A stretch of 64,000 bases of DNA from contig JAIPDI010000020.1 of NCBI GenBank assembly GCA_021737785.1, positions 1-64,000 of the forward strand, read 5' to 3'. The notes under the pieces are model-generated. The model was not told the DNA's origin. It worked only from the letters and a program-made list of their open reading frames with translations, and did not search any database. The position numbers and the translations under genes were made by a program. Of the stretch, positions 1-64,000 are shown one piece after another. Numbering within the stretch: position 1 is the stretch's first letter; every line of letters starts with the position of its first letter. The DNA comes from Deltaproteobacteria bacterium. Lineage in GTDB: Bacteria > Desulfobacterota > DSM-4660 > Desulfatiglandales > Desulfatiglandaceae.

Positions 1-1
1 T

Positions 2-133
2 TTTTCGCACTATACTTTCAACGAGCATGAATCTTATCCTCCTTTCCTATCGGATCTTCACCAACAGGAACTATTGGATTTGATTCATGCTTTCAAGTTT
101 TTAAATAATCTTTCTACCCACAAATTCGTATGA
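2..133 (+). CDS. Partial cassette gene, C-terminus only
   Basis: An open frame enters from the left edge and stops with TGA at 131-133, encoding 43 residues that end in LNNLSTHKFV. The stop overlaps the ATG of the next gene as ATGA, which suggests translational coupling inside one two-gene cassette. No family is recognisable from this fragment. Confidence 0.5.
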   Translation, partial: FSHYTFNEHESYPPFLSDLHQQELLDLIHAFKFLNNLSTHKFV

Positions 134-462
134 GGAGCCTATTTTTTGTCAAGCTATTCGGATGTGCTATTGTGGAACTAAAAGTCCCAATTGATATCAA
201 TCCATTTTCAGAGGCGATATTACAGCAAAAACCCCATCCTAAGGTATTTTTGGCTTTAGGGTCGTCTTTAGAAATGGGGACAGGGATGACAGATATTGAA
301 ACGGTTAATATTGATGACCAGTGCGTCTATGCTACATGGTTCTATATCGTCGAACCGATTGCAGTAACTGTGATATACGCAGAGCCTTCAGAAAAGAGAG
401 AGGGTTTGGTGCATTCTTGGCATCCGTCTACAATTAAAAAATGTATTTATGCTGGATTTTAA
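130..462 (+). CDS. Hypothetical cassette protein, 110 aa
   Basis: A 110-residue protein of unknown function. Its ATG at 130 overlaps the stop of the previous frame, and its TAA at 460-462 lies directly before the first attC site, so it is the last gene of its cassette. It has a short hydrophobic start (FFVKLFGCAIV) but no convincing transmembrane helix or signal peptide, and no motif I recognise. The composition is AT-rich compared with the genes beyond 3.5 kb. Confidence 0.6.
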   Translation: MRSLFFVKLFGCAIVELKVPIDINPFSEAILQQKPHPKVFLALGSSLEMGTGMTDIETVNIDDQCVYATWFYIVEPIAVTVIYAEPSEKREGLVHSWHPSTIKKCIYAGF

Positions 463-464
463 AA

Positions 465-531
465 ACATAACAACGGGCTGGACAAGGATGCGCGAAAAAC
501 CGCCGCGCACCTGTCAGCCCGGCCGTTGGGC
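465..531 (+). other. attC: Integron attC site 1
   Basis: A 67-bp imperfect palindrome. It opens with ACATAAC (R''-like) and closes with GTTGGGC, which fits the GTTRRRY consensus exactly. The arms CAACGG..GGGCTG and CAGCCCGGCCGTTG pair with unpaired bases between them, as in attC hairpins. Recombination would be expected at G525/T526. Confidence 0.8.
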
Positions 532-551
532 GCAAGTTATAAGTGATTGCA

Positions 552-1313
552 ATGTCAATATCTGACAAGACACGTAAAATGCTGTGGGGAAAATCTGGTA
601 ACAAATGTGCGATTTGTAAACGCGATCTTGTACTAGAATCTACCGGTATGGACATCGAATCCGTCGTGGGTGAGGAATGTCACATCTTATCCGCCCAACG
701 AAACGGGCCGAGGTTTGATTCGACCTATCCTGCAAACAAGCTAAATAATTATGGAAATCTTGTCCTACTATGCCGAGTTCATCATAAAATGATCGATGAT
801 CAAAAAGAAACATACACTCCAGATATTATTCTCCAATTAAAACAAACCCACGAACAATGGGTGGAGGCAAAGCTTGCCTCCGATGAAGAGCCAAAACCTT
901 TACGTTTTAGAAAAACAAAAGAGAAGACAGCAGCCTTTCTCACAAGGCTTGATAATGGAAAAGAAGTTTTAAATATTGTCGAAGGCTCATGTGCTGCATC
1001 TTATGACCACGACGAACTGCTAACTGAGCAAGAAGTTGAACAGGTCGGAGAGTTTCTTGAAGTAGTGCAAGGTTGGGGTGATATCGGACGTGAGCTAGGG
1101 CCAGCGAGACGTACAGAGACTACTTTCAGGCTTTCTCAAGGAATTAAAGAATTAAATGATCTAGGTTTCCTAGTTTTTGGAGCTCGGGAGGTGCACGAAA
1201 TGACCGGAGGCTATTTAAACGGGGTTACAGATTGGCCAGTGAGCATAATACGTGTACTGAGGAAGGATAATCCAGAAATTATGGCTATCCCAGTTGAGGA
1301 CCAAAATGATTGA
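552..1313 (+). CDS. HNH endonuclease-domain protein (cassette)
   Basis: A 253-residue protein. The N-terminal ~105 residues form an HNH/McrA-like nuclease motif: a CAICKRDL zinc knuckle, then ECHILSA with the catalytic-type histidine, then GNLVLLCRVHHKMID with a CxxH-type half. The C-terminal ~140 residues match nothing I know. I chose the ATG at 552; an in-frame GTG at 543 is possible. No clear ribosome-binding site precedes it, common for cassette genes. It lies alone between attC1 and attC2. HNH proteins in cassettes are often linked to phage or plasmid defence, but that role here is inference. Confidence 0.8.
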   Translation: MSISDKTRKMLWGKSGNKCAICKRDLVLESTGMDIESVVGEECHILSAQRNGPRFDSTYPANKLNNYGNLVLLCRVHHKMIDDQKETYTPDIILQLKQTHEQWVEAKLASDEEPKPLRFRKTKEKTAAFLTRLDNGKEVLNIVEGSCAASYDHDELLTEQEVEQVGEFLEVVQGWGDIGRELGPARRTETTFRLSQGIKELNDLGFLVFGAREVHEMTGGYLNGVTDWPVSIIRVLRKDNPEIMAIPVEDQND

Positions 1314-1317
1314 GATC

Positions 1318-1379
1318 GTCCAACCATCTCTTCCAGCGGAGCGCAAAAAGCGATGCGCCCGCTGAAGAGCCCGTTATGC
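1318..1379 (+). other. attC: Integron attC site 2
   Basis: A 62-bp palindrome beginning four bases after the HNH stop codon. The left core GTCCAAC fits RYYYAAC exactly and the right core is GTTATGC. The arms CTCTTCCAGCGG and CCGCTGAAGAG pair with one extra unpaired base, a typical attC stem. Confidence 0.85.
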
Positions 1380-1392
1380 ATTGCAAAATAAA

Positions 1393-1935
1393 ATGACTAA
1401 ACCAATAAAAACAAATAGAAGTATTTCAAACTTAATAAAATCGCTGAAAAATCATGTCGATTTACTAAAAGAATATCATGAGCGAGCTTGTTTATACAAT
1501 GATGTTCGTTTTTTGGGTGAGATTGCTGGAAAACTAAGAATTCTTGTCTGCGAAACCCGAACAAATAAGCCTCTATTAATGAAACTCATGGATGATTTGG
1601 AGTGTAAGATCCCTATTAGAATCGATCAACCAAAACCTCTTGGTGGACCTATAGTATTGTCTCTACGTGAATACCTTAACCGCCTTGCATGTTCGGTAAG
1701 AACCGAATCTGGAAGATGGGTTGAATTATCGAAAACAAATTTAATTGCTCTCTGGGCTCAACAATATGGAGCATCCCATGAAGATTGGGAGGTTAATGAG
1801 GAACTTGTGGCTGCATTAGATCCTTCTTTTAGAGTTGGGAATTTGCCTGCTGCAGCCCATGGGATCTGCATTATCTGTAAAACTGTAATTGTCGTTGCGT
1901 CAGAATTTATAAAAAGGCAAGACGAGTTGGCATAA
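1393..1935 (+). CDS. Hypothetical cassette protein, 180 aa
   Basis: An unrecognised 180-residue, largely helical, soluble-looking protein. Start chosen at the ATG at 1393 (a TTG at 1381 is in frame). The TAA at 1933-1935 is embedded in the next attC core. It contains a long basic N-terminal segment and a C-terminal hydrophobic patch (HGICIICKTVIVVA). It is the single gene of cassette 3. No function can be assigned. Confidence 0.6.
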   Translation: MTKPIKTNRSISNLIKSLKNHVDLLKEYHERACLYNDVRFLGEIAGKLRILVCETRTNKPLLMKLMDDLECKIPIRIDQPKPLGGPIVLSLREYLNRLACSVRTESGRWVELSKTNLIALWAQQYGASHEDWEVNEELVAALDPSFRVGNLPAAAHGICIICKTVIVVASEFIKRQDELA

Positions 1936-1990
1936 CAAATTTTTTCCACTGGCCGCCAAACAGCCGGCGCCAGTGAAAATGATGTTGTGC
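1930..1990 (+). other. attC: Integron attC site 3
   Basis: A 61-bp palindrome overlapping the preceding stop codon. It runs from GCATAAC to GTTGTGC. The arms TTTTCCACTGGC and GCCAGTGAAAA pair with one extra base. The next cassette gene has its own ribosome-binding site 26 bases further on. Confidence 0.8.
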
Positions 1991-2015
1991 ATGAAAGATT
2001 CTGAAAGGAATAGGC

Positions 2016-2867
2016 ATGGCCGCAACCATAAAAGAAAATGCTGGAATTATATTGGCCACCCTCTATGAGGAGTCGAAGCAACTCGGGCAGAAAGATGAGA
2101 TCGACGGACAGCGGATACAGGAACTGACTAAACTTGAGCCAGACCAAATAAACGATGCCGTATCTATACTACGCGACAACGGGTACGTCGAGTGGCAGCA
2201 GTATCTGGGTACAGCCCCCTTTGAATTCGGCGATGTTGAGATAACTCCTCGGGGTAAGGCTGAATATGAGAAAGCGTTGGAGCAGAGCAAAAATACGCAT
2301 CTAATTTCTGCAATAAATCCAGCAGCAACTCCTGTTGGCTCCCCTTATGGGTTTCAAGATAGCGATTGGGAGTTAGTCGCAGAAAGGAAGTCTGAACGGT
2401 CTAAGTTATTTGTCGTGGTAGGCTACCAGTTTGCATCTTCCTACTATACTTCCGAAAATCTCATCATGAATCTTCGGAACCACTTCGAAAAGGCAGTTAA
2501 GAACTACAATGAACTACCGACATCTTTTCCTGTTGAACTTGACTTTAGCCCACTCGCCGCAGGTTATGGAGAACATCTTTTCAATGAGATATGCCGCGAT
2601 ATCATATGCGCAGACATAGCAGTCTTTGAGACCTCAGATGTAAATCCAAACGTGATGCTGGAAATGGGCGTGGCTCTGACCTGGGGTGTCAGGGTATTGC
2701 CAATAAAGGCGAACGGCTGTCCAAAGCCACCATCTGATATCTCCGGACAGACTTGGGCTGACTACGAAAACAACGCCAGCCAATTCGTAGACCAAGATCA
2801 CGATCGGAAGATGCTGCGAATGGTTGAAAGAGCAGCAAGGAAGAAAGGCACTCGGACCGCACAATAA
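2016..2867 (+). CDS. Winged-helix plus TIR/deoxyribosyltransferase-like protein
   Basis: A 283-residue protein. Residues ~1-90 look like a winged-helix domain (ILATLYEESK.., then LEPDQINDAVSILRDNGYVE). Residues ~125-240 form a Rossmann-like domain with ADIAVFETSDVNPNV followed by MLEMGVALTWG, the pattern of nucleoside 2-deoxyribosyltransferase-like and TIR-like nucleotide-binding domains; the glutamate in LEMG is in the position of their catalytic Glu. A good AAAGGA site precedes the ATG. The gene is the only one in cassette 4. Such proteins are frequent in bacterial immune systems as NAD- or nucleotide-processing effectors, so a defence or sensing role is plausible but unproven. Confidence 0.65.
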   Translation: MAATIKENAGIILATLYEESKQLGQKDEIDGQRIQELTKLEPDQINDAVSILRDNGYVEWQQYLGTAPFEFGDVEITPRGKAEYEKALEQSKNTHLISAINPAATPVGSPYGFQDSDWELVAERKSERSKLFVVVGYQFASSYYTSENLIMNLRNHFEKAVKNYNELPTSFPVELDFSPLAAGYGEHLFNEICRDIICADIAVFETSDVNPNVMLEMGVALTWGVRVLPIKANGCPKPPSDISGQTWADYENNASQFVDQDHDRKMLRMVERAARKKGTRTAQ

Positions 2868-2903
2868 CAGCATCAACCGGACGCTTGATAGTGCTGGTTA
2901 TGC
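2862..2903 (+). other. attC: Short integron attC-like site 4
   Basis: A 42-bp imperfect palindrome overlapping the stop codon. CAATAACAGCA..TCAA pairs with TTGA.AGTGCTGGTTAT and it ends in GTTATGC, the same right core as attC2. It is shorter than usual attC sites (about 57 bp or more), so it may be a minimal or trimmed site that closes the array. Confidence 0.55.
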
Positions 2904-2968
2904 TCACGTGTGTGCCGGGCATGGCACAGAACTGGCGAGGTGAAAGTCCTCGTACCAGTGTGGCAGAT
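2904..2968 (+). other. Junction between cassette array and chromosome
   Basis: This 65-bp stretch contains GGCGAGGTGAAAGTCCTCG, a small hairpin whose GTGAAAGTCC loop recalls domain I of bacterial group II introns; some group IIC introns insert at attC sites. No reverse transcriptase or domain V is visible, so this can only be a remnant, if intron-derived at all. Confidence 0.3.
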
Positions 2969-3753
2969 GTGTGGCAGATGGGGACGCTGTAAGGTTTTAA
3001 GGTTTCTTCGGCTGGGCATGGCCCCAGATCTAGCGGATCGGCGTGAAAGGGACCATGGCCTATGGGGCCGGGAAGGCGTATTCCCTCACTATCCGGATCG
3101 TATTGGCGGGCTGGAAATCGGCCAGGTCTGCGGCTATGGGTGGAGCTGCTCCAGATTTTCGAAAGAACGGATGATGTTACTCCACCCCTGTGGTTTGCTG
3201 ATCAAGGGGGCAGGTGATGCCGGTAATGGTGTCTGTTGTGAAATCGAAAACCATTTGAGATAAGGATCCGCTTCTGACGGTGACCTTTGTGCCATCAGTT
3301 ACCCTGCCCACCACCGCGGCCTGGATATGCCTCTCCCGAAACAGGTCAATCACCAAATCCGAGTGTGGCAGATGGGGACGCTGTAAGGTTTTAAGGTTTC
3401 TTCGGCTGGGCATGGCGGCAGATCGAGCGGATCGGCATGGAAGGGGCCATGGCCTATGGGGCCGGGAAGGCACCCTCACTACCCGGACCGTATTGGCGGG
3501 CTGGAAATCGGCCAGGTCTGCGGCTATGCCGGAGGTCCTCAGATCTTCGAAGAACGGATGATGTTACCCCACCCCTCTGGTTTGCTGGTCAGGGGGGGCA
3601 GGTGATGCCGGTGATTCTGTCGGTCGTGAAATCGAAAACGGTTTGAGATTCGGATCCGCTTCTGACAGTGACCTTTGTATCATCCGTGACCCTGCCGACA
3701 ATCGCAGCATGGATATGCCTTTTTTGGAACAGGTCAATCACCGAATCCGAGTG
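2969..3753. repeat. Diverged 394-bp tandem duplication
   Basis: Two head-to-tail copies, 2969-3362 and 3363-3753, both begin GTGTGGCAGATGGGGACGCT. The left ~225 bp of each has no intact gene. In the second copy a plus-strand frame reads GGLEIGQVCGYAGG then EERMMLPHPSG and stops near 3604, possibly the decayed C-terminus of a convergent gene. The right ~165 bp of each is the 3' end of the AIR-synthase-like gene, intact in the second copy only. The copies differ by scattered substitutions and small indels, so the duplication is not recent. Confidence 0.85.
3177..3362 (-). pseudogene. Duplicated 3' fragment of AIR-synthase-like gene
   Basis: Read on the minus strand this encodes SDLVIDLFRERHIQAAVVGR and onward to FDFTTDTITGITC, nearly the same as the C-terminal ~50 residues of the gene at 3589-4572. 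A shorter C-run (CCCCC instead of CCCCCCC) shifts the frame at the former stop codon. There is no upstream part, so it is a gene fragment made by the 394-bp duplication. Confidence 0.8.
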
Positions 3754-4572
3754 TTCAGGATGGACAGAGAGGATGAATCCAAAGCTTTGGAAAGAGAGCA
3801 TCCAATCCTCAAGATCCAGACCCGGGGGGGAGGGGATGGCCTCCAGGTCGATCTCCGCGCCCCGTCCCGAATTTTCCATCATGATGGAAAGGGTCCCCAG
3901 GAGGCCGGCGTTGCTCACATCCTTGCACGCCAGGGCCCACCCGTTCTCCGCGATGCGGGGAAGGGCTTCCAGCCGGTGGATCAGTTCCTCAGGGGTCTTG
4001 CCTGAATTGGCATCCCAGCTTACCACGGAATGGCACCCCTTCTGACCGTTCAGGTCCGCGGCAAAGACGAGCTCGTCGCCCGGGACCGCAAGATGGCTCC
4101 GGAGCAGCTTATTGGCGTGGCCTAAAATAGCCACAGAGAGCGCGGGGGCGTCTGATGGGGCGTCGGGATGGAGGTGCCCGCCGACCATCGGCACCTGCAG
4201 CTTTTCACACCCCCTTCGAATCCCGTCAATGACCTTTGACCGATGCGCATCATCGCCGCTGGCCAGGACATTGACCATGGCAAGGGGTCTCCCCCCCATG
4301 GCATAGATGTCATTGACCGTCACCATGACCGCAGCCTTGCCGGCCGCATACGGTTCATTGACGAGCAACCGGGTCATCATGCCGTCGGCGGCCAGCAACA
4401 GGTATCCGTCCTTCCAGGGAATCACCGCTGCATCGTCTCCGTAGTTGGGCAACTGGGGTCCTTGGTGTCCCCCCAGAATCAGCTTTGCATACACCTCCTC
4501 GATCGGTTTTTTTCGCAAGAGCCCGAGGTAATTGCGCGTGTTATCGACCAACTGGGTCAGATTTCGGTTCAA
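3589..4572 (-). CDS. AIR synthase-related protein (sll0787-like)
   Basis: A 327-residue PurM/SelD/HypE-fold protein that probably binds ATP or a nucleotide-like ligand. It has the fold's hallmark GDDAAVIPW and AADGM near residues 45-70, then NDIYAMGGRPLAMVNVL and a C-terminal ATP-grasp-like half. The best match I recall is the sll0787-type family of the Nit1C (nitrilase) gene cluster. I prefer the TTG at 4572 with GGAG nine bases upstream; an in-frame TTG at 4644 would add a repetitive tail (a direct repeat of TTGTTGATTGATGAT). It follows the radical SAM-GNAT gene and probably shares its transcript. The exact substrate is unknown. Confidence 0.7.
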   Translation of the reverse strand: MNRNLTQLVDNTRNYLGLLRKKPIEEVYAKLILGGHQGPQLPNYGDDAAVIPWKDGYLLLAADGMMTRLLVNEPYAAGKAAVMVTVNDIYAMGGRPLAMVNVLASGDDAHRSKVIDGIRRGCEKLQVPMVGGHLHPDAPSDAPALSVAILGHANKLLRSHLAVPGDELVFAADLNGQKGCHSVVSWDANSGKTPEELIHRLEALPRIAENGWALACKDVSNAGLLGTLSIMMENSGRGAEIDLEAIPSPPGLDLEDWMLSFQSFGFILSVHPEHSDSVIDLFQKRHIHAAIVGRVTDDTKVTVRSGSESQTVFDFTTDRITGITCPP

Positions 4573-4608
4573 TGTGTTAGACTCCGGTTTTCCCGCTGAG
4601 GTTGCACC

Positions 4609-4646
4609 ATCATCAATCAACAATCGACTATCATCAATCAACAATC
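4609..4646. repeat. Short direct repeat between two genes
   Basis: ATCATCAATCAACAATC occurs twice with a short spacer, between the radical SAM-GNAT stop and the likely start of the AIR-synthase-like gene. It is one of several short low-complexity repeats in intergenic gaps of this window. Confidence 0.7.
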
Positions 4647-6155
4647 CTCAAGGTTTGCCTCCATTACCTGATGGACTCTCCCGAAATAGGGCTCAGGCAT
4701 TCCAATCCCTTTCCAGCCGAGACGCAAAAAAAAGGGGACATTGTCTTCCTGGATGTGGGCGGTGAATTTGGTGCATCCCTGTTTCTTGACCGTTGCGACG
4801 GCCCTCCGGACCAGGAGTTCTCCTGCGCCTGAGGACCGGTACCCCTTTTTGACCGCCAGTCGTCCCCCGATCCAGTGGGTATTGCCGTTACCGTTTGAAA
4901 ACACCCTCACCGTGCCCACCACTTCCGGACCGTGTTTCGCCACCAGGTGGATGCCGTTTTCGTCATGCGGGTCCCTGTCCGAAGTCTCAAAGATTTGCTG
5001 CTCTGTGACAAATACCGCTTTTCGGATGTCAAAGGCCTGATTCAATTCAAATGAGGTCCTCGCCCGATGACACGTGAGATCGGCCCCGGGGCGTTCATAC
5101 AGGGGAAGTGCCGAGCAGGCCCCGCACCGGACGCACCCTGCCAGGGACCGGTCGGCGGCAAGCCCCGTCTTCTGCAATATCGCGGCCACTTTTTCGTAGA
5201 GGGGGATCATAACGGCCGGATCCGGGGGAAGCGCATCCGCCATGAGCGAACCGGGGATGGGCCGCAGGGGGACCACAAAGGGATATACGCCCAGATCTGC
5301 CAGACGTTCGCTGCCGGAGATGATGGAATCCTGTTTTTCCCCCAGGCCTGCAATGAGGAAGCTGCTGACCTGGTTCGGCCCGAAGATCTCCACGGCGGCC
5401 TTCCAGGCCGCTTCATATCGCCTCAAACCGATGGCCGCCTTGACAGGGGCGGTCCTGGAGAGGGCCGCCATGTCCATGCTTTCAATGTGAATGCCGACGG
5501 TGTCCACTCCGGAATGCTTCAATTCATGGAGTCTTTCCGGGTCAGCGGGGGGAAGAAACTGGGCGTGCACCGGGAGATCCACAGCCTCCTTGATCGCCGT
5601 GCATGCAGCACCCAGGATGGAAATCTCCGCTCCTTGCGGGTTTCCTGTCCCCGTGGTGAGGACCACATGCCGGACCCCATCCAGGGCGTGTGCCTTGCGG
5701 GCCGTCTCTGCCAGGTGTTCGGGTGTTTTCAAAGGAATGGTCTGCCGGTTCTTCAAAGAGAGTTCGATTCCGCAGAACCGGCACCTGTTTTCGGAATTCC
5801 AGTAGATGCAGGTCTGAAGCACCGAGGTGGCCAGGCAGTCCTTTCCGTGAAGGAGGGCGATCTGTGAACAGGGGGTGCCGTCGCAGGTGGTCTGCCCGTA
5901 AAACCGTGGCCGGGGGATCATCTCCACGGGGAGGAGATCCCTGCCGTTTTTGCATAGCAGGACCTCCCCGCTTGCGGCCCTGAGGGAGTAGGGAGATGCG
6001 GATACATAGGGACTTCCCGTGGGCACGTTTATTGCGATACCCTTTATCAGAAAGGCGCCCGCGTCCGCCGGGCCTGCCCCCCCCTCTCTGCTGAGAAACC
6101 CCTTTCCGAGACGAACTCCCCGGCTCTGGATCTCTGTTACAACATGGCCGATCAT
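4638..6155 (-). CDS. Radical SAM protein fused to GNAT acetyltransferase
   Basis: A 505-residue fusion. The N-terminal ~330 residues are a radical SAM enzyme of the MSMEG_0568 type, with a wide cluster motif at ~115-130 (TCIYWNSENRCRFCG, i.e. CX8CX2C, not the usual CX3CX2C) and a BioB-like barrel. A second Cys set (CVRCGACSALPLYE) near 345-360 may hold a further cluster. The last ~140 residues (FELNQAFDIRKAVFVTEQQIF, then GYRSSGAGELLVRRA) form a GNAT acetyltransferase like MSMEG_0567/Sll0786. These are separate genes in Nit1C clusters. It starts six bases after the flavoprotein stop. The nitrilase itself is not in the window. Confidence 0.8.
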   Translation of the reverse strand: MIGHVVTEIQSRGVRLGKGFLSREGGAGPADAGAFLIKGIAINVPTGSPYVSASPYSLRAASGEVLLCKNGRDLLPVEMIPRPRFYGQTTCDGTPCSQIALLHGKDCLATSVLQTCIYWNSENRCRFCGIELSLKNRQTIPLKTPEHLAETARKAHALDGVRHVVLTTGTGNPQGAEISILGAACTAIKEAVDLPVHAQFLPPADPERLHELKHSGVDTVGIHIESMDMAALSRTAPVKAAIGLRRYEAAWKAAVEIFGPNQVSSFLIAGLGEKQDSIISGSERLADLGVYPFVVPLRPIPGSLMADALPPDPAVMIPLYEKVAAILQKTGLAADRSLAGCVRCGACSALPLYERPGADLTCHRARTSFELNQAFDIRKAVFVTEQQIFETSDRDPHDENGIHLVAKHGPEVVGTVRVFSNGNGNTHWIGGRLAVKKGYRSSGAGELLVRRAVATVKKQGCTKFTAHIQEDNVPFFLRLGWKGIGMPEPYFGRVHQVMEANLEDC

Positions 6156-6161
6156 CTGAAT

Positions 6162-6758
6162 TTATCCCGCCATCTTGAGCGCGACCTCCGCCACTCGACG
6201 GCCAAGGCTTCGGACCGTTTGGAGACCCACCTCATCGTGCTCGACGCCTTCCGGATGTCCGCTCCACACGGTCCCTCCGAAATGAGCGCCGGGTTTGCCG
6301 TCGCCCACGAGAATCATATCCTGGACCAGCATAACGGCCTGCACGCTCTGAATGACCGCTTCCTGGCCCCCGTTTCGGAATCCGCCGACCGCAATGACGC
6401 CCCCGACCTTGTCCCGGAACAGGAATCCGTTGCGTCTGAACATGACGCACCGGTCCATAAAGGCCTTGCACTGGCCGCTCATGGCGCCCATATAGACGGG
6501 TGTGGCCACGATCAGGCCGCCCACATCCGGGTCCGAAAGGACAGGGATGAATTCCTCGAAGTCATCCTTCTGACCACACACGAGATTTTTGGTGCAGATG
6601 TTGAGGGCCTTGCAGACGTTGACCTCCTTTTCCGCCAGATCGATGGTCACGGTAGATACCTGAGGATAGGCCTCGGTAATCGCCCTGAGACAGCAATCCA
6701 GGGCATACCGGGTGGTTTTCTCCTTGCGCGCGCTGCAGGATACGCCGACTATTTTCAT
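6162..6758 (-). CDS. NADPH-dependent FMN reductase / flavodoxin-fold protein
   Basis: A 198-residue flavodoxin-like protein that would bind FMN and act in cytoplasmic electron transfer. It begins KIVGVSCSARKEKTTRYAL, the phosphate-binding loop of the FMN-reductase family, and has TPVYMGAMSGQCKAFMDR, the usual second FMN loop. A loose cysteine series (CKALNICTKNLVC, CX5CX5C) sits where iron-sulfur flavoproteins carry their compact cluster motif, so a cluster is possible but not certain. Start at ATG 6758 behind AAAGGAG. It heads the pair with the radical SAM fusion and lies downstream of the ABC transporter genes. Confidence 0.75.
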   Translation of the reverse strand: MKIVGVSCSARKEKTTRYALDCCLRAITEAYPQVSTVTIDLAEKEVNVCKALNICTKNLVCGQKDDFEEFIPVLSDPDVGGLIVATPVYMGAMSGQCKAFMDRCVMFRRNGFLFRDKVGGVIAVGGFRNGGQEAVIQSVQAVMLVQDMILVGDGKPGAHFGGTVWSGHPEGVEHDEVGLQTVRSLGRRVAEVALKMAG

Positions 6759-6829
6759 TTTTAACACTCCTTTCACACCATTCTTACCATTTTTATCATA
6801 AATACCCCGGAGAAATTATCAGACACCCG

Positions 6830-6903
6830 CGGGATTAACAATACTTGATACCTGATACCTGATATCTGGTAACGGATAACTGATAACGAATAACCGATAA
6901 CCG
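6830..6903. repeat. Short low-complexity tandem repeat
   Basis: A run of imperfect 7-11-bp units (GATACCT, GATAACN, AACCGGATAAC-like) fills the gap between the ATPase and flavoprotein genes. Similar units recur near 19000 and 29830. No gene is present. Confidence 0.6.
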
Positions 6904-6904
6904 G

Positions 6905-7687
6905 TCATGGGGGTTGCCCCCATTCACCGCCCCCTTTTTTCCCGGCCTCCAGGGTCTCCAGCACCCTTTTCCGGATGGCGTTGCAGGCCGGGCTGGTCCG
7001 GTCCCTGGGCCGTTCGCAGTCTACCTGGAAACGGCCCACAATCTGAGCAGGCCGCCCGGATAACACCAGAATGTGGTCGCTCATGAAAACAGCCTCATCC
7101 ACGTTGTGGGTGACAAAGACAATGGTCACTTTCTGGGTTTCCCAGAGATCGAGAAGGAATGCCTGCAAATCATTTCTCGTCTGGCTGTCCAGGGAACCGA
7201 ACGGCTCATCCATAAGGGTAACCTTCGGATCGGTGATCAAGGTCCTTGCAATGGCCACCCGTTGCCGCATGCCCCCTGACAGTTCCCGGGGATATCGCGC
7301 CTCGAATCCGCTCAGGCCGAATCGGTGGATGTAATCCATGGCGGCCGCATGCCGCTCTCCTTTTGGGATCCCCATGATCTCCAGGCCCAGCTGGATATTT
7401 TGGAGGGTCGTCAGCCAGGGAAAAAGGGCGTATTCCTGAAATACGAGGCCGATACGATCCGTTTCATATGCGATTTCCCTCCCGTCGATCAGGACCCTGC
7501 CGGACGAAGGCCTCTCCAGCCCTGCGATGATCCTCAACAGCGTTGTTTTTCCACATCCGCTCGGGCCGACAACGGAGACAAAGGTTCCTTCCTCCACGCG
7601 ACAGTGGATATCCTTAAGCACGTGGAGCGGTGTATCGGAGTCTCGCCCGCCGAAGAATTTGGTCAGACCGATCAGTTCCAGGGCCAT
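6905..7687 (-). CDS. ABC transporter ATPase, NrtD/SsuB/TauB type
   Basis: A 260-residue ATP-binding subunit that would energise the permease encoded upstream. It has Walker A GPSGCGKTTLLR, Q-loop FQEYALFPW, signature LSGGMRQRVAIAR and Walker B VTLMDEPFGSLD, all intact. FQEYALFPWLTT is typical of nitrate/sulfonate/taurine importers. It is separated from the permease gene by 115 bp that hold a dispersed repeat, so the operon may have been interrupted by repeat insertion while keeping gene order. Confidence 0.88.
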   Translation of the reverse strand: MALELIGLTKFFGGRDSDTPLHVLKDIHCRVEEGTFVSVVGPSGCGKTTLLRIIAGLERPSSGRVLIDGREIAYETDRIGLVFQEYALFPWLTTLQNIQLGLEIMGIPKGERHAAAMDYIHRFGLSGFEARYPRELSGGMRQRVAIARTLITDPKVTLMDEPFGSLDSQTRNDLQAFLLDLWETQKVTIVFVTHNVDEAVFMSDHILVLSGRPAQIVGRFQVDCERPRDRTSPACNAIRKRVLETLEAGKKGGGEWGQPP

Positions 7688-7710
7688 AAGACCTCTTCTT
7701 CTTTACAAAA

Positions 7711-7787
7711 AATTCTTTGTGTGCTTTGTGTCTCTGTGTGAGTCCCACCTGGGCGGGATTGGTTGTGGATATCCGCTTCAGGCATTT
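7711..7787. repeat. Dispersed ~77-bp repeat, copy 1
   Basis: Nearly identical to 32203-32280, starting CTTTGTGTGCTTTGTGTCTC and running through a CCxxCCTGGGCGGG hairpin to ATCCGCTTCAGG. It lies in the gap between permease and ATPase genes. It has no coding potential and may be a small non-autonomous repeat family of this genome. Confidence 0.8.
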
Positions 7788-7802
7788 CACGCACTTCTTT
7801 CT

Positions 7803-8558
7803 TTACTGCCATCGGACGATTCGGGATTCACAGGCATGCAGCCCGCTGTTGATCAGGACGCCGATCAGGCCGATGATCAGCATGCCTGCCAGAATTTCAT
7901 CCGGCCGCTGGATGTCCCTGGCCGTCATAATCATGTACCCCAGCCCGTAACCGCTCTTGACCCCTGTGAATTCCGCGGCCACCAGGGTCATCCATCCGAT
8001 CCCCACGCCGATTCTCATCCCCACGAATATAGACGGGATGGACCCGGGAAGCAATACCTTAAGAAAAATGTCCTTTTGTTTTGCATTGAGGGTCCGGGCC
8101 ACTTCAAAGTATATGGGGTTGATGGAAACGACCCCTGAAACGGTGTTGAGAAGGATCGGAAAGAAGGCCCCAAGGAAGATAATGAATGCCGCCGACTTCA
8201 TGCCGATGCCGAACCACAGGATGGCAATCGGAATCCATGCCAGGGGGGGGATGGGTCTGAGAAGTTCGATCACAGGATTGACTATGCGTCGCAGCGCGGG
8301 CGACCCGCCCATCAAGAGCCCCAACGGGATACCTAAAAGTGCGGCAACGGCAAACCCGAGGGCGACGCGGTAGAGGCTGTAGAGCACGTGATAATAAAGG
8401 AGATGGCCGGGAGGCATGCCGATGACCGCCAGGTCTTTCAACCCAAGAAGGATTTTGACCGGCGATGGCAGGAGGTGGGGGGGGATCACCTTGACAAAAG
8501 AAAGCCCCTGCCAGACAAGGACCAAGGCCAGAGGTAGGAGGTACCGGTCAAATCTCAT
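7803..8558 (-). CDS. ABC transporter permease, NrtB/SsuC type
   Basis: A 251-residue inner-membrane subunit with about six hydrophobic helices and the binding-protein-dependent permease loop (EVARTLNAKQKDIFLKVLLP then PSIFVGMRIGVGIGWM). It would form the channel for the ligand caught by the lipo- or periplasmic binding protein encoded just upstream; its ATG overlaps that gene's stop codon. The family imports nitrate, sulfonates, taurine, cyanate or thiamine precursors. The ligand cannot be read from the sequence. Confidence 0.87.
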   Translation of the reverse strand: MRFDRYLLPLALVLVWQGLSFVKVIPPHLLPSPVKILLGLKDLAVIGMPPGHLLYYHVLYSLYRVALGFAVAALLGIPLGLLMGGSPALRRIVNPVIELLRPIPPLAWIPIAILWFGIGMKSAAFIIFLGAFFPILLNTVSGVVSINPIYFEVARTLNAKQKDIFLKVLLPGSIPSIFVGMRIGVGIGWMTLVAAEFTGVKSGYGLGYMIMTARDIQRPDEILAGMLIIGLIGVLINSGLHACESRIVRWQ

Positions 8559-9520
8559 TTGTGGATGATGTCTCCGAGGATCTTCTGGTTGATAAACGTT
8601 TCCACAAACGCCCCCGGATCGGGCAGGGTGATGTACTTCATGCGGGAGAGAAAGTCCACATATTCCCTCTCTCCGTCGATGCTCAGGAGATAGGTGTAGT
8701 TCACGTTTTCCATGGCCAGACGGATGGTCGGCGCATCCATCCCGGTGTATTTGACGCCGATCTTTACGGCCTCGTCAGGGAACTCCCTGATGAAATCCGT
8801 AGCCTCCACGTGCGCCCTCACCGCGGCCTCGGCATCCCGGGGCCGCTCGGAAAGGAAGCGGTTGCTTACCACAAGGACACAGCAGGGATGATCTTTCCAG
8901 ATGTCATGGGAGGTAAGGAGAACCTGTCCCACGCCCATGGTCCGCGCCTTGGCCGGGTAGGGCTCCCAGGCGATAAATGCATCGATCTGCCCGGTCTTGA
9001 GCGCCCCGATCATCTCCGGCGGCTTCAAGACGATGATATGGACCGCCTTTTGATCCACATTGTGCTTCAGAAGGGCCTTTTTGAGGAGAAAGTCCTGGAC
9101 CGTGGAATGACCGGGGATGGCCACCCGCTTCCGTGCCAGATCGCGCACGTCCCTTATCGGCGCGTCCTTCCCCTTCACAATGGCCGACCCCTCGGTGTTG
9201 ACCTGGGCCAGGACCGTTACCTCCGCCGCCTTGTTGGCCACGGCCGTGGTGGCGGGGGCCTCTCCCACGTAGCCCACGTCAAGGGCCCCGGCCGCAAATG
9301 CGCTCATCTCTTCAGGGCCGGCCTTGAAAATGCCCGCGACCTCCACTTCGACCCCGTGTTTCCGGTAAAGCCCATTTTCCAGGGCCACCCAGCAGGCCAA
9401 TTGGTGAATATCGCTCTGGAGATATCCGATACGGATGGGTTTGTCTGCGGCATTTCCAGCGGACGGGCCGGCCAAAAAGATCAGAGAGATAACAACAGTC
9501 AGAAACAATGTGGTTTTCAT
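8555..9520 (-). CDS. Periplasmic substrate-binding protein, NrtA/SsuA type
   Basis: A 321-residue exported binding protein. It begins with a Sec signal peptide (MKTTLFLTVVISLIFLAGPS..) and continues KPIRIGYLQSDIHQLACWVALENGLY, the NMT1/THI5-like fold. I chose the second of two adjacent ATGs because AGGAGG then sits four bases away rather than one. The gene overlaps the permease start. In combination with permease and ATPase it makes a complete importer; being upstream of Nit1C-like genes it may bring in a small nitrogen or sulfur compound, but this is inference. Confidence 0.85.
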   Translation of the reverse strand: MKTTLFLTVVISLIFLAGPSAGNAADKPIRIGYLQSDIHQLACWVALENGLYRKHGVEVEVAGIFKAGPEEMSAFAAGALDVGYVGEAPATTAVANKAAEVTVLAQVNTEGSAIVKGKDAPIRDVRDLARKRVAIPGHSTVQDFLLKKALLKHNVDQKAVHIIVLKPPEMIGALKTGQIDAFIAWEPYPAKARTMGVGQVLLTSHDIWKDHPCCVLVVSNRFLSERPRDAEAAVRAHVEATDFIREFPDEAVKIGVKYTGMDAPTIRLAMENVNYTYLLSIDGEREYVDFLSRMKYITLPDPGAFVETFINQKILGDIIHK

Positions 9521-9581
9521 CATGCCTCCTGCGGGTCTTTGCCGGAGCACTCGGTCGCGGACGGTGAAGCGGCGGAAAATG

Positions 9582-10208
9582 CTATCCGGGCTGAACTACC
9601 TCATAATACCGATTGGCGGCCAACCCTGCAAACAAAACAGCGCCGGGGCAGGGGACCACCAGCTTTTTTTGAAACCGGGAACCGATGATGTTGAAAAACT
9701 CAAGACAGGCGGAACAGATATGGGTGGTTTTTGCGATGGAATAGGGCACGGTCTGGTTCTCTTCCCGGATAAAATAGACAGGGTCAATAAAGTTGGCGTG
9801 ATTGGCGCAGTGGGTGAGGAAGAGTTCGTCATAGGTGATGCCCCTCAGCCCCATGATCTTAAGCCATCGTTCCTGCAATTCAGGGTCCTCCCCCGCGATG
9901 TCCTCCCATGCCTCGGGACGGGCCTGATGATAGGTTTCTCTGTCGATCAGATGCAACTGCCCGGTTCGGTCGGGCAATTCAGGGCGCCTCAATTTGGACT
10001 CACGGATAATGATGTCCGGTCCCCTGTCGATGGTCACGATCCTGCTGGCGCTGATGACCAGGACCCGGCCATAGTAGGGACAGTCAGGAGTAAACCAGGT
10101 GAGCTGACGCCTGCAAAGGGCGTATTTGTCCCAGCCGTCCCTCGGCACAAACCCTATCTCGACGCTTCTGGACAGAGGAACGCAGACCGCCTTTCGGGCC
10201 TCATGCAT
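9582..10208 (-). CDS. Unrecognised protein, 208 aa
   Basis: A soluble 208-residue protein without a signal peptide or membrane segment. Cysteines occur as CRRQL, DCPYYG, HCANH, HICSACLEFF and PCPGAV, so metal or cluster binding is possible. It lies between the HdrD-like gene (87 bp upstream) and the ABC binding-protein gene (61 bp downstream), all in the same direction. I recognise no family. Confidence 0.55.
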   Translation of the reverse strand: MHEARKAVCVPLSRSVEIGFVPRDGWDKYALCRRQLTWFTPDCPYYGRVLVISASRIVTIDRGPDIIIRESKLRRPELPDRTGQLHLIDRETYHQARPEAWEDIAGEDPELQERWLKIMGLRGITYDELFLTHCANHANFIDPVYFIREENQTVPYSIAKTTHICSACLEFFNIIGSRFQKKLVVPCPGAVLFAGLAANRYYEVVQPG

Positions 10209-10295
10209 GAGGATGCCTTCCCTCTTTAAACGGGAATCCAGAGAGGCGAATTCCGCTTGTTCAAGCCAGTAGACGTATTTCCTGTAGATGCCGAT

Positions 10296-11855
10296 CTATT
10301 CTCCTTTGGAATCAGGACCTTCGGTCGCGTCATCCCTCGGCTTTCTGACCTTGCGGACCTTTTTTTCCTCTTTTTGGGGTGCATTATCCTGCAAAGACCG
10401 CTCCACCAGAAAGCTGATGTCGCGCATGATCAGGGGTGACTGCAAGGCACTGATGCCGACCTGCAGCCCCTGATAGCAGAAGGGGCAGGCAGAGACCAGT
10501 TCCGTTGCGCCGGTCTCTTCCGCCTCCTTCACTCGTCTTTGGGCCATCTTGTTCTGGATGTCCGGGTATCCGGATTTGAGGCCTCCACCGGCCCCGCAGC
10601 ATCTCGAGTATTCGCGATTCCTGGGCATTTCTATGAGGTCGAGACCCGGTATCTTCTCCATGAGGAATCGGGGATCGTCGTACACGCCTGAGGCCCGGCC
10701 CAGATGGCAGGGATCGTGGTAGGTCACGAGCGTTTCCACCGGGTTACGGAATATCAGCTGTTTATCCTCATAAAGACGGCGCAGGAATTCCACAGTGTGC
10801 AACACTTCGAAATTCATCTTTCCGACCTTGGGATAGTCTTCCTTGATGGTCTTGAAACAGCCCGCGCACGAACTGATGAGGGTTTCGATCCCCAGTTCGT
10901 TGAACATCTTGATGTTCTGGGAGGCCAGTCGCTCGAACTCGGGATCGCCCATTCGAAGCATGACGCTGCCGCAGCATTTCTCGTCCTTCCCGAGGCAGCC
11001 GTAATCCACCCCCAACGCCTCCAGGATATTGATGGTGCTGACCGCCACCTGCTTGACATTGATATCATAGGCCGCGGTGCATCCCAAAAAGAGGAGGACC
11101 TTTCCCCCGGTCTTTTTGATTTCCCTCGGGAGTTCCTGGATGAGATTTTCCTTTTTGGCCCGCCTGGCCCATTTTTCCCGGCCGGCACGGGGCTGCTGCC
11201 AGGGATTGTCGTAGGATTTTACGCTCTTGATAAGGGCCTTCTGGGAATCGAGGGGGCCGTAATCGGCCTTGACAATGAGGCGGCGGATATCCTCCCATAG
11301 ATTGACGGTGTCAATGTTGGCCGGGCATACCACATGGCACTGACCGCAGGTGGAGCATTCGTACAGGTTCCTTACAAACTCCTCAAACTCGGGTTTGGAG
11401 ACCTCCTTATACCGAAAAACAAGGGCCAGAAGCTTTTTAATGGTTTCCGGGGCCTTTTCATTCCTCATAATGCTTCCGAGGAGGCCTTTCTGGGACCGGA
11501 TCACCCTCAGAAAATCGGTGACCTTGGCCCGGGGGATGATCCCCGCTTTTTCATCCTGATCATAGACCGGGCACCAGGTGAGACATTCGCCGCACCGGGT
11601 ACAGGCGTCCAATTCGATCAGCCGGCGCATATCCAGATTGGAAATGAGGATATCCCGGACCTTCTCCGGGGAAGCGACCGGCTCGGCCCGTTCCTTCCCG
11701 TCGGGGGTGTCGTCCTTTTCTTCCACAGCCGCGGCCGCGGATGTTTCCACACCCGCTGGGTCCACAGGGGGCGGGGCTTTCCCGGTTTCGGGCTGCGATA
11801 CGGTCTCGTTTTCAGCGATTGCGTCTTCGGGGAGGATGGATTTTTCTTCCGGCAT
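10296..11855 (-). CDS. HdrD/TmcB-like iron-sulfur protein with two CCG domains
   Basis: A 519-residue cytoplasmic electron carrier. After a ~60-residue acidic, Pro-rich N-terminus come two [4Fe-4S] motifs (CTRCGECLTWCP and CSTCGQCHVVCP, residues ~85-185) and two cysteine-rich CCG domains (CCGSVMLRMG and CCGAGGG) that in heterodisulfide reductase hold the catalytic non-cubane cluster. A Lys/Arg-rich tail ends the protein. The gene lies 25 bp after the heptaheme-NarI gene, the pairing seen in Tmc, Hme and DsrMK complexes. It probably passes electrons between the cytoplasm and the membrane partner. Confidence 0.88.
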   Translation of the reverse strand: MPEEKSILPEDAIAENETVSQPETGKAPPPVDPAGVETSAAAAVEEKDDTPDGKERAEPVASPEKVRDILISNLDMRRLIELDACTRCGECLTWCPVYDQDEKAGIIPRAKVTDFLRVIRSQKGLLGSIMRNEKAPETIKKLLALVFRYKEVSKPEFEEFVRNLYECSTCGQCHVVCPANIDTVNLWEDIRRLIVKADYGPLDSQKALIKSVKSYDNPWQQPRAGREKWARRAKKENLIQELPREIKKTGGKVLLFLGCTAAYDINVKQVAVSTINILEALGVDYGCLGKDEKCCGSVMLRMGDPEFERLASQNIKMFNELGIETLISSCAGCFKTIKEDYPKVGKMNFEVLHTVEFLRRLYEDKQLIFRNPVETLVTYHDPCHLGRASGVYDDPRFLMEKIPGLDLIEMPRNREYSRCCGAGGGLKSGYPDIQNKMAQRRVKEAEETGATELVSACPFCYQGLQVGISALQSPLIMRDISFLVERSLQDNAPQKEEKKVRKVRKPRDDATEGPDSKGE

Positions 11856-11880
11856 GTCTTTTCCAGTCTGTTTTAAATTT

Positions 11881-13314
11881 CTATTTCATTTTGTAATTCA
11901 TCATCAGGGTAAGCGGCGTGTTAAACACATGCCGCATTTTGCCAAAGGGGAGATAGGCGATGAGCAGCGCCCCCACCCCTGCATGGGCATACCAGAGCCA
12001 GGGGTAGATAACCCGCCAGTCAAGGCCGAGAACCGCCATCAGTCGGGCCAGCGGATAGCCGATAAAGGAAAAGGCAGCCATGGACGGCGGGATCTGGGTC
12101 ATCAGGATCCGTATTGCCTCCAGCAGGAACCCCAGAAGGACCAGGACCCCTATAATGGCGATGGCCAGATTGTCCTGTCCCTCCCTGGCCACGTGGACCG
12201 GTTTCAGAATGAATCGTTGAACCATGGCCCAGGCAATGCCGATGACGATCAGGAGCCCTGTCAGATCGTAAAAGAACGCTGTGAATCCGTTGTTCTTGTT
12301 CAAGAGCGCCAGTGCCAGGGTGCTGTCCGGGCCGATCCGATAGGCAAAATAGGTGAGAAGGCCGATGAACAGACGCGCCAGGATCGATATGTAGATGAGG
12401 GAATGGATCGACCACCGTTTTACACTCTCCTGAAGGATCCTTCGCTGCAGGAAGATATCGAGGACCATCACCTTGATCAGGGTGAAGACCTGGCGTGAGA
12501 ATATTACCTGCCACATGGATTCGGATGTAAGGGCGATCTTCCGGTGGAGCGATTTCTCTTCTCCCTGGACGCTCCCTTTGAACCAGAAGCTGATCATCAG
12601 GAAGAGACCGAAGAGAAAGAGGATAAAGGCAATCCAGAAGACAGGGTGCCCGATGGTCAGCGGGGCGCTGTGACAGAGGATGCAGAGAAAGCTCTTGGAG
12701 GGGAGGGCGGCTGCGGCCGCTCCCACCTTGTTTTCAGCAGTGTGACATCGGTTGCAGAATTCAGGGTCCGTCACATCGGGGAGGGAATGATCGGTCAGGG
12801 GGATGGGGACCCCCTGATCGTCCACCCGGGAGAGCCTGATCTCCCCGGTTTTTCTATTAAGAGACACAATTTTGGAGGCGCGATGACAGGCCTGACAGTC
12901 CACCCGGAGGTGAGGGCCATGGGCGGCTTCTTCCCCATGTACGCTGTGGCATCCGGTGCATTGAGCGCCTGATTCGGAGGTATGGGGATATTCGGCCACA
13001 TCCCTGTGGCAGTGGATGCAGGCCGTGTACTTATGGCGTGTCTTTTCAAAGGACTGAAGATCGACCTGGAGGGAAAGGGGTTGCCCTTCCACGCTCTTTA
13101 AACATTCTTTCTGAGCGTGACACTCCATGCAAAAGGCCTGGGAGGCAAAGACCCCTTCATTGGTGTTGACATTGGGATACCGATGGCAGTCCAGACAGTC
13201 CCGCTGCTTTCCGTCCAGAACAGGGGACATCATGACCGGATCTTGAGCCCGGGCTTGAGGGGCGATCAGGAAAATACCGATAAAAATGAGAATGAATGCA
13301 ATCCGCGTTTTCAA
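11881..13314 (-). CDS. Heptaheme cytochrome c fused to NarI-like membrane domain
   Basis: A 477-residue protein. A signal peptide (KTRIAFILIFIGIFLIAP) is followed by seven CxxCH heme sites (CLDCH, CMECH, CIHCH, CTGCH, CQACH, CNRCH, CILCH) and then about six hydrophobic helices of the NarI/HdrE/TmcC type. I start it at a TTG at 13314, just after the cytochrome b stop; the longer open frame to 13611 overlaps that gene in another frame and lacks protein character. It should link periplasmic heme electrons to b hemes and the cytoplasmic HdrD-like partner. The cytochrome-NarI fusion is unusual; in Tmc these are separate subunits. Confidence 0.85.
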   Translation of the reverse strand: MKTRIAFILIFIGIFLIAPQARAQDPVMMSPVLDGKQRDCLDCHRYPNVNTNEGVFASQAFCMECHAQKECLKSVEGQPLSLQVDLQSFEKTRHKYTACIHCHRDVAEYPHTSESGAQCTGCHSVHGEEAAHGPHLRVDCQACHRASKIVSLNRKTGEIRLSRVDDQGVPIPLTDHSLPDVTDPEFCNRCHTAENKVGAAAAALPSKSFLCILCHSAPLTIGHPVFWIAFILFLFGLFLMISFWFKGSVQGEEKSLHRKIALTSESMWQVIFSRQVFTLIKVMVLDIFLQRRILQESVKRWSIHSLIYISILARLFIGLLTYFAYRIGPDSTLALALLNKNNGFTAFFYDLTGLLIVIGIAWAMVQRFILKPVHVAREGQDNLAIAIIGVLVLLGFLLEAIRILMTQIPPSMAAFSFIGYPLARLMAVLGLDWRVIYPWLWYAHAGVGALLIAYLPFGKMRHVFNTPLTLMMNYKMK

Positions 13315-13334
13315 TGGCCTGGGTATCCCCCTGT

Positions 13335-14069
13335 TTAAGATATTTGAGAAGCAGAACCGGGTGAAGGGGCCTCGGGGGCGGCGATGATATCCTCCCACTC
13401 CCCGGGATGCTCTCTCATGAGTTTCTCTTTGTCGGTCCTTCCGGTAAAGATGCTCTTTTCCATCGGAAACACCTCGGGACGAAGGTGCGCCGAAATCAGG
13501 TGCACCACAAATTTTAGGGCCACCGCCAGAATCGCCTCGTACAGATGGAGGACCTGGGCCAGGTTGATGAAGTACCCGGGGATCAGCCTGGAGAAGAATT
13601 CCGGAGCCCACAGGATCAGTCCGGTGAAGCCCATGGTGTTCATGCCCAGAAAGATGGCCAGGTAGTCAAATTTTTCCCAGTAGGTAAACCGGTTGAAGGA
13701 TGGAAGCCTTCCCTTGCCGAAAAAGTACCGCATATGCCCGAAGAGATCTTTGATGTCCTTGACCCTCGGGAAGAGGGACTGGGGATCGGTGAGGCTTCCC
13801 TTGAGGACCAGCTTATAATACACCAGCCAGAGGATGTGGACCATGACGCAGGCATAGGTAATGACGGCAAAGAAGCGATGGAGATAGGCCAGATGTCCGG
13901 CCCCGCCGATCAGCCACACAAACCCGGCGGCCCACCACTGGCTGCTGAATTTGAGCGAAAAGCCGGTGACCGCGAGTCCCGTGAAACCCACCATGACAAT
14001 AATATGGAGGAACCGTTGAAGTACGGAAAACCGGATGAATATCGCTTCCTGTGAATTCTCTTCCGACAT
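13335..14069 (-). CDS. Cytochrome b, formate-dehydrogenase-gamma/b561 type
   Basis: A 244-residue inner-membrane protein with four or more helices and histidines placed to bind b hemes (FLHIIVMVGFTGLAVTG, HRFFAVITYACVMVHILW, HLYEAILAVALKFVVHLISAH). It resembles the membrane subunit of periplasmic dehydrogenases and octaheme reductase complexes. Start at ATG 14069 with GAGGTG upstream. It lies between the hexaheme cytochrome and heptaheme-NarI genes and probably carries electrons between periplasmic hemes and the quinone pool. Confidence 0.82.
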   Translation of the reverse strand: MSEENSQEAIFIRFSVLQRFLHIIVMVGFTGLAVTGFSLKFSSQWWAAGFVWLIGGAGHLAYLHRFFAVITYACVMVHILWLVYYKLVLKGSLTDPQSLFPRVKDIKDLFGHMRYFFGKGRLPSFNRFTYWEKFDYLAIFLGMNTMGFTGLILWAPEFFSRLIPGYFINLAQVLHLYEAILAVALKFVVHLISAHLRPEVFPMEKSIFTGRTDKEKLMREHPGEWEDIIAAPEAPSPGSASQIS

Positions 14070-14142
14070 GATACACACCTCTTCACAAGTGCCCCCCCAA
14101 CTCTAGGCACTTTAGCTCACTTTAGGCACTTTAGACACTTAC

Positions 14143-15039
14143 TCAATGTTTCCGTAATTTTTCATGAAGTTCTCTCAAGAGCCACAGGAAGCTGTGCCCA
14201 TAGAAAAACCCCACCACCAGGATCACGATGATGGTCATGATGAGGGTAACGAGTTTTATGATGGCCACGTGCTTCTGTTTTCCCTTATTGTCCCGGGCCA
14301 GGCCCTCCGTGGTGGGGTGGATCACGAACTGGGCGAATCGTTCCCCGGCATCGGGATGACACCGTTGGCAGGCCGCAAGGGCCGCCTCTCTGTCTTTCAG
14401 GGAAACACAGTCATGGGCCCCGTGGCAGTCCGTGCAGTAGGCGGATGCCGCATCCCCCAGATTGACAGCGGTCTTGCCGTGATAATTCTCCAGGTAGGTG
14501 GCCTTCTGCGCCGCATGACAGGCGCCGCAGACCCCTGTCATCTCTTTTCCCATGGCCACCCTGGAAAGATGCGATTTGGCATAGTGAGCGGAATGGCACT
14601 CCCCGCAGGTAGGGGCCTTCAGCCGATCAGAAACAGGTCCCTGGGAAGGCGCCGCTTTTTTTTCTTCTGCGAGGGCCTTGGCATGGGCCCCCCGAAGGTA
14701 TCGCTCATACGATTCCCGATGACAGGTCTTGCAGCGGTGGTAGTCATAGAGTTGTGTTGCTTTTAGTTTCAGATCAGTTGCTTCGCGGGTGCCGGGATGT
14801 TTTCTCCCTGCTTCGTTCATGTCGCCGTGGCAGGCGTCACAGGAAAGGGTGTTGTGGGCAGACTCTGAAAACCGGTTCAGGTCCAAAAACCACCCGGAGG
14901 AATAGCGGGGAACCTCTACGACAACTGCGCCTGCCCGGGCCGAAGCAATGGAGGGGATGGAGAGAAACAGAGCGCACGCGAAAAGGAGAGACGTTCTGCG
15001 CATGAAAACTTGTGCCTTGACTCGTGATGGATTCTTCAA
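14143..15039 (-). CDS. Membrane-anchored hexaheme cytochrome c
   Basis: A 298-residue periplasmic cytochrome. It has a signal peptide (RRTSLLFACALFLSIPSIASA), six CxxCH sites (CDACH, CKTCH, CGECH, CGACH, CTDCH, CQRCH), and one C-terminal transmembrane anchor (VTLIMTIIVILVVGFFYG). A TTG at 15039 behind AGGAG is the likely start; the ATG at 15003 would shorten only the leader. It heads the run cytochrome c, cytochrome b, heptaheme-NarI, HdrD-like and is the likely periplasmic electron entry or exit of that complex. Confidence 0.85.
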   Translation of the reverse strand: MKNPSRVKAQVFMRRTSLLFACALFLSIPSIASARAGAVVVEVPRYSSGWFLDLNRFSESAHNTLSCDACHGDMNEAGRKHPGTREATDLKLKATQLYDYHRCKTCHRESYERYLRGAHAKALAEEKKAAPSQGPVSDRLKAPTCGECHSAHYAKSHLSRVAMGKEMTGVCGACHAAQKATYLENYHGKTAVNLGDAASAYCTDCHGAHDCVSLKDREAALAACQRCHPDAGERFAQFVIHPTTEGLARDNKGKQKHVAIIKLVTLIMTIIVILVVGFFYGHSFLWLLRELHEKLRKH

Positions 15040-15118
15040 CGGTGTCTCCTGCCGGCTCCTTATGACTATGGATGGCCCTGACTAAAACATACCCAGAGGT
15101 GATGATCCCTTCAATTCC

Positions 15119-16366
15119 TCAATCCCTTAATCCCTTATCCTCAATTCCTGAATTCCCCATCAGTTTTGTCCTGAAATATATTTCCAGGAAAAGCGTGGAG
15201 GTGCGATTCAATCTCTCAAACAGGGTTCTTGCCGGAAAAATCGTATCCGTTCCTTGCTTGAGCGACCTTTTCATCTCGCGCAGAAGCGCTGTTGTTTCTG
15301 AGGCCGACGCTATCAACCGGCCCGCCTGACCCGGCAGCAGGCGCATCTGATTCAGCCTTTCGAGGGGCTTTATCCGCTGCCAGACAGGCTCTATAAATTC
15401 TCTTATTTTGGCGGTTTCATAGACCTTGTTGCCGATCACCCATTGAACCGGAAGGGTTTCCAGTCCCACCGCGACGATACGGGCATTGCTGATCTCTCTT
15501 TTGATGTCTTTCAGGAGAAGCCGGCAGGCCTTGCCGGAGAGGGTTTCTCCATAAACGCCCCTGTCGGGGATCCGGTCCGGGTCATGAGGGAGGTCCCAAA
15601 GCATGGCATCAGTCAGGAGCTGATTGGCCGTCGGGAAACGGGGATGTTCGAAATGGGGTCCATACAGATGAAAAAATCCCCGGCCCATCTTCTGCCGGAT
15701 GACCGCGGCCTTTCCCAATACCGTGTCGGCCGCGAGTTTTTCATCCACCAGAAACACCGTCTTTTCCGTAAAGCCGCTGTAGGTAGCCAGGACCTGGACA
15801 GGGTCGCCGGCGACCATGGGGGGACCGCCGTAGAGGGGGGCATCAAGGGCCGGCACCTTTTTAAAGGGGATAAATCCGTTGGTGGCAAGCCGGACCGCCT
15901 CCCTTACCGGATGAAAGATATACGCGCACCCATAGGCCGTGCAGAATTTCTCTCTCAGACGCCGGGCCTCGGGGAGGATCCGGGTCAGGTTGGCGACTTT
16001 TGCAGGGACAAAATTAAACAGGTTGAGATGTTCCTTGGAGGAATGGAGCGGGAGATAGGCCCCTGCGCAGGAACCGATGTAGAGTCCGCCATTGGTGATG
16101 AAGCGCTCGAGCCTCTCGGCCCCTTCCGGCCCCAACCCCTCTGCAATGGCAAAGGTGTCCCCTCCGGACATGGCCAGGACATCGCACCTGTCCAGACCGC
16201 CGCCCTTCAGGTGGGTTTCGCTCAGGAAGGCAAGATCAAAAAAACCGATCCGGTCAAATATCTCCACGAACCAGAGCCAGGAATGGGATGTTCCTCGACC
16301 GGTATAGATGCCGATCCTGGGATGCCCTTTATTATCAGACCTATTGCAGGTGTCATTATCCTTCAT
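15119..16366 (-). CDS. BPL_N / glutamine-amidotransferase-like protein
   Basis: A 415-residue protein. Residues ~10-240 look like the N-terminal domain of biotin-protein-ligase-like proteins, a class-I amidotransferase fold: GIYTGRGTSHSW, MSGGDTFAIAEGLG, and GLYIGSCAGAYLPL with a nucleophile-elbow Cys, then a histidine-bearing GRGFFHLYGPHFEHP. The remaining ~150 residues are helical and not recognised. I start at the ATG at 16366 because upstream residues are low-complexity. It lies alone between the cytochrome cluster and the AOR-like gene. The substrate is unknown. Confidence 0.65.
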   Translation of the reverse strand: MKDNDTCNRSDNKGHPRIGIYTGRGTSHSWLWFVEIFDRIGFFDLAFLSETHLKGGGLDRCDVLAMSGGDTFAIAEGLGPEGAERLERFITNGGLYIGSCAGAYLPLHSSKEHLNLFNFVPAKVANLTRILPEARRLREKFCTAYGCAYIFHPVREAVRLATNGFIPFKKVPALDAPLYGGPPMVAGDPVQVLATYSGFTEKTVFLVDEKLAADTVLGKAAVIRQKMGRGFFHLYGPHFEHPRFPTANQLLTDAMLWDLPHDPDRIPDRGVYGETLSGKACRLLLKDIKREISNARIVAVGLETLPVQWVIGNKVYETAKIREFIEPVWQRIKPLERLNQMRLLPGQAGRLIASASETTALLREMKRSLKQGTDTIFPARTLFERLNRTSTLFLEIYFRTKLMGNSGIEDKGLRD

Positions 16367-16701
16367 GGACACACTCGCCGCACAGGAATTCTGAAATGCT
16401 CCCCGGCGGCCTGACGGCCGCAACCAAAGATTTCCACACAAAGCCACAAAGACACAAAGATTTTTTGTCCAAAGGCTATTACCGAATAACGGACTACCTC
16501 CCGGCAGGGCTTGGTCTGTTCTGATCCTGAACCTGCCCCATGAAATTCATGCAAATTAGAGCGAAGCGGATTTCACTGGGGTCTTTCTTTCAGGATCAGA
16601 ACGAACCTATCAAGACTTCTTCGCGTGCTTCGGGCCTTGGCGGTTCAACAAAACTTCTTCGCACGTTGCAGAGAAGTTAAAACCAAAGATTCTTAATCCC
16701 G

Positions 16702-17988
16702 TTATCCGGTGATATCCGCAATCACCTCGTCCAGGGTCTCTTGTGTCAATTCCAGTTCTGTCCCGAGGCTGGAAATATCGAGGAGCTTTTCCTCGGTCAA
16801 TTCAGGGGCCATGAGCGCGAACAGGGGATGGATGCCGAAGATATAGGCCACGGCCTGGCGTCGCATCCATCCCTCCTTTTCCTGGTTCCCCACGGCTGCC
16901 CATGGGCTGAATACGGCATCGCCCGAACTCGACACCGGACCCTTCAGGTCGGGGAGGGCGCCTTTGATCGCTTCCGGGTCTGTAAGACCGGTTGTTTCGC
17001 TCAGTTCAGCAACCGCAGCCGCGTCAATGCCGTATTTTGCACATGCCTTGAGCACATGACAGGCGTCGGCCGCGGTCAGCCCCAGTCGCTTGAATATCAG
17101 GAGGGGAGAGATATCGGTCAGCAGGACCCCGGGCTCATTCACGGTGGTCTCTTTCAGGAGCGAGGGATCTTCATCCAGGAATACGAAGGTGTTGGTCGGC
17201 ACAGAGGTGTTGAAGCAGGCCATGTGCTTATGGGTCAACGGCTGGAGCCACTCCCCGATGTCCTCCGCACCCAGGGCCGCGGCCATGGCGGCAATCCCTC
17301 TGATTTTAGCGGCGCCCCCCGACTTGACGGCGGAGAGAAGTTCGCCGCACTTCTCAATAAACTCTTCCGGCTCAGCAATTTCCAGGAGGCCCATCCCCCG
17401 CAAAGCGATCAGCTTGAGGCGCTTTTTTCCAAAGAGATTTCCGAAACCCATTCGATCTCCGCTCTGCCAGTAGTTGATCGAGATTTGGGCCAGATCGGAT
17501 CCCTTTTCCCCGGCCTCTCCGATCCCGATGACCTGTATCAGGTCGTCCCCCATGAGGTCCCGGATACGATCCGTTGCGGTCCAGACATCCTGCCCCCACA
17601 GATCATCTGAGTCGCTGATGTCGGCGATGCCGTCATGGATCCATAAATAGACCGGTTTTTCGGATATCCCTTTGATAACGATATAGTCAAACCCGGAGTA
17701 CTTCAATTCCATGCCGGCATCCAGGCTCAAGGGAACGTGGGAAACCCGCCCTGTCAAAGGGCTTTTCGCCGTGATCACACCCAGAGATGAACCGGGAACC
17801 AGGCTTCCCGTCAAGAGGCCGGTGCCCAATACGATGGGGTCTTGGTCTGCGAAACGATCATAGAGGGATTTGGTGATCCCGGCCCCTCCGATCTTCTCCA
17901 ATACCAGGTCGTCATCCAACTCCTCTTCGATGATTTCACGTGTGGCAAGGTCGACAACAGCGATCTTTCCGGATGCTAAATATTCCAT
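16702..17988 (-). CDS. Aldehyde:ferredoxin oxidoreductase-like protein, shortened
   Basis: A 428-residue member of the tungstopterin AOR family by its N-terminal domain: GGAGITKSLYDRF, GTGLLTGSLVPGSS, and LTGRVSHVPLSLDAGMELKYSGFDYIVIKG. Typical members have about 600 residues and bind a [4Fe-4S] cluster through CxxCxxxC; here the matching place reads HKHMACFNTSVPTN, with one cysteine. It may be a cluster-free or non-catalytic relative relying on the ferredoxin encoded 115 bp upstream. The ATG follows AGGAG. A sequencing frameshift is unlikely because the frame is smooth to its end. Confidence 0.72.
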   Translation of the reverse strand: MEYLASGKIAVVDLATREIIEEELDDDLVLEKIGGAGITKSLYDRFADQDPIVLGTGLLTGSLVPGSSLGVITAKSPLTGRVSHVPLSLDAGMELKYSGFDYIVIKGISEKPVYLWIHDGIADISDSDDLWGQDVWTATDRIRDLMGDDLIQVIGIGEAGEKGSDLAQISINYWQSGDRMGFGNLFGKKRLKLIALRGMGLLEIAEPEEFIEKCGELLSAVKSGGAAKIRGIAAMAAALGAEDIGEWLQPLTHKHMACFNTSVPTNTFVFLDEDPSLLKETTVNEPGVLLTDISPLLIFKRLGLTAADACHVLKACAKYGIDAAAVAELSETTGLTDPEAIKGALPDLKGPVSSSGDAVFSPWAAVGNQEKEGWMRRQAVAYIFGIHPLFALMAPELTEEKLLDISSLGTELELTQETLDEVIADITG

Positions 17989-18102
17989 ATGGGTATCTCC
18001 TCAAAATTAAGGTTTTCCGTCAGACTCGAGTGATTCGGTAGTGTATTGGTTCGACTTTGGCCCAACCATGAGCCGAACATGCACCGGTACGATACCAATT
18101 GT

Positions 18103-18456
18103 CTATTCCATGGAAATCGCATTGACCGGACAAAACCGGATGCACAGGGGTCCGTCATCCAGATCCTCGCACAGGTCGCAGGATTCCCTGAGCAACATCG
18201 GTTTTGCAGAGGCATCCGCCTCCTTGTCCGGGTCCTGCTCTTGGCCGATTCGACTAATTTCCGTGCCTTCCGGCCGTGCGGCGATCAAGCTGTCTTCCTC
18301 TTTTAAAATGACACCTATGTAATTTTTCTTTTCCCTGGCCCGGTAGGGTACGATGCATGACGACAGAAGTGCAAAGGCATCGTCCCGATGATAGCCGCAG
18401 GCCAATTCGCAGGCCATACATGCCGTACATGTCAGCGCGTCGATTTTCAACCCCAT
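18103..18456 (-). CDS. Dicluster ferredoxin, AOR-associated
   Basis: A 117-residue iron-sulfur protein with CTACMACELACGYH at its start and CDLCEDLDDGPLCIRFCPVNAI at its end, enough cysteines for two [4Fe-4S] clusters separated by an acidic loop. Such proteins are the electron-carrying partners of AOR-type oxidoreductases. A strong AAGGAGG precedes the ATG. It is the first gene of the minus-strand block and reads divergently from the GntR regulator across a 650-bp AT-rich gap. Confidence 0.85.
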   Translation of the reverse strand: MGLKIDALTCTACMACELACGYHRDDAFALLSSCIVPYRAREKKNYIGVILKEEDSLIAARPEGTEISRIGQEQDPDKEADASAKPMLLRESCDLCEDLDDGPLCIRFCPVNAISME

Positions 18457-19108
18457 AGGAAAACCTCCTTAAGTTTGAGAATATGTCCGAAGACCGATTG
18501 CCTGTATCATTGAGTGGAATATCGATATCGTTAAATTATAATAGAAATATTAGAATATTAAGCTCAAACCCTATGCGACCTTCATTGAAATGGTGTCGTT
18601 TTTATAGAAAAGCCATGAAGAAAAGTCAAACAAAAATTATAACCTTTATAATATTTCTTTGACGATCTGTGGTGCGTTTGGTTTCTATTCCTGCCCTTAT
18701 GGAAAATAAATCTGTGGTTTTGAGCAGTCAATTCCATTTAATAATTTTTTAAATCATATTAATTGATTTTAAATAATAATTATTAACGAATTTGCCGTTA
18801 ATCCTGTTGTCGATGGTTTGAGGTTTTTGATGAGTTAAAAAATATGAAAAGATTATAATATTTTTCTTGACAGGTTATGTTTCATTCAGTATCTCTACAC
18901 GGAAGCACACCATGAAAGCAAGCGTAGTGGCAGTTATCGGTTGTTTGTTGCCGGTCGGGCATCAAGCGTTCGTTTTCGGTCTTTCCCGATCCCGCGCACC
19001 CGCGGGATTAACCGGATAACCCGCTCCTGTTTTCATCCGCAAAGACGACAGGCTCCCTGTCATCACCTTTTACACTGAATTTCCGTTTTGAGGTCCATAC
19101 CGCGATTC
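18457..19108. promoter_or_regulatory. AT-rich divergent intergenic region
   Basis: About 650 bp without a convincing gene, between the minus-strand ferredoxin and the plus-strand regulator gene. The middle (18500-18870) is very AT-rich, unlike the flanks. It should hold promoters for both directions and may be where the GntR regulator binds, but I saw no clear operator palindrome. Confidence 0.6.
18867..18895 (+). promoter_or_regulatory. Possible sigma-70-type promoter
   Basis: TTGACA at 18867-18872 is followed, after 17 bp, by TATCTC. The -35 box and spacing are ideal and the -10 box is weak. It points toward the GntR gene, whose start is over 200 bp away, so a long leader would result. Confidence 0.35.
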
Positions 19109-19987
19109 ATGTTTAATAATGCAAACAAGTCTGAAAAGGTCTCAGACAACATCATCGCCCAGATTCGCGACGCCATCCTTTCCGGCAGGATCAAGCCTGG
19201 GGACAGGCTGGCCTCTGAGAAGGAGTTGATCGATCAGTTCGGGGTCAGCAAGGCGACCATGCGGGAGGCCCTTCGGGTACTCGAGGTCATCGGACTGCTG
19301 GAAATCCGAAAAGGGATTTCCGGCGGGGCCTTTGTGGCAGAGGTGGACATGAGGACCACCCTTCACGCCATTGTCAATTTCCTCCATTTTCAAACCGTAT
19401 CCGTCAAAGAAATTACCATGCTCCGGTATCTCATTGAACCGTCCGTGGCACAAGTGGCCGCAGCCAAGCGAACGGACAAGGACATCGAAAAGCTGGAGCA
19501 GGTCATCGGCGAGGGTATCACACCCGGAGACAATGAGGTCTCCAAAGAGATCAGTTTCCACCGCTATTTGGCCCGAATGACCGAGAACACCATCCTGACG
19601 CTGACCATCGATATGATTGACAACCTTCTAAAGGCAATGAAAAAAAAGATCGGGCTTCCCCCTGAGTTCTATGCTCATGTCCGGGATGCACACACCATCA
19701 TCCTGGAGTGCCTGGTCCAGCAGGACGGTCTGGCGGCGAAAATCGCCATGGCCAATGATGTGGTAGGGGTAGGCAGATACATATGCAAGTTTACAGAGAC
19801 CCCCCCCTTTGAACCCTCGGAATTGAAAGCGAGTCGATCACCCATTGATACACATTTGGAGGTAAACCCGGAGGCCCGCGTGGTGATGAAAGATGATCCG
19901 CTGCTCCTGGAATCCGGGACTATTGTCAGACGGGTAGGGACCAGCGAGTTATACCTGGTTGTGAAAGAACATGAAAATGATGTTTAG
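19109..19987 (+). CDS. GntR/FadR-family transcriptional regulator
   Basis: A 292-residue regulator. Residues ~1-75 are the GntR winged helix (SGRIKPGDRLASEKELIDQF, SKATMREALRVLEVIGLLEI). Residues ~85-225 form the FCD ligand domain, with the metal-site histidines in FHRYLARMTEN and HVRDAHTIIL. About 60 extra residues follow that FadR relatives normally lack. I chose ATG 19109; a TTG at 19088 is in frame. It precedes the aldehyde dehydrogenase operon and probably controls it in response to a small carboxylate, by analogy with the family. Confidence 0.82.
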   Translation: MFNNANKSEKVSDNIIAQIRDAILSGRIKPGDRLASEKELIDQFGVSKATMREALRVLEVIGLLEIRKGISGGAFVAEVDMRTTLHAIVNFLHFQTVSVKEITMLRYLIEPSVAQVAAAKRTDKDIEKLEQVIGEGITPGDNEVSKEISFHRYLARMTENTILTLTIDMIDNLLKAMKKKIGLPPEFYAHVRDAHTIILECLVQQDGLAAKIAMANDVVGVGRYICKFTETPPFEPSELKASRSPIDTHLEVNPEARVVMKDDPLLLESGTIVRRVGTSELYLVVKEHENDV

Positions 19988-20129
19988 AATCGGCCCCCGT
20001 CGGCTTTTTGAATCCTGCTGAAAGCGGGATTTTTGACCCGTAATCAATAACAAGAATATGGTAATCAGCTCCACATTTCATATGGTCCATTACACAAATT
20101 AAATTTTTAATTATAAGGAGGAATTTGCT

Positions 20130-21623
20130 ATGGCGGTATTGGATGAACCCATAAAAGGCGTACCCATGGCCAAGAATTACATCGACGGGGAATGGGTTGA
20201 ATCAAAAGGCGAGATCATCGATGTGGTCAATCCGGCCACCAATGAGACCATCGGAAAGGTCGGCATCTCAACTAAGGAGGAGATTGACAGTGCTGTTCAG
20301 GCGGCGCAGGAGGCATTTCATGACTGGAGAAGAACCCCCCCGGTGACGCGCTGCCGCTATCTCTTCAGACTGCGTGAATTGCTGGAGGAGAACTTCGAAG
20401 AGGTCAGCAGGGTCCAGACACAGGAGCATGGGAAATGCATCGATGAATCCAGAGGAGAGACCCGACGGGGCATCGAGAACGTGGAAGTGGCCTGCGGCAT
20501 CCCGAGTCTCATGATGGGCGAGTGCCTGGAGGATATTGCAAGCGGCATCGACGAATATCTCATTCGACAGCCTTTAGGGGTTTTTGGCGTTATCGGCCCG
20601 TTCAATTTCCCCTTTATGATTCCCCTCTGGTCGGCCCCTTACGCGGTGGCCACAGGCAACACGGTGGTCATCAAGCCTTCCAGCGAAGTTCCCTTCAGCC
20701 AGACGAAGATCACGGAACTGGCCGAAGAGGCAGGGTTTCCCCCGGGGGTCTGGAATATGGTTCACGGCGGGAGAACCGTTGTGGGCGGCATGCTGGACCA
20801 TCCCGACATTCAGGGGATCACATTCGTAGGTTCCACGCCGGTCATGCGGGACGTCATCTATCCGGGATGCGGCAATACCGGCAAACGATGCATTGCCCAG
20901 GGCGGGGCCGCCAACATCCTCGTCATCATGCCCGATTGCAATGTGGAGGCAACCATCCCAGGACTGATGACATCCTTCTTCGGGAATGCCGGGCAGCGGT
21001 GTCTTGCCGGCCAGACCCTGGTGATTGTGGGTGAGGACGATGCCTTTTACAAGAGTTTTGTGGAAAAGATTACGGACAGGGCCCGGAACATGCGGATCGG
21101 CTACGGACTCGATGAGTCTGTGCAGATGGGTCCTGTACGGGATGTGCATAAAAAGGAGAGCATACTGAATTACATCGAGATCGGTATGAAGGAAGGGGCG
21201 ACCTTGAAATTAGACGGTCGAAAGGCAGGAGAGATCGTCGGCAATTACCCGGACACCTGCTTCTTAGGCCCCACCATCATGGAGAATGTATCAAGGGAGA
21301 TGAGGATCGTCCGCGAAGAGATCTTCGGCCCGACCATGGGAATTATCAGGGTCAAGACCCTTGAGGATGCCATAGAGATCTGCAACGAGTCTCCCTATCA
21401 CAACGGTCATGCCATATTTACGTCAAACGGCAAGTCTGCCCGTCAATTCCAGTATGACTGCATCAGCGGCAACATCGGCATCAATATCGGCATTGTTGCG
21501 CCCATGGCATTCTTCCCGTTCAGCGGAATGGCCGGTTCATTCTTGGGCGTGCTTCACACCCAGGGGAAGGAAGCGATCCGTTTCTTTACAGAGAGCAAAG
21601 TCTGCATCCACCGATGGTTATAG
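20130..21623 (+). CDS. Aldehyde dehydrogenase, MmsA-like
   Basis: A 497-residue NAD(P)-dependent aldehyde dehydrogenase. It shows NPATNETIGKV near the start, GPFNFPFMIPLWSAPYA, catalytic-cysteine motif GQRCLAGQ, EEIFGPTMGIIRV, and a C-terminus (FPFSGMAGSFLGVLHTQGKE..FFTESK) very close to methylmalonate-semialdehyde dehydrogenase, a CoA-acylating branch. The GGAANILVIMPD segment lacks the general-base Glu of hydrolytic ALDHs, as in MmsA, so a CoA-ester product is likely. It has AAGGAGG upstream and leads an operon with a ferritin-like protein, FAD dehydrogenase and HdrD-like protein. The true aldehyde is unknown. Confidence 0.85.
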   Translation: MAVLDEPIKGVPMAKNYIDGEWVESKGEIIDVVNPATNETIGKVGISTKEEIDSAVQAAQEAFHDWRRTPPVTRCRYLFRLRELLEENFEEVSRVQTQEHGKCIDESRGETRRGIENVEVACGIPSLMMGECLEDIASGIDEYLIRQPLGVFGVIGPFNFPFMIPLWSAPYAVATGNTVVIKPSSEVPFSQTKITELAEEAGFPPGVWNMVHGGRTVVGGMLDHPDIQGITFVGSTPVMRDVIYPGCGNTGKRCIAQGGAANILVIMPDCNVEATIPGLMTSFFGNAGQRCLAGQTLVIVGEDDAFYKSFVEKITDRARNMRIGYGLDESVQMGPVRDVHKKESILNYIEIGMKEGATLKLDGRKAGEIVGNYPDTCFLGPTIMENVSREMRIVREEIFGPTMGIIRVKTLEDAIEICNESPYHNGHAIFTSNGKSARQFQYDCISGNIGINIGIVAPMAFFPFSGMAGSFLGVLHTQGKEAIRFFTESKVCIHRWL

Positions 21624-21638
21624 GAAAGGGGAGTGACG

Positions 21639-22070
21639 ATGAATCTACGTACCGCTTCTGAAACATTAAGCTTTTTACGGGAGCTGGAGGAAAAGGCTGC
21701 CGTTTTCTACGAAGAACTGGCCGGGAGGTTCCCTGAAAACAAAGATGACTTCCTTGCCTTTGCCAAAGAAAACAGGAAATTTAACAAGCAGATTCAAATG
21801 GCGTACCAGTCCGTGATCACGGATGCGATTGAAGGGTGCTATGCCTTTGATCTGGAGACGGACCATTATGTCTTTGAAACGGATTTGCCGGATGCGGCAG
21901 GCCTGGCCGAGGCTGCAGCCAAGGCCCTGGCTATTGAAGAGAAAATCGTGTCGTGTTATAATGTGGGGGCCGAGCAATCCGGTTCGCTCCTGGCGGATGT
22001 CCCGAGGAATTTTAAAATAGTGGTGAAAAAGCGCAATAACCGCCTGGAAAAGCTGAAATCACTGGCATAA
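21639..22070 (+). CDS. Ferritin-like / rubrerythrin-like small protein
   Basis: A 143-residue mostly helical protein. TLSFLRELEEKAAVFYEELA resembles the first helix of rubrerythrin-like ferritins with an ExxxxxFYxxL pattern, and a later helix holds ALAIEEKIVSCYN. The complete set of di-iron ligands is not obvious, so it may have lost iron chemistry. It is tightly packed between aldehyde dehydrogenase and FAD dehydrogenase genes, suggesting a helper role such as a small subunit or oxidative-stress protection. Confidence 0.55.
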   Translation: MNLRTASETLSFLRELEEKAAVFYEELAGRFPENKDDFLAFAKENRKFNKQIQMAYQSVITDAIEGCYAFDLETDHYVFETDLPDAAGLAEAAAKALAIEEKIVSCYNVGAEQSGSLLADVPRNFKIVVKKRNNRLEKLKSLA

Positions 22071-22094
22071 GGGTCAGGGAGAAGGAGGCTGTCA

Positions 22095-23525
22095 ATGCTT
22101 GCCAAGAGAGAAGACATGATTTTGGATGAACTGGTCTCGATCGTGGGGAAGGATAATGCCACCGCTGCCAAACATATCCGCTACGCCTATTCCTATGACC
22201 TGAGCTTTGTCAAACCCAAGCTGCCGGACTATGTGGTGATGGCCACCACCGTAGAACAGATTCAGAGTATCTTCAGACTGGCCAACAGGGATAAGATACC
22301 CGTGGTTCCCTATACTGCCGGTTCTAATATCGGAGGCCTTTGCATCCCCGAACATGGGGGCATCCTGCTGGATCTGAAGCGGATGAACAAGATCATACGG
22401 ATCGATACGGAGTCCCATTATGCCGTTATCGAACCGGGGGTATCCCATGCGCAACTGGCCATGGAGTTGTATAAGCATAACCTGAGATGGAGCTGGCCGG
22501 TGGGACCGCCGTCGGCCTCTGTCTCATCCAATGCCTTGTGCCATGGCATCGGAGGCATGAGCGGCAGGTACGGACTCAACAGCGAGGAGATCACCAGCAT
22601 GGAGGTGGTGCTTCCCACCGGAGAGTTGGTCCGTGTCGGGTCCTGCGCCATACAGGAGGATTCCTGGCACAGCGTGCTTCCGCTGCCGCAGCTGGACGGC
22701 CTGTTCAAGGGGTGGCTGGGGACCAGCGGCGTGGTGACAAAGATGGGCGTCAGGGTCCATCCGATTCCCCCGATCCTCAAGGTGTTTACCGTGTCCACAC
22801 GCAGTATCGAAGACATGACATCCTATATGGTGAATCTGGGGAACTATGAAATCTGTGACGACCTCACCGCGGTATCGTGGTGGCTGTCGCAGGTCCCGAT
22901 CCCCTATCCATATAAGCCCAAGCCGGATGCGGCGCCTGAGTGGTATTGCTTCGGCGCGACCAATTCCTGGACCCAGAAGGAAAAGGAGGCCAGGGAAGAG
23001 ATCTGGCAGAATGTTCTGGATGAGGAGAAGAAAAAGGGGACCTCCATTGAATACGCCGACTATCCGGAAGAGGCGTTGAAGGCAAGGACCCAGCTTCCCA
23101 GCCGGATTGTGGGATCTACCAAAAACTATACCAAGATGGCCGGCGGCGGCATATCGTGGCCCGGCACCTTTACACCGGCAAATAAATGGGCGCCGGTGTA
23201 TAACAAGTGGAAGGAGATCCTCATCGAGCACAACCTTTCCCCTTCTGTTCGCGCCACCAACTACAGGGGGGTTCACTATGGCATGCTCAGGGCCATGATC
23301 CCCTTTAACAAGCAGAGCGCCGAGGAGACTGAAAATGCGAGACATGCCATCGTGGAATGCCTGAAGGTGGACCTGGACGCAGGGGGTATCCCGTACAAGC
23401 CTCCCGTGGATTTTGCCGCTGAGATAAACAAACGGGCACATCCCGGCTATCTATCGCTTTTAAAACAGGTGAAGAAACTGCTGGATCCAAATGATATCAT
23501 GAACACCGGAAAATTGGGGTTCTGA
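22095..23525 (+). CDS. FAD-linked dehydrogenase of the VAO/PCMH family
   Basis: A 476-residue flavoprotein. The FAD-binding half has PDYVVMATTVEQIQ, VVPYTAGSNIGGLCIPEHGG and a PP-loop; VEPGVSHAQL and PSASVSSNALCHGIGGMSGR follow. The segment GLFKGWLGTSGVVTKMGVRV and the end LDPNDIMNTGKLGF are typical of vanillyl-alcohol oxidase, 4-cresol methylhydroxylase and glycolate oxidase GlcD. With the next gene it forms a GlcDF-like pair, the HdrD-like protein taking electrons. Because operon A looks like an O-demethylase, oxidation of a phenolic or hydroxyacid product is plausible; the substrate is not fixed by the sequence. Confidence 0.8.
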   Translation: MLAKREDMILDELVSIVGKDNATAAKHIRYAYSYDLSFVKPKLPDYVVMATTVEQIQSIFRLANRDKIPVVPYTAGSNIGGLCIPEHGGILLDLKRMNKIIRIDTESHYAVIEPGVSHAQLAMELYKHNLRWSWPVGPPSASVSSNALCHGIGGMSGRYGLNSEEITSMEVVLPTGELVRVGSCAIQEDSWHSVLPLPQLDGLFKGWLGTSGVVTKMGVRVHPIPPILKVFTVSTRSIEDMTSYMVNLGNYEICDDLTAVSWWLSQVPIPYPYKPKPDAAPEWYCFGATNSWTQKEKEAREEIWQNVLDEEKKKGTSIEYADYPEEALKARTQLPSRIVGSTKNYTKMAGGGISWPGTFTPANKWAPVYNKWKEILIEHNLSPSVRATNYRGVHYGMLRAMIPFNKQSAEETENARHAIVECLKVDLDAGGIPYKPPVDFAAEINKRAHPGYLSLLKQVKKLLDPNDIMNTGKLGF

Positions 23526-23562
23526 TGATTGGTTAACCGCCACGCGGCATTGGGAGGATATT

Positions 23563-24891
23563 ATGGAATGGAACATCGCCACTCTTGAGGAGTTGAAGGA
23601 TATTTTATGGAGGTGCACCGCCTGTGGCAACTGCAAGGCCGCCTACAACTACGGACCTCCCCCTGAATTCGGTGAGATCTGTCCTGCAGGGGCCGAGTTC
23701 GGCTTTGAAGGCTTTATGGCATCAAAGGGAAAGATCGCGTTTGCAAGGGGCATCCTGGACGGGCAGTTGGAATGGACCGACGAACTGCTGGATGCGATTT
23801 ATAAGTGTACGGTCTGCGCAGGGTGCCAGAACCAGTGCGAGCTGGACCACAAGCCGTTCATCCCTGAAATCATTGAGGCCATGCGACGCAAGGCGGTACA
23901 AGACGGCATCGGCCCCATGCCCACCCAGAAAAAGATCGCCCAGTCCATGCGAAGCTACAACAACCCCTATCAGGGGCCCCGAAGGGTACGCACGGATTGG
24001 ACCCGGCCATTTAAGAAAGCCAAGAAACCGATCAAGGACATCAACAAGGAACCTGCGGACATCCTCTATTACGTCGGCTGCACCGGGGCCTTCAACCTCC
24101 CGGCCAGGGGCGTGCCGGTGGCCACCGCCTCCCTGTTTCAGAAACTGGGACTGGATTTCGGCATCCTGGGGGAAAATGAGATCTGCTGCGGATCCACGGC
24201 CATGCGGATCGGGGACGCCGAGGAATTCAAACGGGTGGCCCAATCCAACCTGGAGACATTTAGGATGCTGCATGAGGAGCGGGGAGTCAAGACCATTGTC
24301 ACCTCCTGCGCCGGGTGTTACAGGGCCATTAAGAAGGACTATATCCTCTCTTCCGAATATGACAAGATGATGGACGGCATCCAGGTGGTCCACACGGTGG
24401 ATCTCCTGAATACCCTGTTCAAGGAGGGGAAGCTGAAATTCACCGGTGAACTCCCGATGAAGGTGACCTATCACGATCCCTGTCACACCGGGCGGCACCT
24501 GACCAAATTCGTGATTGATAAAGAGGGCTCCCAGCTCTGGAAGGGGGCCTATGTGGGTCTCAATGATGAAGATTGCCTGTACGACGTCCCCAGAGAAATC
24601 CTGCGGGCCATTCCAGGCATTGAATTGGTAGAGATGGAACGGATCCGGGACAACTCTTATTGCTGCGGCGGCGGGGGCGGCGTCATGACCGGATACGGGG
24701 ACTGGGCCGCAAAGAACGCCTCCAAACGCATTGAAGAGGGGATGCAGACCGGTGCGGAGCACATGGTTTCCATCTGCCCGTTCTGTCATTATAATTTGAA
24801 TGAGGGTTCTCGAAGGATCTCAAGCGAGATGAAGCTCTATGACCTGGTGGAGCTGCTGGATCAGGTGATTTCCGAAACCGACAAGGCGTAG
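23563..24891 (+). CDS. HdrD/GlcF-like iron-sulfur protein with CCG domains
   Basis: A 442-residue electron carrier. Two N-terminal cluster motifs are visible (CTACGNCKAAYNYGP.. with a later CPAG, and CTVCAGCQNQCELD). Two CCG domains follow, with CCGSTAMRIGD, SCAGCYRAIKKDY and CCGGGGG, closely resembling the protein at 10296-11855. It comes 37 bp after the FAD dehydrogenase gene, the usual GlcD-GlcF-like pairing, so it probably accepts electrons from the flavin and hands them to a quinone or membrane complex. Confidence 0.87.
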   Translation: MEWNIATLEELKDILWRCTACGNCKAAYNYGPPPEFGEICPAGAEFGFEGFMASKGKIAFARGILDGQLEWTDELLDAIYKCTVCAGCQNQCELDHKPFIPEIIEAMRRKAVQDGIGPMPTQKKIAQSMRSYNNPYQGPRRVRTDWTRPFKKAKKPIKDINKEPADILYYVGCTGAFNLPARGVPVATASLFQKLGLDFGILGENEICCGSTAMRIGDAEEFKRVAQSNLETFRMLHEERGVKTIVTSCAGCYRAIKKDYILSSEYDKMMDGIQVVHTVDLLNTLFKEGKLKFTGELPMKVTYHDPCHTGRHLTKFVIDKEGSQLWKGAYVGLNDEDCLYDVPREILRAIPGIELVEMERIRDNSYCCGGGGGVMTGYGDWAAKNASKRIEEGMQTGAEHMVSICPFCHYNLNEGSRRISSEMKLYDLVELLDQVISETDKA

Positions 24892-25019
24892 GATGCAGGG
24901 TCACTGCATCTGAAAAGGGCGCCACGGATTTTGGAGGGATGGGAGGTGATAAGGGGAGATCAGAATTAAAGGAGCCTGGCATTAACCACAATTTTTTGCG
25001 GGAAGAGAAGGAGGGAAAC

Positions 25020-26207
25020 ATGAAAAGAGCACTTTTGATTACATCCTTACTACTGGCGGGTGTGTTTTTGCTGGCCCCGCTCAACGCAGTCGCCGCAGAC
25101 CCCGTCAAAATCGGCGTTATCGTTCCCTTGTCAGGCATTGTGGCGCAGGGCGGTGAAGAGATGAAGATGGGGATCCAGATGGCTGCGGAAGAAAAGAAGA
25201 CCATTTTGGGCCGTCCCATTGAACTGATTATCGAGGATACCCAGGTAAAGCCCACGGTTGCCGTGAGCAAAGCGGAAAAGCTCGTTTTCAAGGATGACTG
25301 CAAGGCCCTGATCGGTGTTTTCTCCAGCGGCGTAGGCCTGGCTATCGCCAAGAATATCGACAAACTGAACGTCCCGTTTTTGACCACACACGTTATGACC
25401 ACCAAATTTTACGGCCTTAACCCACTGGTTTTCAGGTCCGGTCAGCTTGCCAACGACCAGACCGCGGTAGGCAACATCAAGGGCATTCTGGCGACCCCCG
25501 ACCTTAAGGATCGGACCTATTATGTACTGGTTCACGACTATGCCTGGGGCCACGATGCGGGTCAGCGATTCATCGACCTGGCCAAGAAAAACGGCATCAA
25601 GGTCGCCAATGAGAATTTCGACAAAGCGCCGATCGCCACCAAGGACTGGTCCTCCTACATCAGCAAGATCAAGGCCTCCGGAGCGGATGCCGTATACATC
25701 GCGCTCATCACCAATGTCATTCCTGTCTTTGCAAAACAGGCCTATGATTTCGGCATTCAGAAATATGCCAGGATCGTATCCGGGGCCGCCCCGGGTCCGG
25801 TGGAACTGGAAGCGGGCGGCGAAGCGTGCGTCGGCATCTTCGGGGCATCCGACTGGTGCTGGGACGTGAACAATCCCATATCGGATAAATGGGAAGCGGA
25901 TTTCTGGAAAAGATTCAAAACCATCCCGTCCGATGCGGCCTGCCACAGCTATGTGGGCGCCATGAACCTCTTTAACGGCATTGAGAAGGCCGGTTCAACG
26001 GATCCTCAGAAAATTGCCGCAGCCTTGAAAGGCATCAGTTTTAACGGACCTTACGGCGAAGTCCGTATCTCTGCCAAAGACAACTGCATGAGAAATTCGG
26101 CAGTACTCACCGAAACCACATTGGCCCCGGAGAATCCCTATGGCGCCAAGATCTACATGAAGGTACTTCGAACCTTTTCAGCCGAGGAGTTAGGACCTCC
26201 GGAATAG
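25020..26207 (+). CDS. Branched-chain-type ABC substrate-binding protein
   Basis: A 395-residue periplasmic binding protein with a clear signal peptide (MKRALLITSLLLAGVFLLAP..AVAA) and the LivJ-type opening DPVKIGVIVPLSGIVAQGGE. AAGGAGGG lies just before the ATG. Relatives bind amino acids, short-chain amides, urea or aromatic acids. Since the operon leads into a methyltransferase system, a methoxylated or methylated carboxylate is a reasonable guess but is inference. Genes for permeases and ATPases follow in order. Confidence 0.88.
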   Translation: MKRALLITSLLLAGVFLLAPLNAVAADPVKIGVIVPLSGIVAQGGEEMKMGIQMAAEEKKTILGRPIELIIEDTQVKPTVAVSKAEKLVFKDDCKALIGVFSSGVGLAIAKNIDKLNVPFLTTHVMTTKFYGLNPLVFRSGQLANDQTAVGNIKGILATPDLKDRTYYVLVHDYAWGHDAGQRFIDLAKKNGIKVANENFDKAPIATKDWSSYISKIKASGADAVYIALITNVIPVFAKQAYDFGIQKYARIVSGAAPGPVELEAGGEACVGIFGASDWCWDVNNPISDKWEADFWKRFKTIPSDAACHSYVGAMNLFNGIEKAGSTDPQKIAAALKGISFNGPYGEVRISAKDNCMRNSAVLTETTLAPENPYGAKIYMKVLRTFSAEELGPPE

Positions 26208-26343
26208 CCCGGAATAATACTATCTCTTTTCAGGTGATCTGCAGTCCGTTGGAAATACTGCAACGGACTGCACGACACCAAACTGAAAATCGGGACCGGC
26301 CTTATCTGTTGTAAACACCTGAGAGCGCCGACAGGAATCAGAC

Positions 26344-27219
26344 ATGAGCATTCTCGCTATCATCGTAGATATTGTATTAAACAGCCTCGTCCTGGGCGGC
26401 GTGCTCTTGATTGTCGCCATCGGGCTCAATATCATTTACGGCCTGAGCCGGGTAATGAATCTTGCTCACGGGTCCCTCTATGCATTGGGGGCGTATGCAG
26501 GCTTTACCCTGGTTGCCTCCGGTCTCAACTTCTTTGTGGCGCTCCTCATCGCCCCGGTCCTTATCGCCGCGGTGGGGTTGATCATTGAGCGGATCATTAT
26601 TGCGCCGGTTAGAAAGCGATCCATCGTCTATACCCTGATCCTCACATACGGACTCATGTTTCTCCTGGACGGTCTGATAAAATACTTCTGGGGGAATGAA
26701 CCCCGTTTTATCGAACTCCCCGAGTTTATGAGACAGACGCTTCCCATCGCCGGAACCCACTATCCGGTTTTCAGGCTGGTGACACTCCTGATCACGGCCG
26801 CGGCCATGATCGGATTGATGTTGTTTCTGGGAAAAACAAAACTGGGCATCATCCTCAGGGCGGCCAGCAGTATTCCTGAGATGGTATCGTGTATGGGAAT
26901 CAACATGACCTACGTCCATATGAGCGCCTTTGCATTGGGCTGTATTCTGGCCGGAATTGCCGGAGTCATTTCAGGGCCGCTCTATACCATAGACCCGATC
27001 ATGGGGCACGAAATGCTGATCAGCTCTTTTGTCGTCATTGTGATCGGGGGGCTGGGCAGTTTGAGGGGCGCTGTACTGGCGGCCTTCCTGATCGGACTGG
27101 TTCAGACCTTAGCCGAGTTTTTTGTAACGGATCTGGCCATGGTCATTGTCTATATGATGATGGCCGTTATCCTTGCTTTAATGCCCCGGGGGCTCCTTGG
27201 AGAAGGAAGGTTTGAGTAA
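26344..27219 (+). CDS. livH: ABC permease LivH-type
   Basis: A 291-residue membrane protein with about eight helices. LNIIYGLSRVMNLAHGSLYALGAY is the diagnostic LivH start, and GILAGIAGVISGPLYT plus VIGGLGSLRGAVLAAFLIG the conserved end. It forms the import channel with LivM. The gene follows the binding-protein gene after 136 bp and its stop is two bases before the LivM start. Confidence 0.88.
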   Translation: MSILAIIVDIVLNSLVLGGVLLIVAIGLNIIYGLSRVMNLAHGSLYALGAYAGFTLVASGLNFFVALLIAPVLIAAVGLIIERIIIAPVRKRSIVYTLILTYGLMFLLDGLIKYFWGNEPRFIELPEFMRQTLPIAGTHYPVFRLVTLLITAAAMIGLMLFLGKTKLGIILRAASSIPEMVSCMGINMTYVHMSAFALGCILAGIAGVISGPLYTIDPIMGHEMLISSFVVIVIGGLGSLRGAVLAAFLIGLVQTLAEFFVTDLAMVIVYMMMAVILALMPRGLLGEGRFE

Positions 27220-27220
27220 G

Positions 27221-28219
27221 ATGGATGATCGCACGTCTGAAACGGGCTTAAAGAAGGGAACCGGGCATCCTCTCAGGATCGTGGCCCTTCTCATCATTAT
27301 CGCCTGTCTTGCCCTGTTCCCATTTGTCGTGACCAACCGATTCTATATCAGCCTCGTCAATGAGATGCTGATCTACGGTCTGCTGGCCATGAGTCTCGAC
27401 GTGCTCCTGGGATATACGGGCCTGCTCTCCTTTATGCACAATGCCTACCTGGGGATCGGGGCCTATGTGGTGGGTCTGTTTCTGATCCATATATCGCCGT
27501 CATCCCTTTGGTTGGCTATCCTTGCGGGAGTTGCGGTGACATCGCTCATCGCCCTCCCTGTGGGGTGGGTCCAGGTGCGTACCGGAGGGTTGGCCTTCGC
27601 CCTTTTGACCCTGGCCTTCGGCATGATGTTTTATACCATTGTATGGAAGTGGTACAGTCTCACCGGGGGCGACGATGGTCTGATGGGGGTCCCCCATCCT
27701 GACATTCAGTTGGGGGGCTTTGTCCTGGGCAGTTCCGGAAATCCAACCGCCATGTATCTCTTCAGCCTGTGCATTGTCATCATCTGCCTGCTGCTGACAT
27801 GGCGGATTGTCCATTCCCCATTCGGGGCAGTGCTGGAGGCCATACGGGAAAACGAGGAAAGGGCCTCCTTTGTGGGCATCAATGTTCGCAGATATAAGCT
27901 CTACGGATGGATGTACGCCTGCATGCTGGGCGGTGTCAGCGGGGGGCTTTTCATCCTTTACAGAGGTTATATCGGCCCGACGACCATGAGCGCATTTGCG
28001 GGTGCAGGGGTCCTTATGATGGTCCTGGTCGGAGGGATGGGCTCTCTCTGGGGACCTATTGTCGGGGCGGGCATTTTCATCTTTATACAGGATTACATCA
28101 GCACCATGACCGAGCACTGGGAGCTGTTCGTGGGCCTGGTGGTGATCCTCCTTGTGCTGTTCATGCCGAGAGGCTTCGTCGGCCTGGGTGACTATCTGAC
28201 GCGCTTCAGAAAGGAATAA
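27221..28219 (+). CDS. livM: ABC permease LivM-type
   Basis: A 332-residue membrane protein, the second channel subunit. It shows MSLDVLLGYTGLLSFMHNAYLGIGAY, RENEERASFVGINVRRYKL (the ATPase-contact loop) and GGMGSLWGPIVGAGIF. About nine hydrophobic helices are seen. I start at the ATG at 27221, adjacent to the LivH stop, for tight coupling. Confidence 0.88.
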   Translation: MDDRTSETGLKKGTGHPLRIVALLIIIACLALFPFVVTNRFYISLVNEMLIYGLLAMSLDVLLGYTGLLSFMHNAYLGIGAYVVGLFLIHISPSSLWLAILAGVAVTSLIALPVGWVQVRTGGLAFALLTLAFGMMFYTIVWKWYSLTGGDDGLMGVPHPDIQLGGFVLGSSGNPTAMYLFSLCIVIICLLLTWRIVHSPFGAVLEAIRENEERASFVGINVRRYKLYGWMYACMLGGVSGGLFILYRGYIGPTTMSAFAGAGVLMMVLVGGMGSLWGPIVGAGIFIFIQDYISTMTEHWELFVGLVVILLVLFMPRGFVGLGDYLTRFRKE

Positions 28220-28228
28220 TCAAGACCC

Positions 28229-28972
28229 ATGACCACCATCCTGAGCACAAAGGGCCTTCACAAGCATTTTGGCGGCGTGCTCGCCGTCAACGATGTAGAT
28301 GCTGAATTTAAAGCCAAACGCCTCCGTTCCATCATCGGACCCAACGGGGCCGGAAAAACCACCTTCATTAATGTCATCACAGGCAGACTCCCCGCCAGTT
28401 CCGGTGCGGTGCTGTTCGGGGACCGGAACATTACCAACAGGCCTGCCCATCGACTGGTCCGGTTGGGCATTTGTCGCACCTTTCAGATAACGAGTATTTT
28501 TCTTGGATTGACCGTATTTGAAAATGTGCGGATTGCGGCGCAAAGCCGGATAGGCGGGTCATTCAGGATTTTTTCAGCAAGAGAAAGCCTTAAAGCGGTC
28601 AATGACAAGGCTTGGGAAATACTCCATCGCTTGGGACTCGAGAGCAAGGCGACCGTGCCTTCCACCAATCTGGCCCACGGCGATCAGCGCTGCCTGGAAG
28701 TGGCCATGGCGTTGGCCGGCGATCCCAAGATCCTGTTTCTGGACGAACCCACGGCAGGGATGTCGCCTGCGGAGACGGAACATATCGCAGGGCTGATCAA
28801 AGGATTAACCGAAACCATTGCCGTCGTCTTGGTGGAACATGATATGGATGTGGTCATGAGCATTTCAGATGAAATCACCGTCCTGAACCAGGGGAGCATC
28901 ATTGCTGAGGGACCTCCCCGGGCAATCCAGGACAATGATCTGGTCAAGGAGGCGTATCTCGGCCATGCGTAA
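28229..28972 (+). CDS. livG: ABC ATPase LivG-type
   Basis: A 247-residue ATPase with Walker A GPNGAGKTTFINVITG, the LivG landmark TFQITSIFLGLTVFENV, and Walker B ILFLDEPTAGMSP. The signature region reads NLAHGDQRCLEVAMAL in place of LSxGxxRxLEIA, the normal LivG variation. It overlaps LivF by eight bases. Confidence 0.88.
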   Translation: MTTILSTKGLHKHFGGVLAVNDVDAEFKAKRLRSIIGPNGAGKTTFINVITGRLPASSGAVLFGDRNITNRPAHRLVRLGICRTFQITSIFLGLTVFENVRIAAQSRIGGSFRIFSARESLKAVNDKAWEILHRLGLESKATVPSTNLAHGDQRCLEVAMALAGDPKILFLDEPTAGMSPAETEHIAGLIKGLTETIAVVLVEHDMDVVMSISDEITVLNQGSIIAEGPPRAIQDNDLVKEAYLGHA

Positions 28973-29693
28973 TCCGGAAGCAGATAAGATCCTTCAGATC
29001 GAGGATCTCCACGCCTATTACGGAAGAAGTCATATTATTCAAGGGCTTTCCATGGATGTGGAGAGACTTGAGGCGGTCTCGATCCTGGGGAAAAACGGCG
29101 TGGGAAAAACCACCACCCTCCGGTCCATCATGGGCCTGACCCCGCCCCGGAAAGGGACGATCCGAATCAACGGAGAAGATACCACCCGGTTGCCCACCCA
29201 TAAGGTGGTCAGAAAAGGGATCGGTTATGTACCGGCTGAACGACACATCTTTCCCGGAGTGACCGTGGAAGAGAACCTCATATTGGGGGCAAAACCTTCA
29301 GAAGACACCGACGCCTGGAACATGGAGAAGATTTACACCCATTTTCCCGTGTTGAGGGCAAGAAACCGGCAGGACGGATCGACCCTCAGCGGCGGAGAAC
29401 AGCAGATGCTGGCCATCGGCCGGGCATTGATGGGGAATCCGATCATCATGCTCCTGGATGAGCCGTCCCAGGGGCTTGCACCGCTCCTGGTGTTCGAGGT
29501 CATCCAGCCCATACTCCTTTTCTGCATCCAGTCGGGGCTGACCGTCCTGCTGGTGGAACAAAACTACCGGATGGCCCTGAAGGTGGCGTCCCGGCATTAT
29601 CTCATGGGCGTCAAGGGGAAGGTCGGGCAAATTGCCACGTCTGAAGAACTGATGGCCGACAGCGAGATCATCAAGAGACATCTGGCAGTCTGA
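28965..29693 (+). CDS. livF: ABC ATPase LivF-type
   Basis: A 242-residue ATPase with GKNGVGKTTTLRSIMGL, GYVPAERHIFPGVTVEENL, signature LSGGEQQMLAIGRALM and Walker B IMLLDEPSQGLAP, all LivF hallmarks. Its ATG lies inside the end of LivG, so the two are translated together. It completes a five-gene importer directly upstream of methyltransferase operon A. Confidence 0.88.
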   Translation: MRNPEADKILQIEDLHAYYGRSHIIQGLSMDVERLEAVSILGKNGVGKTTTLRSIMGLTPPRKGTIRINGEDTTRLPTHKVVRKGIGYVPAERHIFPGVTVEENLILGAKPSEDTDAWNMEKIYTHFPVLRARNRQDGSTLSGGEQQMLAIGRALMGNPIIMLLDEPSQGLAPLLVFEVIQPILLFCIQSGLTVLLVEQNYRMALKVASRHYLMGVKGKVGQIATSEELMADSEIIKRHLAV

Positions 29694-29937
29694 GAGAACG
29701 CGGAACTCGGAGCTCGGAACGCGGAAGAGGTGAGGGGAAAGGCATTAGGCGCAAGGAGTTGAAAGCTCAAAGCTGAAAGCAAAGGGGGAAGAAGTCACCC
29801 CCATCGCGGGAGAGTGGGTAACCCAACAAGCCCAATAAACTCAATAAACCCGCAACCCGCAACGGGTAACCGGTAATCCCGCTGAAGACGGGATCTTCGA
29901 CCAGCAACCAGAGCCAAAATTTACACGAGGAGACGCG
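29694..29937 (+). promoter_or_regulatory. Leader of methyltransferase operon A, repeat-rich
   Basis: This 244-bp gap holds several short imperfect repeats (GGAACTCGGAGCTCGGAACGCGG; AACCCGCAACCCGCAACGGG) and ends in a good ribosome-binding site (GAGGAG). No consensus sigma-70 or sigma-54 promoter is clear, so operon A may be co-transcribed with the ABC transporter. Confidence 0.4.
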
Positions 29938-30888
29938 ATGATATCCAATTTTTCGACGGCGCAGAAGGTCTGCGAGATCGGCGGCGTCAAGTTCGGCGGC
30001 CAGCCAGGCGAGTATCCCACCGTGGTCTGTTCATCGATCTTTCAGAAAGGCGACAAGGTCTTTGACGGGAAACGGAAAGAGGGATTTGACGAGAAGCGGG
30101 CGGAGGAGCTGCTTCGGACCCAGGACAGGATGTCCATGGAAACCGGGGTTTCCGGGATGGCCGACGTGGTGGCCAATACGGGAAAGGAGTTCGAATCATA
30201 TATCGATTTCGTGACCTCGGTGAGCGATATGCCCTTTTGCATCGATGCGTGGCAGATGAAACCCAAACTGGCGGGTGCGGCCTATTGTGCGGACAAGGGT
30301 CTCCTGGACCGCATGTTCTATAACAGCATCACGGTGTGGGAAGAGGATTTGGAGACGGAGATCCGTGAAATCGCCCGGATCGGGGTCAAGCACGTCCTTC
30401 TGGTTGCCTTTGACATGGCGGACCAGATGCCTTCCGGAAGAATTGCCGGAACCCAGAAGCTTTTGGACGCCATGGAAAAGGTGGGCGCCCGGTTTGAGAG
30501 CATCTTTGTGGACACCTCGGTAATGAACGGGCCTGCCACCGCCTTCTGCGGTATCGCCAACCGGATGATCAAGGAGAAATGGGGGTTCCCCACGGCCAGC
30601 GCCCCGTCCAACGGGTCCTACATGTGGAAACAGGCCCGGGAACTCTGGGGATTCAAGGGGTGGTCGGCTGCGGATGCAGGCCTGGAGTCTCTGGCCGCCT
30701 TCATGTACCATGACATGATATTCTCCGGTCCCATGGCAGGGGCATCCCGGATCTTTCCCGCCGTGGCCATGGCAGATGCCTTTGCCGCCACGGCCGCCTT
30801 TGCGGAAACCAGAAGACTTCCAGGGCTTCAAACCCATCCTCTCAATAAGCTCTTTCCCGATTTTGTCGGGCAGCTCAAGGGGATGTGA
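29938..30888 (+). CDS. MtrH-like methyltransferase II (operon A)
   Basis: A 316-residue TIM-barrel protein of the MtrH/OdmD/MtvA family, which moves a methyl group from a methylated corrinoid protein to tetrahydrofolate or tetrahydromethanopterin. Family traits are the opening IGGVKFGGQPGEYPTVVCSSIF, KGDKVFDGKRKEGFD and SMETGVSGMADVVANT. The copy at 55267 is identical along most of its length by eye. Bacterial O-demethylases use such a protein as methyltransferase II, so it should feed the methyl group into the folate C1 pool. GAGGAG precedes the ATG. Confidence 0.85.
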   Translation: MISNFSTAQKVCEIGGVKFGGQPGEYPTVVCSSIFQKGDKVFDGKRKEGFDEKRAEELLRTQDRMSMETGVSGMADVVANTGKEFESYIDFVTSVSDMPFCIDAWQMKPKLAGAAYCADKGLLDRMFYNSITVWEEDLETEIREIARIGVKHVLLVAFDMADQMPSGRIAGTQKLLDAMEKVGARFESIFVDTSVMNGPATAFCGIANRMIKEKWGFPTASAPSNGSYMWKQARELWGFKGWSAADAGLESLAAFMYHDMIFSGPMAGASRIFPAVAMADAFAATAAFAETRRLPGLQTHPLNKLFPDFVGQLKGM

Positions 30889-30964
30889 TCGGGCTGACAA
30901 CAGATGGACGACACGGGTTGAGAGAAAATTGATTAACTTCCAGACACACAAGGAGTAACCGTTT

Positions 30965-31996
30965 ATGACGACAATGACCCCGAGGGAACGTGTAAAGGCC
31001 TTTTTTAAAAGAGAACCGTTGGATCAGGCGCCCGTTTTCAGCGGTATGGGCACGGTGACGATTCAGGCAATCGACAAGATGGGGATCCGGTTTGCCCAGG
31101 TGCATGGGTCAGCGGAATATTTGGCAGGCTCGGCCATTGCCAGCGCCGAGATGTTCGGATTCGACGGGATCGTCGTTCCCTATGATATGTGTACCGTCCC
31201 CGAGGCCCTGGGAAGGGGGGCCAGTCTGTATGAAAATGCTGAGGGCATTCTTTATCCCACTGTCCCCTCCAAGTGGGCCACGCTGGACGATGTGGACCTC
31301 CCCGGCGATTACCAATCGATTTTTGATAAGGGACGCATGCCGGTGGTGGACGAGGCCATCAGGATCGCCAAGGCCCACGACGGGGGCAAGCTGGCAATCG
31401 GGGGGTGGGTGCTGGGGCCGTTCACCATGGCCGGACAGCTGATTGAGCTGGATGTCCTCCTTAAAGGGCTCCGCAAGGACAAGGATCGGGTGGAGGCCTT
31501 TTTGGCCAGGATGACCGACCTGGTGATTGCCGTGGCGCAGCATTATCAGGGATTGGGCGTGGATTACATGAACATCCGCGAGATGGGATCGGGCACGGAT
31601 CTCATCTCCCCGCGCATGTGGAAGACCCTCATCAAACCGAATCTGGAGAAGGTTTTTTCCGCCCTCGAATCTCCCAAAATCAATCACATCTGCGGCTCCA
31701 CCGACCTGATCATCGAGATGATGAACGACTGCGGTGCGGATGCCGTGAGTGTGGATCAGAAAAACAATGTGGTGGAATCGCGTCAAAAACTGGGTCCCGG
31801 CGCCATGATCCTGGGCAATTTCGATCCCTACGGGACCCTGGTCCAGATGGATGCGGCGGACGTGGCCGGGGTCATCAAGAAATGCGTGGATGACGGTGTG
31901 GATGCGGTCTGGCCGGGTTGCGATATCTGGCCCGATGTCAAGAAGGAAAACGTGGAGGCCTATGTGAAGGCCGTCCGGGAATACGGCAGGAAATAA
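30965..31996 (+). CDS. UroD-family corrinoid methyltransferase I (operon A)
   Basis: A 343-residue (beta/alpha)8 protein of the uroporphyrinogen-decarboxylase/MtaA/MtvB superfamily. Zinc-site residues are in place: H241 and C243 in NHICGSTD and C319 in WPGCDIWP. In this gene order it is best read as the substrate-side O-demethylase, taking a methyl group from a methoxylated compound and giving it to the corrinoid protein encoded next. It is much less like its operon B counterpart than the neighbouring proteins are, which suggests a different substrate. RBS AAGGAG. Confidence 0.8.
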   Translation: MTTMTPRERVKAFFKREPLDQAPVFSGMGTVTIQAIDKMGIRFAQVHGSAEYLAGSAIASAEMFGFDGIVVPYDMCTVPEALGRGASLYENAEGILYPTVPSKWATLDDVDLPGDYQSIFDKGRMPVVDEAIRIAKAHDGGKLAIGGWVLGPFTMAGQLIELDVLLKGLRKDKDRVEAFLARMTDLVIAVAQHYQGLGVDYMNIREMGSGTDLISPRMWKTLIKPNLEKVFSALESPKINHICGSTDLIIEMMNDCGADAVSVDQKNNVVESRQKLGPGAMILGNFDPYGTLVQMDAADVAGVIKKCVDDGVDAVWPGCDIWPDVKKENVEAYVKAVREYGRK

Positions 31997-32320
31997 AGCG
32001 CGAGGGAAAGGCGAGTTGAGGAAGTCAGGAATTGAGGAATTGAGGGATTCAGGGATTCAGGAATTTAGTACCTTATTTTCAATAACCCTGTAACAAAAAA
32101 CAAGAAAATCTGTTTGTATCTCAGTACGCCTTATTCTATAGACTCACACGGAGCCACAAAGAACACAGAGAAAAGGGCATGTTTCCATTTCTTTTAAAAA
32201 AAAATCCTTTGTGTGCTTTGTGTCTCTGTGTGAGTCCCGCCTGGGCGGGATTGGTTGCAGGTATCCGCTTCAGGTCACTTTTAGGTATTCAATTTTTGGC
32301 ACAGCGGAGGGAACGCGATT
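31997..32320. other. Repeat-rich gap inside operon A
   Basis: No gene is seen in these 324 bp. It contains tandem GGAATTGAGG/GGATTCAGG-like units (32027-32068), a CACAAAGAACACAGAG stretch, and the dispersed repeat at 32203-32280. The methyltransferase and corrinoid genes on either side are otherwise normally adjacent, so the gap looks like repeat expansion within the operon. Confidence 0.6.
32203..32280. repeat. Dispersed ~77-bp repeat, copy 2
   Basis: Matches 7711-7787 at about nine of ten positions by eye, in the same orientation, including a CCCGCCTGGGCGGG hairpin. It sits within an operon, 40 bp before the corrinoid-protein gene. Confidence 0.8.
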
Positions 32321-32998
32321 ATGGCAGATGAAAAAGTCAGGGAAGAACTGTTAAAGGAGCTTCACGAAGGCGTGGTGGAGTTTGATGAAGACAGGGTGCA
32401 GGAGGCCGCACAGCGGGTGCTGAATGAAGGGGTGAACGCCTACGATGCGGTGATGAACGGCCTGGCCGCGGGCATGCAGGAGGTGGGCGAGCTCTATGAT
32501 CAGCAGGAGTACTTTGTGCCTGAACTCCTCATGTGCGCCGATGCCCTGTATGTGGGGCTGGACATTCTCAAGCCCCATATCACCCTGGAAGATCTGGGAG
32601 ACAAGCCCAAGGGCCAGGTGGTGATCGGAACGGTCCAGGGGGATGTGCATGACATCGGAAAGAATATCATCAAGATGATGTTCGAGGTGGCCGGGTTTAC
32701 GGTCCACGACCTGGGCCGGGATGTGCCCCTTGAGAAATTCGTGGAGGAGCAGCTCCGCACCGACTCGGAGATCGTTGCCCTGTCGGCCATGATGACCACC
32801 ACCATGATGGGGATGGAAAAGGTCATCAAGATGATCAAGGAAAAGAATCCCAATGTGGCCATCATGCTGGGCGGTGCGCCGGTCACCAGTGATACGGCCG
32901 ACCTGTTCGGGGCCGATGGATACGCGGACAGCGCCGGGAATGCAGTGCAGGAGGCCATCAAGATGATCGGCCGGCTGAGGGAAATGCAGGCAAAGTAA
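32321..32998 (+). CDS. Corrinoid protein (operon A)
   Basis: A 225-residue B12-binding shuttle protein. Residues ~1-90 are the helical cap (methionine-synthase-type B12-binding 1) and ~95-220 the Rossmann domain with GTVQGDVHDIGKN, where His ligates cobalt (DxHxxG), and GGAPVTSDTADLFGADGYA near the end. It carries the methyl group between the UroD-type methyltransferase I and the MtrH-like methyltransferase II. Length and sequence match MtvC/OdmA and the operon B copy at 57352. Confidence 0.9.
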   Translation: MADEKVREELLKELHEGVVEFDEDRVQEAAQRVLNEGVNAYDAVMNGLAAGMQEVGELYDQQEYFVPELLMCADALYVGLDILKPHITLEDLGDKPKGQVVIGTVQGDVHDIGKNIIKMMFEVAGFTVHDLGRDVPLEKFVEEQLRTDSEIVALSAMMTTTMMGMEKVIKMIKEKNPNVAIMLGGAPVTSDTADLFGADGYADSAGNAVQEAIKMIGRLREMQAK

Positions 32999-33078
32999 AT
33001 TGAATAGTGAATAGTGATCATTGAATATTTGCTGTTGAGTTGCACGGAAATCCAACAGGGAGCCGAGGAGTCTGTTAA

Positions 33079-35157
33079 ATGGGCGAAAGCGGTAAGGTGA
33101 AGGTTATTTTCCAGCCGTCGGGGAGACGGGGAGAGGTTGACAAGGGGATCAACATTATCGAGGCGTCGCGGCGTCTCGGGGTGGATATCGAGACCCTGTG
33201 CGGTGAAAAGAGGGTCTGCGGCAAGTGCAAGGTCCGGATCGAAAAGGGGGCATTCGAAAAGTTCGGGGTGGTATCGGATCCCGGTCATGTGAGCGCATGG
33301 CAACAGGAAGAGGCGAAATTCATCACCCCTGAGCAGCGGGAATCGGGCTACCGCCTCGGGTGTGTGGCGGAGATTCAGGACGATATCCTGGTCTTTGTGC
33401 CCGAGGAATCGAGGGCCGGCAAACAGGTGGTGAGCAAGGCGGCCCGGGATATCGACATTAAATGGAATCCTGCGGTCAAACTCCATACGGTGACCATGAC
33501 GCCGCCCACCTTTGAGGATCCCCTGGGGGATTTCGAGCGGATGACCCAGGCCCTGGAAAAAGAATATGGCCTCAAAGATCTCGACATCGACTGGTTCACC
33601 CTGCAGGACCTTCCCAATGCCATCCGTAAAGGCGGATGGACCATCACCGCCGCCGTCTGGATGGACAAAGAGATCATCAAGGTGTGGCCGGGGAGGGTGG
33701 AGGACTATTACGGTCTGGCCATCGATATGGGGACCACCACGGTGGCCGCCTATTTTTGCAATATGAGGACCATGGAGGTGCTGGATACGGTCTCCATGAT
33801 GAACCCCCAGTGCAAGTACGGTGAAGACGTGATGTCGCGGATCACCTACCACATGCAGACCCCGGGCGGCCTGGAAAAAATGAGCGACGACATGATCGAG
33901 GGGCTCAACGAACTGGTGAAGAAGGCCTGCGACGCGACACACCCCCCTAAGACAAAACAGAAGGATGAAAATGGAAAAAGCATACGGGATGAAAACGGGG
34001 AATTCGTGATTGTGGAGAGTCCGGAAAAAGGGAAGCCGTATCCGCGGCTTGAGCCGTCCGACATCGTGGACCTGACCCTGGGCGGGAACACGGCCATGCA
34101 CCACATCCTCCTCAAGCTGGACCCCCAGTATGTGGGACTGGCGCCGTTTCCGCCCGTGATTCACCGGAGCCTGGATATCCGGGCCCGCGACCTCGGGATC
34201 GGAATCAACCGATCGTCCCGGGTGTTCGTCATGCCCAATGAGGCCGGATTCGTGGGGGCGGACAATGTATGTGTACTGGTGTGCGAGAAACCCCACCGGA
34301 GCGAAACCCTTCAGCTCATCATCGACATCGGCACCAACGGCGAACTGGTGTTGGGAAACAAAGACAAGCTCATATCCTCCTCCTGCGCCACAGGGCCGGC
34401 CCTGGAAGGGGCCCAGCTGGCCTTCGGGATGCGGGCCGCGCCCGGGGCCATCGAACGGATCACCATCGATCCGGAGACCCACGAGGTGGACTACAAGGTC
34501 ATCGGCCGCGAGGCGTGGCTCAAATACTCCAAGCCGGAGGAGATGCGGACCAAGGGGATCTGCGGGTCCGGGATCCTGGATGTCTTGGCCGAACTCTACC
34601 GGTCGGGCGTGGTGGAGAAGAGCGGGCGGTTCTCCAAGAATCAGAAATCCAACCGCTTCCGCACAAACCCGGACAACCCGAGACAGAAGGAGTTCGTCAT
34701 CGCCTGGGCCGATGAGACCTCCATCGACAAAGACGTGGTGATCACCCAGAAAGACATCCGTCAGATCCAGCTGGCCAAAGGGGCGCTTTACACCGGGTGC
34801 AAGCTCATGATGCGGCGGATGGGGATCGATAAGGTGGATACCATCAAGATCGCCGGGGCATTCGGCACCCACGTGGCCAGGGAAAAGGCCCTGATCATGG
34901 GTCTGTTCCCGGATTGTGAGATCGAGAAGATCCTCTCTGTGGGAAATGCGGCCGGCGACGGCGCGAGGGTGGTCCTTCTGGACCGAGACATGCGCGAGGA
35001 CGCCAACTGGATTTCCCGTCATGTGGAGTACATCGAGCTGACGGTAGAGCCCGATTTTGAAAAGCAATTCATGGAATCGATGCAGATCCCCCACATGACG
35101 GATCAGTTCCCCCATCTGGAAGGGCTGGTGCCGGAGGAGATCCTTCATCAGAAGTAG
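33079..35157 (+). CDS. Reductive activase of corrinoid proteins ([2Fe-2S] + ASKHA)
   Basis: A 692-residue protein. Residues ~1-95 are a plant-type ferredoxin with LCGEKRVCGKCKVRI plus a later LGCVA cysteine for a [2Fe-2S] cluster. From ~210 on it is an ASKHA-type ATPase (YGLAIDMGTTTVAAYF, LGGNTAMHHILL, IIDIGTNGELVLG, CGSGILDVLAELY, KIAGAFGTH). This is the RACo/AE/DUF4445 architecture that uses ATP to drive an electron onto Co(II) and restore Co(I). A short charged insert lies around residues 295-315. It serves the corrinoid protein encoded 80 bp upstream. Confidence 0.9.
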   Translation: MGESGKVKVIFQPSGRRGEVDKGINIIEASRRLGVDIETLCGEKRVCGKCKVRIEKGAFEKFGVVSDPGHVSAWQQEEAKFITPEQRESGYRLGCVAEIQDDILVFVPEESRAGKQVVSKAARDIDIKWNPAVKLHTVTMTPPTFEDPLGDFERMTQALEKEYGLKDLDIDWFTLQDLPNAIRKGGWTITAAVWMDKEIIKVWPGRVEDYYGLAIDMGTTTVAAYFCNMRTMEVLDTVSMMNPQCKYGEDVMSRITYHMQTPGGLEKMSDDMIEGLNELVKKACDATHPPKTKQKDENGKSIRDENGEFVIVESPEKGKPYPRLEPSDIVDLTLGGNTAMHHILLKLDPQYVGLAPFPPVIHRSLDIRARDLGIGINRSSRVFVMPNEAGFVGADNVCVLVCEKPHRSETLQLIIDIGTNGELVLGNKDKLISSSCATGPALEGAQLAFGMRAAPGAIERITIDPETHEVDYKVIGREAWLKYSKPEEMRTKGICGSGILDVLAELYRSGVVEKSGRFSKNQKSNRFRTNPDNPRQKEFVIAWADETSIDKDVVITQKDIRQIQLAKGALYTGCKLMMRRMGIDKVDTIKIAGAFGTHVAREKALIMGLFPDCEIEKILSVGNAAGDGARVVLLDRDMREDANWISRHVEYIELTVEPDFEKQFMESMQIPHMTDQFPHLEGLVPEEILHQK

Positions 35158-35159
35158 AA

Positions 35160-35300
35160 CTGGATGCTGGATACTGGTTGCTGGATACTGGATACTGGAT
35201 GCTGGATGGTTAGGATGATTGGAATGGTTGGATGATGGGGATGCTGTCTTTTCTGACTTCTGACCTCTGACATCCGAATTCTAACTTCTGACCTCCGGCA
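35160..35300. repeat. Short tandem repeats between activase and small gene
   Basis: Imperfect copies of CTGGATACTGGATGCTGG and then GGATGATTGGAATGGTTGG, followed by TTCTGACTTCTGACCTCTGAC units. These are low-complexity tandem repeats like those elsewhere in the intergenic gaps of this window. The first part of the open frame downstream (before 35335) falls in them, so it is probably not coding. Confidence 0.65.
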
Positions 35301-35334
35301 CCTGATGGTGGATGATTGGATGGTGGGAACACCT

Positions 35335-35691
35335 GTGAGTCGGGAGACTGCGAATGGATCCGGCCGGGGGGACGGACCGGAAACCGTCCAGGTGATCGTG
35401 GATCCCGGTATCTGCGGCTTTGGCTGCACCATAAACGGATGGAAAAAAGGGAAACAGGTAAGCTTCGACATCCGGTCCGAGTGTGGTCAGATCAAAAAAC
35501 TTACCGCAGACTTAAGACCGGTACAGATGAAAGACCTGTTTGTCCCTCTCACCAAGAGCCCGTTCTTCCTGTGTGCAGAGAAATCCAGATGCCATCTGGC
35601 ATGCCCGATTCCCTCGGCTCTGGTCAAGACGGCCGAGGTGGTCCTTGGTCTGGCCCTTCCCAGAGATGCGACGATCCGGTTCTTGACATAA
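35335..35691 (+). CDS. Small Cys-rich protein (DUF6951-like), operon A
   Basis: A ~118-residue protein homologous to the one at 60228-60569. Shared positions include VDPGICGF, the IRSECGQIKKL segment and a C-terminal Cys group (LCAEKSRCHLACPIPSALVKTAE). I start it at GTG 35335; the family core begins only near VQVIVDPG, so the start is uncertain. It is encoded downstream of the reductive activase in both operons, so it likely helps corrinoid activation or metal handling. Its biochemical role is not known to me. Confidence 0.6.
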   Translation: MSRETANGSGRGDGPETVQVIVDPGICGFGCTINGWKKGKQVSFDIRSECGQIKKLTADLRPVQMKDLFVPLTKSPFFLCAEKSRCHLACPIPSALVKTAEVVLGLALPRDATIRFLT

Positions 35692-35725
35692 ACGTGCGTT
35701 AACATTTTTCATGAGGAGGCGAAAA

Positions 35726-36748
35726 ATGGCTGAAATGACCCTGAGAGAAAGATTCTGGAACCGTTTTATGGGGAAGGATGTGGACAAGACCCCATGCGGC
35801 AGCACCACCACCTATGGCGTCGTGGCCCTCATGGATGCCTGCGGGTATGCCAGGCCCCTTGCGGATACCGATCCGGTGGCCATGACCGAACTGGCCTATG
35901 CCGGACACAAATACGGCCAATTCGAATGGGTCAAGGCCATGGGATGGGATATCGTGGGCCTGAGCGAGGCCTTCGGATGCAAACTGGGGACCCCCCAGAA
36001 AGATATTCAATATTCCATCCATAGCCATCCCTATGCAGACAGCATCGAGAATATCGAGTTCCCGTCCGACTATCTGGAGCGGGGCCGGTTTCCGATGTTC
36101 AAGGAGCACTTCCGACTTCTTAAAGAAAAGGTGGGAGACGATCTGATCATATTCGGGGAGACAGAGGGTCCGTTCACCTGTGCCGCCAATCTGGTGGGCA
36201 CGGAGCAGTACATGAAATGGATCTACAAAAAGCCCGAAAATGTGCACAGGGTCCTGGAAGTCACCAAGGAGGCGGCCATCGCCGCCATCAATTTTGCCTT
36301 TGACAACGGGGCCGACTATTATGTCCTGGCGGAACCGACTGCGGGCCCGGCACTCATCAGGTCGAAATTTTTTGAAAAATTTGTGCTTCCCGTGCTCAAA
36401 GAGGTGGTCACCCGCTCAAAAGGGCCGGTGGTGCTGCACGTGTGCGGCAATACGGATTCCATCATCGACCTCATGTGCGATACCGGGGTGGTGGGGATCA
36501 GCATCGAGGAAAAGGCGGATATGAAAAAGGCGGTGGAAATCGCCCATAAGAAAGGCACAAAGGTTTTCGGCAACGTGGCCACCGCAACCACCCTCTTCAG
36601 CGGAACGCCCGAGGCCGTATACCAGGAGGCCACCCAGGCCCTTGAGAACGGAACGGATTTTCTCTGCCCGGGGTGCGGAATCGCCCCGCCGTCCCCGCTG
36701 GAAAACCTGCTGCAGCTCAAAAAGGCCCGGGACGACTATTTCGCATAA
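35726..36748 (+). CDS. Second UroD-family methyltransferase in operon A (MtaA-like)
   Basis: A 340-residue UroD/MtaA-superfamily protein with zinc-site motifs LHVCGNTDSIIDLM and LCPGCGIAPPSPLENLLQ; the latter matches mtaA at 42269 (APGCAVAPGTPTENLL) more than the upstream methyltransferase I. AGGAGG precedes the ATG. It is followed by a strong terminator, so it ends operon A. It could be an alternative methyl acceptor enzyme or a second substrate-specific methyltransferase using the same corrinoid protein. Confidence 0.78.
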   Translation: MAEMTLRERFWNRFMGKDVDKTPCGSTTTYGVVALMDACGYARPLADTDPVAMTELAYAGHKYGQFEWVKAMGWDIVGLSEAFGCKLGTPQKDIQYSIHSHPYADSIENIEFPSDYLERGRFPMFKEHFRLLKEKVGDDLIIFGETEGPFTCAANLVGTEQYMKWIYKKPENVHRVLEVTKEAAIAAINFAFDNGADYYVLAEPTAGPALIRSKFFEKFVLPVLKEVVTRSKGPVVLHVCGNTDSIIDLMCDTGVVGISIEEKADMKKAVEIAHKKGTKVFGNVATATTLFSGTPEAVYQEATQALENGTDFLCPGCGIAPPSPLENLLQLKKARDDYFA

Positions 36749-36773
36749 GCGAAACCCACGTCTCTCAACCCCT

Positions 36774-36816
36774 GAAGCCTTCCCCTGTTCTTCAAAGAAC
36801 GGGGGAAGGCTTTTTT
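36774..36816 (+). terminator. Rho-independent terminator of operon A
   Basis: GCCTTCCCCTGTTCTT pairs with GAACGGGGGAAGGC around a CAAA loop and is followed by TTTTTT. It lies 25 bp after the last gene of operon A. Confidence 0.92.
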
Positions 36817-37168
36817 GTGTGCTCATCACTTTTAGATCAAGCCTGATTCTATCGAAACAAACCACTCTTCGGGACAGATATCGGGTGGCATTCATACTGT
36901 GCTATAACAATTTTACCATTAGGACTATTGACAGGTTGGCATTTTTATCGTTCAATATTCAACATATATTATTATATATCATGTCAAAATAAACATGATT
37001 ATGCCGGAGAAGAGATTATACAGGAGAAGTTCCGCGACAATGGGCCGGCAGAAGGTCGAGGTTGCGGGTTGCGAACCTTTTCGGGACGTGAGACTTCAGA
37101 TCATTTAAAGATCGCTCACTCTGGTATTCCATATCTTATAACCTTTGCCTGTGCAAGGAGGCGACGCT
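36817..37168 (+). promoter_or_regulatory. Upstream region of kinase-regulator pair
   Basis: About 350 bp without a gene. A candidate promoter has TTGACA at 36928-36933 and TTCAAT after 17 bp. An AT-rich patch (36955-36985) follows. The kinase gene begins at 37169 behind AAGGAGG. Confidence 0.45.
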
Positions 37169-40027
37169 ATGCAAGTGAATTTCGCTTCAGAGACGGAAGT
37201 TGTTTTAGGAAAAGCGATTGAGTCGATCTGGAAGGCTTACAGCCTGGATGAACTCCTCGAAGCTTTCTTGTCCAACTTGCTCCACGTTGATCACGTGCGA
37301 AAGGCAGAAATCTCGCTATTCAACAAACAAAGAAACCTGTTCCCCGTAGCCAGTGCTGCGAATATAGGGCCAAGGGGGAAGGTGTATCAGGAGGTCAGGG
37401 TTGAAAGCTGGGTAATGGACTCTCCTGTTCTGCATTCCACCCGAAAAGTCAATCTGCCCAACATGCACTTTGCCCTTTCAATCCCCCTTTTGCAGGGCTC
37501 AGAGCCCCTGGGTTTTTTGCATATGGAGTTTGACCGAATTCCAACTTCTGCCAGTGATAAACTCCCCGTCTTCCATCTCCTCAGCCATCATCTTTCAATT
37601 AAAATAAGAGAAATAATGTTGACTGATGAGATCAAGGAGGCCAGAAGTGAATTGCAGGATGCGAGAACCGCCAACAGGGAGATGCTGCAACAGGTCACTT
37701 CGCTCAGCAAAGAGCTGTACGCTATTACCGCAATATCCACCAAGATAAACCAGTCAATGGAATTCCACAAAACCCTCGGGAAATCCATGACCAAGATCAG
37801 CGAGGTATTCAAGGCTTCAAGTATCGCCTTCTATATGAAGAGAGCAGGTTCCTCCGAACTGAAATTGTCCGATATGGAGGTGACGGACGACGCCCTTGAC
37901 CCCAGACTCGTGAGAGGGCTCTTGAAACAGCTGGAGAAGAAGAAAGTTGTGCACGATATCGTTACCCTCGGCAGGCCATTGATAAAGGATTTGGAACTGA
38001 TATTCAAAGAGGCAAAATTCGAAAAGGTGGCAGAAGGAGGGATCAGGACGTTGATCGGTGTTCCGTTAAATTCAAAGGAAACCAACATCGGCGCGTTGCT
38101 CCTTTTACATAAGTCAGCAGAGAACTTTACCCAAAGCAGTCTCAGATTGCTGTCCGGGATGGCCAATATTATGGGCATGGCCATCGAAAATATAAACCTC
38201 TACTGCCAGACCGAGCAGAAGAAGAAGGAGGCCGCATTCCTGGTCAACTCCATTGAGAGCTTCCATCAGACGCTCGATTTGAAAAGGACCCTGAAATCAG
38301 TAGCCGAGGAAGGGGCCAGGCTCACGGGTGACCAATACCAGGTTTATTTGTTTTGCAGAACCAGAGTTTCCATAGCGCAAGTCACATGCAGGACAGCTGA
38401 GGATAAAACGACCCTCAACTCGACCTTTTTCGAACATATCCAATCGGAAGAACTCAAGAAATTATACAACTATATGATGTCAAAGAACAAAGCTGTTTTG
38501 ATCAGGAGTATCAATCATGCAAGGAAGATGGGAAAAGAGATGAGGGACTATCTTCAAGAGAGAGGCATCCATTCCTTGATAAGCGTACCCCTTACGTTAA
38601 AGGAAGAAACCCTGGGGTTACTTCTCCTGGGAAAGGAGAAATGTGAAAAATCGCTTGATCACAGCGATCTCTCTGTTGCTGAGGCCTTGGGGAGTGCGGC
38701 CACGGTTGCCATTCAGAACGCTCGAGCTTACACATCCAGTCTCGAGATGAGCGACTTTCTTGAAAGAAAGATCGCAGAAAAGACCAGTCAGATTGAACAG
38801 ATACAAGAAACGCAGAGAATTCGAGTGGAACATCGGAAGGATATTATTTTCCGGGTCAACCGAAAAAACCGGTTTGTCTTTGTCAACAAGGCGATGGAAA
38901 AAATGACCGGAATCTCCAGGGAAGCGTTTTGTCGTGGCGATGTTTTGGCCGACGAAGTAGTTGTTGAGAAGGACCGTCCTCAGATACGAGAAGCCTTTGT
39001 GAAAGTCCTTAACAGTGAACTGGCAATGGTCAAGGATCTTGAGTATCGGCAACTCGCGATAGGGGGCGAAGACCGCATCATCTCCCTGACCATTTACCCG
39101 GAAAGGGATGCTGCCCACCGCATTATCGGGATTGAGGGGGTAGGGAGGGACATTACTCAAGAGAAAAAGCTGGCCGAAGAGCTAAAAAAAACGAGAGAAT
39201 TAGCCCTGTTAGGTGAATTTTCTGCTGACATCGCTCACCAGATTAGAAACCCCCTGAGTAATATTCTCATGGGGAAAAAGCGGTTGGAAAGGGCCTTAAA
39301 ACTGGACGTCCGCACTCAGGAGGCAGAGCAAGAACCTTGCAAAGAACCTGTTGCGTTCACATCTGGCCAAGAGAATTTGGCGGAGATCTTCGGAGATTTC
39401 TCAGAAGGAATCAGTAATCTAAATCAAATTGTCACCGAATTGCTGCAATATACCAAAACCCTGAAACTCACACGATCCTTTCAGCGAATCGATATTATCC
39501 TGGGGGAAGTCCTCAAGATGTTTGAGGACGTGATCAGGAAAAATAGGATAACGGTAAAAGAAGAGTATGACCCTGAGCTTCCACCACTTCAGATGGATGC
39601 CCTATTGATGGGGCAGGTATTTCAGAATGTGATTCACAATGCCATAGGAGCAATGCCGGGTGGGGGATGGCTTTTGACGCGAATTGGTTTTTGTTATGAA
39701 AGGCCCGGGTGCGCATTTATCTCGATCAGCGATTCTGGCGTCGGTATCAAGCCTTCTGAAATAGAAAATATCTTTCGCCCGTTTTATTCAACAAAGCCCT
39801 GCGGTGCCGGGCTGGGTTTGTCTCTGGCCTATCGCATTGTGGAGGCCCATAACGGCATCATACGGGTATGTCACAATCCATGCCCCAATCTTGCCCACAG
39901 GGCTTCTTCCGGGAATAGGGCAAATCGCAATCATCACGCAAGGGGAACTACCATACACATCCTCCTGCCTTTGGATACGACATCCGATGGAAAAACAGCA
40001 GAACCGGTTGGAGGTGATTTAGAATGA
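37169..40027 (+). CDS. Sensor histidine kinase with GAF and PAS domains
   Basis: A 952-residue cytoplasmic kinase without transmembrane helices. It carries about three GAF-type regions (roughly 10-150, 190-350, 365-535), a coiled coil, a PAS domain (~555-670, FRVNRKNRFVFVNKAMEKMTGI), a HisKA domain with phospho-acceptor in IAHQIRNPLSNI, and a HATPase domain (HNAIGAMPGG, DSGVGI, GAGLGLSLAYRIVEAHNG). An insert follows the last G box before the final strands. It overlaps the NtrC-type regulator by 4 bp, so they form a two-component pair, likely sensing a soluble or corrinoid-linked signal. Confidence 0.88.
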   Translation: MQVNFASETEVVLGKAIESIWKAYSLDELLEAFLSNLLHVDHVRKAEISLFNKQRNLFPVASAANIGPRGKVYQEVRVESWVMDSPVLHSTRKVNLPNMHFALSIPLLQGSEPLGFLHMEFDRIPTSASDKLPVFHLLSHHLSIKIREIMLTDEIKEARSELQDARTANREMLQQVTSLSKELYAITAISTKINQSMEFHKTLGKSMTKISEVFKASSIAFYMKRAGSSELKLSDMEVTDDALDPRLVRGLLKQLEKKKVVHDIVTLGRPLIKDLELIFKEAKFEKVAEGGIRTLIGVPLNSKETNIGALLLLHKSAENFTQSSLRLLSGMANIMGMAIENINLYCQTEQKKKEAAFLVNSIESFHQTLDLKRTLKSVAEEGARLTGDQYQVYLFCRTRVSIAQVTCRTAEDKTTLNSTFFEHIQSEELKKLYNYMMSKNKAVLIRSINHARKMGKEMRDYLQERGIHSLISVPLTLKEETLGLLLLGKEKCEKSLDHSDLSVAEALGSAATVAIQNARAYTSSLEMSDFLERKIAEKTSQIEQIQETQRIRVEHRKDIIFRVNRKNRFVFVNKAMEKMTGISREAFCRGDVLADEVVVEKDRPQIREAFVKVLNSELAMVKDLEYRQLAIGGEDRIISLTIYPERDAAHRIIGIEGVGRDITQEKKLAEELKKTRELALLGEFSADIAHQIRNPLSNILMGKKRLERALKLDVRTQEAEQEPCKEPVAFTSGQENLAEIFGDFSEGISNLNQIVTELLQYTKTLKLTRSFQRIDIILGEVLKMFEDVIRKNRITVKEEYDPELPPLQMDALLMGQVFQNVIHNAIGAMPGGGWLLTRIGFCYERPGCAFISISDSGVGIKPSEIENIFRPFYSTKPCGAGLGLSLAYRIVEAHNGIIRVCHNPCPNLAHRASSGNRANRNHHARGTTIHILLPLDTTSDGKTAEPVGGDLE

Positions 40028-41445
40028 AACATCAAATACTTGTGGTTGATGACCAGATGTCGATTTGCCACCACATTCGCGCGATATTGGAAAACGAGGG
40101 GTATGGGGTAGGCATTGCCCACAGCGGTGATCATGCCTTAAGCACGTTGTCCTCTCAGTCCTACGACCTGTTATTGGCCGACATGAAGATGCCGGGGATG
40201 GATGGGCTGGAACTGTTTGAACAGGCCCGCAAGATGGACCCGAACATCTCAGGTATTATTGTAACAGCGTATGGCTCCATCTCCTCGGCGGTCCACTGTA
40301 TCAAGCATGGAATAAGCGACTATCTGGTGAAGCCTTTTGAGCCGGAATCTTTGCTCATGGTTGTGGAAAAGGTCTTTAAAGAAAGAGAGATGATGCGGGA
40401 GATCGAAGATTTGAGAAAAGAGGTAACTCAAAAATACGCCTTCGGAAACATCATCGGCAAGAATCACAAGATGCAGGCTGTTTATAACCTGATCAAGAAG
40501 GTCTCCCCTACCGATGCCCGGGTTTTTATCTACGGCGAAACAGGCGTTGGCAAGGAGCTGGTGGCAAAGGCGATACATTTTAACAGTCTCAGAAAAAACA
40601 GGCCCTTTATCAGCATAAACTGCGGGGCATTGGCGGAGAGCCTGCTGGAGACCGAGCTGTTCGGGCATGAAAAGGGGGCCTTTACCGGTGCAATCCGTAA
40701 GAAGATGGGCAAATTCGAATACGCTCGAGGAGGAACCCTTTTTTTGGATGAGATCGGGGATATTTCGTCCAAGATGCAGGTAAAGCTGCTCAGGGTGCTT
40801 CAAGAAAAAATGCTGGAAAGGGTCGGGGGCAACGAGTCCATTGATGTGGATGTGAGGCTGCTTTCAGCCACTAATCAGGATATCGAGGAAAAGGTCGAAT
40901 GTGGCAAATTCCGGGTGGAACTCTTTTATCGGCTCAACGTAGTTCCGATTCATATCCCCCCCTTGAGAGAACGGATCGAGGATATTCCGCTTCTGGTAAA
41001 ACACTTTATGGAAATTTTTAACAAGAATATGAATAAAAATATCAAGCACTTTTCCATAAAAGCCATGCAACAATTGATGCAACATCACTGGCCGGGAAAT
41101 GTTCGAGAACTGGAAAACGTCCTGGAAAGGGCCTTTGTTACGACAGATGCTGATACCATTGAGAGCGTCATTTTTTCTCTCGACAGCCGTAACATGCCAT
41201 TTGGAGAAACCCCGTATAATGTAGATGTTGACATCCCTTATTTTTCAGCGCGATCCATCGTGCTCAGCCGATTCGAAAAGGCTTACCTTTTCGAAGCATT
41301 GAAGCGCTCTCAGGGAAATGTATCAAAAGCGGCTAAAGCAGTCGGGATGAACCAGCGTACTCTGTGGCGCAAGATCAACGCTTATGGATTTGATTGTGCG
41401 CGATTTAGGTCAGGATCTGACCCGCAGTCTTCTGTCACATCGTGA
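40024..41445 (+). CDS. NtrC-type sigma-54 response regulator
   Basis: A 473-residue activator with a receiver (ILVVDDQ, phosphorylation site LLADMKMPGMDG, conserved K in LVKPFEPE), a AAA+ sigma-54 domain (GETGVGKELVAKAIH, ELFGHEKGAFTGA, GGTLFLDEIGD) and a Fis-type helix-turn-helix (GNVSKAAKAVGMNQRTLWRKI). All functional motifs are intact. It is co-transcribed with the GAF/PAS kinase. Its target is not proven; the methanol locus directly downstream, with a weak sigma-54-like site at 42210, is the nearest candidate. Confidence 0.9.
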   Translation: MKHQILVVDDQMSICHHIRAILENEGYGVGIAHSGDHALSTLSSQSYDLLLADMKMPGMDGLELFEQARKMDPNISGIIVTAYGSISSAVHCIKHGISDYLVKPFEPESLLMVVEKVFKEREMMREIEDLRKEVTQKYAFGNIIGKNHKMQAVYNLIKKVSPTDARVFIYGETGVGKELVAKAIHFNSLRKNRPFISINCGALAESLLETELFGHEKGAFTGAIRKKMGKFEYARGGTLFLDEIGDISSKMQVKLLRVLQEKMLERVGGNESIDVDVRLLSATNQDIEEKVECGKFRVELFYRLNVVPIHIPPLRERIEDIPLLVKHFMEIFNKNMNKNIKHFSIKAMQQLMQHHWPGNVRELENVLERAFVTTDADTIESVIFSLDSRNMPFGETPYNVDVDIPYFSARSIVLSRFEKAYLFEALKRSQGNVSKAAKAVGMNQRTLWRKINAYGFDCARFRSGSDPQSSVTS

Positions 41446-41729
41446 CATTGCTGTCACTATAGTAACTTATTAAAATAATAGTGAATTTAAGAGCAAGGCC
41501 CTTTTTTCTGTTTTTTTGGGGCATTGATGACACAATATTCCTCCTGCAAATTGCCGGAATGCGCTGACTCAAAAGCTTTTTTCCACCTGCTTTTTCCTCT
41601 TGAATTCGGGTTCCCACGGTTGCCGATATTTTTGGCATTCAAATTGCAGCCTGTAAAGAAGAAAACAATCAAAAATTATACCTAAGCGTTATTTCTGAAG
41701 ATAAGTACGCAAGCCCTAAACCGGGAAGG
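41446..41729. other. Gene-free region before the riboswitch
   Basis: No credible gene here. TGTCAC/GTGACA units (41436-41460) lie at the end of the regulator gene and a poly-T run is near 41508. The promoter for the riboswitch transcript must lie in this stretch, but no consensus boxes stand out. Confidence 0.45.
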
Positions 41730-41975
41730 ATAAAGGAATCTGCGTGTCTTCCCAGGTAGGGAAGATGGTGAAAAGCCATCGCTGCCCCGCAACTGTAAGC
41801 AGCAATCCCTTTCCTCCCTTCATATCGAGCGACATGGAAAGGGTTTTTGGGGTCTTCATTTTCCAAAAAGCGAAATCTGTACCAGGCCACTGTTCCACTG
41901 TAAAGGGTAAGCGGAATGGGAAGGCGCAGAGAGTAGATAAAGCTGCAAGCCAGGATACCTGCCCAACTGAGGATA
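41730..41975 (+). promoter_or_regulatory. Cobalamin riboswitch
   Basis: The region contains the class's conserved cores in order: GGGAAGATGGTGAAAAGCC, the B12-box strand GCTGCCCCGCAACTGTAAGC, GGCCACTG, GGGAAGGC and GCCAGGATACCTGCC. Cobalamin riboswitches normally repress B12-related genes when adenosyl- or methylcobalamin is bound. Here it lies about 295 bp before mtaA, the first gene of a corrinoid-dependent methanol pathway, which is a logical but less common target. It may act through a terminator or anti-terminator in the following ~290 bp, which I could not identify. Confidence 0.92.
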
Positions 41976-42209
41976 TGGGTTTTTCGAGGGCAAAGACCAT
42001 ATCCGCCTGCAAGATCTAAATTCTCACATTTACCGCTATAACTTTGAATGCCATCTCAATGTCGTTATGTAACGGAGCTATACTCCCCGTACATAATTGC
42101 AGAAGACGATGCATGTCGTGCTCCCATTTTGCATATGCAGTAGACGATACAGGCGCGAGGACCTCCGGGGTGTTCCAAATTAGTTGCCAATGACGCCGCT
42201 CTTTTCAGA

Positions 42210-42226
42210 GAGGTTCCGTATATGCA
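42210..42226 (+). promoter_or_regulatory. Weak sigma-54-like promoter before mtaA
   Basis: GAGG at 42210-42213 and TGCAA at 42223-42227 give the GG-N10-GC spacing of a -24/-12 promoter, but the GGCAC part of the -24 box is missing (GGTTCC). It sits 43 bp before the mtaA start. It would bypass the riboswitch if real. Confidence 0.3.
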
Positions 42227-42268
42227 ATAGCATCTCAAACCATATCTTTTACCAAAGGAGGAGTTCTA

Positions 42269-43282
42269 ATGAATGGTAAAGAGCGAGTGATGGCTGTCTT
42301 GAATCATCAAAAGCCAGACAGAATGCCCTGTTTTGGGGCAAATTCCACCGTAACCTACGATCAGATGGAAAAGGTGCAGGCCTTTTGGCCTGAAGGCCAC
42401 CAAAAGGGAGAGGTCATGGCAAAACAGGCACTGGCGGCATATACCGTGCTCGGTTTTGATGCGGTGAGGGTGCCATTCTGCCAGACATTCGAGGCGGTCG
42501 CCCTGGGATGCAAATACAAACCGGGAAAGAGTGTCGCAGGTGGCGAGGGCATCCCGGGAATTGAACATCCGCCCCCCTACAAATTGGATGATACCCCCAT
42601 ATATCCTGATGATTTTCTTACCAGGGGCTCGATACCGGAACTGATAAAGGCAGTCAAAATTCTCAAAAAAGAGGTGGGTGGTGAGGTACTCGTTGTGGCG
42701 GGGATCATCGGGCCCTTTACCATTGCGGGATCTCTTCTGGATGCGGTTCCCATCCTCAAGGCCACATTTAAGGCCCCTGACAAGATCCGGCCTTTTCTTG
42801 AGGTCGCAGAGAAGGCCGGCACCACCCTTGCGAAGGCGCTCATAGACGCGGGCGCCGACATCATCTCCTGTGAAGACATGACCGCATCGCCCGAACTCAT
42901 TGCCCCAAAGACGTACAGAGATCTTGAATTGGAATATCAAAAAAGACAATTCGACGCCATCCACGTCCCCAAGATTTTGCACATTTGCGGCAACGTGGAC
43001 GGCATTGTGGAATGGATGGGTCAGACCGGGGCAGACATACTGAGCCTGGAGCCCAAGGCCAGTGCCCGGCTTGCCCGGGAAAAATGCGGCCCGGACATTA
43101 TTTTGATGGGGGGTGTGGATACCGCTACCACCCTTTTCATGAAAGATGCGGACACCGTGAGGCGGGGCTGCGAGGAGTCTATTGCCGACGGGATCCAGAT
43201 CCTGGCCCCGGGCTGTGCGGTTGCGCCTGGCACCCCCACCGAAAACCTCCTGGCCATGGTGGAGGTGGCCAAGGCCCATTAG
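42269..43282 (+). CDS. mtaA: MtaA-type methyltransferase (methylcorrinoid acceptor)
   Basis: A 337-residue UroD-fold methyltransferase of the MtaA/CmuA family. The zinc ligands are clear: H238 and C240 in KILHICGNVDG and C316 in LAPGCAVAPGTPTENLL, positions very close to those of methanogen MtaA. In archaea MtaA methylates coenzyme M; in bacteria with mta genes the acceptor is thought to be tetrahydrofolate. AAAGGAGG precedes the ATG. The next gene is mtaC, and mtaB lies 4.4 kb downstream, giving a full methanol:corrinoid:acceptor set. Confidence 0.87.
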   Translation: MNGKERVMAVLNHQKPDRMPCFGANSTVTYDQMEKVQAFWPEGHQKGEVMAKQALAAYTVLGFDAVRVPFCQTFEAVALGCKYKPGKSVAGGEGIPGIEHPPPYKLDDTPIYPDDFLTRGSIPELIKAVKILKKEVGGEVLVVAGIIGPFTIAGSLLDAVPILKATFKAPDKIRPFLEVAEKAGTTLAKALIDAGADIISCEDMTASPELIAPKTYRDLELEYQKRQFDAIHVPKILHICGNVDGIVEWMGQTGADILSLEPKASARLAREKCGPDIILMGGVDTATTLFMKDADTVRRGCEESIADGIQILAPGCAVAPGTPTENLLAMVEVAKAH

Positions 43283-43358
43283 CTGCATAAAGGATATGAG
43301 TGGCTTCTGCCGGAGCCGATTTATACATCTTAAACAGGGGAAAAGGAAGGAGGCCAAA

Positions 43359-44105
43359 ATGAGATATTTAGATGATTTTTCTAATATTTTCAAGCGCTAC
43401 GATCTCGACCTTGAGGTCCATGGAGAAGCAAGGGAAGTTTCGAAAGATGCCACCTTGCAGGCGATCGCCAAATTCGTTGTGGAGGGGAACGATGAGGGGA
43501 TCCTGGCGGCCGTCCAGAAGGCCCTGGAGACAAAATCGCCTCTCGACGTTATCAACGATGCCTTGATCGCAGGTATGAACGAGGTGAGCCGTCTGTGGGA
43601 TGAAGGGATCTATTTCCTTCCTCAGGTCATCCTCTCGGCAGACGCGATGAGTATTGGAATTGCCGAGTGTGAGAAAAAAATGGGTAAGGCCATGGAGAGG
43701 AAGTCCACTGTAGTCACCCATACGGCCGAGGGAGATATCCACGACATCGGACAGGTTATTGCCAACGCCCTGCTCAATGCCAATGGCTATAATGTTGTGA
43801 ACCTCGGCGCTGATGTCCCGGTTGAAAAAGTGGTTGCCGCGTGCAAGGAACACAGGCCTGTGATGGTCACCGGCACCGCCCTGATGACCACCACCATGAC
43901 GGCATTTCCCAAGATCGCCCATCAGCTCCAGTCTGTCGGCCTGAATATCCCCTTTATCTGCGGCGGGGGAGCGGTCTGCGAGGAATACGTTACCAGTTAC
44001 CCCCTGGGCATCTGGGGCAAAGAGTGCAGCCAGGCGCCGGGAATGGCCGAGGACGCCACAGAGGGCGAGAGTTGGGAAGCCATGCGCGCTAAATGGAACG
44101 GGTAG
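43359..44105 (+). CDS. mtaC: Methanol corrinoid protein MtaC
   Basis: A 248-residue corrinoid protein of the MtaC type rather than the shorter MtvC type in operons A and B. It has the helical cap (DALIAGMNEVSRLWDEGIYF) and the B12 domain with H128 in EGDIHDIGQ as cobalt ligand, then VTGTALMTTTMTAFPKIAHQ and FICGGGAVCEEYV, which match methanogen MtaC closely. It would be methylated by MtaB with methanol and demethylated by MtaA. Start at ATG 43359 behind AAGGAGG; a longer frame upstream overlaps mtaA and is not used. Confidence 0.9.
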   Translation: MRYLDDFSNIFKRYDLDLEVHGEAREVSKDATLQAIAKFVVEGNDEGILAAVQKALETKSPLDVINDALIAGMNEVSRLWDEGIYFLPQVILSADAMSIGIAECEKKMGKAMERKSTVVTHTAEGDIHDIGQVIANALLNANGYNVVNLGADVPVEKVVAACKEHRPVMVTGTALMTTTMTAFPKIAHQLQSVGLNIPFICGGGAVCEEYVTSYPLGIWGKECSQAPGMAEDATEGESWEAMRAKWNG

Positions 44106-44129
44106 AACACAAAGGAAGGATTACAGGGA

Positions 44130-45170
44130 ATGATCGTTGATATCGTCTTTGGGTTTTTGGGCTCCGGCAAGACCACTTTTATCACCAAGGCACTCGAGAA
44201 GTGGGGCGCAGAGGAAAAAATTGTTGTTCTGGTCAATGAATTTGGAGAGGTGGGCATAGACGGTGAGCTGCTGACAGGCAAAGGCGGCGATGTGGTGGAG
44301 ATGCCCAGCGGGTGTATATGCTGCACGCTTCAGGAGGATTTCAGGGCACAAATGCTTGAAATCAGCGAGACCATCAAACCTGACAGGGTCATCGTAGAGC
44401 CCACCGGTGTGGCTACGATCGCGCAAGTCCGGTTCATCGTGGAGGCTGAACTCTTCGAGAATATCATTGATAAGATCAATAATATCCTGATCGCTGATGC
44501 CACCGGTTTTATGGGCCTGTATAAGGCCAACCGTCACTTTGTGGAATCGCAGGTCAGAAACGCCCAGCTCGCCCTTCTGAACAAGTGCGACAGGGTCGAT
44601 AAGAGGAAGGCCATGGTTACCCAGGGGGCCTTATCGGCGATCAATCCCGAAATGACAGTCTTGATGACCGAATTCGGGGCAGTGGATTGGGCCGAGTATC
44701 AGTTTGCCCTGTCGACCGCCCCAAGTTTCCAAAAATGGGTGTCGAAAGCGGACGATAGCCACATAACAGGTGAGGGGGGCGAAAGGTCTATCCATCACCA
44801 TGAAGCACATCCCCACAAAGAGGGTGAGCTGCATGTCCATTTCAATGAAGAGGAGGATGAACTGGGGTATGAGTCCTTTGGTTGTGTCTACCGCGATCAA
44901 TCCTTTGATCAAGGGGCGCTGGAAGGGCTTTTCCAACAACTCAAGGCCTCCAACTCGGGGATGGGAGATATTGTCAGGGCCAAAGGGATATTCAGGGTTT
45001 CTGATGGGTGGATGTTGATGGAAGTGGCATCCGGTGAGTTCTCATCCCAGCCGCTCAGACAATCCGCTGGAACCAAGGTTTCCATCATCGGCAAGGGCCT
45101 GGACCGGGAATTGATCGGATCTGCTCTTGAGAGTTGTATGTCGGTAGAAGACGTGATCAAGACCCCATAA
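44130..45170 (+). CDS. CobW/COG0523-family GTPase
   Basis: A 346-residue G3E GTPase with P-loop GFLGSGKTTFI, the metal site SGCICCTLQEDF, and NKCD for guanine recognition. A His-rich stretch (SIHHHEAHPHKEGELHVHF, ~220-240) should bind metal. The C-terminal CobW_C domain follows. It is encoded 24 bp after mtaC. Relatives deliver Zn or Co; MtaB and MtaA both need Zn and MtaC needs a cobalt corrinoid, so metal loading of this pathway is the most likely job, by inference. Confidence 0.87.
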   Translation: MIVDIVFGFLGSGKTTFITKALEKWGAEEKIVVLVNEFGEVGIDGELLTGKGGDVVEMPSGCICCTLQEDFRAQMLEISETIKPDRVIVEPTGVATIAQVRFIVEAELFENIIDKINNILIADATGFMGLYKANRHFVESQVRNAQLALLNKCDRVDKRKAMVTQGALSAINPEMTVLMTEFGAVDWAEYQFALSTAPSFQKWVSKADDSHITGEGGERSIHHHEAHPHKEGELHVHFNEEEDELGYESFGCVYRDQSFDQGALEGLFQQLKASNSGMGDIVRAKGIFRVSDGWMLMEVASGEFSSQPLRQSAGTKVSIIGKGLDRELIGSALESCMSVEDVIKTP

Positions 45171-45322
45171 CATGAAACCGTGAACCTCAACAATATGACA
45201 TGGAGGCAAGTAGATCAAGACCAGAGGTGATATCATTTTGAAACTTAGGACGTAGGCGCTTTAGTTGGTTACCGCCACGGGACCTGACAACTGTCGAACC
45301 GCCAGGAAAGGAGGAAAGGAAA

Positions 45323-45853
45323 ATGGTAGAATCCACACTTATGGCCATCAGTCTCATGTGGTTGCCCGTGGGATTGTTGCTTTTGGGTATAGGAGAAGCC
45401 AAGGGAACGGGCGCCCTTGTCATCATGGTGGGCGCCCTTGTGCTGGTATCTGCGGTCATTCAGGCGGCCGTGTTTAGAGACCCTTGGATTGCCGCCCTCC
45501 TTTTTGCATATGGGCTGTTTTATGCCATCGTCGGTTATTCATTATTCGCAGGGCTGGAGAACCTGAAGGCAGCGGGCAACGCCAGTTTCACCCTGATTCC
45601 GATCTCCATCGTATATGTGATACTCGCCCTTACAGGGGGACCGGTCCTGGAAGGCGGCAAGCAGTTGATCGGCAAGAGCAATTTCCTGGCCCTGGCCTGC
45701 GCCGGTTACACGGTGCTTTATGTTATGGTCTGGCTCAATGCATACGGCAAATTCTCTGCAAAGACCTTGGGCGTGTCACTTATCATATGGACCGTCGTGG
45801 GTCTTTGGCTTCCCTCCTTTTGGCTTCTGGCCACGGGTACGTTGCCGTTTTAG
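45323..45853 (+). CDS. Six-helix membrane protein, possibly AmiS/UreI-type channel
   Basis: A 176-residue, very hydrophobic protein with about six transmembrane helices and almost no soluble loops (MWLPVGLLLLGIGEAKGTG, then DPWIAALLFAYGLFYAIVGYSL). Size and layout resemble AmiS/UreI channels for urea and short-chain amides, but the signature is not conclusive; another small-solute channel family is possible. AAAGGAGG precedes the ATG. Its place between the CobW gene and the sigma-54 activator of the methanol locus suggests that it passes a small uncharged solute such as methanol, which is only a hypothesis. Confidence 0.6.
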   Translation: MVESTLMAISLMWLPVGLLLLGIGEAKGTGALVIMVGALVLVSAVIQAAVFRDPWIAALLFAYGLFYAIVGYSLFAGLENLKAAGNASFTLIPISIVYVILALTGGPVLEGGKQLIGKSNFLALACAGYTVLYVMVWLNAYGKFSAKTLGVSLIIWTVVGLWLPSFWLLATGTLPF

Positions 45854-46001
45854 GGTAGGGTATTAGGGGGATTTTCAGTTACGGTCCCAACCCAGAGGAA
45901 TACAAGAAATATCCTGTTCTGGTCCGCCTTCAAGCGCTTCTAAGTGATTCTAAGCCGGACCTGGGTTTTTCGCTGTCGTCATCTCATTCATGAGTTGAAA
46001 A

Positions 46002-47390
46002 ATGACACAAGACACGGACAGAAACAAGCCGATCATACTTATCGTTGACGACCAGTACAGGACCTTCCGCCCCTTACTCCGCCTCATATCACAGGACCTG
46101 TTTTCGCCCATCTGGGCGCCGGATGCAAAGGACGGGTTGAAAATTCTGACAAATCACTCCGGTGGCGTGCAAGTCATCATCATTGATCTGAAATCTTCCG
46201 GTATGGGAGGCGGGGGATTTCTGCACCAGGCCAGGCAGATTGCCCCTCATGCGGCCATCCTGATCACTGCCCCGCTAGGGCCGTTTTTGTATCAACATGG
46301 GGCCTTTTATGATTTTTCAGGACCCAGTCTGAAAGCGGATATCAATGCTGTTCTGTCGAGCATTGTGGAGAAAATGGGCGCAGGAAACGGGGCCTCTGCA
46401 AGCAAAGGTTCGCCGCACGAATGGAAAGAGCGCTTTGGCGTCATCATCGGTCGAAGCAAAGGAATCAACGAAATCTATCAGCTCATCGAAAAGCTGAGGA
46501 GTTCTTCTGCCACGGTGATGATCCAGGGGGAGAGCGGCACGGGAAAGGAACTGGTGGCCCAAACGATCCACCAGACCAGCTCCAGAAACGATCGTCCCTT
46601 TGTGGCCATTAACTGCGGGGCCATCCCCGAAAATTTGATGGAGAGCGAACTGTTCGGGCATGAGCGAGGGGCCTTTACCACGGCCGTTCAGCAGAGGAAG
46701 GGGAAATTTGAGGCAGCCCACGGCGGCACTCTTTTCCTGGACGAAATCGGTGAACTGGACAGGGACCTGCAGGTCAAGCTTTTAAGGGTCCTGCAGGAGA
46801 AGGAATTCCAACGGGTGGGTGGGAACAGGTCATACGAGACGGATGTGCGTATTATCGCCGCCACCAGTAAGGATCTGAGAAGCGCTGTTGAGGCCGGGCA
46901 TTTCCGGGATGATCTTTTCTACCGCCTCAATGTGGTCCCTATTCATATCCCGCCCTTAAGGGAGAGGCGGGAGGATATCCCCTTGTTGCTGGATCATTTT
47001 TTCCACAAGATCTCCCGAGAAATGGACCGGTCCGTCCCCCTGATCACCGAAGGGGCGCTAAGCCTTTTGCTGGATTACTCCTACCATGGCAATGTCCGGG
47101 AACTGACCAATATCGTGGAACGGCTTCTCGTTACCTGCCCCAATGGAAAAATTACGCACCAGGATCTCCCTGACGAGGTGCGTGGGGAAGCGGAATTGGG
47201 ACAAGGCCCTGCCGAAAGGTTGAAAAATCTGCAGGAGCCCGGAGTCTCTTTGCAGGAAATAGAAAAGGAACTCATTCTGAAAACCCTTAAGATGACCTCC
47301 TGGAACAAGGCGGCCACCGCCAGAATGTTAGGGATTACCCGGCGGCTTCTTTATCTTCGGCTATCGCAGTACGGCCTCTCTCCCCCATGA
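46002..47390 (+). CDS. Sigma-54 activator with degenerate receiver
   Basis: A 462-residue enhancer-binding protein. The N-terminal ~115 residues look like a receiver (IILIVDDQY, IIIDLKSSGMGGGG) but the conserved lysine region reads DFSGPSLK, so phosphorylation is doubtful. The AAA+ domain has GESGTGKELVAQTIH and GGTLFLDEIGEL, while the sigma-54 contact loop is GAFTTA, not GAFTGA. A Fis-type DNA-binding end (WNKAATARMLGITRRLLYLRL) is present. It lies directly upstream of a consensus sigma-54 promoter and mtaB and is the obvious activator of that gene. Confidence 0.87.
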   Translation: MTQDTDRNKPIILIVDDQYRTFRPLLRLISQDLFSPIWAPDAKDGLKILTNHSGGVQVIIIDLKSSGMGGGGFLHQARQIAPHAAILITAPLGPFLYQHGAFYDFSGPSLKADINAVLSSIVEKMGAGNGASASKGSPHEWKERFGVIIGRSKGINEIYQLIEKLRSSSATVMIQGESGTGKELVAQTIHQTSSRNDRPFVAINCGAIPENLMESELFGHERGAFTTAVQQRKGKFEAAHGGTLFLDEIGELDRDLQVKLLRVLQEKEFQRVGGNRSYETDVRIIAATSKDLRSAVEAGHFRDDLFYRLNVVPIHIPPLRERREDIPLLLDHFFHKISREMDRSVPLITEGALSLLLDYSYHGNVRELTNIVERLLVTCPNGKITHQDLPDEVRGEAELGQGPAERLKNLQEPGVSLQEIEKELILKTLKMTSWNKAATARMLGITRRLLYLRLSQYGLSPP

Positions 47391-47394
47391 GAAT

Positions 47395-47440
47395 GTCACC
47401 TCGGGTTACACGAAAAAGGGAAAGTGTACCCGGAGGTGAC
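47395..47440. promoter_or_regulatory. Large inverted repeat, candidate activator site
   Basis: Arms GTCACCTCGGGTTACAC and GTGTACCCGGAGGTGAC pair at 15 of 17 positions around a 12-base spacer. It starts five bases after the activator stop codon and lies about 140 bp upstream of the predicted mtaB start of transcription, the typical distance for a sigma-54 enhancer. No T-run follows, so a terminator is less likely. Confidence 0.6.
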
Positions 47441-47529
47441 AGGGCGGCGTCGCATGCATGAATGCGCTGGGTTGAAGGAAAATAAAGCAAGCAAAATCAA
47501 ATTGTTATACGATTCAACGATAACTGCTT

Positions 47530-47545
47530 TGGCACATCAATTGCA
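47530..47545 (+). promoter_or_regulatory. Sigma-54 promoter of mtaB
   Basis: TGGCACATCAATTGCA gives a perfect -24 element (TGGCAC), exact GG-N10-GC spacing and a TTGCA -12 element. Transcription would begin near 47556, about 127 bp ahead of the mtaB ATG. Confidence 0.85.
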
Positions 47546-47682
47546 AAATCTATGGAAGCAGGATAAGCGGGGTGAACCCAATTCGGCGGTTTGGAGGGAG
47601 GTGAAAAGGGGAGGTATTCGGATAGGGGAGAGAGAAGATGGTTGCTCAATGTAGTTTTCATATTTGAGAAAGGGGGATAAAA

Positions 47683-49062
47683 ATGGCACGAAAAGCGATA
47701 ACAAAAATGGCGTATGCCAGCGGTGCGGAAATGATGTTCGGCACTGCCAAAACTCCGGTGACCACCAAGAGGGGGATCGAGGTTGGGGGAGGGTATGTCC
47801 ATCCCCATATCGTCCCACACCCCAGGCCGGGCAGTGAAAAGACCATGAAGACCCTGTTGAGGGAATATGAAAAGGCCAATGGGGACGCCCTGGAGAGAAT
47901 GACCATTGTGGGTCACCCCACCCTTTATCTGGAAAATGAGCATATCTTCCAGATGACCCACAATCCCAAATGGGGCGGGGAGATCGCTGCCCAGACCGCC
48001 AAGCAGATGGACGACTATCTGGAGAAATATGGGCTCAAGGCCGCTTATCAATCCACACCGGCCGATCTGCGCAAACCCGACATGCATCATATGCGGACCA
48101 GCGACTACACCATGGAGATCCTTGAGAGCTTTAAAGAGGTCTCCAAATACGCGGATACCTGTTGCATCGAATCCATGGGGGGCAAGGAGATCTTCGACCA
48201 TGCCATTATCCGTAATGACATCACCGGTATCCTTTTTGGGATTGGTGTCTTGGGTTCGATCGATATGGAGTGGATGTGGGACCAGATCGTGGAGATCTGC
48301 AAGAAGAACAAGTGTATTCCCGGCGGAGACACCAACTGTTCCGAGGCCAACACCGCCATGTTCATGGCCGGCGGTATGACCTCCAAGGACGTGCCCCATG
48401 TCATGGCCGCCTTAGCCAGGGCCATCTGTGCCGGCAGGAGCATGGTAGCCGTTGAATGCGGGGCCACCGGACCGACCAAGGATTGCGCCTATGAGAATCC
48501 CATTGTCAAGGCCATGACCGGGGTTCCGGTCGCCACCGAGGGAAAGGCCAGCGCCTGCGGCCATTCCGATCTTGCCAGCAATCTCATTATGGCGGTGTGT
48601 GACCTGTGGAGCAACGAGGCCGTGGAATACCACGACATGTTCGGCGCCACCACCACGTCGGTCTTTGCGGAGATCCTGGGCTATGACTGCGCCATACTCA
48701 ACACGGCCCTTGAATTGGGTTACCAGGAACAGATGAAGGAAATCCTGGTCAACTCCGACATGTACAGGGATTCGCACAGCCTGATCCTGGCCCCGGACAA
48801 TGCGTGGGAGATAGGCAACGCCATTGTCAGCAACAGGTCCAAGGGTTACTATGAAAGTGCAAGGGCTGCGGCCATCAAGGCGGGCGAGATTATTCTGGGT
48901 GATCCCAAGATGAAGCTGACCGCCCTTGAGAAGAATGCCCTTGACAAGGCCATGAAGGACTTGGAGGGCCTGCCGGATACCCAGGCAAACTTTATTGATA
49001 TGTGCCTGGATAGATACAAAGGCGTCAACGGCTTTAACCCGGATTCCTATGGGCTAAAATAA
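47683..49062 (+). CDS. mtaB: Methanol:corrinoid methyltransferase MtaB
   Basis: A 459-residue protein matching methanogen MtaB from end to end: TKMAYASGAEMMFGTAKTPV at the start, ENEHIFQMTHNPKWG, and a long conserved middle. The zinc ligands known from Methanosarcina barkeri (Glu164, Cys220, Cys269) correspond to E163 (CIESMGGKE), C219 (GGDTNCSEANT) and C268 (GPTKDCAYEN). It activates methanol and methylates the Co(I) corrinoid of MtaC. It has its own sigma-54 promoter and terminator, so it can be expressed more strongly than mtaAC. RBS AAGGGGG. Confidence 0.93.
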   Translation: MARKAITKMAYASGAEMMFGTAKTPVTTKRGIEVGGGYVHPHIVPHPRPGSEKTMKTLLREYEKANGDALERMTIVGHPTLYLENEHIFQMTHNPKWGGEIAAQTAKQMDDYLEKYGLKAAYQSTPADLRKPDMHHMRTSDYTMEILESFKEVSKYADTCCIESMGGKEIFDHAIIRNDITGILFGIGVLGSIDMEWMWDQIVEICKKNKCIPGGDTNCSEANTAMFMAGGMTSKDVPHVMAALARAICAGRSMVAVECGATGPTKDCAYENPIVKAMTGVPVATEGKASACGHSDLASNLIMAVCDLWSNEAVEYHDMFGATTTSVFAEILGYDCAILNTALELGYQEQMKEILVNSDMYRDSHSLILAPDNAWEIGNAIVSNRSKGYYESARAAAIKAGEIILGDPKMKLTALEKNALDKAMKDLEGLPDTQANFIDMCLDRYKGVNGFNPDSYGLK

Positions 49063-49079
49063 GACTAACCGTTTGATTT

Positions 49080-49130
49080 GGGAGGGTGTAGCATGCTGTT
49101 TTAAATGCCCAGCAATGCCCTCCCTTTTTT
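49080..49130 (+). terminator. Terminator after mtaB
   Basis: GGGAGGG..GCTG pairs with CAGC..CCCTCCC and is followed by TTTTTT. The stem carries a bulge and a loop of about 10 bases. Confidence 0.75.
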
Positions 49131-49163
49131 GATAGAGAGCACCGTATACTGAAAGGAGGGGTG

Positions 49164-49442
49164 ATGGCAATAACTTATCCAAAAATTGGCAACCAGGTGG
49201 TGGCAAAGATCATTGAAACAAAGGGTGACTGCACCATCGGCATGAAGGTGGGAGATGAATTTGATTTGGATATCCACAAGTGTGGTAACTTTTGCGGGTA
49301 TTTCTATCATAATATCTTTAATTGGGTAAGTACCCTCCAGCTTGGTGGGACGTTCCCGCTCGGTGAAGATCCCGACATTCAGTACTGGGACTGCCCAAAC
49401 CCCAATAATAGGGTAAAGATTGAACTGAAACGAGTAAAATGA
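49164..49442 (+). CDS. TIGR04076-like small protein
   Basis: A 92-residue protein with CTIGMKVGDEFDLD, KCGNFCGYFYHNIFNWVSTLQ and WDCPNPNNRVKIELKRVK, the look of the TIGR04076 family found near redox and methyltransferase genes. Three or four conserved cysteines suggest metal or cluster contact, but no function is known to me. AAAGGAGG precedes the ATG. It follows mtaB and precedes the RamA-type activase gene. Confidence 0.65.
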   Translation: MAITYPKIGNQVVAKIIETKGDCTIGMKVGDEFDLDIHKCGNFCGYFYHNIFNWVSTLQLGGTFPLGEDPDIQYWDCPNPNNRVKIELKRVK

Positions 49443-49479
49443 TTTAGGTGGAATCGGACTGCCCATCAGAGATAGCGGG

Positions 49480-49692
49480 ATGATTGCGTGCACGCGGTGC
49501 GGCCAGTGGCATACGGATGCGGAGAAGGCATTGGGGAGAAGACTCTCCTGCACCGAGGTCAAGGCATACTGGGCGGGAATAAGACGCGAGCACATTCGAC
49601 TGTATGGCCATCGTGCCCAGATTACGACCGACGATTCGGATAATTGGATATGTTATACATGTAAACGAAGGCTGCAAGGGATGGACGAGTAA
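49480..49692 (+). CDS. Small zinc-ribbon-like protein, 70 aa
   Basis: A 70-residue basic protein with CTRCG near the start and CYTCKRR near the end, a two-knuckle zinc-ribbon pattern. It sits 37 bp after the TIGR04076-like gene and 19 bp before the activase gene, all in one direction, so it is likely part of the same transcript. It might bind RNA, DNA or a protein partner; no family is recognised. Confidence 0.5.
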   Translation: MIACTRCGQWHTDAEKALGRRLSCTEVKAYWAGIRREHIRLYGHRAQITTDDSDNWICYTCKRRLQGMDE

Positions 49693-49711
49693 GGAGGGAT
49701 AAAAAAACCAA

Positions 49712-51415
49712 ATGGCGACATTAGGCATTGCCTTGGACCTTGGCACCAGCGGCTTTCGCGGACATGCCATCGATCTCGATCAAGACGGAATTATTTTATC
49801 TACTGCGGTGACCACCCGTCATCCCCTCCCCGGGGCCAATGTCATCGACCATCTTCATTTTGCCTTGGAGGTCGGTCTGGACTGGGCCCACCAAGTGGTG
49901 GTGGATGCCGTAAATCAGGTCATCGACAACCTGAGGATCGATAAGAATGAAGTGGTGCGACTGGCCGTTTGCGGCAATCCCATCCAGCTTTCTCTTTTTC
50001 AGGAGATTGAGTTCAGGGACCTGGCCTATGCGGGGAAACGCAAACTGGAATCCCTGGGAGTCGTTTCTCCCAAGAGGGATGCGCAGATTGTAAAGGCCCC
50101 GGATATCCGAGGCCTTGATCTACCTTCCGATGCGGATATCCTGATCCCGCCGGCGGTTCGCCACGAGATCGGCGCCGATGCCCTGGCCATGATGATACAG
50201 ACCGGCATGCTGAAAAAGGACGAGATTGCCATTGTCACAGACTACGGCACCAACGCGGAGATGGCCCTCATTCACAGGGAGACGGTGTATACCGGTTCCA
50301 CAGCGGCGGGCCCGGCCCTTGAAGGCCAGCAGATCGAGGATGGCCTCCTGGCGCTTCCGGGCGCCATATCAGATGTCGAATTCCAGCGGCAGGAAGAGGC
50401 TGTCGCAGCGGTGGGTTTCAAACGGGTTGAGAGCGATGACCAGGCCGAGAAGGGTTACTTGAAGACCTACGTTCTCGATAAAGAGATGATGCCGCGTCCT
50501 GGAGATACGGTGGACCCAACCACCGGGAGTCTATTGGAAAAGGGAGAATTGGAGGCCGTTGGCATTACAGGGACCGGGGTTGTTGCCCTGCTAAGCCAGG
50601 GGATAAACGCCAGACTCATCCATATCCCCCGGATCAATACCCCAGACATGGAAATCCATCTACCCAATGGAATCAAATTCACGGAAAACGATCTCATAGA
50701 GGCCGGAAAGGCCATCGGCTCAGTCAGGGCAGGTCACATCACCCTTTGTGAAGAGGCGGGCATCCAAATTGAAGACATCGAAACCGCCTATATGTCAGGG
50801 GCCTCCGGCACCTATGTGGACGCCCTCAAGGCCCAGCAAATCGGGATGATTCCCGCGAGGGTAAAGAAGATCTATCAAGTGGGAAATACCTCTTTGGCCA
50901 TGGCCAGGGACATGGTCAGGGACGAGGAAAACCTCTGGCACATGAAGCAGGTGGCCGATGAACTGAGACAGCATCACTGCATGTTTGCGGAATCCAAGGT
51001 CTTTGAAAAGGTGTACATCCTGGAGCTATCATACTGGACAGAGGGGATGCCTTTTGAGCAATACCAAAAGTTTTTGAAAAGATACGGGCTTCCCGCCTTG
51101 AAAGAAGTGACCGAGCTGCCTGAAGTCATCAAGACCGTGGAAAAGGATATCCCCGATCTGGGGGTCATGGGACTCGAGATTATTCCCGATATCGGACAGC
51201 GAAAGACCATTTACTTTGAAGGGTGTATAGGCGATGGGGCATGCATTGATGACTGCCAGGAAAAGGCCCTTGAAATGGAAGAACAGGACGGCAATTTTGG
51301 AATAACAATCAATCTGGCGCTGTGTGACGGGGTGGCCTGTAGGAGATGTGAAAGGGCGTGCGGTGAAAAGGTATTTGACCTGATCAATCTGATAACGGCT
51401 GAGGTCCGGATTTAG
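49712..51415 (+). CDS. ramA: RamA-type corrinoid protein reductive activase
   Basis: A 567-residue protein with an ASKHA-like ATPase body (LGIALDLGTSGFRGHAIDLD, TDYGTNAEMALIHRETVYTG, GPALEGQQIEDGLLALPGAI, AYMSGASGTYVDA) and a C-terminal ferredoxin-like domain with two Cys sets (GCIGDGACIDDCQEKALEM and LCDGVACRRCERACGEKVF). That order matches RamA of methanogens, which uses ATP to reduce Co(II) corrinoid proteins to Co(I). It is unlike the [2Fe-2S] activases of operons A and B and is presumably specific for MtaC. Confidence 0.9.
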   Translation: MATLGIALDLGTSGFRGHAIDLDQDGIILSTAVTTRHPLPGANVIDHLHFALEVGLDWAHQVVVDAVNQVIDNLRIDKNEVVRLAVCGNPIQLSLFQEIEFRDLAYAGKRKLESLGVVSPKRDAQIVKAPDIRGLDLPSDADILIPPAVRHEIGADALAMMIQTGMLKKDEIAIVTDYGTNAEMALIHRETVYTGSTAAGPALEGQQIEDGLLALPGAISDVEFQRQEEAVAAVGFKRVESDDQAEKGYLKTYVLDKEMMPRPGDTVDPTTGSLLEKGELEAVGITGTGVVALLSQGINARLIHIPRINTPDMEIHLPNGIKFTENDLIEAGKAIGSVRAGHITLCEEAGIQIEDIETAYMSGASGTYVDALKAQQIGMIPARVKKIYQVGNTSLAMARDMVRDEENLWHMKQVADELRQHHCMFAESKVFEKVYILELSYWTEGMPFEQYQKFLKRYGLPALKEVTELPEVIKTVEKDIPDLGVMGLEIIPDIGQRKTIYFEGCIGDGACIDDCQEKALEMEEQDGNFGITINLALCDGVACRRCERACGEKVFDLINLITAEVRI

Positions 51416-51449
51416 CAGAAAAAGGGTGTACCGCATAGGTGAATCGAGC

Positions 51450-52037
51450 ATGGACAAAAGCGTGGCAGACGCGGTGCTGATATCAGCCTTGAAGAATGCG
51501 AAGGGGATCGTTGAAGTAAGTCCCTTTTTATTCGAAGATCGCCAGAAAATTTTAGATATTGAGCAGGATGCCGAAAACAGGTCCTTGATGGGGTTGGGGA
51601 AGGTGGTCAACACCGGAGTGAGGGAGGTCCTGATGTGCGATTATATATATATCGCCCTCAATAATATGGACTTTGACTGGGGTTGCCATGCCACGCTTGT
51701 GCTCATAAAGGACGGTGAAGTCGTTGGGGAAGAGGTTCGCGATGAGGGAGTCATTGCCACGCTGAGAAATAAGAAAAATGTCTGGTTTATGCACAGGAAC
51801 TTTGTTGTTTACAAGGACAAGATCAATTTTCCCCAGGATATCATGAAAAAAATCTGCCATTTTGAGATCCCATGGCTCCCGGCAGAGTGGTGTACCGTGG
51901 AAAATGGCACATTCCAATGTCACTCTATTATCTATGGCAATCCTTCCACCCCTTCAGACGTTTTCTTAAAGGACCAATATTTCGGAGGGTTGGACGAAAG
52001 GGGCCTGGGTACGATTCTCGTCGGCGTGAAAATGTAG
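51450..52037 (+). CDS. Unrecognised protein in methanol locus, 195 aa
   Basis: A 195-residue soluble protein with no signal peptide. Notable pieces are DFDWGCHATLVLIKDGEVVGEE, WFMHRNFVVYKDKINF and the tail DERGLGTILVGVKM. I chose ATG 51450 with AGGTG upstream; GTG 51426 is possible. It follows ramA by 34 bp and ends 12 bp before the kinase gene, so it belongs to this locus. No family recognised. Confidence 0.55.
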   Translation: MDKSVADAVLISALKNAKGIVEVSPFLFEDRQKILDIEQDAENRSLMGLGKVVNTGVREVLMCDYIYIALNNMDFDWGCHATLVLIKDGEVVGEEVRDEGVIATLRNKKNVWFMHRNFVVYKDKINFPQDIMKKICHFEIPWLPAEWCTVENGTFQCHSIIYGNPSTPSDVFLKDQYFGGLDERGLGTILVGVKM

Positions 52038-52049
52038 GAGGCAAACAAA

Positions 52050-54332
52050 TTGGGTGATATCTCTGAAATGGCCCTTGTATGTGAAAAGGACGTTTCTTAT
52101 TTGCCGCACGTTTTAACCCGGGACGTGTTGGGTGGATCCTGGAAACACCTTCAATGTCGCGAGCTTTTCCGCCCTCACTTCAAAGACAGACATGTCGCTT
52201 GCTATGGCTCATCCAATTCCTCAGGCCATGTACGCTGCGGATCGAGTTATCCCCATAAATTTGGACAATGCCTTGCCTGCCCGGTTTTCATGCCGAATGC
52301 TGAAAACGATTCGCTCGATCGGAATCATGTTGTTTTTGATGAAGCGGAAAATTTCGGCTGCCATCTTCTCAAGGCTGCCTTTCAAAAGGAGAGAGATCTT
52401 CTCCAGATCCTGGACAATCTCCCCGACGGTCTTTTCACATGGGACAAAGAGGGCAACATAAATTACTTTAACACCGCAGCAGAGCGAATAGCAGGGATCT
52501 CAGCCTCAGATGCCCTGGGGCTTCACTGCAAGGAGATATTCAAAGAGACAACCTGCCAAACAGGCTGCACGCACAACAAAGGCGGCCAGAAGGGGAAACA
52601 CAACTACAATAAGGAATTTGTAGCGACAACGTTAACGGGCCGAACCATTACGATTACCTCCAGCATCTCCGTGTTGAAGGATCATCATGGCAACGTCATG
52701 GGAGGCGTACAGGTCTTTAAGGACACCTCGGACCGTAAGCGGTTAGAGGATGATCTGAGGCTTTCCGAAAACAAGTACCGTCGCATTTTTGAAGGCTCAA
52801 AGGACATGATCTTCATTACGTCAAAGGAGGGTTCGATCAGAGATGTGAACCAGGCCGCCTTGGATTTGTTGGGTTACGGGAGCAAGGAAGAGTTGCTGTC
52901 ACTCTTTTCCGTGGAAGATGTATATGATACCCCGATGCATTGGCACGTGTTCAAGAAACAGATTGATCGTTATGGATTTGTGAAAGATTTTGAGGCGGGA
53001 TTTAAGCGAAAGGACGGAACCCGCATGCATTGCCTGTTAAGCGGGAACGCCGTGAGAGGGGAAACCGGGGAGATTATCGGGTACGAAGGAATCGTGAAGG
53101 ATATCACAGCAAGGATGGATGCCATCCGAAATCTGCAACAGCGGCACAGGGAACTTTCTCTTTTGAATGCCGTGGCACTTGCCATGAATGCCACTCAAGA
53201 CCTGGACTATATCCTTATGACTGCCCTTCAAAACGTTTTGGATGTCTTGAATCTTACCTCCGGGGGTATCTTTCTGATCGATCATGCAGCTTCCGCTTTT
53301 CCCCTCGGCGTTCAGAAAGGCTTATCCGACTGGGTGAGTAATCATGCCTACGAGCTCGTCCTCCATGATCAGGCCCTCATGAGGGCCTTGCTTAAAAAGG
53401 GCCTCTCTCTTGAACCCAAGTCCAATTTCCCCGCCTTTTCCGCTGACTTGAATGTTGCAGAACTTCGAGGGAAGCCATCCTCACTTCGGCTTACCTGCTT
53501 TTTAATCACCGCAAGAGAAAAGGCGTCGGGATTGATTGCCCTACATGTCCCATCAAGCAGAGATCTCACTGAACAGGATTTTCATCTGCTTGGATCTCTT
53601 GGGAATTTCTTGGGCGGAGCTATTGAAAACACCCGGCTAATCCGGACCGTTCATAAACACCGGGAGGAACTTAAAGGACTGACCTCGAAGCTGTTTCAGT
53701 CACAAGAGATGGAGCGCAGGCGGATTGCACGAGAACTGCACGACGAAGCAGGGCAGGCCTTAACGGGAATCAATTTCACCATGGAAACCATCGAGAAGTC
53801 TGCGCTCCTAGACCCGGACCTTGTGAAAGGGCTTATCTCTGATGTTAAGAAGCAGATTAACCGGACCTACCAGGAAATGCGCCGCTTATCTTACAGACTT
53901 CATCCGCCTCTCTTGAGTGACCTGGGATTGGAGCCGGCACTTGACGCCTACTTGACACGTATTTCCAAACACTCTCAACTGAATATCGAATTCAAAATGG
54001 TCGGTTTTGAAGAACGCCTGGATCGTGAGACCGAAACAGTCCTCTATAGGCTTTCCCAAGAGGCACTTACCAATACGTTGAAGCATGCGAATGCAGAGAA
54101 TTTTAGACTTTCGATCATCAAAAGCTACCCCCATATCATTTTCGCGGCAGAGGATGACGGATCAGGATTTGATTGCGACGAAGTCACTCGGAATAACAAT
54201 ACATTGGGCCTGTTGTCCATGAGAGAACGGGCATCCATGTTAGGCGGGGAATTTTCTCTCCGTTCTTCAAAAGGGAAAGGTACGCGCCTTAGAATCGGAA
54301 TCCCCATCAACGGGTCTTCCCATGCTCGATAA
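52050..54332 (+). CDS. Cys-rich PAS/GAF sensor histidine kinase, NarX class
   Basis: A 760-residue cytoplasmic kinase. Residues 1-110 are rich in cysteines (C11, C36, C51, C63, C74, C77), with QCLACP suggesting metal or cluster binding. PAS 1 (~125-235) contains HCKEIFKETTCQTGCTHNK, again cysteine-rich. PAS 2 (~240-355), a GAF domain (~365-525), a HisKA_3 domain with the phospho-acceptor in IARELHDEAGQALTG and a HATPase domain follow. The start is a TTG at 52050 because AGGAGG lies seven bases before it. It overlaps the response regulator gene by 11 bp. Confidence 0.87.
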   Translation: MGDISEMALVCEKDVSYLPHVLTRDVLGGSWKHLQCRELFRPHFKDRHVACYGSSNSSGHVRCGSSYPHKFGQCLACPVFMPNAENDSLDRNHVVFDEAENFGCHLLKAAFQKERDLLQILDNLPDGLFTWDKEGNINYFNTAAERIAGISASDALGLHCKEIFKETTCQTGCTHNKGGQKGKHNYNKEFVATTLTGRTITITSSISVLKDHHGNVMGGVQVFKDTSDRKRLEDDLRLSENKYRRIFEGSKDMIFITSKEGSIRDVNQAALDLLGYGSKEELLSLFSVEDVYDTPMHWHVFKKQIDRYGFVKDFEAGFKRKDGTRMHCLLSGNAVRGETGEIIGYEGIVKDITARMDAIRNLQQRHRELSLLNAVALAMNATQDLDYILMTALQNVLDVLNLTSGGIFLIDHAASAFPLGVQKGLSDWVSNHAYELVLHDQALMRALLKKGLSLEPKSNFPAFSADLNVAELRGKPSSLRLTCFLITAREKASGLIALHVPSSRDLTEQDFHLLGSLGNFLGGAIENTRLIRTVHKHREELKGLTSKLFQSQEMERRRIARELHDEAGQALTGINFTMETIEKSALLDPDLVKGLISDVKKQINRTYQEMRRLSYRLHPPLLSDLGLEPALDAYLTRISKHSQLNIEFKMVGFEERLDRETETVLYRLSQEALTNTLKHANAENFRLSIIKSYPHIIFAAEDDGSGFDCDEVTRNNNTLGLLSMRERASMLGGEFSLRSSKGKGTRLRIGIPINGSSHAR

Positions 54333-54987
54333 AACCATTAGTCTTTTTCTCGCGGATGATCACACCATTGTTCGGCAGGGCCTGGTAAAGCTCCTGGAGG
54401 GAGAAACCGATCTGCGAGTGGTGGGAGAGGCAGAAAACGGGCGGGAAGCAGTTGAGAAAGTCGAGAAGTTAAAGCCCAATGTCGTGTTGATGGATATCGC
54501 GATGCCTTTGTTAAATGGGATTGAAGCCACTCGGCAAATCAGGAAGGTCTGCCCTCAGACCAAGGTCATCGTCCTTTCCATGCACTCCCACGACCGTTAC
54601 ATCAGCGAGCTGTTCAGCCTTGGTGCATCAGGGTATCTGCTCAAGAACTCCACCGGCATTGACATTATCAACGCCATCCACGCGGCACTCAAGGGAGAGA
54701 CCTACCTGAGTCCATCCATATCACACAAGGTTATTGAAGATTACGTTTCCCTCAAGAGAAAGTCACCTCAGGAGGATCTCTACAACAGCCTTTCCAATCG
54801 GGAGAGAGAAGTCTTTCAAATGATTGCCGAGGGCCGTTCCACCAGGGAGATCTCTGAGATTCTTTACGTCAGTCCGAGCACAGTCAAGACCCATCGCAGT
54901 AACATCATGGAAAAGCTCAACATGGATAATATTTCACAATTAATACAGTTTGCCATTTACCTCGGTATTGTTGAAATCCAAGCCTGA
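54322..54987 (+). CDS. NarL/LuxR-type response regulator
   Basis: A 221-residue regulator with a complete receiver (LFLADDHTIVRQGL, phosphorylation site VVLMDIAMPLLNG, VIVLSMHSHDRYI, YLLKNS) and a LuxR-type helix-turn-helix (LSNREREVFQMIAEGRSTREISEILYVSPSTVKTH). It is translationally coupled to the Cys-rich kinase and closes the methanol locus. Operon B starts 280 bp downstream and is a candidate target along with the mta genes. Confidence 0.92.
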   Translation: MLDKTISLFLADDHTIVRQGLVKLLEGETDLRVVGEAENGREAVEKVEKLKPNVVLMDIAMPLLNGIEATRQIRKVCPQTKVIVLSMHSHDRYISELFSLGASGYLLKNSTGIDIINAIHAALKGETYLSPSISHKVIEDYVSLKRKSPQEDLYNSLSNREREVFQMIAEGRSTREISEILYVSPSTVKTHRSNIMEKLNMDNISQLIQFAIYLGIVEIQA

Positions 54988-55266
54988 GCAGTTTGATCAG
55001 CATTGCAGCAAAAATAGACCTTATTATACCAGAAAACCATCCCGTGGACTATAGCATTCGGCGCGAGCTTCAGCTATGGTCTCTAATAAGAGACCTGTGG
55101 AAGGCTGTTTTACGTTAGCACGCCGGATCATCCTAACTGCGGTTAGAGCCGTTGAAAATCCAGCCGTCTCGGACGATCCGAAGCTCCAAGACGTCTCTGA
55201 ACTGTGTGATAGACGGCGAAGAGGTTCGTTCACTGATAATCATTGGTATAGGACGGAGGGAGGCAT
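54988..55266 (+). promoter_or_regulatory. Leader region of operon B
   Basis: About 280 bp with no gene. Two short perfect inverted repeats stand out: GGTCTC-TAATAA-GAGACC at 55078-55095 and CTAAC-TGCG-GTTAG at 55133-55146. They may be operators for the NarL-type regulator encoded just upstream. No consensus -24/-12 or strong -35/-10 pair was found. Confidence 0.45.
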
Positions 55267-56217
55267 ATGTTTCATTTTGAGAGGGAACAAAAGGTGTGTC
55301 AGGTAGGGGGGGTGAAGTTTGGAGGACAGCCGGGAAGCTATCCCACCGTGGTGTGTTCATCCATCTTTCAAAAGGGAGACAAGGTCTTCGAGGGAAAGAG
55401 AAAGGAGGGTTTCGATGAAAAGAGGGGAGAGGAACTTCTGAAAACTCAGGACCGATTGTGGAGCGAGACAGGAGTCCCTGGAATGGCGGATGTGGTCGCC
55501 AACAGCGAAGAGGAATTCAAGCGGTACATTGACTTCATCACCTCTGTCAGCGACATGCCTTTTTGCGTGGATGCCTGGAAGCTGAAACCCAAGCTGGCCG
55601 GGGCCGCCTACTGCGCGGAAAAGGGGCTCCTGGACCGGATGTTTTACAACAGCCTGACCGTATGGGAAGAGGAACTGGAGACAGAGGTCAGAGAGATCCA
55701 TGGGATGGGCGTCAAGCATGTCCTCCTGGTGGCATTTGATATGGAAGACCAGCTGCCCAAGGGGCGGATCACCGGGACCCAGAAGCTCCTTGATGCCATG
55801 GAAAAAGTGGGCGCCACCTTCGACAGCATCTTTGTGGACACCTCTGTGATGAACGGCCCGGCGGTGGCCTTTTGTGGCCTTGCCAACCGGATGATCAAGG
55901 AGAAATGGGGCTTTCCCACGGGGAGCGCCCCCTCCAATGGGTCGTATATGTGGAAAAAGGCAAAAGAGCTGTGGGGATTCAAAGGCTGGGCTGCCGTAGA
56001 TGCGGGCCTGGAATCGCTGGCGGCCTTTCTGTACCATGACATGATCTTCTCCGGTCCTATGGCCGGGGCTTCCAGGGTATTCCCGGCCATTGCCATGGCC
56101 GATGCCTTTACGGCCGCTGCGGCCTTTGCCGAGACAAAAAGGCTGCCAGAGGACCAGAACCATCCGCTCTTCAAGCTGTTCCCGGAATTTGTGGATCAGC
56201 TCAGGACGGTGGGATAA
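55267..56217 (+). CDS. MtrH-like methyltransferase II (operon B)
   Basis: A 316-residue protein, same length as the operon A copy and alike throughout (VKFGGQPGSYPTVVCSSIFQ, DKVFEGKRKEGFDEKRGEELL, TSVMNGPA.AFCG.ANRMIKE). It should transfer methyl groups from the corrinoid protein encoded at 57352 to tetrahydrofolate. The start follows a weak GGAGGGAGG. The high conservation against operon A suggests either recent duplication or strong selection on the common methyl-acceptor step. Confidence 0.85.
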   Translation: MFHFEREQKVCQVGGVKFGGQPGSYPTVVCSSIFQKGDKVFEGKRKEGFDEKRGEELLKTQDRLWSETGVPGMADVVANSEEEFKRYIDFITSVSDMPFCVDAWKLKPKLAGAAYCAEKGLLDRMFYNSLTVWEEELETEVREIHGMGVKHVLLVAFDMEDQLPKGRITGTQKLLDAMEKVGATFDSIFVDTSVMNGPAVAFCGLANRMIKEKWGFPTGSAPSNGSYMWKKAKELWGFKGWAAVDAGLESLAAFLYHDMIFSGPMAGASRVFPAIAMADAFTAAAAFAETKRLPEDQNHPLFKLFPEFVDQLRTVG

Positions 56218-56269
56218 TTCCCCATACCCTGAGGACAACCGAACCCTTCAGAAGAAAGGAGATTTTCTA

Positions 56270-57325
56270 ATGGCGGAACTGACCCCAAAGGAGCGCGTAC
56301 TCAGGCTGCTGCGCAAAGAGCCGATCGATACCATGCCTTTTTTCAGCGGCATGGGAATGGTGTTGATGCCCGGCATCAAGAAGGCCGGGTACAATTTTCC
56401 AACCATCCACACAGATGCCGAAAGGATGGCCATGTCCGCGGTCTGGACCGCAAGACTCATGGAATTTGATTGTGTGGTGATTCCCTACGACATGACCATG
56501 GAATCGGAGGCCATCGGCAACGAGATCAGTTTATACGAAGAGTCTGAGGACATCCTGTATCCCACCATACCGGAAAAAAGATGGAAGACGATGGACGAGG
56601 TCGTGATCCCTGACAACATCGTGGAACGAGGGAGGCTCCCCCTGATTCCCAAGGCCATCGCGATCATCAAACGAGAGGCCCCGGAGTTGCCCATCGGTTG
56701 CTGGCAACTGGGTCCCTTCACCCAGGCAGGGCAGATGCTTGAGCTGGATATGATCCTGAAGGGTGTATTCAAGCAAAAACAAAAGGTGGAAGAGACCCTG
56801 GACAAGATTACGGAGATGATCATCAAGATCGGGAAGTTCCTCCAGGCATCCGGGTGTGATTATATCACCCTCCGAGAGCCGGGGGTCGCCGCTGATCTCC
56901 TGAACCCCCGCACCTTCCGGGACATGATCAAACCGCGGCTGACCCGTATCCTGGATTCCTGGAAATCCCCCAAGATCCTCCATATCTGCGGGGATACCAA
57001 CCCTCTCATCGAGATGATGAGCGAATGCCATGCGGATGGACTCACCGTGGACATCAAGAACAATATGGCAGAATCCAGGAAAAAGCTGGGTAATGGGGTA
57101 TTGCTCATGGGAAACCTGGACACCTACAAAATCACCTGCGATGAGACTACAACCAAAGAACAGGCCATCGAGGCCGTGAAACAGACCATCGACAATGGGG
57201 CGGACGCGATCATGCCGGGATGCGACATGTGGCCGCCGGTCATCGAAGAAAACACCCGGGCCTGTGTGGAGACGACCCATACCTATGGCCGAAAGCCGAG
57301 TCCTGCGGTGGGAAGGCTTTCATAG
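56270..57325 (+). CDS. UroD-family methyltransferase I (operon B)
   Basis: A 351-residue methyltransferase with the family opening LTPKERVLRLLRKEPIDTMP and the zinc-site pieces LHICGDTNPLIEMM and MPGCDMWPPV, matching the operon A enzyme in motifs but differing at many other positions. It is the likely substrate-recognising O-demethylase of operon B. AAAGGAG lies before the ATG. The last ~15 residues (RKPSPAVGRLS) extend beyond the operon A protein. Confidence 0.8.
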   Translation: MAELTPKERVLRLLRKEPIDTMPFFSGMGMVLMPGIKKAGYNFPTIHTDAERMAMSAVWTARLMEFDCVVIPYDMTMESEAIGNEISLYEESEDILYPTIPEKRWKTMDEVVIPDNIVERGRLPLIPKAIAIIKREAPELPIGCWQLGPFTQAGQMLELDMILKGVFKQKQKVEETLDKITEMIIKIGKFLQASGCDYITLREPGVAADLLNPRTFRDMIKPRLTRILDSWKSPKILHICGDTNPLIEMMSECHADGLTVDIKNNMAESRKKLGNGVLLMGNLDTYKITCDETTTKEQAIEAVKQTIDNGADAIMPGCDMWPPVIEENTRACVETTHTYGRKPSPAVGRLS

Positions 57326-57351
57326 GGAAACCGAGAAAGGAGTGTACGAAC

Positions 57352-58017
57352 ATGGCAACCCAAGAAGAACTGCACAATCGGTTGAGCGACGGAGTGGTGG
57401 AGTATGACGAGGAGGCTGTGAGGAGTGCTGCGCAACAGGTGGTAGAAGAAGGATACGATCCCCTTGAGGCCATTATGGACGGGCTCGCCGCCGGCATGGT
57501 GATTGTGGGGGATCTCTATGATCGAAACGAGTACTTTGTCCCTGAGGTGCTCATGTGTGCGGATGCCCTGTATGCGGGGCTGGATATCCTCAGACCCCTG
57601 GTGCCCAAGGAGGGCAGCTCCACGAAGGGGCAGGTGGTCATCGGCACGGTCCAGGGGGATGTACACGATATCGGCAAGAACCTGGTCAAGATGATGTTTG
57701 ACGTTGGGGGGTTTACGGTTCATGACCTGGGCAGAGACGTTCCCCTAGAGAAGTTCGTGGAAGAGCAATTGCGAACCGATTCAGAGATTGTGGCAATGTC
57801 TGCCATGATGACGACCACTATGCTCGGGATGAAAAAGGTGATTCAGATGATCAAAGAGAAGAATCCCAACGTGGCTATCATGCTGGGAGGTGCCCCCATT
57901 ACCAAAGATGTGGTGAGTCTTTTCGGGGCGGACGGCTATGCCGAATCTGCCGGAAATGCGGTTACCGAGGGCATCAAGATGATCGGTCGTTTGCGAGAAC
58001 TTCAGAAGAAGAAATAG
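57352..58017 (+). CDS. Corrinoid protein (operon B)
   Basis: A 221-residue B12-binding shuttle. The helical cap (YDPLEAIMDGLAAGMVIVGDL) and B12 domain (GTVQGDVHDIGKNLVKMMF with the cobalt-ligating His, GGAPITKDVVSLFGADGYAE) align residue by residue with the operon A protein, with few differences. Start at ATG 57352 after AAAGGAG. It would cycle between the methyltransferase I and II encoded upstream. Confidence 0.9.
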   Translation: MATQEELHNRLSDGVVEYDEEAVRSAAQQVVEEGYDPLEAIMDGLAAGMVIVGDLYDRNEYFVPEVLMCADALYAGLDILRPLVPKEGSSTKGQVVIGTVQGDVHDIGKNLVKMMFDVGGFTVHDLGRDVPLEKFVEEQLRTDSEIVAMSAMMTTTMLGMKKVIQMIKEKNPNVAIMLGGAPITKDVVSLFGADGYAESAGNAVTEGIKMIGRLRELQKKK

Positions 58018-58096
58018 GATGGAGATGTCGTCCCCCCGGGATAGGGCAAAACCGGGGACGTTTACCCGCTTACGAATGAAATAAGGAGAAGTTCTG

Positions 58097-60154
58097 ATGG
58101 TTGATAATCAAGCGATGGTCATTTTTCAGCCTTCGGGCCGGAGGGGGAAGGTGGAAAAGGGGCTGACCCTGATCGAGGCATCGAGACGTCTGGGTGTGGA
58201 TATAGAAAGCTTGTGCGGCGAAAAGAAAAAGTGCGGTAAATGTATTGTCCGAATTGAAGAAGGATATTTTGAAAAATTCGGGATTGATTCGAAGAAAGGA
58301 CATGTGAGCCCATGGCAGGAAGAGGAAGAAAAATTCATCAACGCCGAGAAAAAGGCGGACGGCTACCGCCTCGGTTGTGTGGCGAGGGTGGAAGGGGATG
58401 TGCTGGTTTTTGTTCCGGAAGAATCGAGGGCAGGTAAACAGGTGGTGAGCAAGGCCGCACGGGATATCCCTATCCGACATGATCCCGCAGTGAAGAGCTA
58501 TTATGTAGAGGTGGAAAGGCCGACCTTTGAAGAGCCTACGGGCGATTTTGAGCGGGTGTGCAAGGAATTGGAACGTCTGCACGGGCTGAGACATCTTAGG
58601 ATTGACATTCATGCCCTGAGGGAACTATCCGCCATCCTTCGGGAAGGGGATTGGAAGGTGACCGTGAGCGTATGGATGGATCAGGAGGTCATACGGGTTC
58701 GGCCGGGCAGATGTGAAGATTATTATGGTCTGGCCATTGATATCGGCACCACCACCGTGGCCGGTTATTTCTGCAACCTGAACACCATGCAGGTGATAGA
58801 CACGGTCTCCCTCATGAACCCCCAGTGCAAGTACGGGGAGGACGTGATGGCGCGGATCACGTTTCACATGACCACGCCGGATGGTCTCGAAAGGATGAGC
58901 GCCGATATCGTCGAGGGTCTCAACTGGCTCATTGGCGAGGCCATCAAGGGGACCCATCCCCCTCAAAAAAAGGTGAAGAAAAAAAAGGGCGATGAGGGGC
59001 CTGAGGAATGGATCGAGGCCCCGGAAGAGGGCAAGGCGTACCTGCGCCTTTCCCGGGAGGATATCGAGGATGTGACCATTGTGGGCAATACGGCCATGCA
59101 CCATATTTTGCTCCGGTTGAATCCGGAATATGTTGGCCTGGCCCCGTTCCCCCCTGCCATCCACCACAGCCTGGACATCAAGGCCCGGGATTTGGCTATT
59201 GAAGTGAACCGGGCGGCCTATGTGCACGTGCTGCCCAATGAGGCGGGATTTGTGGGCGCGGATAATGTGGGCGTCCTCATTGCTGAGGCCCCCTACAAGT
59301 CCGAAGAGCTCCAGTTGATCATTGACATCGGGACCAACGGGGAGTTGGTCCTCGGGAACAAACACAAGCTCATCTCCTCGTCCTGTGCCACAGGGCCGGC
59401 CCTGGAGGGGGCGCAGCTGGCCTTCGGGATGCGGGCGGCCCCCGGGGCTATAGAACGGATCAAGATTGACCCTGAAACCCACGAAGTGGACTACAAGGTC
59501 ATTGGACGCGATGCCTGGCGCGGCTTTTCCGAGCCCAAGGAGATGAAGGCCAAGGGGATTTGCGGTTCCGGAATCCTGGATGTGCTGGCAGAACTGTATC
59601 GCACCGGGATTATCACAAAGAGTGGCGTCTTCAGTAAGAAACAGAAATCCAACCGGTTCAGAAGGAACGCAGACAGCAAACAGCCGGAATTCGTCCTTGC
59701 CTGGGCCGAAGAGGCCAGCATTGGAAGGGATATCGTCATTACCCAGAAGGATGTGCGTCAGATCCAGCTGGCCAAAGGGGCCCTCCACTGCGGCTGCAAA
59801 CTGATGATGCGGCGCATGGGGATTGACAAGGTGGATGCGGTCAAGATCGCCGGGGCCTTCGGGACCCATGTGGACCGGGAAAAGGCCCTCATCATGGGGC
59901 TCTTCCCGGATGTTGAGATCGCCAAAATAATCGGCGTCGGCAATGCCGCCGGAGACGGTGCAAGGGCGGCCCTGCTGGACCGGGAAAAGCGGGTGGAGGC
60001 CAATTGGGTATCCCGGAACGTGGAATACATCGAGCTGACGGTGGAAAAGAACTTTCAGCAGGAATTTATGGAGGCCATGCAGATCCCCCACATGAAGGAC
60101 GAGTTTCCTCATCTGGAAGGACTGGTGCCGGAGGAGATCCTTCATCAGAAATAG
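58097..60154 (+). CDS. Reductive activase of corrinoid proteins (operon B)
   Basis: A 685-residue homologue of the activase at 33079. The ferredoxin part has LCGEKKKCGKCIVRI and a later LGCVA; the ASKHA ATPase shows YGLAIDIGTTTVAGYF, VGNTAMHHILLRL, IIDIGTNGELVLGNK, CGSGILDVLAELY and KIAGAFGTHVDREKAL. A Lys-rich insert at ~295-305 differs from the operon A protein. It should keep the operon B corrinoid protein in the Co(I) state using ATP and electrons from a ferredoxin. Confidence 0.9.
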   Translation: MVDNQAMVIFQPSGRRGKVEKGLTLIEASRRLGVDIESLCGEKKKCGKCIVRIEEGYFEKFGIDSKKGHVSPWQEEEEKFINAEKKADGYRLGCVARVEGDVLVFVPEESRAGKQVVSKAARDIPIRHDPAVKSYYVEVERPTFEEPTGDFERVCKELERLHGLRHLRIDIHALRELSAILREGDWKVTVSVWMDQEVIRVRPGRCEDYYGLAIDIGTTTVAGYFCNLNTMQVIDTVSLMNPQCKYGEDVMARITFHMTTPDGLERMSADIVEGLNWLIGEAIKGTHPPQKKVKKKKGDEGPEEWIEAPEEGKAYLRLSREDIEDVTIVGNTAMHHILLRLNPEYVGLAPFPPAIHHSLDIKARDLAIEVNRAAYVHVLPNEAGFVGADNVGVLIAEAPYKSEELQLIIDIGTNGELVLGNKHKLISSSCATGPALEGAQLAFGMRAAPGAIERIKIDPETHEVDYKVIGRDAWRGFSEPKEMKAKGICGSGILDVLAELYRTGIITKSGVFSKKQKSNRFRRNADSKQPEFVLAWAEEASIGRDIVITQKDVRQIQLAKGALHCGCKLMMRRMGIDKVDAVKIAGAFGTHVDREKALIMGLFPDVEIAKIIGVGNAAGDGARAALLDREKRVEANWVSRNVEYIELTVEKNFQQEFMEAMQIPHMKDEFPHLEGLVPEEILHQK

Positions 60155-60227
60155 CGCAGTGTATTTTCCTGGACATATCTCTCTTTCCCCTTCGTGTCAT
60201 GGGGGGAATCCGAGACAGAAGAAGATT

Positions 60228-60569
60228 ATGATCACTGTTCGAATTGAATCGGGTATTTGCGGTCTTGAGACCGTTGTTCGAGCCTTCAAAAGCCAAAGAA
60301 AGAGCGTGGGAATTGCCATAAGGAGCGAATGCGAACAAGTTAAGACCCTCGAAGAGCAACTGCGAAAGCTAGACATGATGGAGATTATCAAAACTCCGAT
60401 TAATAAGAACCTGATTTATGAAAAAGCAGGCAAATGCAATCTCCATTCAAGTTGTCCCGTGCCCTGTGGCATCATCAAGGCGGCCGAGGCGGAACTGGGA
60501 CTGGCCGTGAAAAAGGATGTCCGGATTATTTTCGAAACCGACACGGAGGAGTTGGCCGATGCAGGGTAA
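60228..60569 (+). CDS. Small Cys-rich protein (DUF6951-like), operon B
   Basis: A 113-residue protein homologous to that at 35335-35691: RIESGICGLET, AIRSECEQVKTL and the Cys group KCNLHSSCPVPCGIIKAAEAELGL line up. Three clustered cysteines near residue 70-80 plus two earlier ones could bind a metal or cluster. Its repeated position after the activase gene in two operons is strong evidence of a joint role. Function unknown to me. Confidence 0.72.
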   Translation: MITVRIESGICGLETVVRAFKSQRKSVGIAIRSECEQVKTLEEQLRKLDMMEIIKTPINKNLIYEKAGKCNLHSSCPVPCGIIKAAEAELGLAVKKDVRIIFETDTEELADAG

Positions 60570-61158
60570 CCGGGGAAACGTATACTCATTTGTAAAAGGC
60601 CAGACGGAAAAGGATATCATCAACGAACTCAGGGAATTGGGGGGGAGATATTCTATCCATGAGATCGTTCCCTTGAAGACAAGTGATATCTGCGTTGCCC
60701 AGTGGGTCCGGCTGAAATGCAAATACGGATGCAGGAAGTACGGCACCAACTGGTGCTGCCCTCCCGAAACCCCTTCCCCCGATGAGACCAAGGCCCTTTT
60801 AAGTGAGTACAAAAAGGCCTTGCTCCTTTGTGGAACCTCGAGAAACAGCCAGTTTTATATGGATAATCAGAGAAAGAGGAAGGTCCAGGTCAATGCCTGG
60901 AAGGGAACCGTTGCCCTGGAACGGAGGCTTTTCTTGGAAGGATATTACAAGGCCTTTGCCCTGGTCTCTGAGAATTGCGCGCTTTGCAAAAAATGTTCCT
61001 ATCCCGATGCATGCGCCTTTCCCATGGATAGACGGCCTTCTGTTGAATCCTGTGCCATAGATATCTTTCAGACGCTAAGAAACATAGGAAAAGCGTTCAG
61101 TTTAGCCCATGATGTGACCGAGGAGTATAACTCCTACAGCATTATTTTGCTGGAATAG
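60559..61158 (+). CDS. DUF2284-like Cys-rich metal-binding protein
   Basis: A 199-residue protein with LKCKYGCRKYGTNWCCPPETP (residues ~48-68) and NCALCKKCSYPDACAFP (~132-148), the typical paired cysteine sets of DUF2284 proteins, which are predicted to bind iron-sulfur clusters or metal. It overlaps the previous gene by 11 bases and ends operon B. Operon A has no copy and carries a second UroD-family gene at that place. DUF2284 genes are common in corrinoid methyltransferase loci of anaerobes; the role is unclear. Confidence 0.78.
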   Translation: MQGNRGNVYSFVKGQTEKDIINELRELGGRYSIHEIVPLKTSDICVAQWVRLKCKYGCRKYGTNWCCPPETPSPDETKALLSEYKKALLLCGTSRNSQFYMDNQRKRKVQVNAWKGTVALERRLFLEGYYKAFALVSENCALCKKCSYPDACAFPMDRRPSVESCAIDIFQTLRNIGKAFSLAHDVTEEYNSYSIILLE

Positions 61159-61268
61159 GACTGCTGCGAAGAGAAGGCCTTTTGACCCGGGAGAAAGCGA
61201 GCACCAATACCGTAGAAAACGACGAAATGAGGTGTCGGAAAACGCTTTGAATCCTTAGAGAGGGATGT

Positions 61269-61415
61269 ATGACAAAGGGAGAACTCATCAAGAAGATTGG
61301 GGAGATTCTCAAAACAGACCTCGATCTTGATTTCTTGGAAATCCTAACAGTAGAGGAACTCGAGACCCTGATTGCTTGCATCAGAGACAGGGTGGGTCGC
61401 GTGGGCGAGGATTGA
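61269..61415 (+). CDS. Small acidic protein, 48 aa
   Basis: An open frame of 48 codons (TKGELIKKIGEILKTDLDLD, then FLEILTVEELETLIACIRDR) with GAGAGGG before its ATG. It looks like a compact helical protein, similar in style to small LuxR-associated or carrier-like helices, but no family is certain. It stands alone 110 bp after operon B. Confidence 0.5.
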   Translation: MTKGELIKKIGEILKTDLDLDFLEILTVEELETLIACIRDRVGRVGED

Positions 61416-61513
61416 ACGCCCCATTCAAGGCGGTGATCTTTCTAGAAAAGAGATGCTTTAGTAAAGCGTGGGGGATGGCGGAAGGGGGATGATTTGAACC
61501 ATGGAGGGACTAT

Positions 61514-61975
61514 GTGAACCCAAAGGATTCGACCGCTGTTAAAATACGCGAAATCGTCTTTGATATCGATGATTTCTTCGATAAGGAAAGAATCATGCAA
61601 AAATTTGATAGGTTGATTCATGCCTGGGGACAGGAACTGGTTATAAAAGGGTATGCAAACCAGATCCCGATCTCTGATGATGAATGGCTCAAGTTTTTAG
61701 ACATGGACATCTATTGGGGAGATCTTCAGGACGAGTGGGAGCATTACATCGTCGGTTGCCTGATTTTCTTTGTGATGCTGCGGGCAGATATAAAAAGGGA
61801 TTTTTTGCTCCAGCCGGATTACATACGAGGGCAGAGACTCAGTCGATGGTTGGGAAAACTCTCCCATTACATGAATCCCTTATTAAGGGGTGTGATAACG
61901 AAATTCTGCCTGTGCTACAGTATGATATCGGATAAAGAGCCGATAAAAGTAAGATATGGCGAAATCACGGGATGA
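61514..61975 (+). CDS. Unrecognised protein, 153 aa
   Basis: A 153-residue protein starting at GTG 61514, with GGAGG six bases ahead. It is rich in charged residues at first (IREIVFDIDDFFDKERIMQK) and has one hydrophobic segment (HYIVGCLIFFVMLRADIKRDF). It lies alone between small genes; no function can be given. Confidence 0.5.
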   Translation: MNPKDSTAVKIREIVFDIDDFFDKERIMQKFDRLIHAWGQELVIKGYANQIPISDDEWLKFLDMDIYWGDLQDEWEHYIVGCLIFFVMLRADIKRDFLLQPDYIRGQRLSRWLGKLSHYMNPLLRGVITKFCLCYSMISDKEPIKVRYGEITG

Positions 61976-62130
61976 AGCCAATTTAGAATGCACCATAGGC
62001 GAAACAGGTTCTTCAGTGTCAAATGGGATTTCGAGATTGTGGTGTTGATTCCCTGGTGTGCTCAGACTTGGGGTGTCTCCCGTTCAGCTGATTCTACCCC
62101 CTGCCGTCTTAGATAGCCAAAGGTGCCAAA

Positions 62131-62865
62131 ATGGGTAGAAAGACCATAAGAGATCAGATACGGCAAAAGGAAGCTGCCCTGAAGCATGCGGAAACACGGA
62201 TTAAGGAATTAAAAACCACTGTAAACGATAGAAATCATGAGATAAATATACTCCATCAACAACTGGCCTCCGATGGTCCTTCGACAAACGGACAAAAGGA
62301 ATCTCTCGGCAATAAGACAAAAGAACTGGAACAGAGCGTCAGAGAAATTGGGAGGATCAGGGAAGGTTTAGCCCGTAAGGATGAAGCGCTTAGCACGATG
62401 AGTCTTGCCCTCTCTCAGAAAGAGCAGGAAATCGAGAAACTGAAACAAGCCCTTGACATTAGTGAACAAGCTTTCAAGGCAAAATTGGAAGAGAAGGGAA
62501 ATGAAGGCCGTGAATTATTGGTGGGCAAAGACGCCGAGATTATGGCCTTGAAAGAGGCTTTGGGTAGCTTAGAGAGAGATCTGAGACAAAAACGGGAAGA
62601 AAACGAGAAGATCAAGAAACAACTGAGAGGCAAGGAAGAAGAACTGAAGACCATGTCCTCTCTTGTGCGCGAGAAAGAACAGGGGCTTGAGGAAGCAAGT
62701 CACATCCTAGAGAAAAAGAAACAAGAGTTCAAAGGTATAATATCTGAGAAGGATTCTGAGATCGAAATTATCAAAAACTGCTTAATGGTTACAAAAAAGG
62801 AAATTCAGCGTATTAAGGCCCGCACCTTCTGGCAGAAATTGAAGGTATGCTTCCAGCATGAGTAG
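62131..62865 (+). CDS. Coiled-coil protein, 244 aa
   Basis: A 244-residue protein that is almost wholly heptad-patterned coiled coil, rich in Glu, Lys and Leu (for example EIEKLKQALDISEQAFKAKL). The ends are basic, with a Trp-containing tail (TFWQKLKVCFQHE). No catalytic domain is seen. Such proteins can be structural or act as scaffolds; homology searches will be dominated by coiled-coil noise. Confidence 0.65.
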   Translation: MGRKTIRDQIRQKEAALKHAETRIKELKTTVNDRNHEINILHQQLASDGPSTNGQKESLGNKTKELEQSVREIGRIREGLARKDEALSTMSLALSQKEQEIEKLKQALDISEQAFKAKLEEKGNEGRELLVGKDAEIMALKEALGSLERDLRQKREENEKIKKQLRGKEEELKTMSSLVREKEQGLEEASHILEKKKQEFKGIISEKDSEIEIIKNCLMVTKKEIQRIKARTFWQKLKVCFQHE

Positions 62866-63120
62866 AGAGTATTCTTATGTAAATCGAAATTAACTGTTTT
62901 ATTCAAAATATCATCACATATTTATAATTTCGTTTAATATCATGATATATAAATTAACTAAGGCAAATTAGCACAATTGGTATTGTTGAGGTAGTAGCCC
63001 GTGGGCAATCATCTTTCCATGGATTCATGTATCGTAACAGGGTAAGATTAAAAATCCGTTTTTCGCATGGCCAACCCACAGAGCGTATTCCACCTAGCCA
63101 AAAATGAAAGGAGGAAATAA

Positions 63121-63411
63121 ATGGACACAGAGGTATTTGAGGAACTGGAGGAGGAACTGCTAAGCAACGGCTATCAAAAGGTTGAGGGCTATCAATATTC
63201 CGCTTCTGATGGAGAGACAGGTATTCTACTTGAAGAAGAAGGAATATCCATCCTCGATGTTGAGGGTTCTCCGCTCAATACCAAATTTGAGCTCTCACTT
63301 GACGGAGTAGATGATGCACTATGGTGTGTTAAAAAGGCTCGTCAGCAAAGTCTACCCTTACGGTCTGAATTTTTTGAAAAAACGTGTAAGGGGCGACGTT
63401 CGGCCTTATAA
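63121..63411 (+). CDS. Hypothetical acidic protein, 96 aa
   Basis: A 96-residue protein with AAAGGAGG before its ATG. The first 70 residues are acidic (FEELEEELLSNGYQKVEGYQ) and the tail is basic. The last gene with a convincing start in the window. No family recognised. Confidence 0.55.
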   Translation: MDTEVFEELEEELLSNGYQKVEGYQYSASDGETGILLEEEGISILDVEGSPLNTKFELSLDGVDDALWCVKKARQQSLPLRSEFFEKTCKGRRSAL

Positions 63412-63874
63412 ATAATTGAAAGCCCCTTTCGACAAATGAGTAATGAGTATAGAGAGATTGTGAATTTCGTAAAAAGCTTAGAAAGTTTACTGAATGAATG
63501 AGGGATTGAGGGATTGGGAAATTGGGGAATTCGCATGATAAAACAGTATGCTTCCAAATTCTTAAATCCCTAAATTCCTTAATCCTCAAATTTAGTCAAA
63601 TTTCAAATATCTTTGGTTGCGGCCGTTAGGCCGCCTTGGGTGTAAGTAGTGCCATCACATGGGTTGCCCAAAAAATTTATAACGGAATTGAATGGGATAC
63701 CAGATGGTAGCCCTATTTCGGACAGTATTGAAGAGCGTAAAAAAAGGATCACCATGACAACCGCAATAAGAGAATAGAGCTGATCTCGGGTAGCCTGTGT
63801 CCTGGCAGTTTTGGATTAGCGATGTCTTGGCAGGTGTCAATTATCATCAGAGGTCTCAGGGGTCTTATAGAATT
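63412..63874. other. Gene-free, repeat-bearing stretch
   Basis: No convincing gene in these ~460 bp. It contains GGGATTGAGGGATTGGG-type tandem units (63497-63530) and their complement-like TTAAATCCCTAAATTCC (63560-63590), the same low-complexity family as at 15107-15160 and 32027-32068. Confidence 0.6.
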
Positions 63875-64000
63875 CTAATCAAAGAGCACCATCGTATACC
63901 AGGCCGGTATCAGCTTTCCTGAATTGTCAAAAGCGACTTTGAATCCCAATGGTTTAACTGTTTGTTCGATATGTATCCCATAAGCGTCCATTGATGGTCG
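63875..64000 (-). CDS. Partial gene entering from the right edge
   Basis: A minus-strand frame is open from the window end to TAG at 63875, encoding 41 residues (MDAYGIHIEQTVKPLGFKVA then LIPAWYTMVLFD). It is read as the C-terminus of a larger protein. Too short to identify. Confidence 0.4.
   Translation of the reverse strand, partial: RPSMDAYGIHIEQTVKPLGFKVAFDNSGKLIPAWYTMVLFD

Follow-up and report, generated by a model that had tools for sequence, protein, structure and literature searches.

The cobalamin riboswitches known so far serve mainly in feedback control of B12 supply or of substitutes that are free of B12. A survey that covered 197 genomes and 535 cobalamin riboswitch sites could sort the targets into just four categories (B12 synthesis, B12 transport, cobalt transport and isozymes of B12-dependent enzymes), and no class had a B12-dependent enzyme as its target (PMC3766115). 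An initial annotation of the 64,000-nucleotide stretch analyzed here (the window) had placed a complete cobalamin riboswitch core about 295 bp before mtaA and had called a B12-dependent methyltransferase target unusual, a view borne out by its position outside those four categories. That annotation offered two directions of control, an ON switch or repression under corrinoid excess, and did not include the sigma-54 promoter, the P13–L13 platform, the location of mtaB off the riboswitch transcript or the conservation of the arrangement described below. The locus raises the question of whether the element is a genuine riboswitch, whether it belongs to the mRNA of the methanol-utilization (mta) genes and in which direction it would act.

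The riboswitch and its transcript

The Rfam Cobalamin family (RF00174) matches positions 41706–41980 (+) with 56.9 bits (E 1.8e-11) over model positions 1–189 of 189. It is the sole Rfam family above its gathering threshold, 31.5 bits for RF00174, in the whole 64 kb. The earlier claim of a complete core thus withstands the check by the Rfam model, and its distance is right as well, with 294 nt from where the core stops (about 41975) to the mtaA ATG. Supported by covariation among eight sequences, the conserved aptamer core covers 41753–41964 (+). In the mta set, it is closed by a short covarying helix, GGUAGG/CCUGCC, formed by 41755–41760 with 41958–41963; P4 pairs 41764–41768 with 41776–41780, L5 reads GCCCCG (41784–41789), and the core also holds P6 and the B12 box AAGCCAGGATACCTGCC. 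Across the closing helix, P4 and P6 of the aligned core, 93% of cells are paired and 7 of 16 pairs have changed on both sides, in an alignment whose eight sequences include three close relatives (the window, L012 and L013). None of 500 shuffles reaches these pairing and compensatory values, and sliding the partners by 1–3 columns as a control lowers the pairing to 24–47%. At one position of the closing helix, four kinds of pair occur (UA, UG, AU and CG). P1 and P2, which make up the 5′ portion matched by Rfam, are weakly supported, with the P2 region aligning badly and the short covarying closing helix in their place. Because the same element recurs in seven other loci, with covariation and an invariant L13, it is under selection in the mta context. 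Judged from its sequence, the mta-leader element is a genuine cobalamin riboswitch, predicted to bind corrinoid.

The gene order downstream of the riboswitch is mtaA, mtaC, a cobW-like gene, an AmiS/UreI-like gene, the regulator gene RR2, mtaB and then a RamA-like corrinoid reductive activase. The mtaA-type methylcobamide methyltransferase of URO-D fold (42269–43282, +; PF01208; NF004889 at 296 bits versus a cut-off of 244) is preceded by the Shine–Dalgarno sequence AAAGGAGGAG. It is followed by an mtaC-type corrinoid protein (43359–44105, +; PF02607 and PF02310; best NCBIfam match MtaC at 264 bits, below its cut-off), a CobW/COG0523 G3E GTPase (44130–45170, +; PF02492 and PF07683) and a small AmiS/UreI-like membrane protein (45323–45853, +; PF02293 at 21.6 bits, below the cut-off of 25). 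This last protein is kept in many mta clusters and is possibly a channel for methanol or small solutes. RR2, assigned from its translation as a sigma-54-dependent regulator (46002–47390, +), is probably the last gene of the riboswitch transcript. The methanol:corrinoid methyltransferase mtaB (47683–49062, +; PF12176 at 655 bits) lies outside that transcript. MtaA, MtaC and MtaB all score below the strict NCBIfam cut-offs set for methanogen equivalogs, so MtaB is the main ground for the "methanol" assignment, and either coenzyme M or tetrahydrofolate may be the methyl acceptor. On the 5′ side of the riboswitch lie a sigma-54-dependent response regulator, RR1 (40024–41445, +; PF00158, PF00072 and PF02954), and, preceding it, a sensor kinase recognized by its kinase domains (37145–40027).

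We scanned both strands of the 64 kb for the −24/−12 consensus of sigma-54 promoters, using our own weighting of the consensus as the score. The second-best site in the window, TTGGCATTCAAATTGCA (41632–41648, +; 23 of 26.5), lies 5′ of the aptamer with a predicted transcript start at about 41658, and none of 200 shuffles of the RR1–mtaA gap reaches its score. In six of the relatives that carry the riboswitch (L011, L012, L013, L017, L023 and L028), at most 2 of 200 gap shuffles do so, and L019 fails; a sigma-54 site thus precedes the aptamer core in seven of eight riboswitch loci, with none standing out downstream. Between the aptamer and mtaA, no sigma-70-like site was found on the + strand of the window or in the leaders scanned. 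Given the upstream promoter in seven of the eight loci and no promoter found from aptamer to mtaA, the aptamer very probably belongs to the mta mRNA. The initial annotation had named a transcript start past 41975 as grounds for rejecting its proposal; the sole good predicted promoter instead lies 5′ of the aptamer. A search for GACA-N4-TGTC palindromes found the inverted repeat GTGACA-TTGC-TGTCAC at 41442–41457, a likely enhancer site for the sigma-54 response regulator. Such palindromes occur about 180–235 bp 5′ of the sigma-54 site in the window, L012, L028, L022 and L024, a position that would fit the expectation for an activator site, and were not found in the remaining loci searched. The best sigma-54 site in the window, TTGGCACATCAATTGCA (47529–47545, +; 24.5 of 26.5), is the predicted promoter of mtaB itself; it stands apart from the riboswitch transcript, and a similar site lies 5′ of mtaB in relatives.

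Distribution among relatives and within the genome

Loci were gathered with MtaB as bait, 24 from named genomes and others from further relatives, and most are metagenome-assembled genomes. RF00174 matches between RR1 and mtaA in seven of them, all from sulfate-reducer-like Desulfobacterota (L011, L012, L013, L017, L019, L023 and L028), which together with the window make at least eight distinct loci. At the gathering threshold, no match was found in L015, L020–L022, L024, L025, L032, L035, L029 or L030, and L037, L039 and L015 gave none even with E allowed up to 1. This riboswitch-less set includes contiguous mtaA–mtaC–mtaB loci (L020, L021, L022, L024 and L032), Desulfospira (L015) and two archaeal loci scanned. 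RR2 is found between the cobW/AmiS genes and mtaB in all eight riboswitch loci, versus none of the five riboswitch-less contiguous ones. On a tree of MtaA plus MtaC, the riboswitch label fits a single change, at a branch support of just 48/58. In L020, L022 and L032, the RR1–mtaA gap runs on for 1.1–1.3 kb past the sigma-54 site and apparently contains an additional reading frame, which the loci with the riboswitch lack.

We looked for the signature CAGGATACCTNCY-N6-36-CGAGGG in two sets of genomes from the phylum and order, 395 and 85 in number; the exact form misses some true members (L013, L017 and L019) and so provides no full census. It matched five times outside mta loci (L041–L044 and L047), and on inspection these chance-looking matches, mostly within coding sequence, were unlike riboswitches. 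From its sequence distribution, the riboswitch subfamily appears tied to mta operons in the sampled genomes.

The whole genome holds four RF00174 riboswitches, that of the mta leader included, the best of which scores 110 bits versus 56.9 for the mta element. The three others precede B12 uptake and synthesis genes that are cobT- and btuB-like (Pfam Phosphoribosyltransferase, TonB receptor, CobS and BtuR). Their L5 differs from that of the mta element, being of the CCCGCCGCUGU type in two and a further variant in the third. Terminator-like hairpins lie downstream of all three, and the terminator scan that finds none at the mta locus detects sites in their regions, although in L004 the detected site falls inside the aptamer match and the downstream hairpin was read by eye.

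The P13–L13 hairpin and the search for a read-out

The riboswitch element reaches past the 3′ end of the Rfam model to a P13 hairpin (41971–42004, +). The CGAGGG of its loop is kept in all eight loci, and the stem folds in all of them even though its sequence varies between diverged loci. In the window, L13 reads CGAGGGC (41985–41991) and could kiss L5 through six pairs with one bulged A; the pairing potential in some other loci has fewer pairs or includes G–U. Bulged L5–L13 kissing loops are known in other members of the class (PMC10653944). Folded alone, P13 reaches about −12 to −20 kcal/mol (54-nt folds), a stability that makes its dependence on ligand less certain and counts against the activating mechanism proposed below.

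The leader continues for 264 nt from P13 to mtaA (42005–42268, +), with no promoter or conserved small ORF found in it; the spacing differs widely between loci. No intrinsic terminator (a hairpin followed by a U-run) was found past the aptamer on the + strand of 41400–42400. P13 is therefore not mutually exclusive with a terminator as in the cobT riboswitch of Alkalihalobacillus halodurans, and activation by another route is possible. Nor did we find a translational platform, in the sense of a ribosome site or start codon within or beside P13, the mtaA start lying at the far end of the leader, or a conserved upstream ORF by P13.

Several other read-outs were considered and set aside. As for a competitor of P13, its 3′ strand pairs with the downstream leader no better than shuffles do, and its 5′ strand finds scattered matches. 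Removal of the P13 5′ strand leaves the accessibility of the mtaA ribosome site without notable change, which argues against occlusion of that site. Rho-site-like C-rich stretches are inconsistent. Following the L13 GAGGG, a start codon (GTG) is present in L012 and L013 only and is not common to the set. A leader peptide finds no better footing, as the 67-codon ORF of L012 and L013 lacks a third-position bias and is absent from the window. That ORF (L012:4388–4591 and L013:642–845) has a good ribosome site and overlaps the mtaA start (TAATG). With no terminator, no start codon by P13 and no conserved P13 competitor, the direction of control is unreadable from sequence.

These features place the element beside known systems without a close match. 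With RF00174, it shares the aptamer core, the B12 box, the L5–L13 kissing-loop anatomy and the position in an mRNA leader; it differs in its corrinoid-dependent catabolic target, its sigma-54 promoter, a short closing helix without clear P2 and the lack of a recognized terminator or ribosome-site platform. The A. halodurans cobT riboswitch, the only known activating member, has a P13-stabilizing L5–L13 kissing loop like the one predicted here, but its P13 is in competition with an intrinsic terminator and it controls a B12-synthesis gene (PMC10653944). The metE and ppe2 B12 riboswitches of Mycobacterium tuberculosis likewise do without intrinsic terminators in leaders that run on to the gene, but they switch translation off and have upstream ORFs that are translated (PMC11260477), of which no conserved counterpart is seen here. 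The class of aptamer is not new. What looks unreported in the open-access literature searched is its deployment, with a terminator-less platform, on a catabolic operon that depends on B12.

Direction of control

Our preferred reading, held with about even confidence, is that a methanol-utilization mRNA has a cis-acting corrinoid riboswitch in its leader, most likely an activating one; activation is favored because the mta product needs the cofactor. In this scheme, the two-component system (37145–41445) would drive transcription from the sigma-54 promoter at 41632, and the transcript, from near 41658, would carry the aptamer, P13–L13, mtaA, mtaC, cobW, the AmiS-like gene and the second sigma-54 regulator. 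On binding corrinoid, L5 would kiss L13 and lock P13, as the conserved anatomy suggests. MtaA and MtaC would then be made only with methanol and corrinoid both present, MtaB may follow under the same condition through RR2, and fresh apo-MtaC would lower free corrinoid again. The sequences themselves show the riboswitch with its conservation and covariation, the promoter 5′ of it and the platform hairpin; ligand binding, the sign of control, the P13 read-out and the control of mtaB via RR2 are steps that we infer. The fuller version, that a Desulfobacterota subfamily activates the mta operon through a terminator-less P13–L13 platform without ribosome-site occlusion, as an AND gate with the sigma-54 methanol sensor, we hold tentatively, a little short of an even chance.

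Catabolic pathways that depend on B12 and are turned on with it via a cobalamin riboswitch are represented by Enterococcus eut and Listeria pocR, whose circuits employ a small RNA or an antisense RNA. The mta riboswitch differs in being part, in cis, of the leader of the structural operon itself. Desulfotomaculum kuznetsovii has Mta proteins in abundance only when cobalt and B12 are present, with no riboswitch reported there (PMC5770442); by analogy from a different organism, and whatever the mechanism there, this shows that cofactor-conditional Mta expression is sensible. An activating corrinoid riboswitch with a stabilized P13 does exist (PMC10653944). It was the one activator known in 2023 among characterized corrinoid riboswitches, all others of which repress (PMC10653944), and repression as the rule of the class counts against activation here, as do the absence in the window of a terminator for P13 to prevent, the shuffle-level pairing of the P13 3′ strand with the leader and the inconsistency of Rho-site-like stretches.

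The same cis riboswitch could instead be an OFF switch, with excess corrinoid lowering mtaA–mtaC–cobW expression through P13 and a noncanonical route, such as Rho-dependent termination or mRNA decay; we regard this as a serious rival, though somewhat less likely. Repression is usual for the class (PMC10653944; PMC3766115), cobW genes of another COG0523 subgroup sit under B12 riboswitches (PMC2770081), T-rich sequence follows P13 in L019, L023 and L028, and CobW and MtaC perhaps act in corrinoid handling under limitation. Yet neither a terminator nor a sequestered start codon is found in the window or common to the set, in contrast to the three other riboswitches of the genome, and a cofactor that represses its own corrinoid-dependent enzyme is hard to rationalize. 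The aptamer might also be real and transcribed but of small effect, if most mtaA expression came from a different promoter or from processing of the transcript. The long and variable P13–mtaA spacing speaks for this, but the window shows no prominent sigma-54 or sigma-70-like site from the aptamer to mtaA, and the helices and L13 are kept over diverged loci, which makes it improbable. That the element is a chance match or the decayed relic of a B12-gene riboswitch, as its modest score beside the genome's best and its badly fitting P1/P2 might suggest, is scarcely credible against the E value, the seven homologous loci and the compensatory changes unmatched in 500 shuffles.

A conserved riboswitch on a B12-consuming enzyme system offers a direct test of whether a catabolic pathway is gated on cofactor supply, and the same locus a test for natural activating corrinoid riboswitches beyond A. 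halodurans cobT. Such gating may help account for the strong cobalt dependence of anaerobic methanol use.

A 93-aa TIGR04076 family protein (49161–49442) lies between mtaB and the ramA-like activase, as also in L012. Two more corrinoid methyltransferase gene sets flank the mta cluster (29938–35157 and 55267–60154), neither of them preceded by a cobalamin match to Rfam. Each comprises a conserved 316-aa protein, an MtaA-like and an MtaC-like protein and a RACo-like activase, and the RACo proteins of the two sets are 71% identical.
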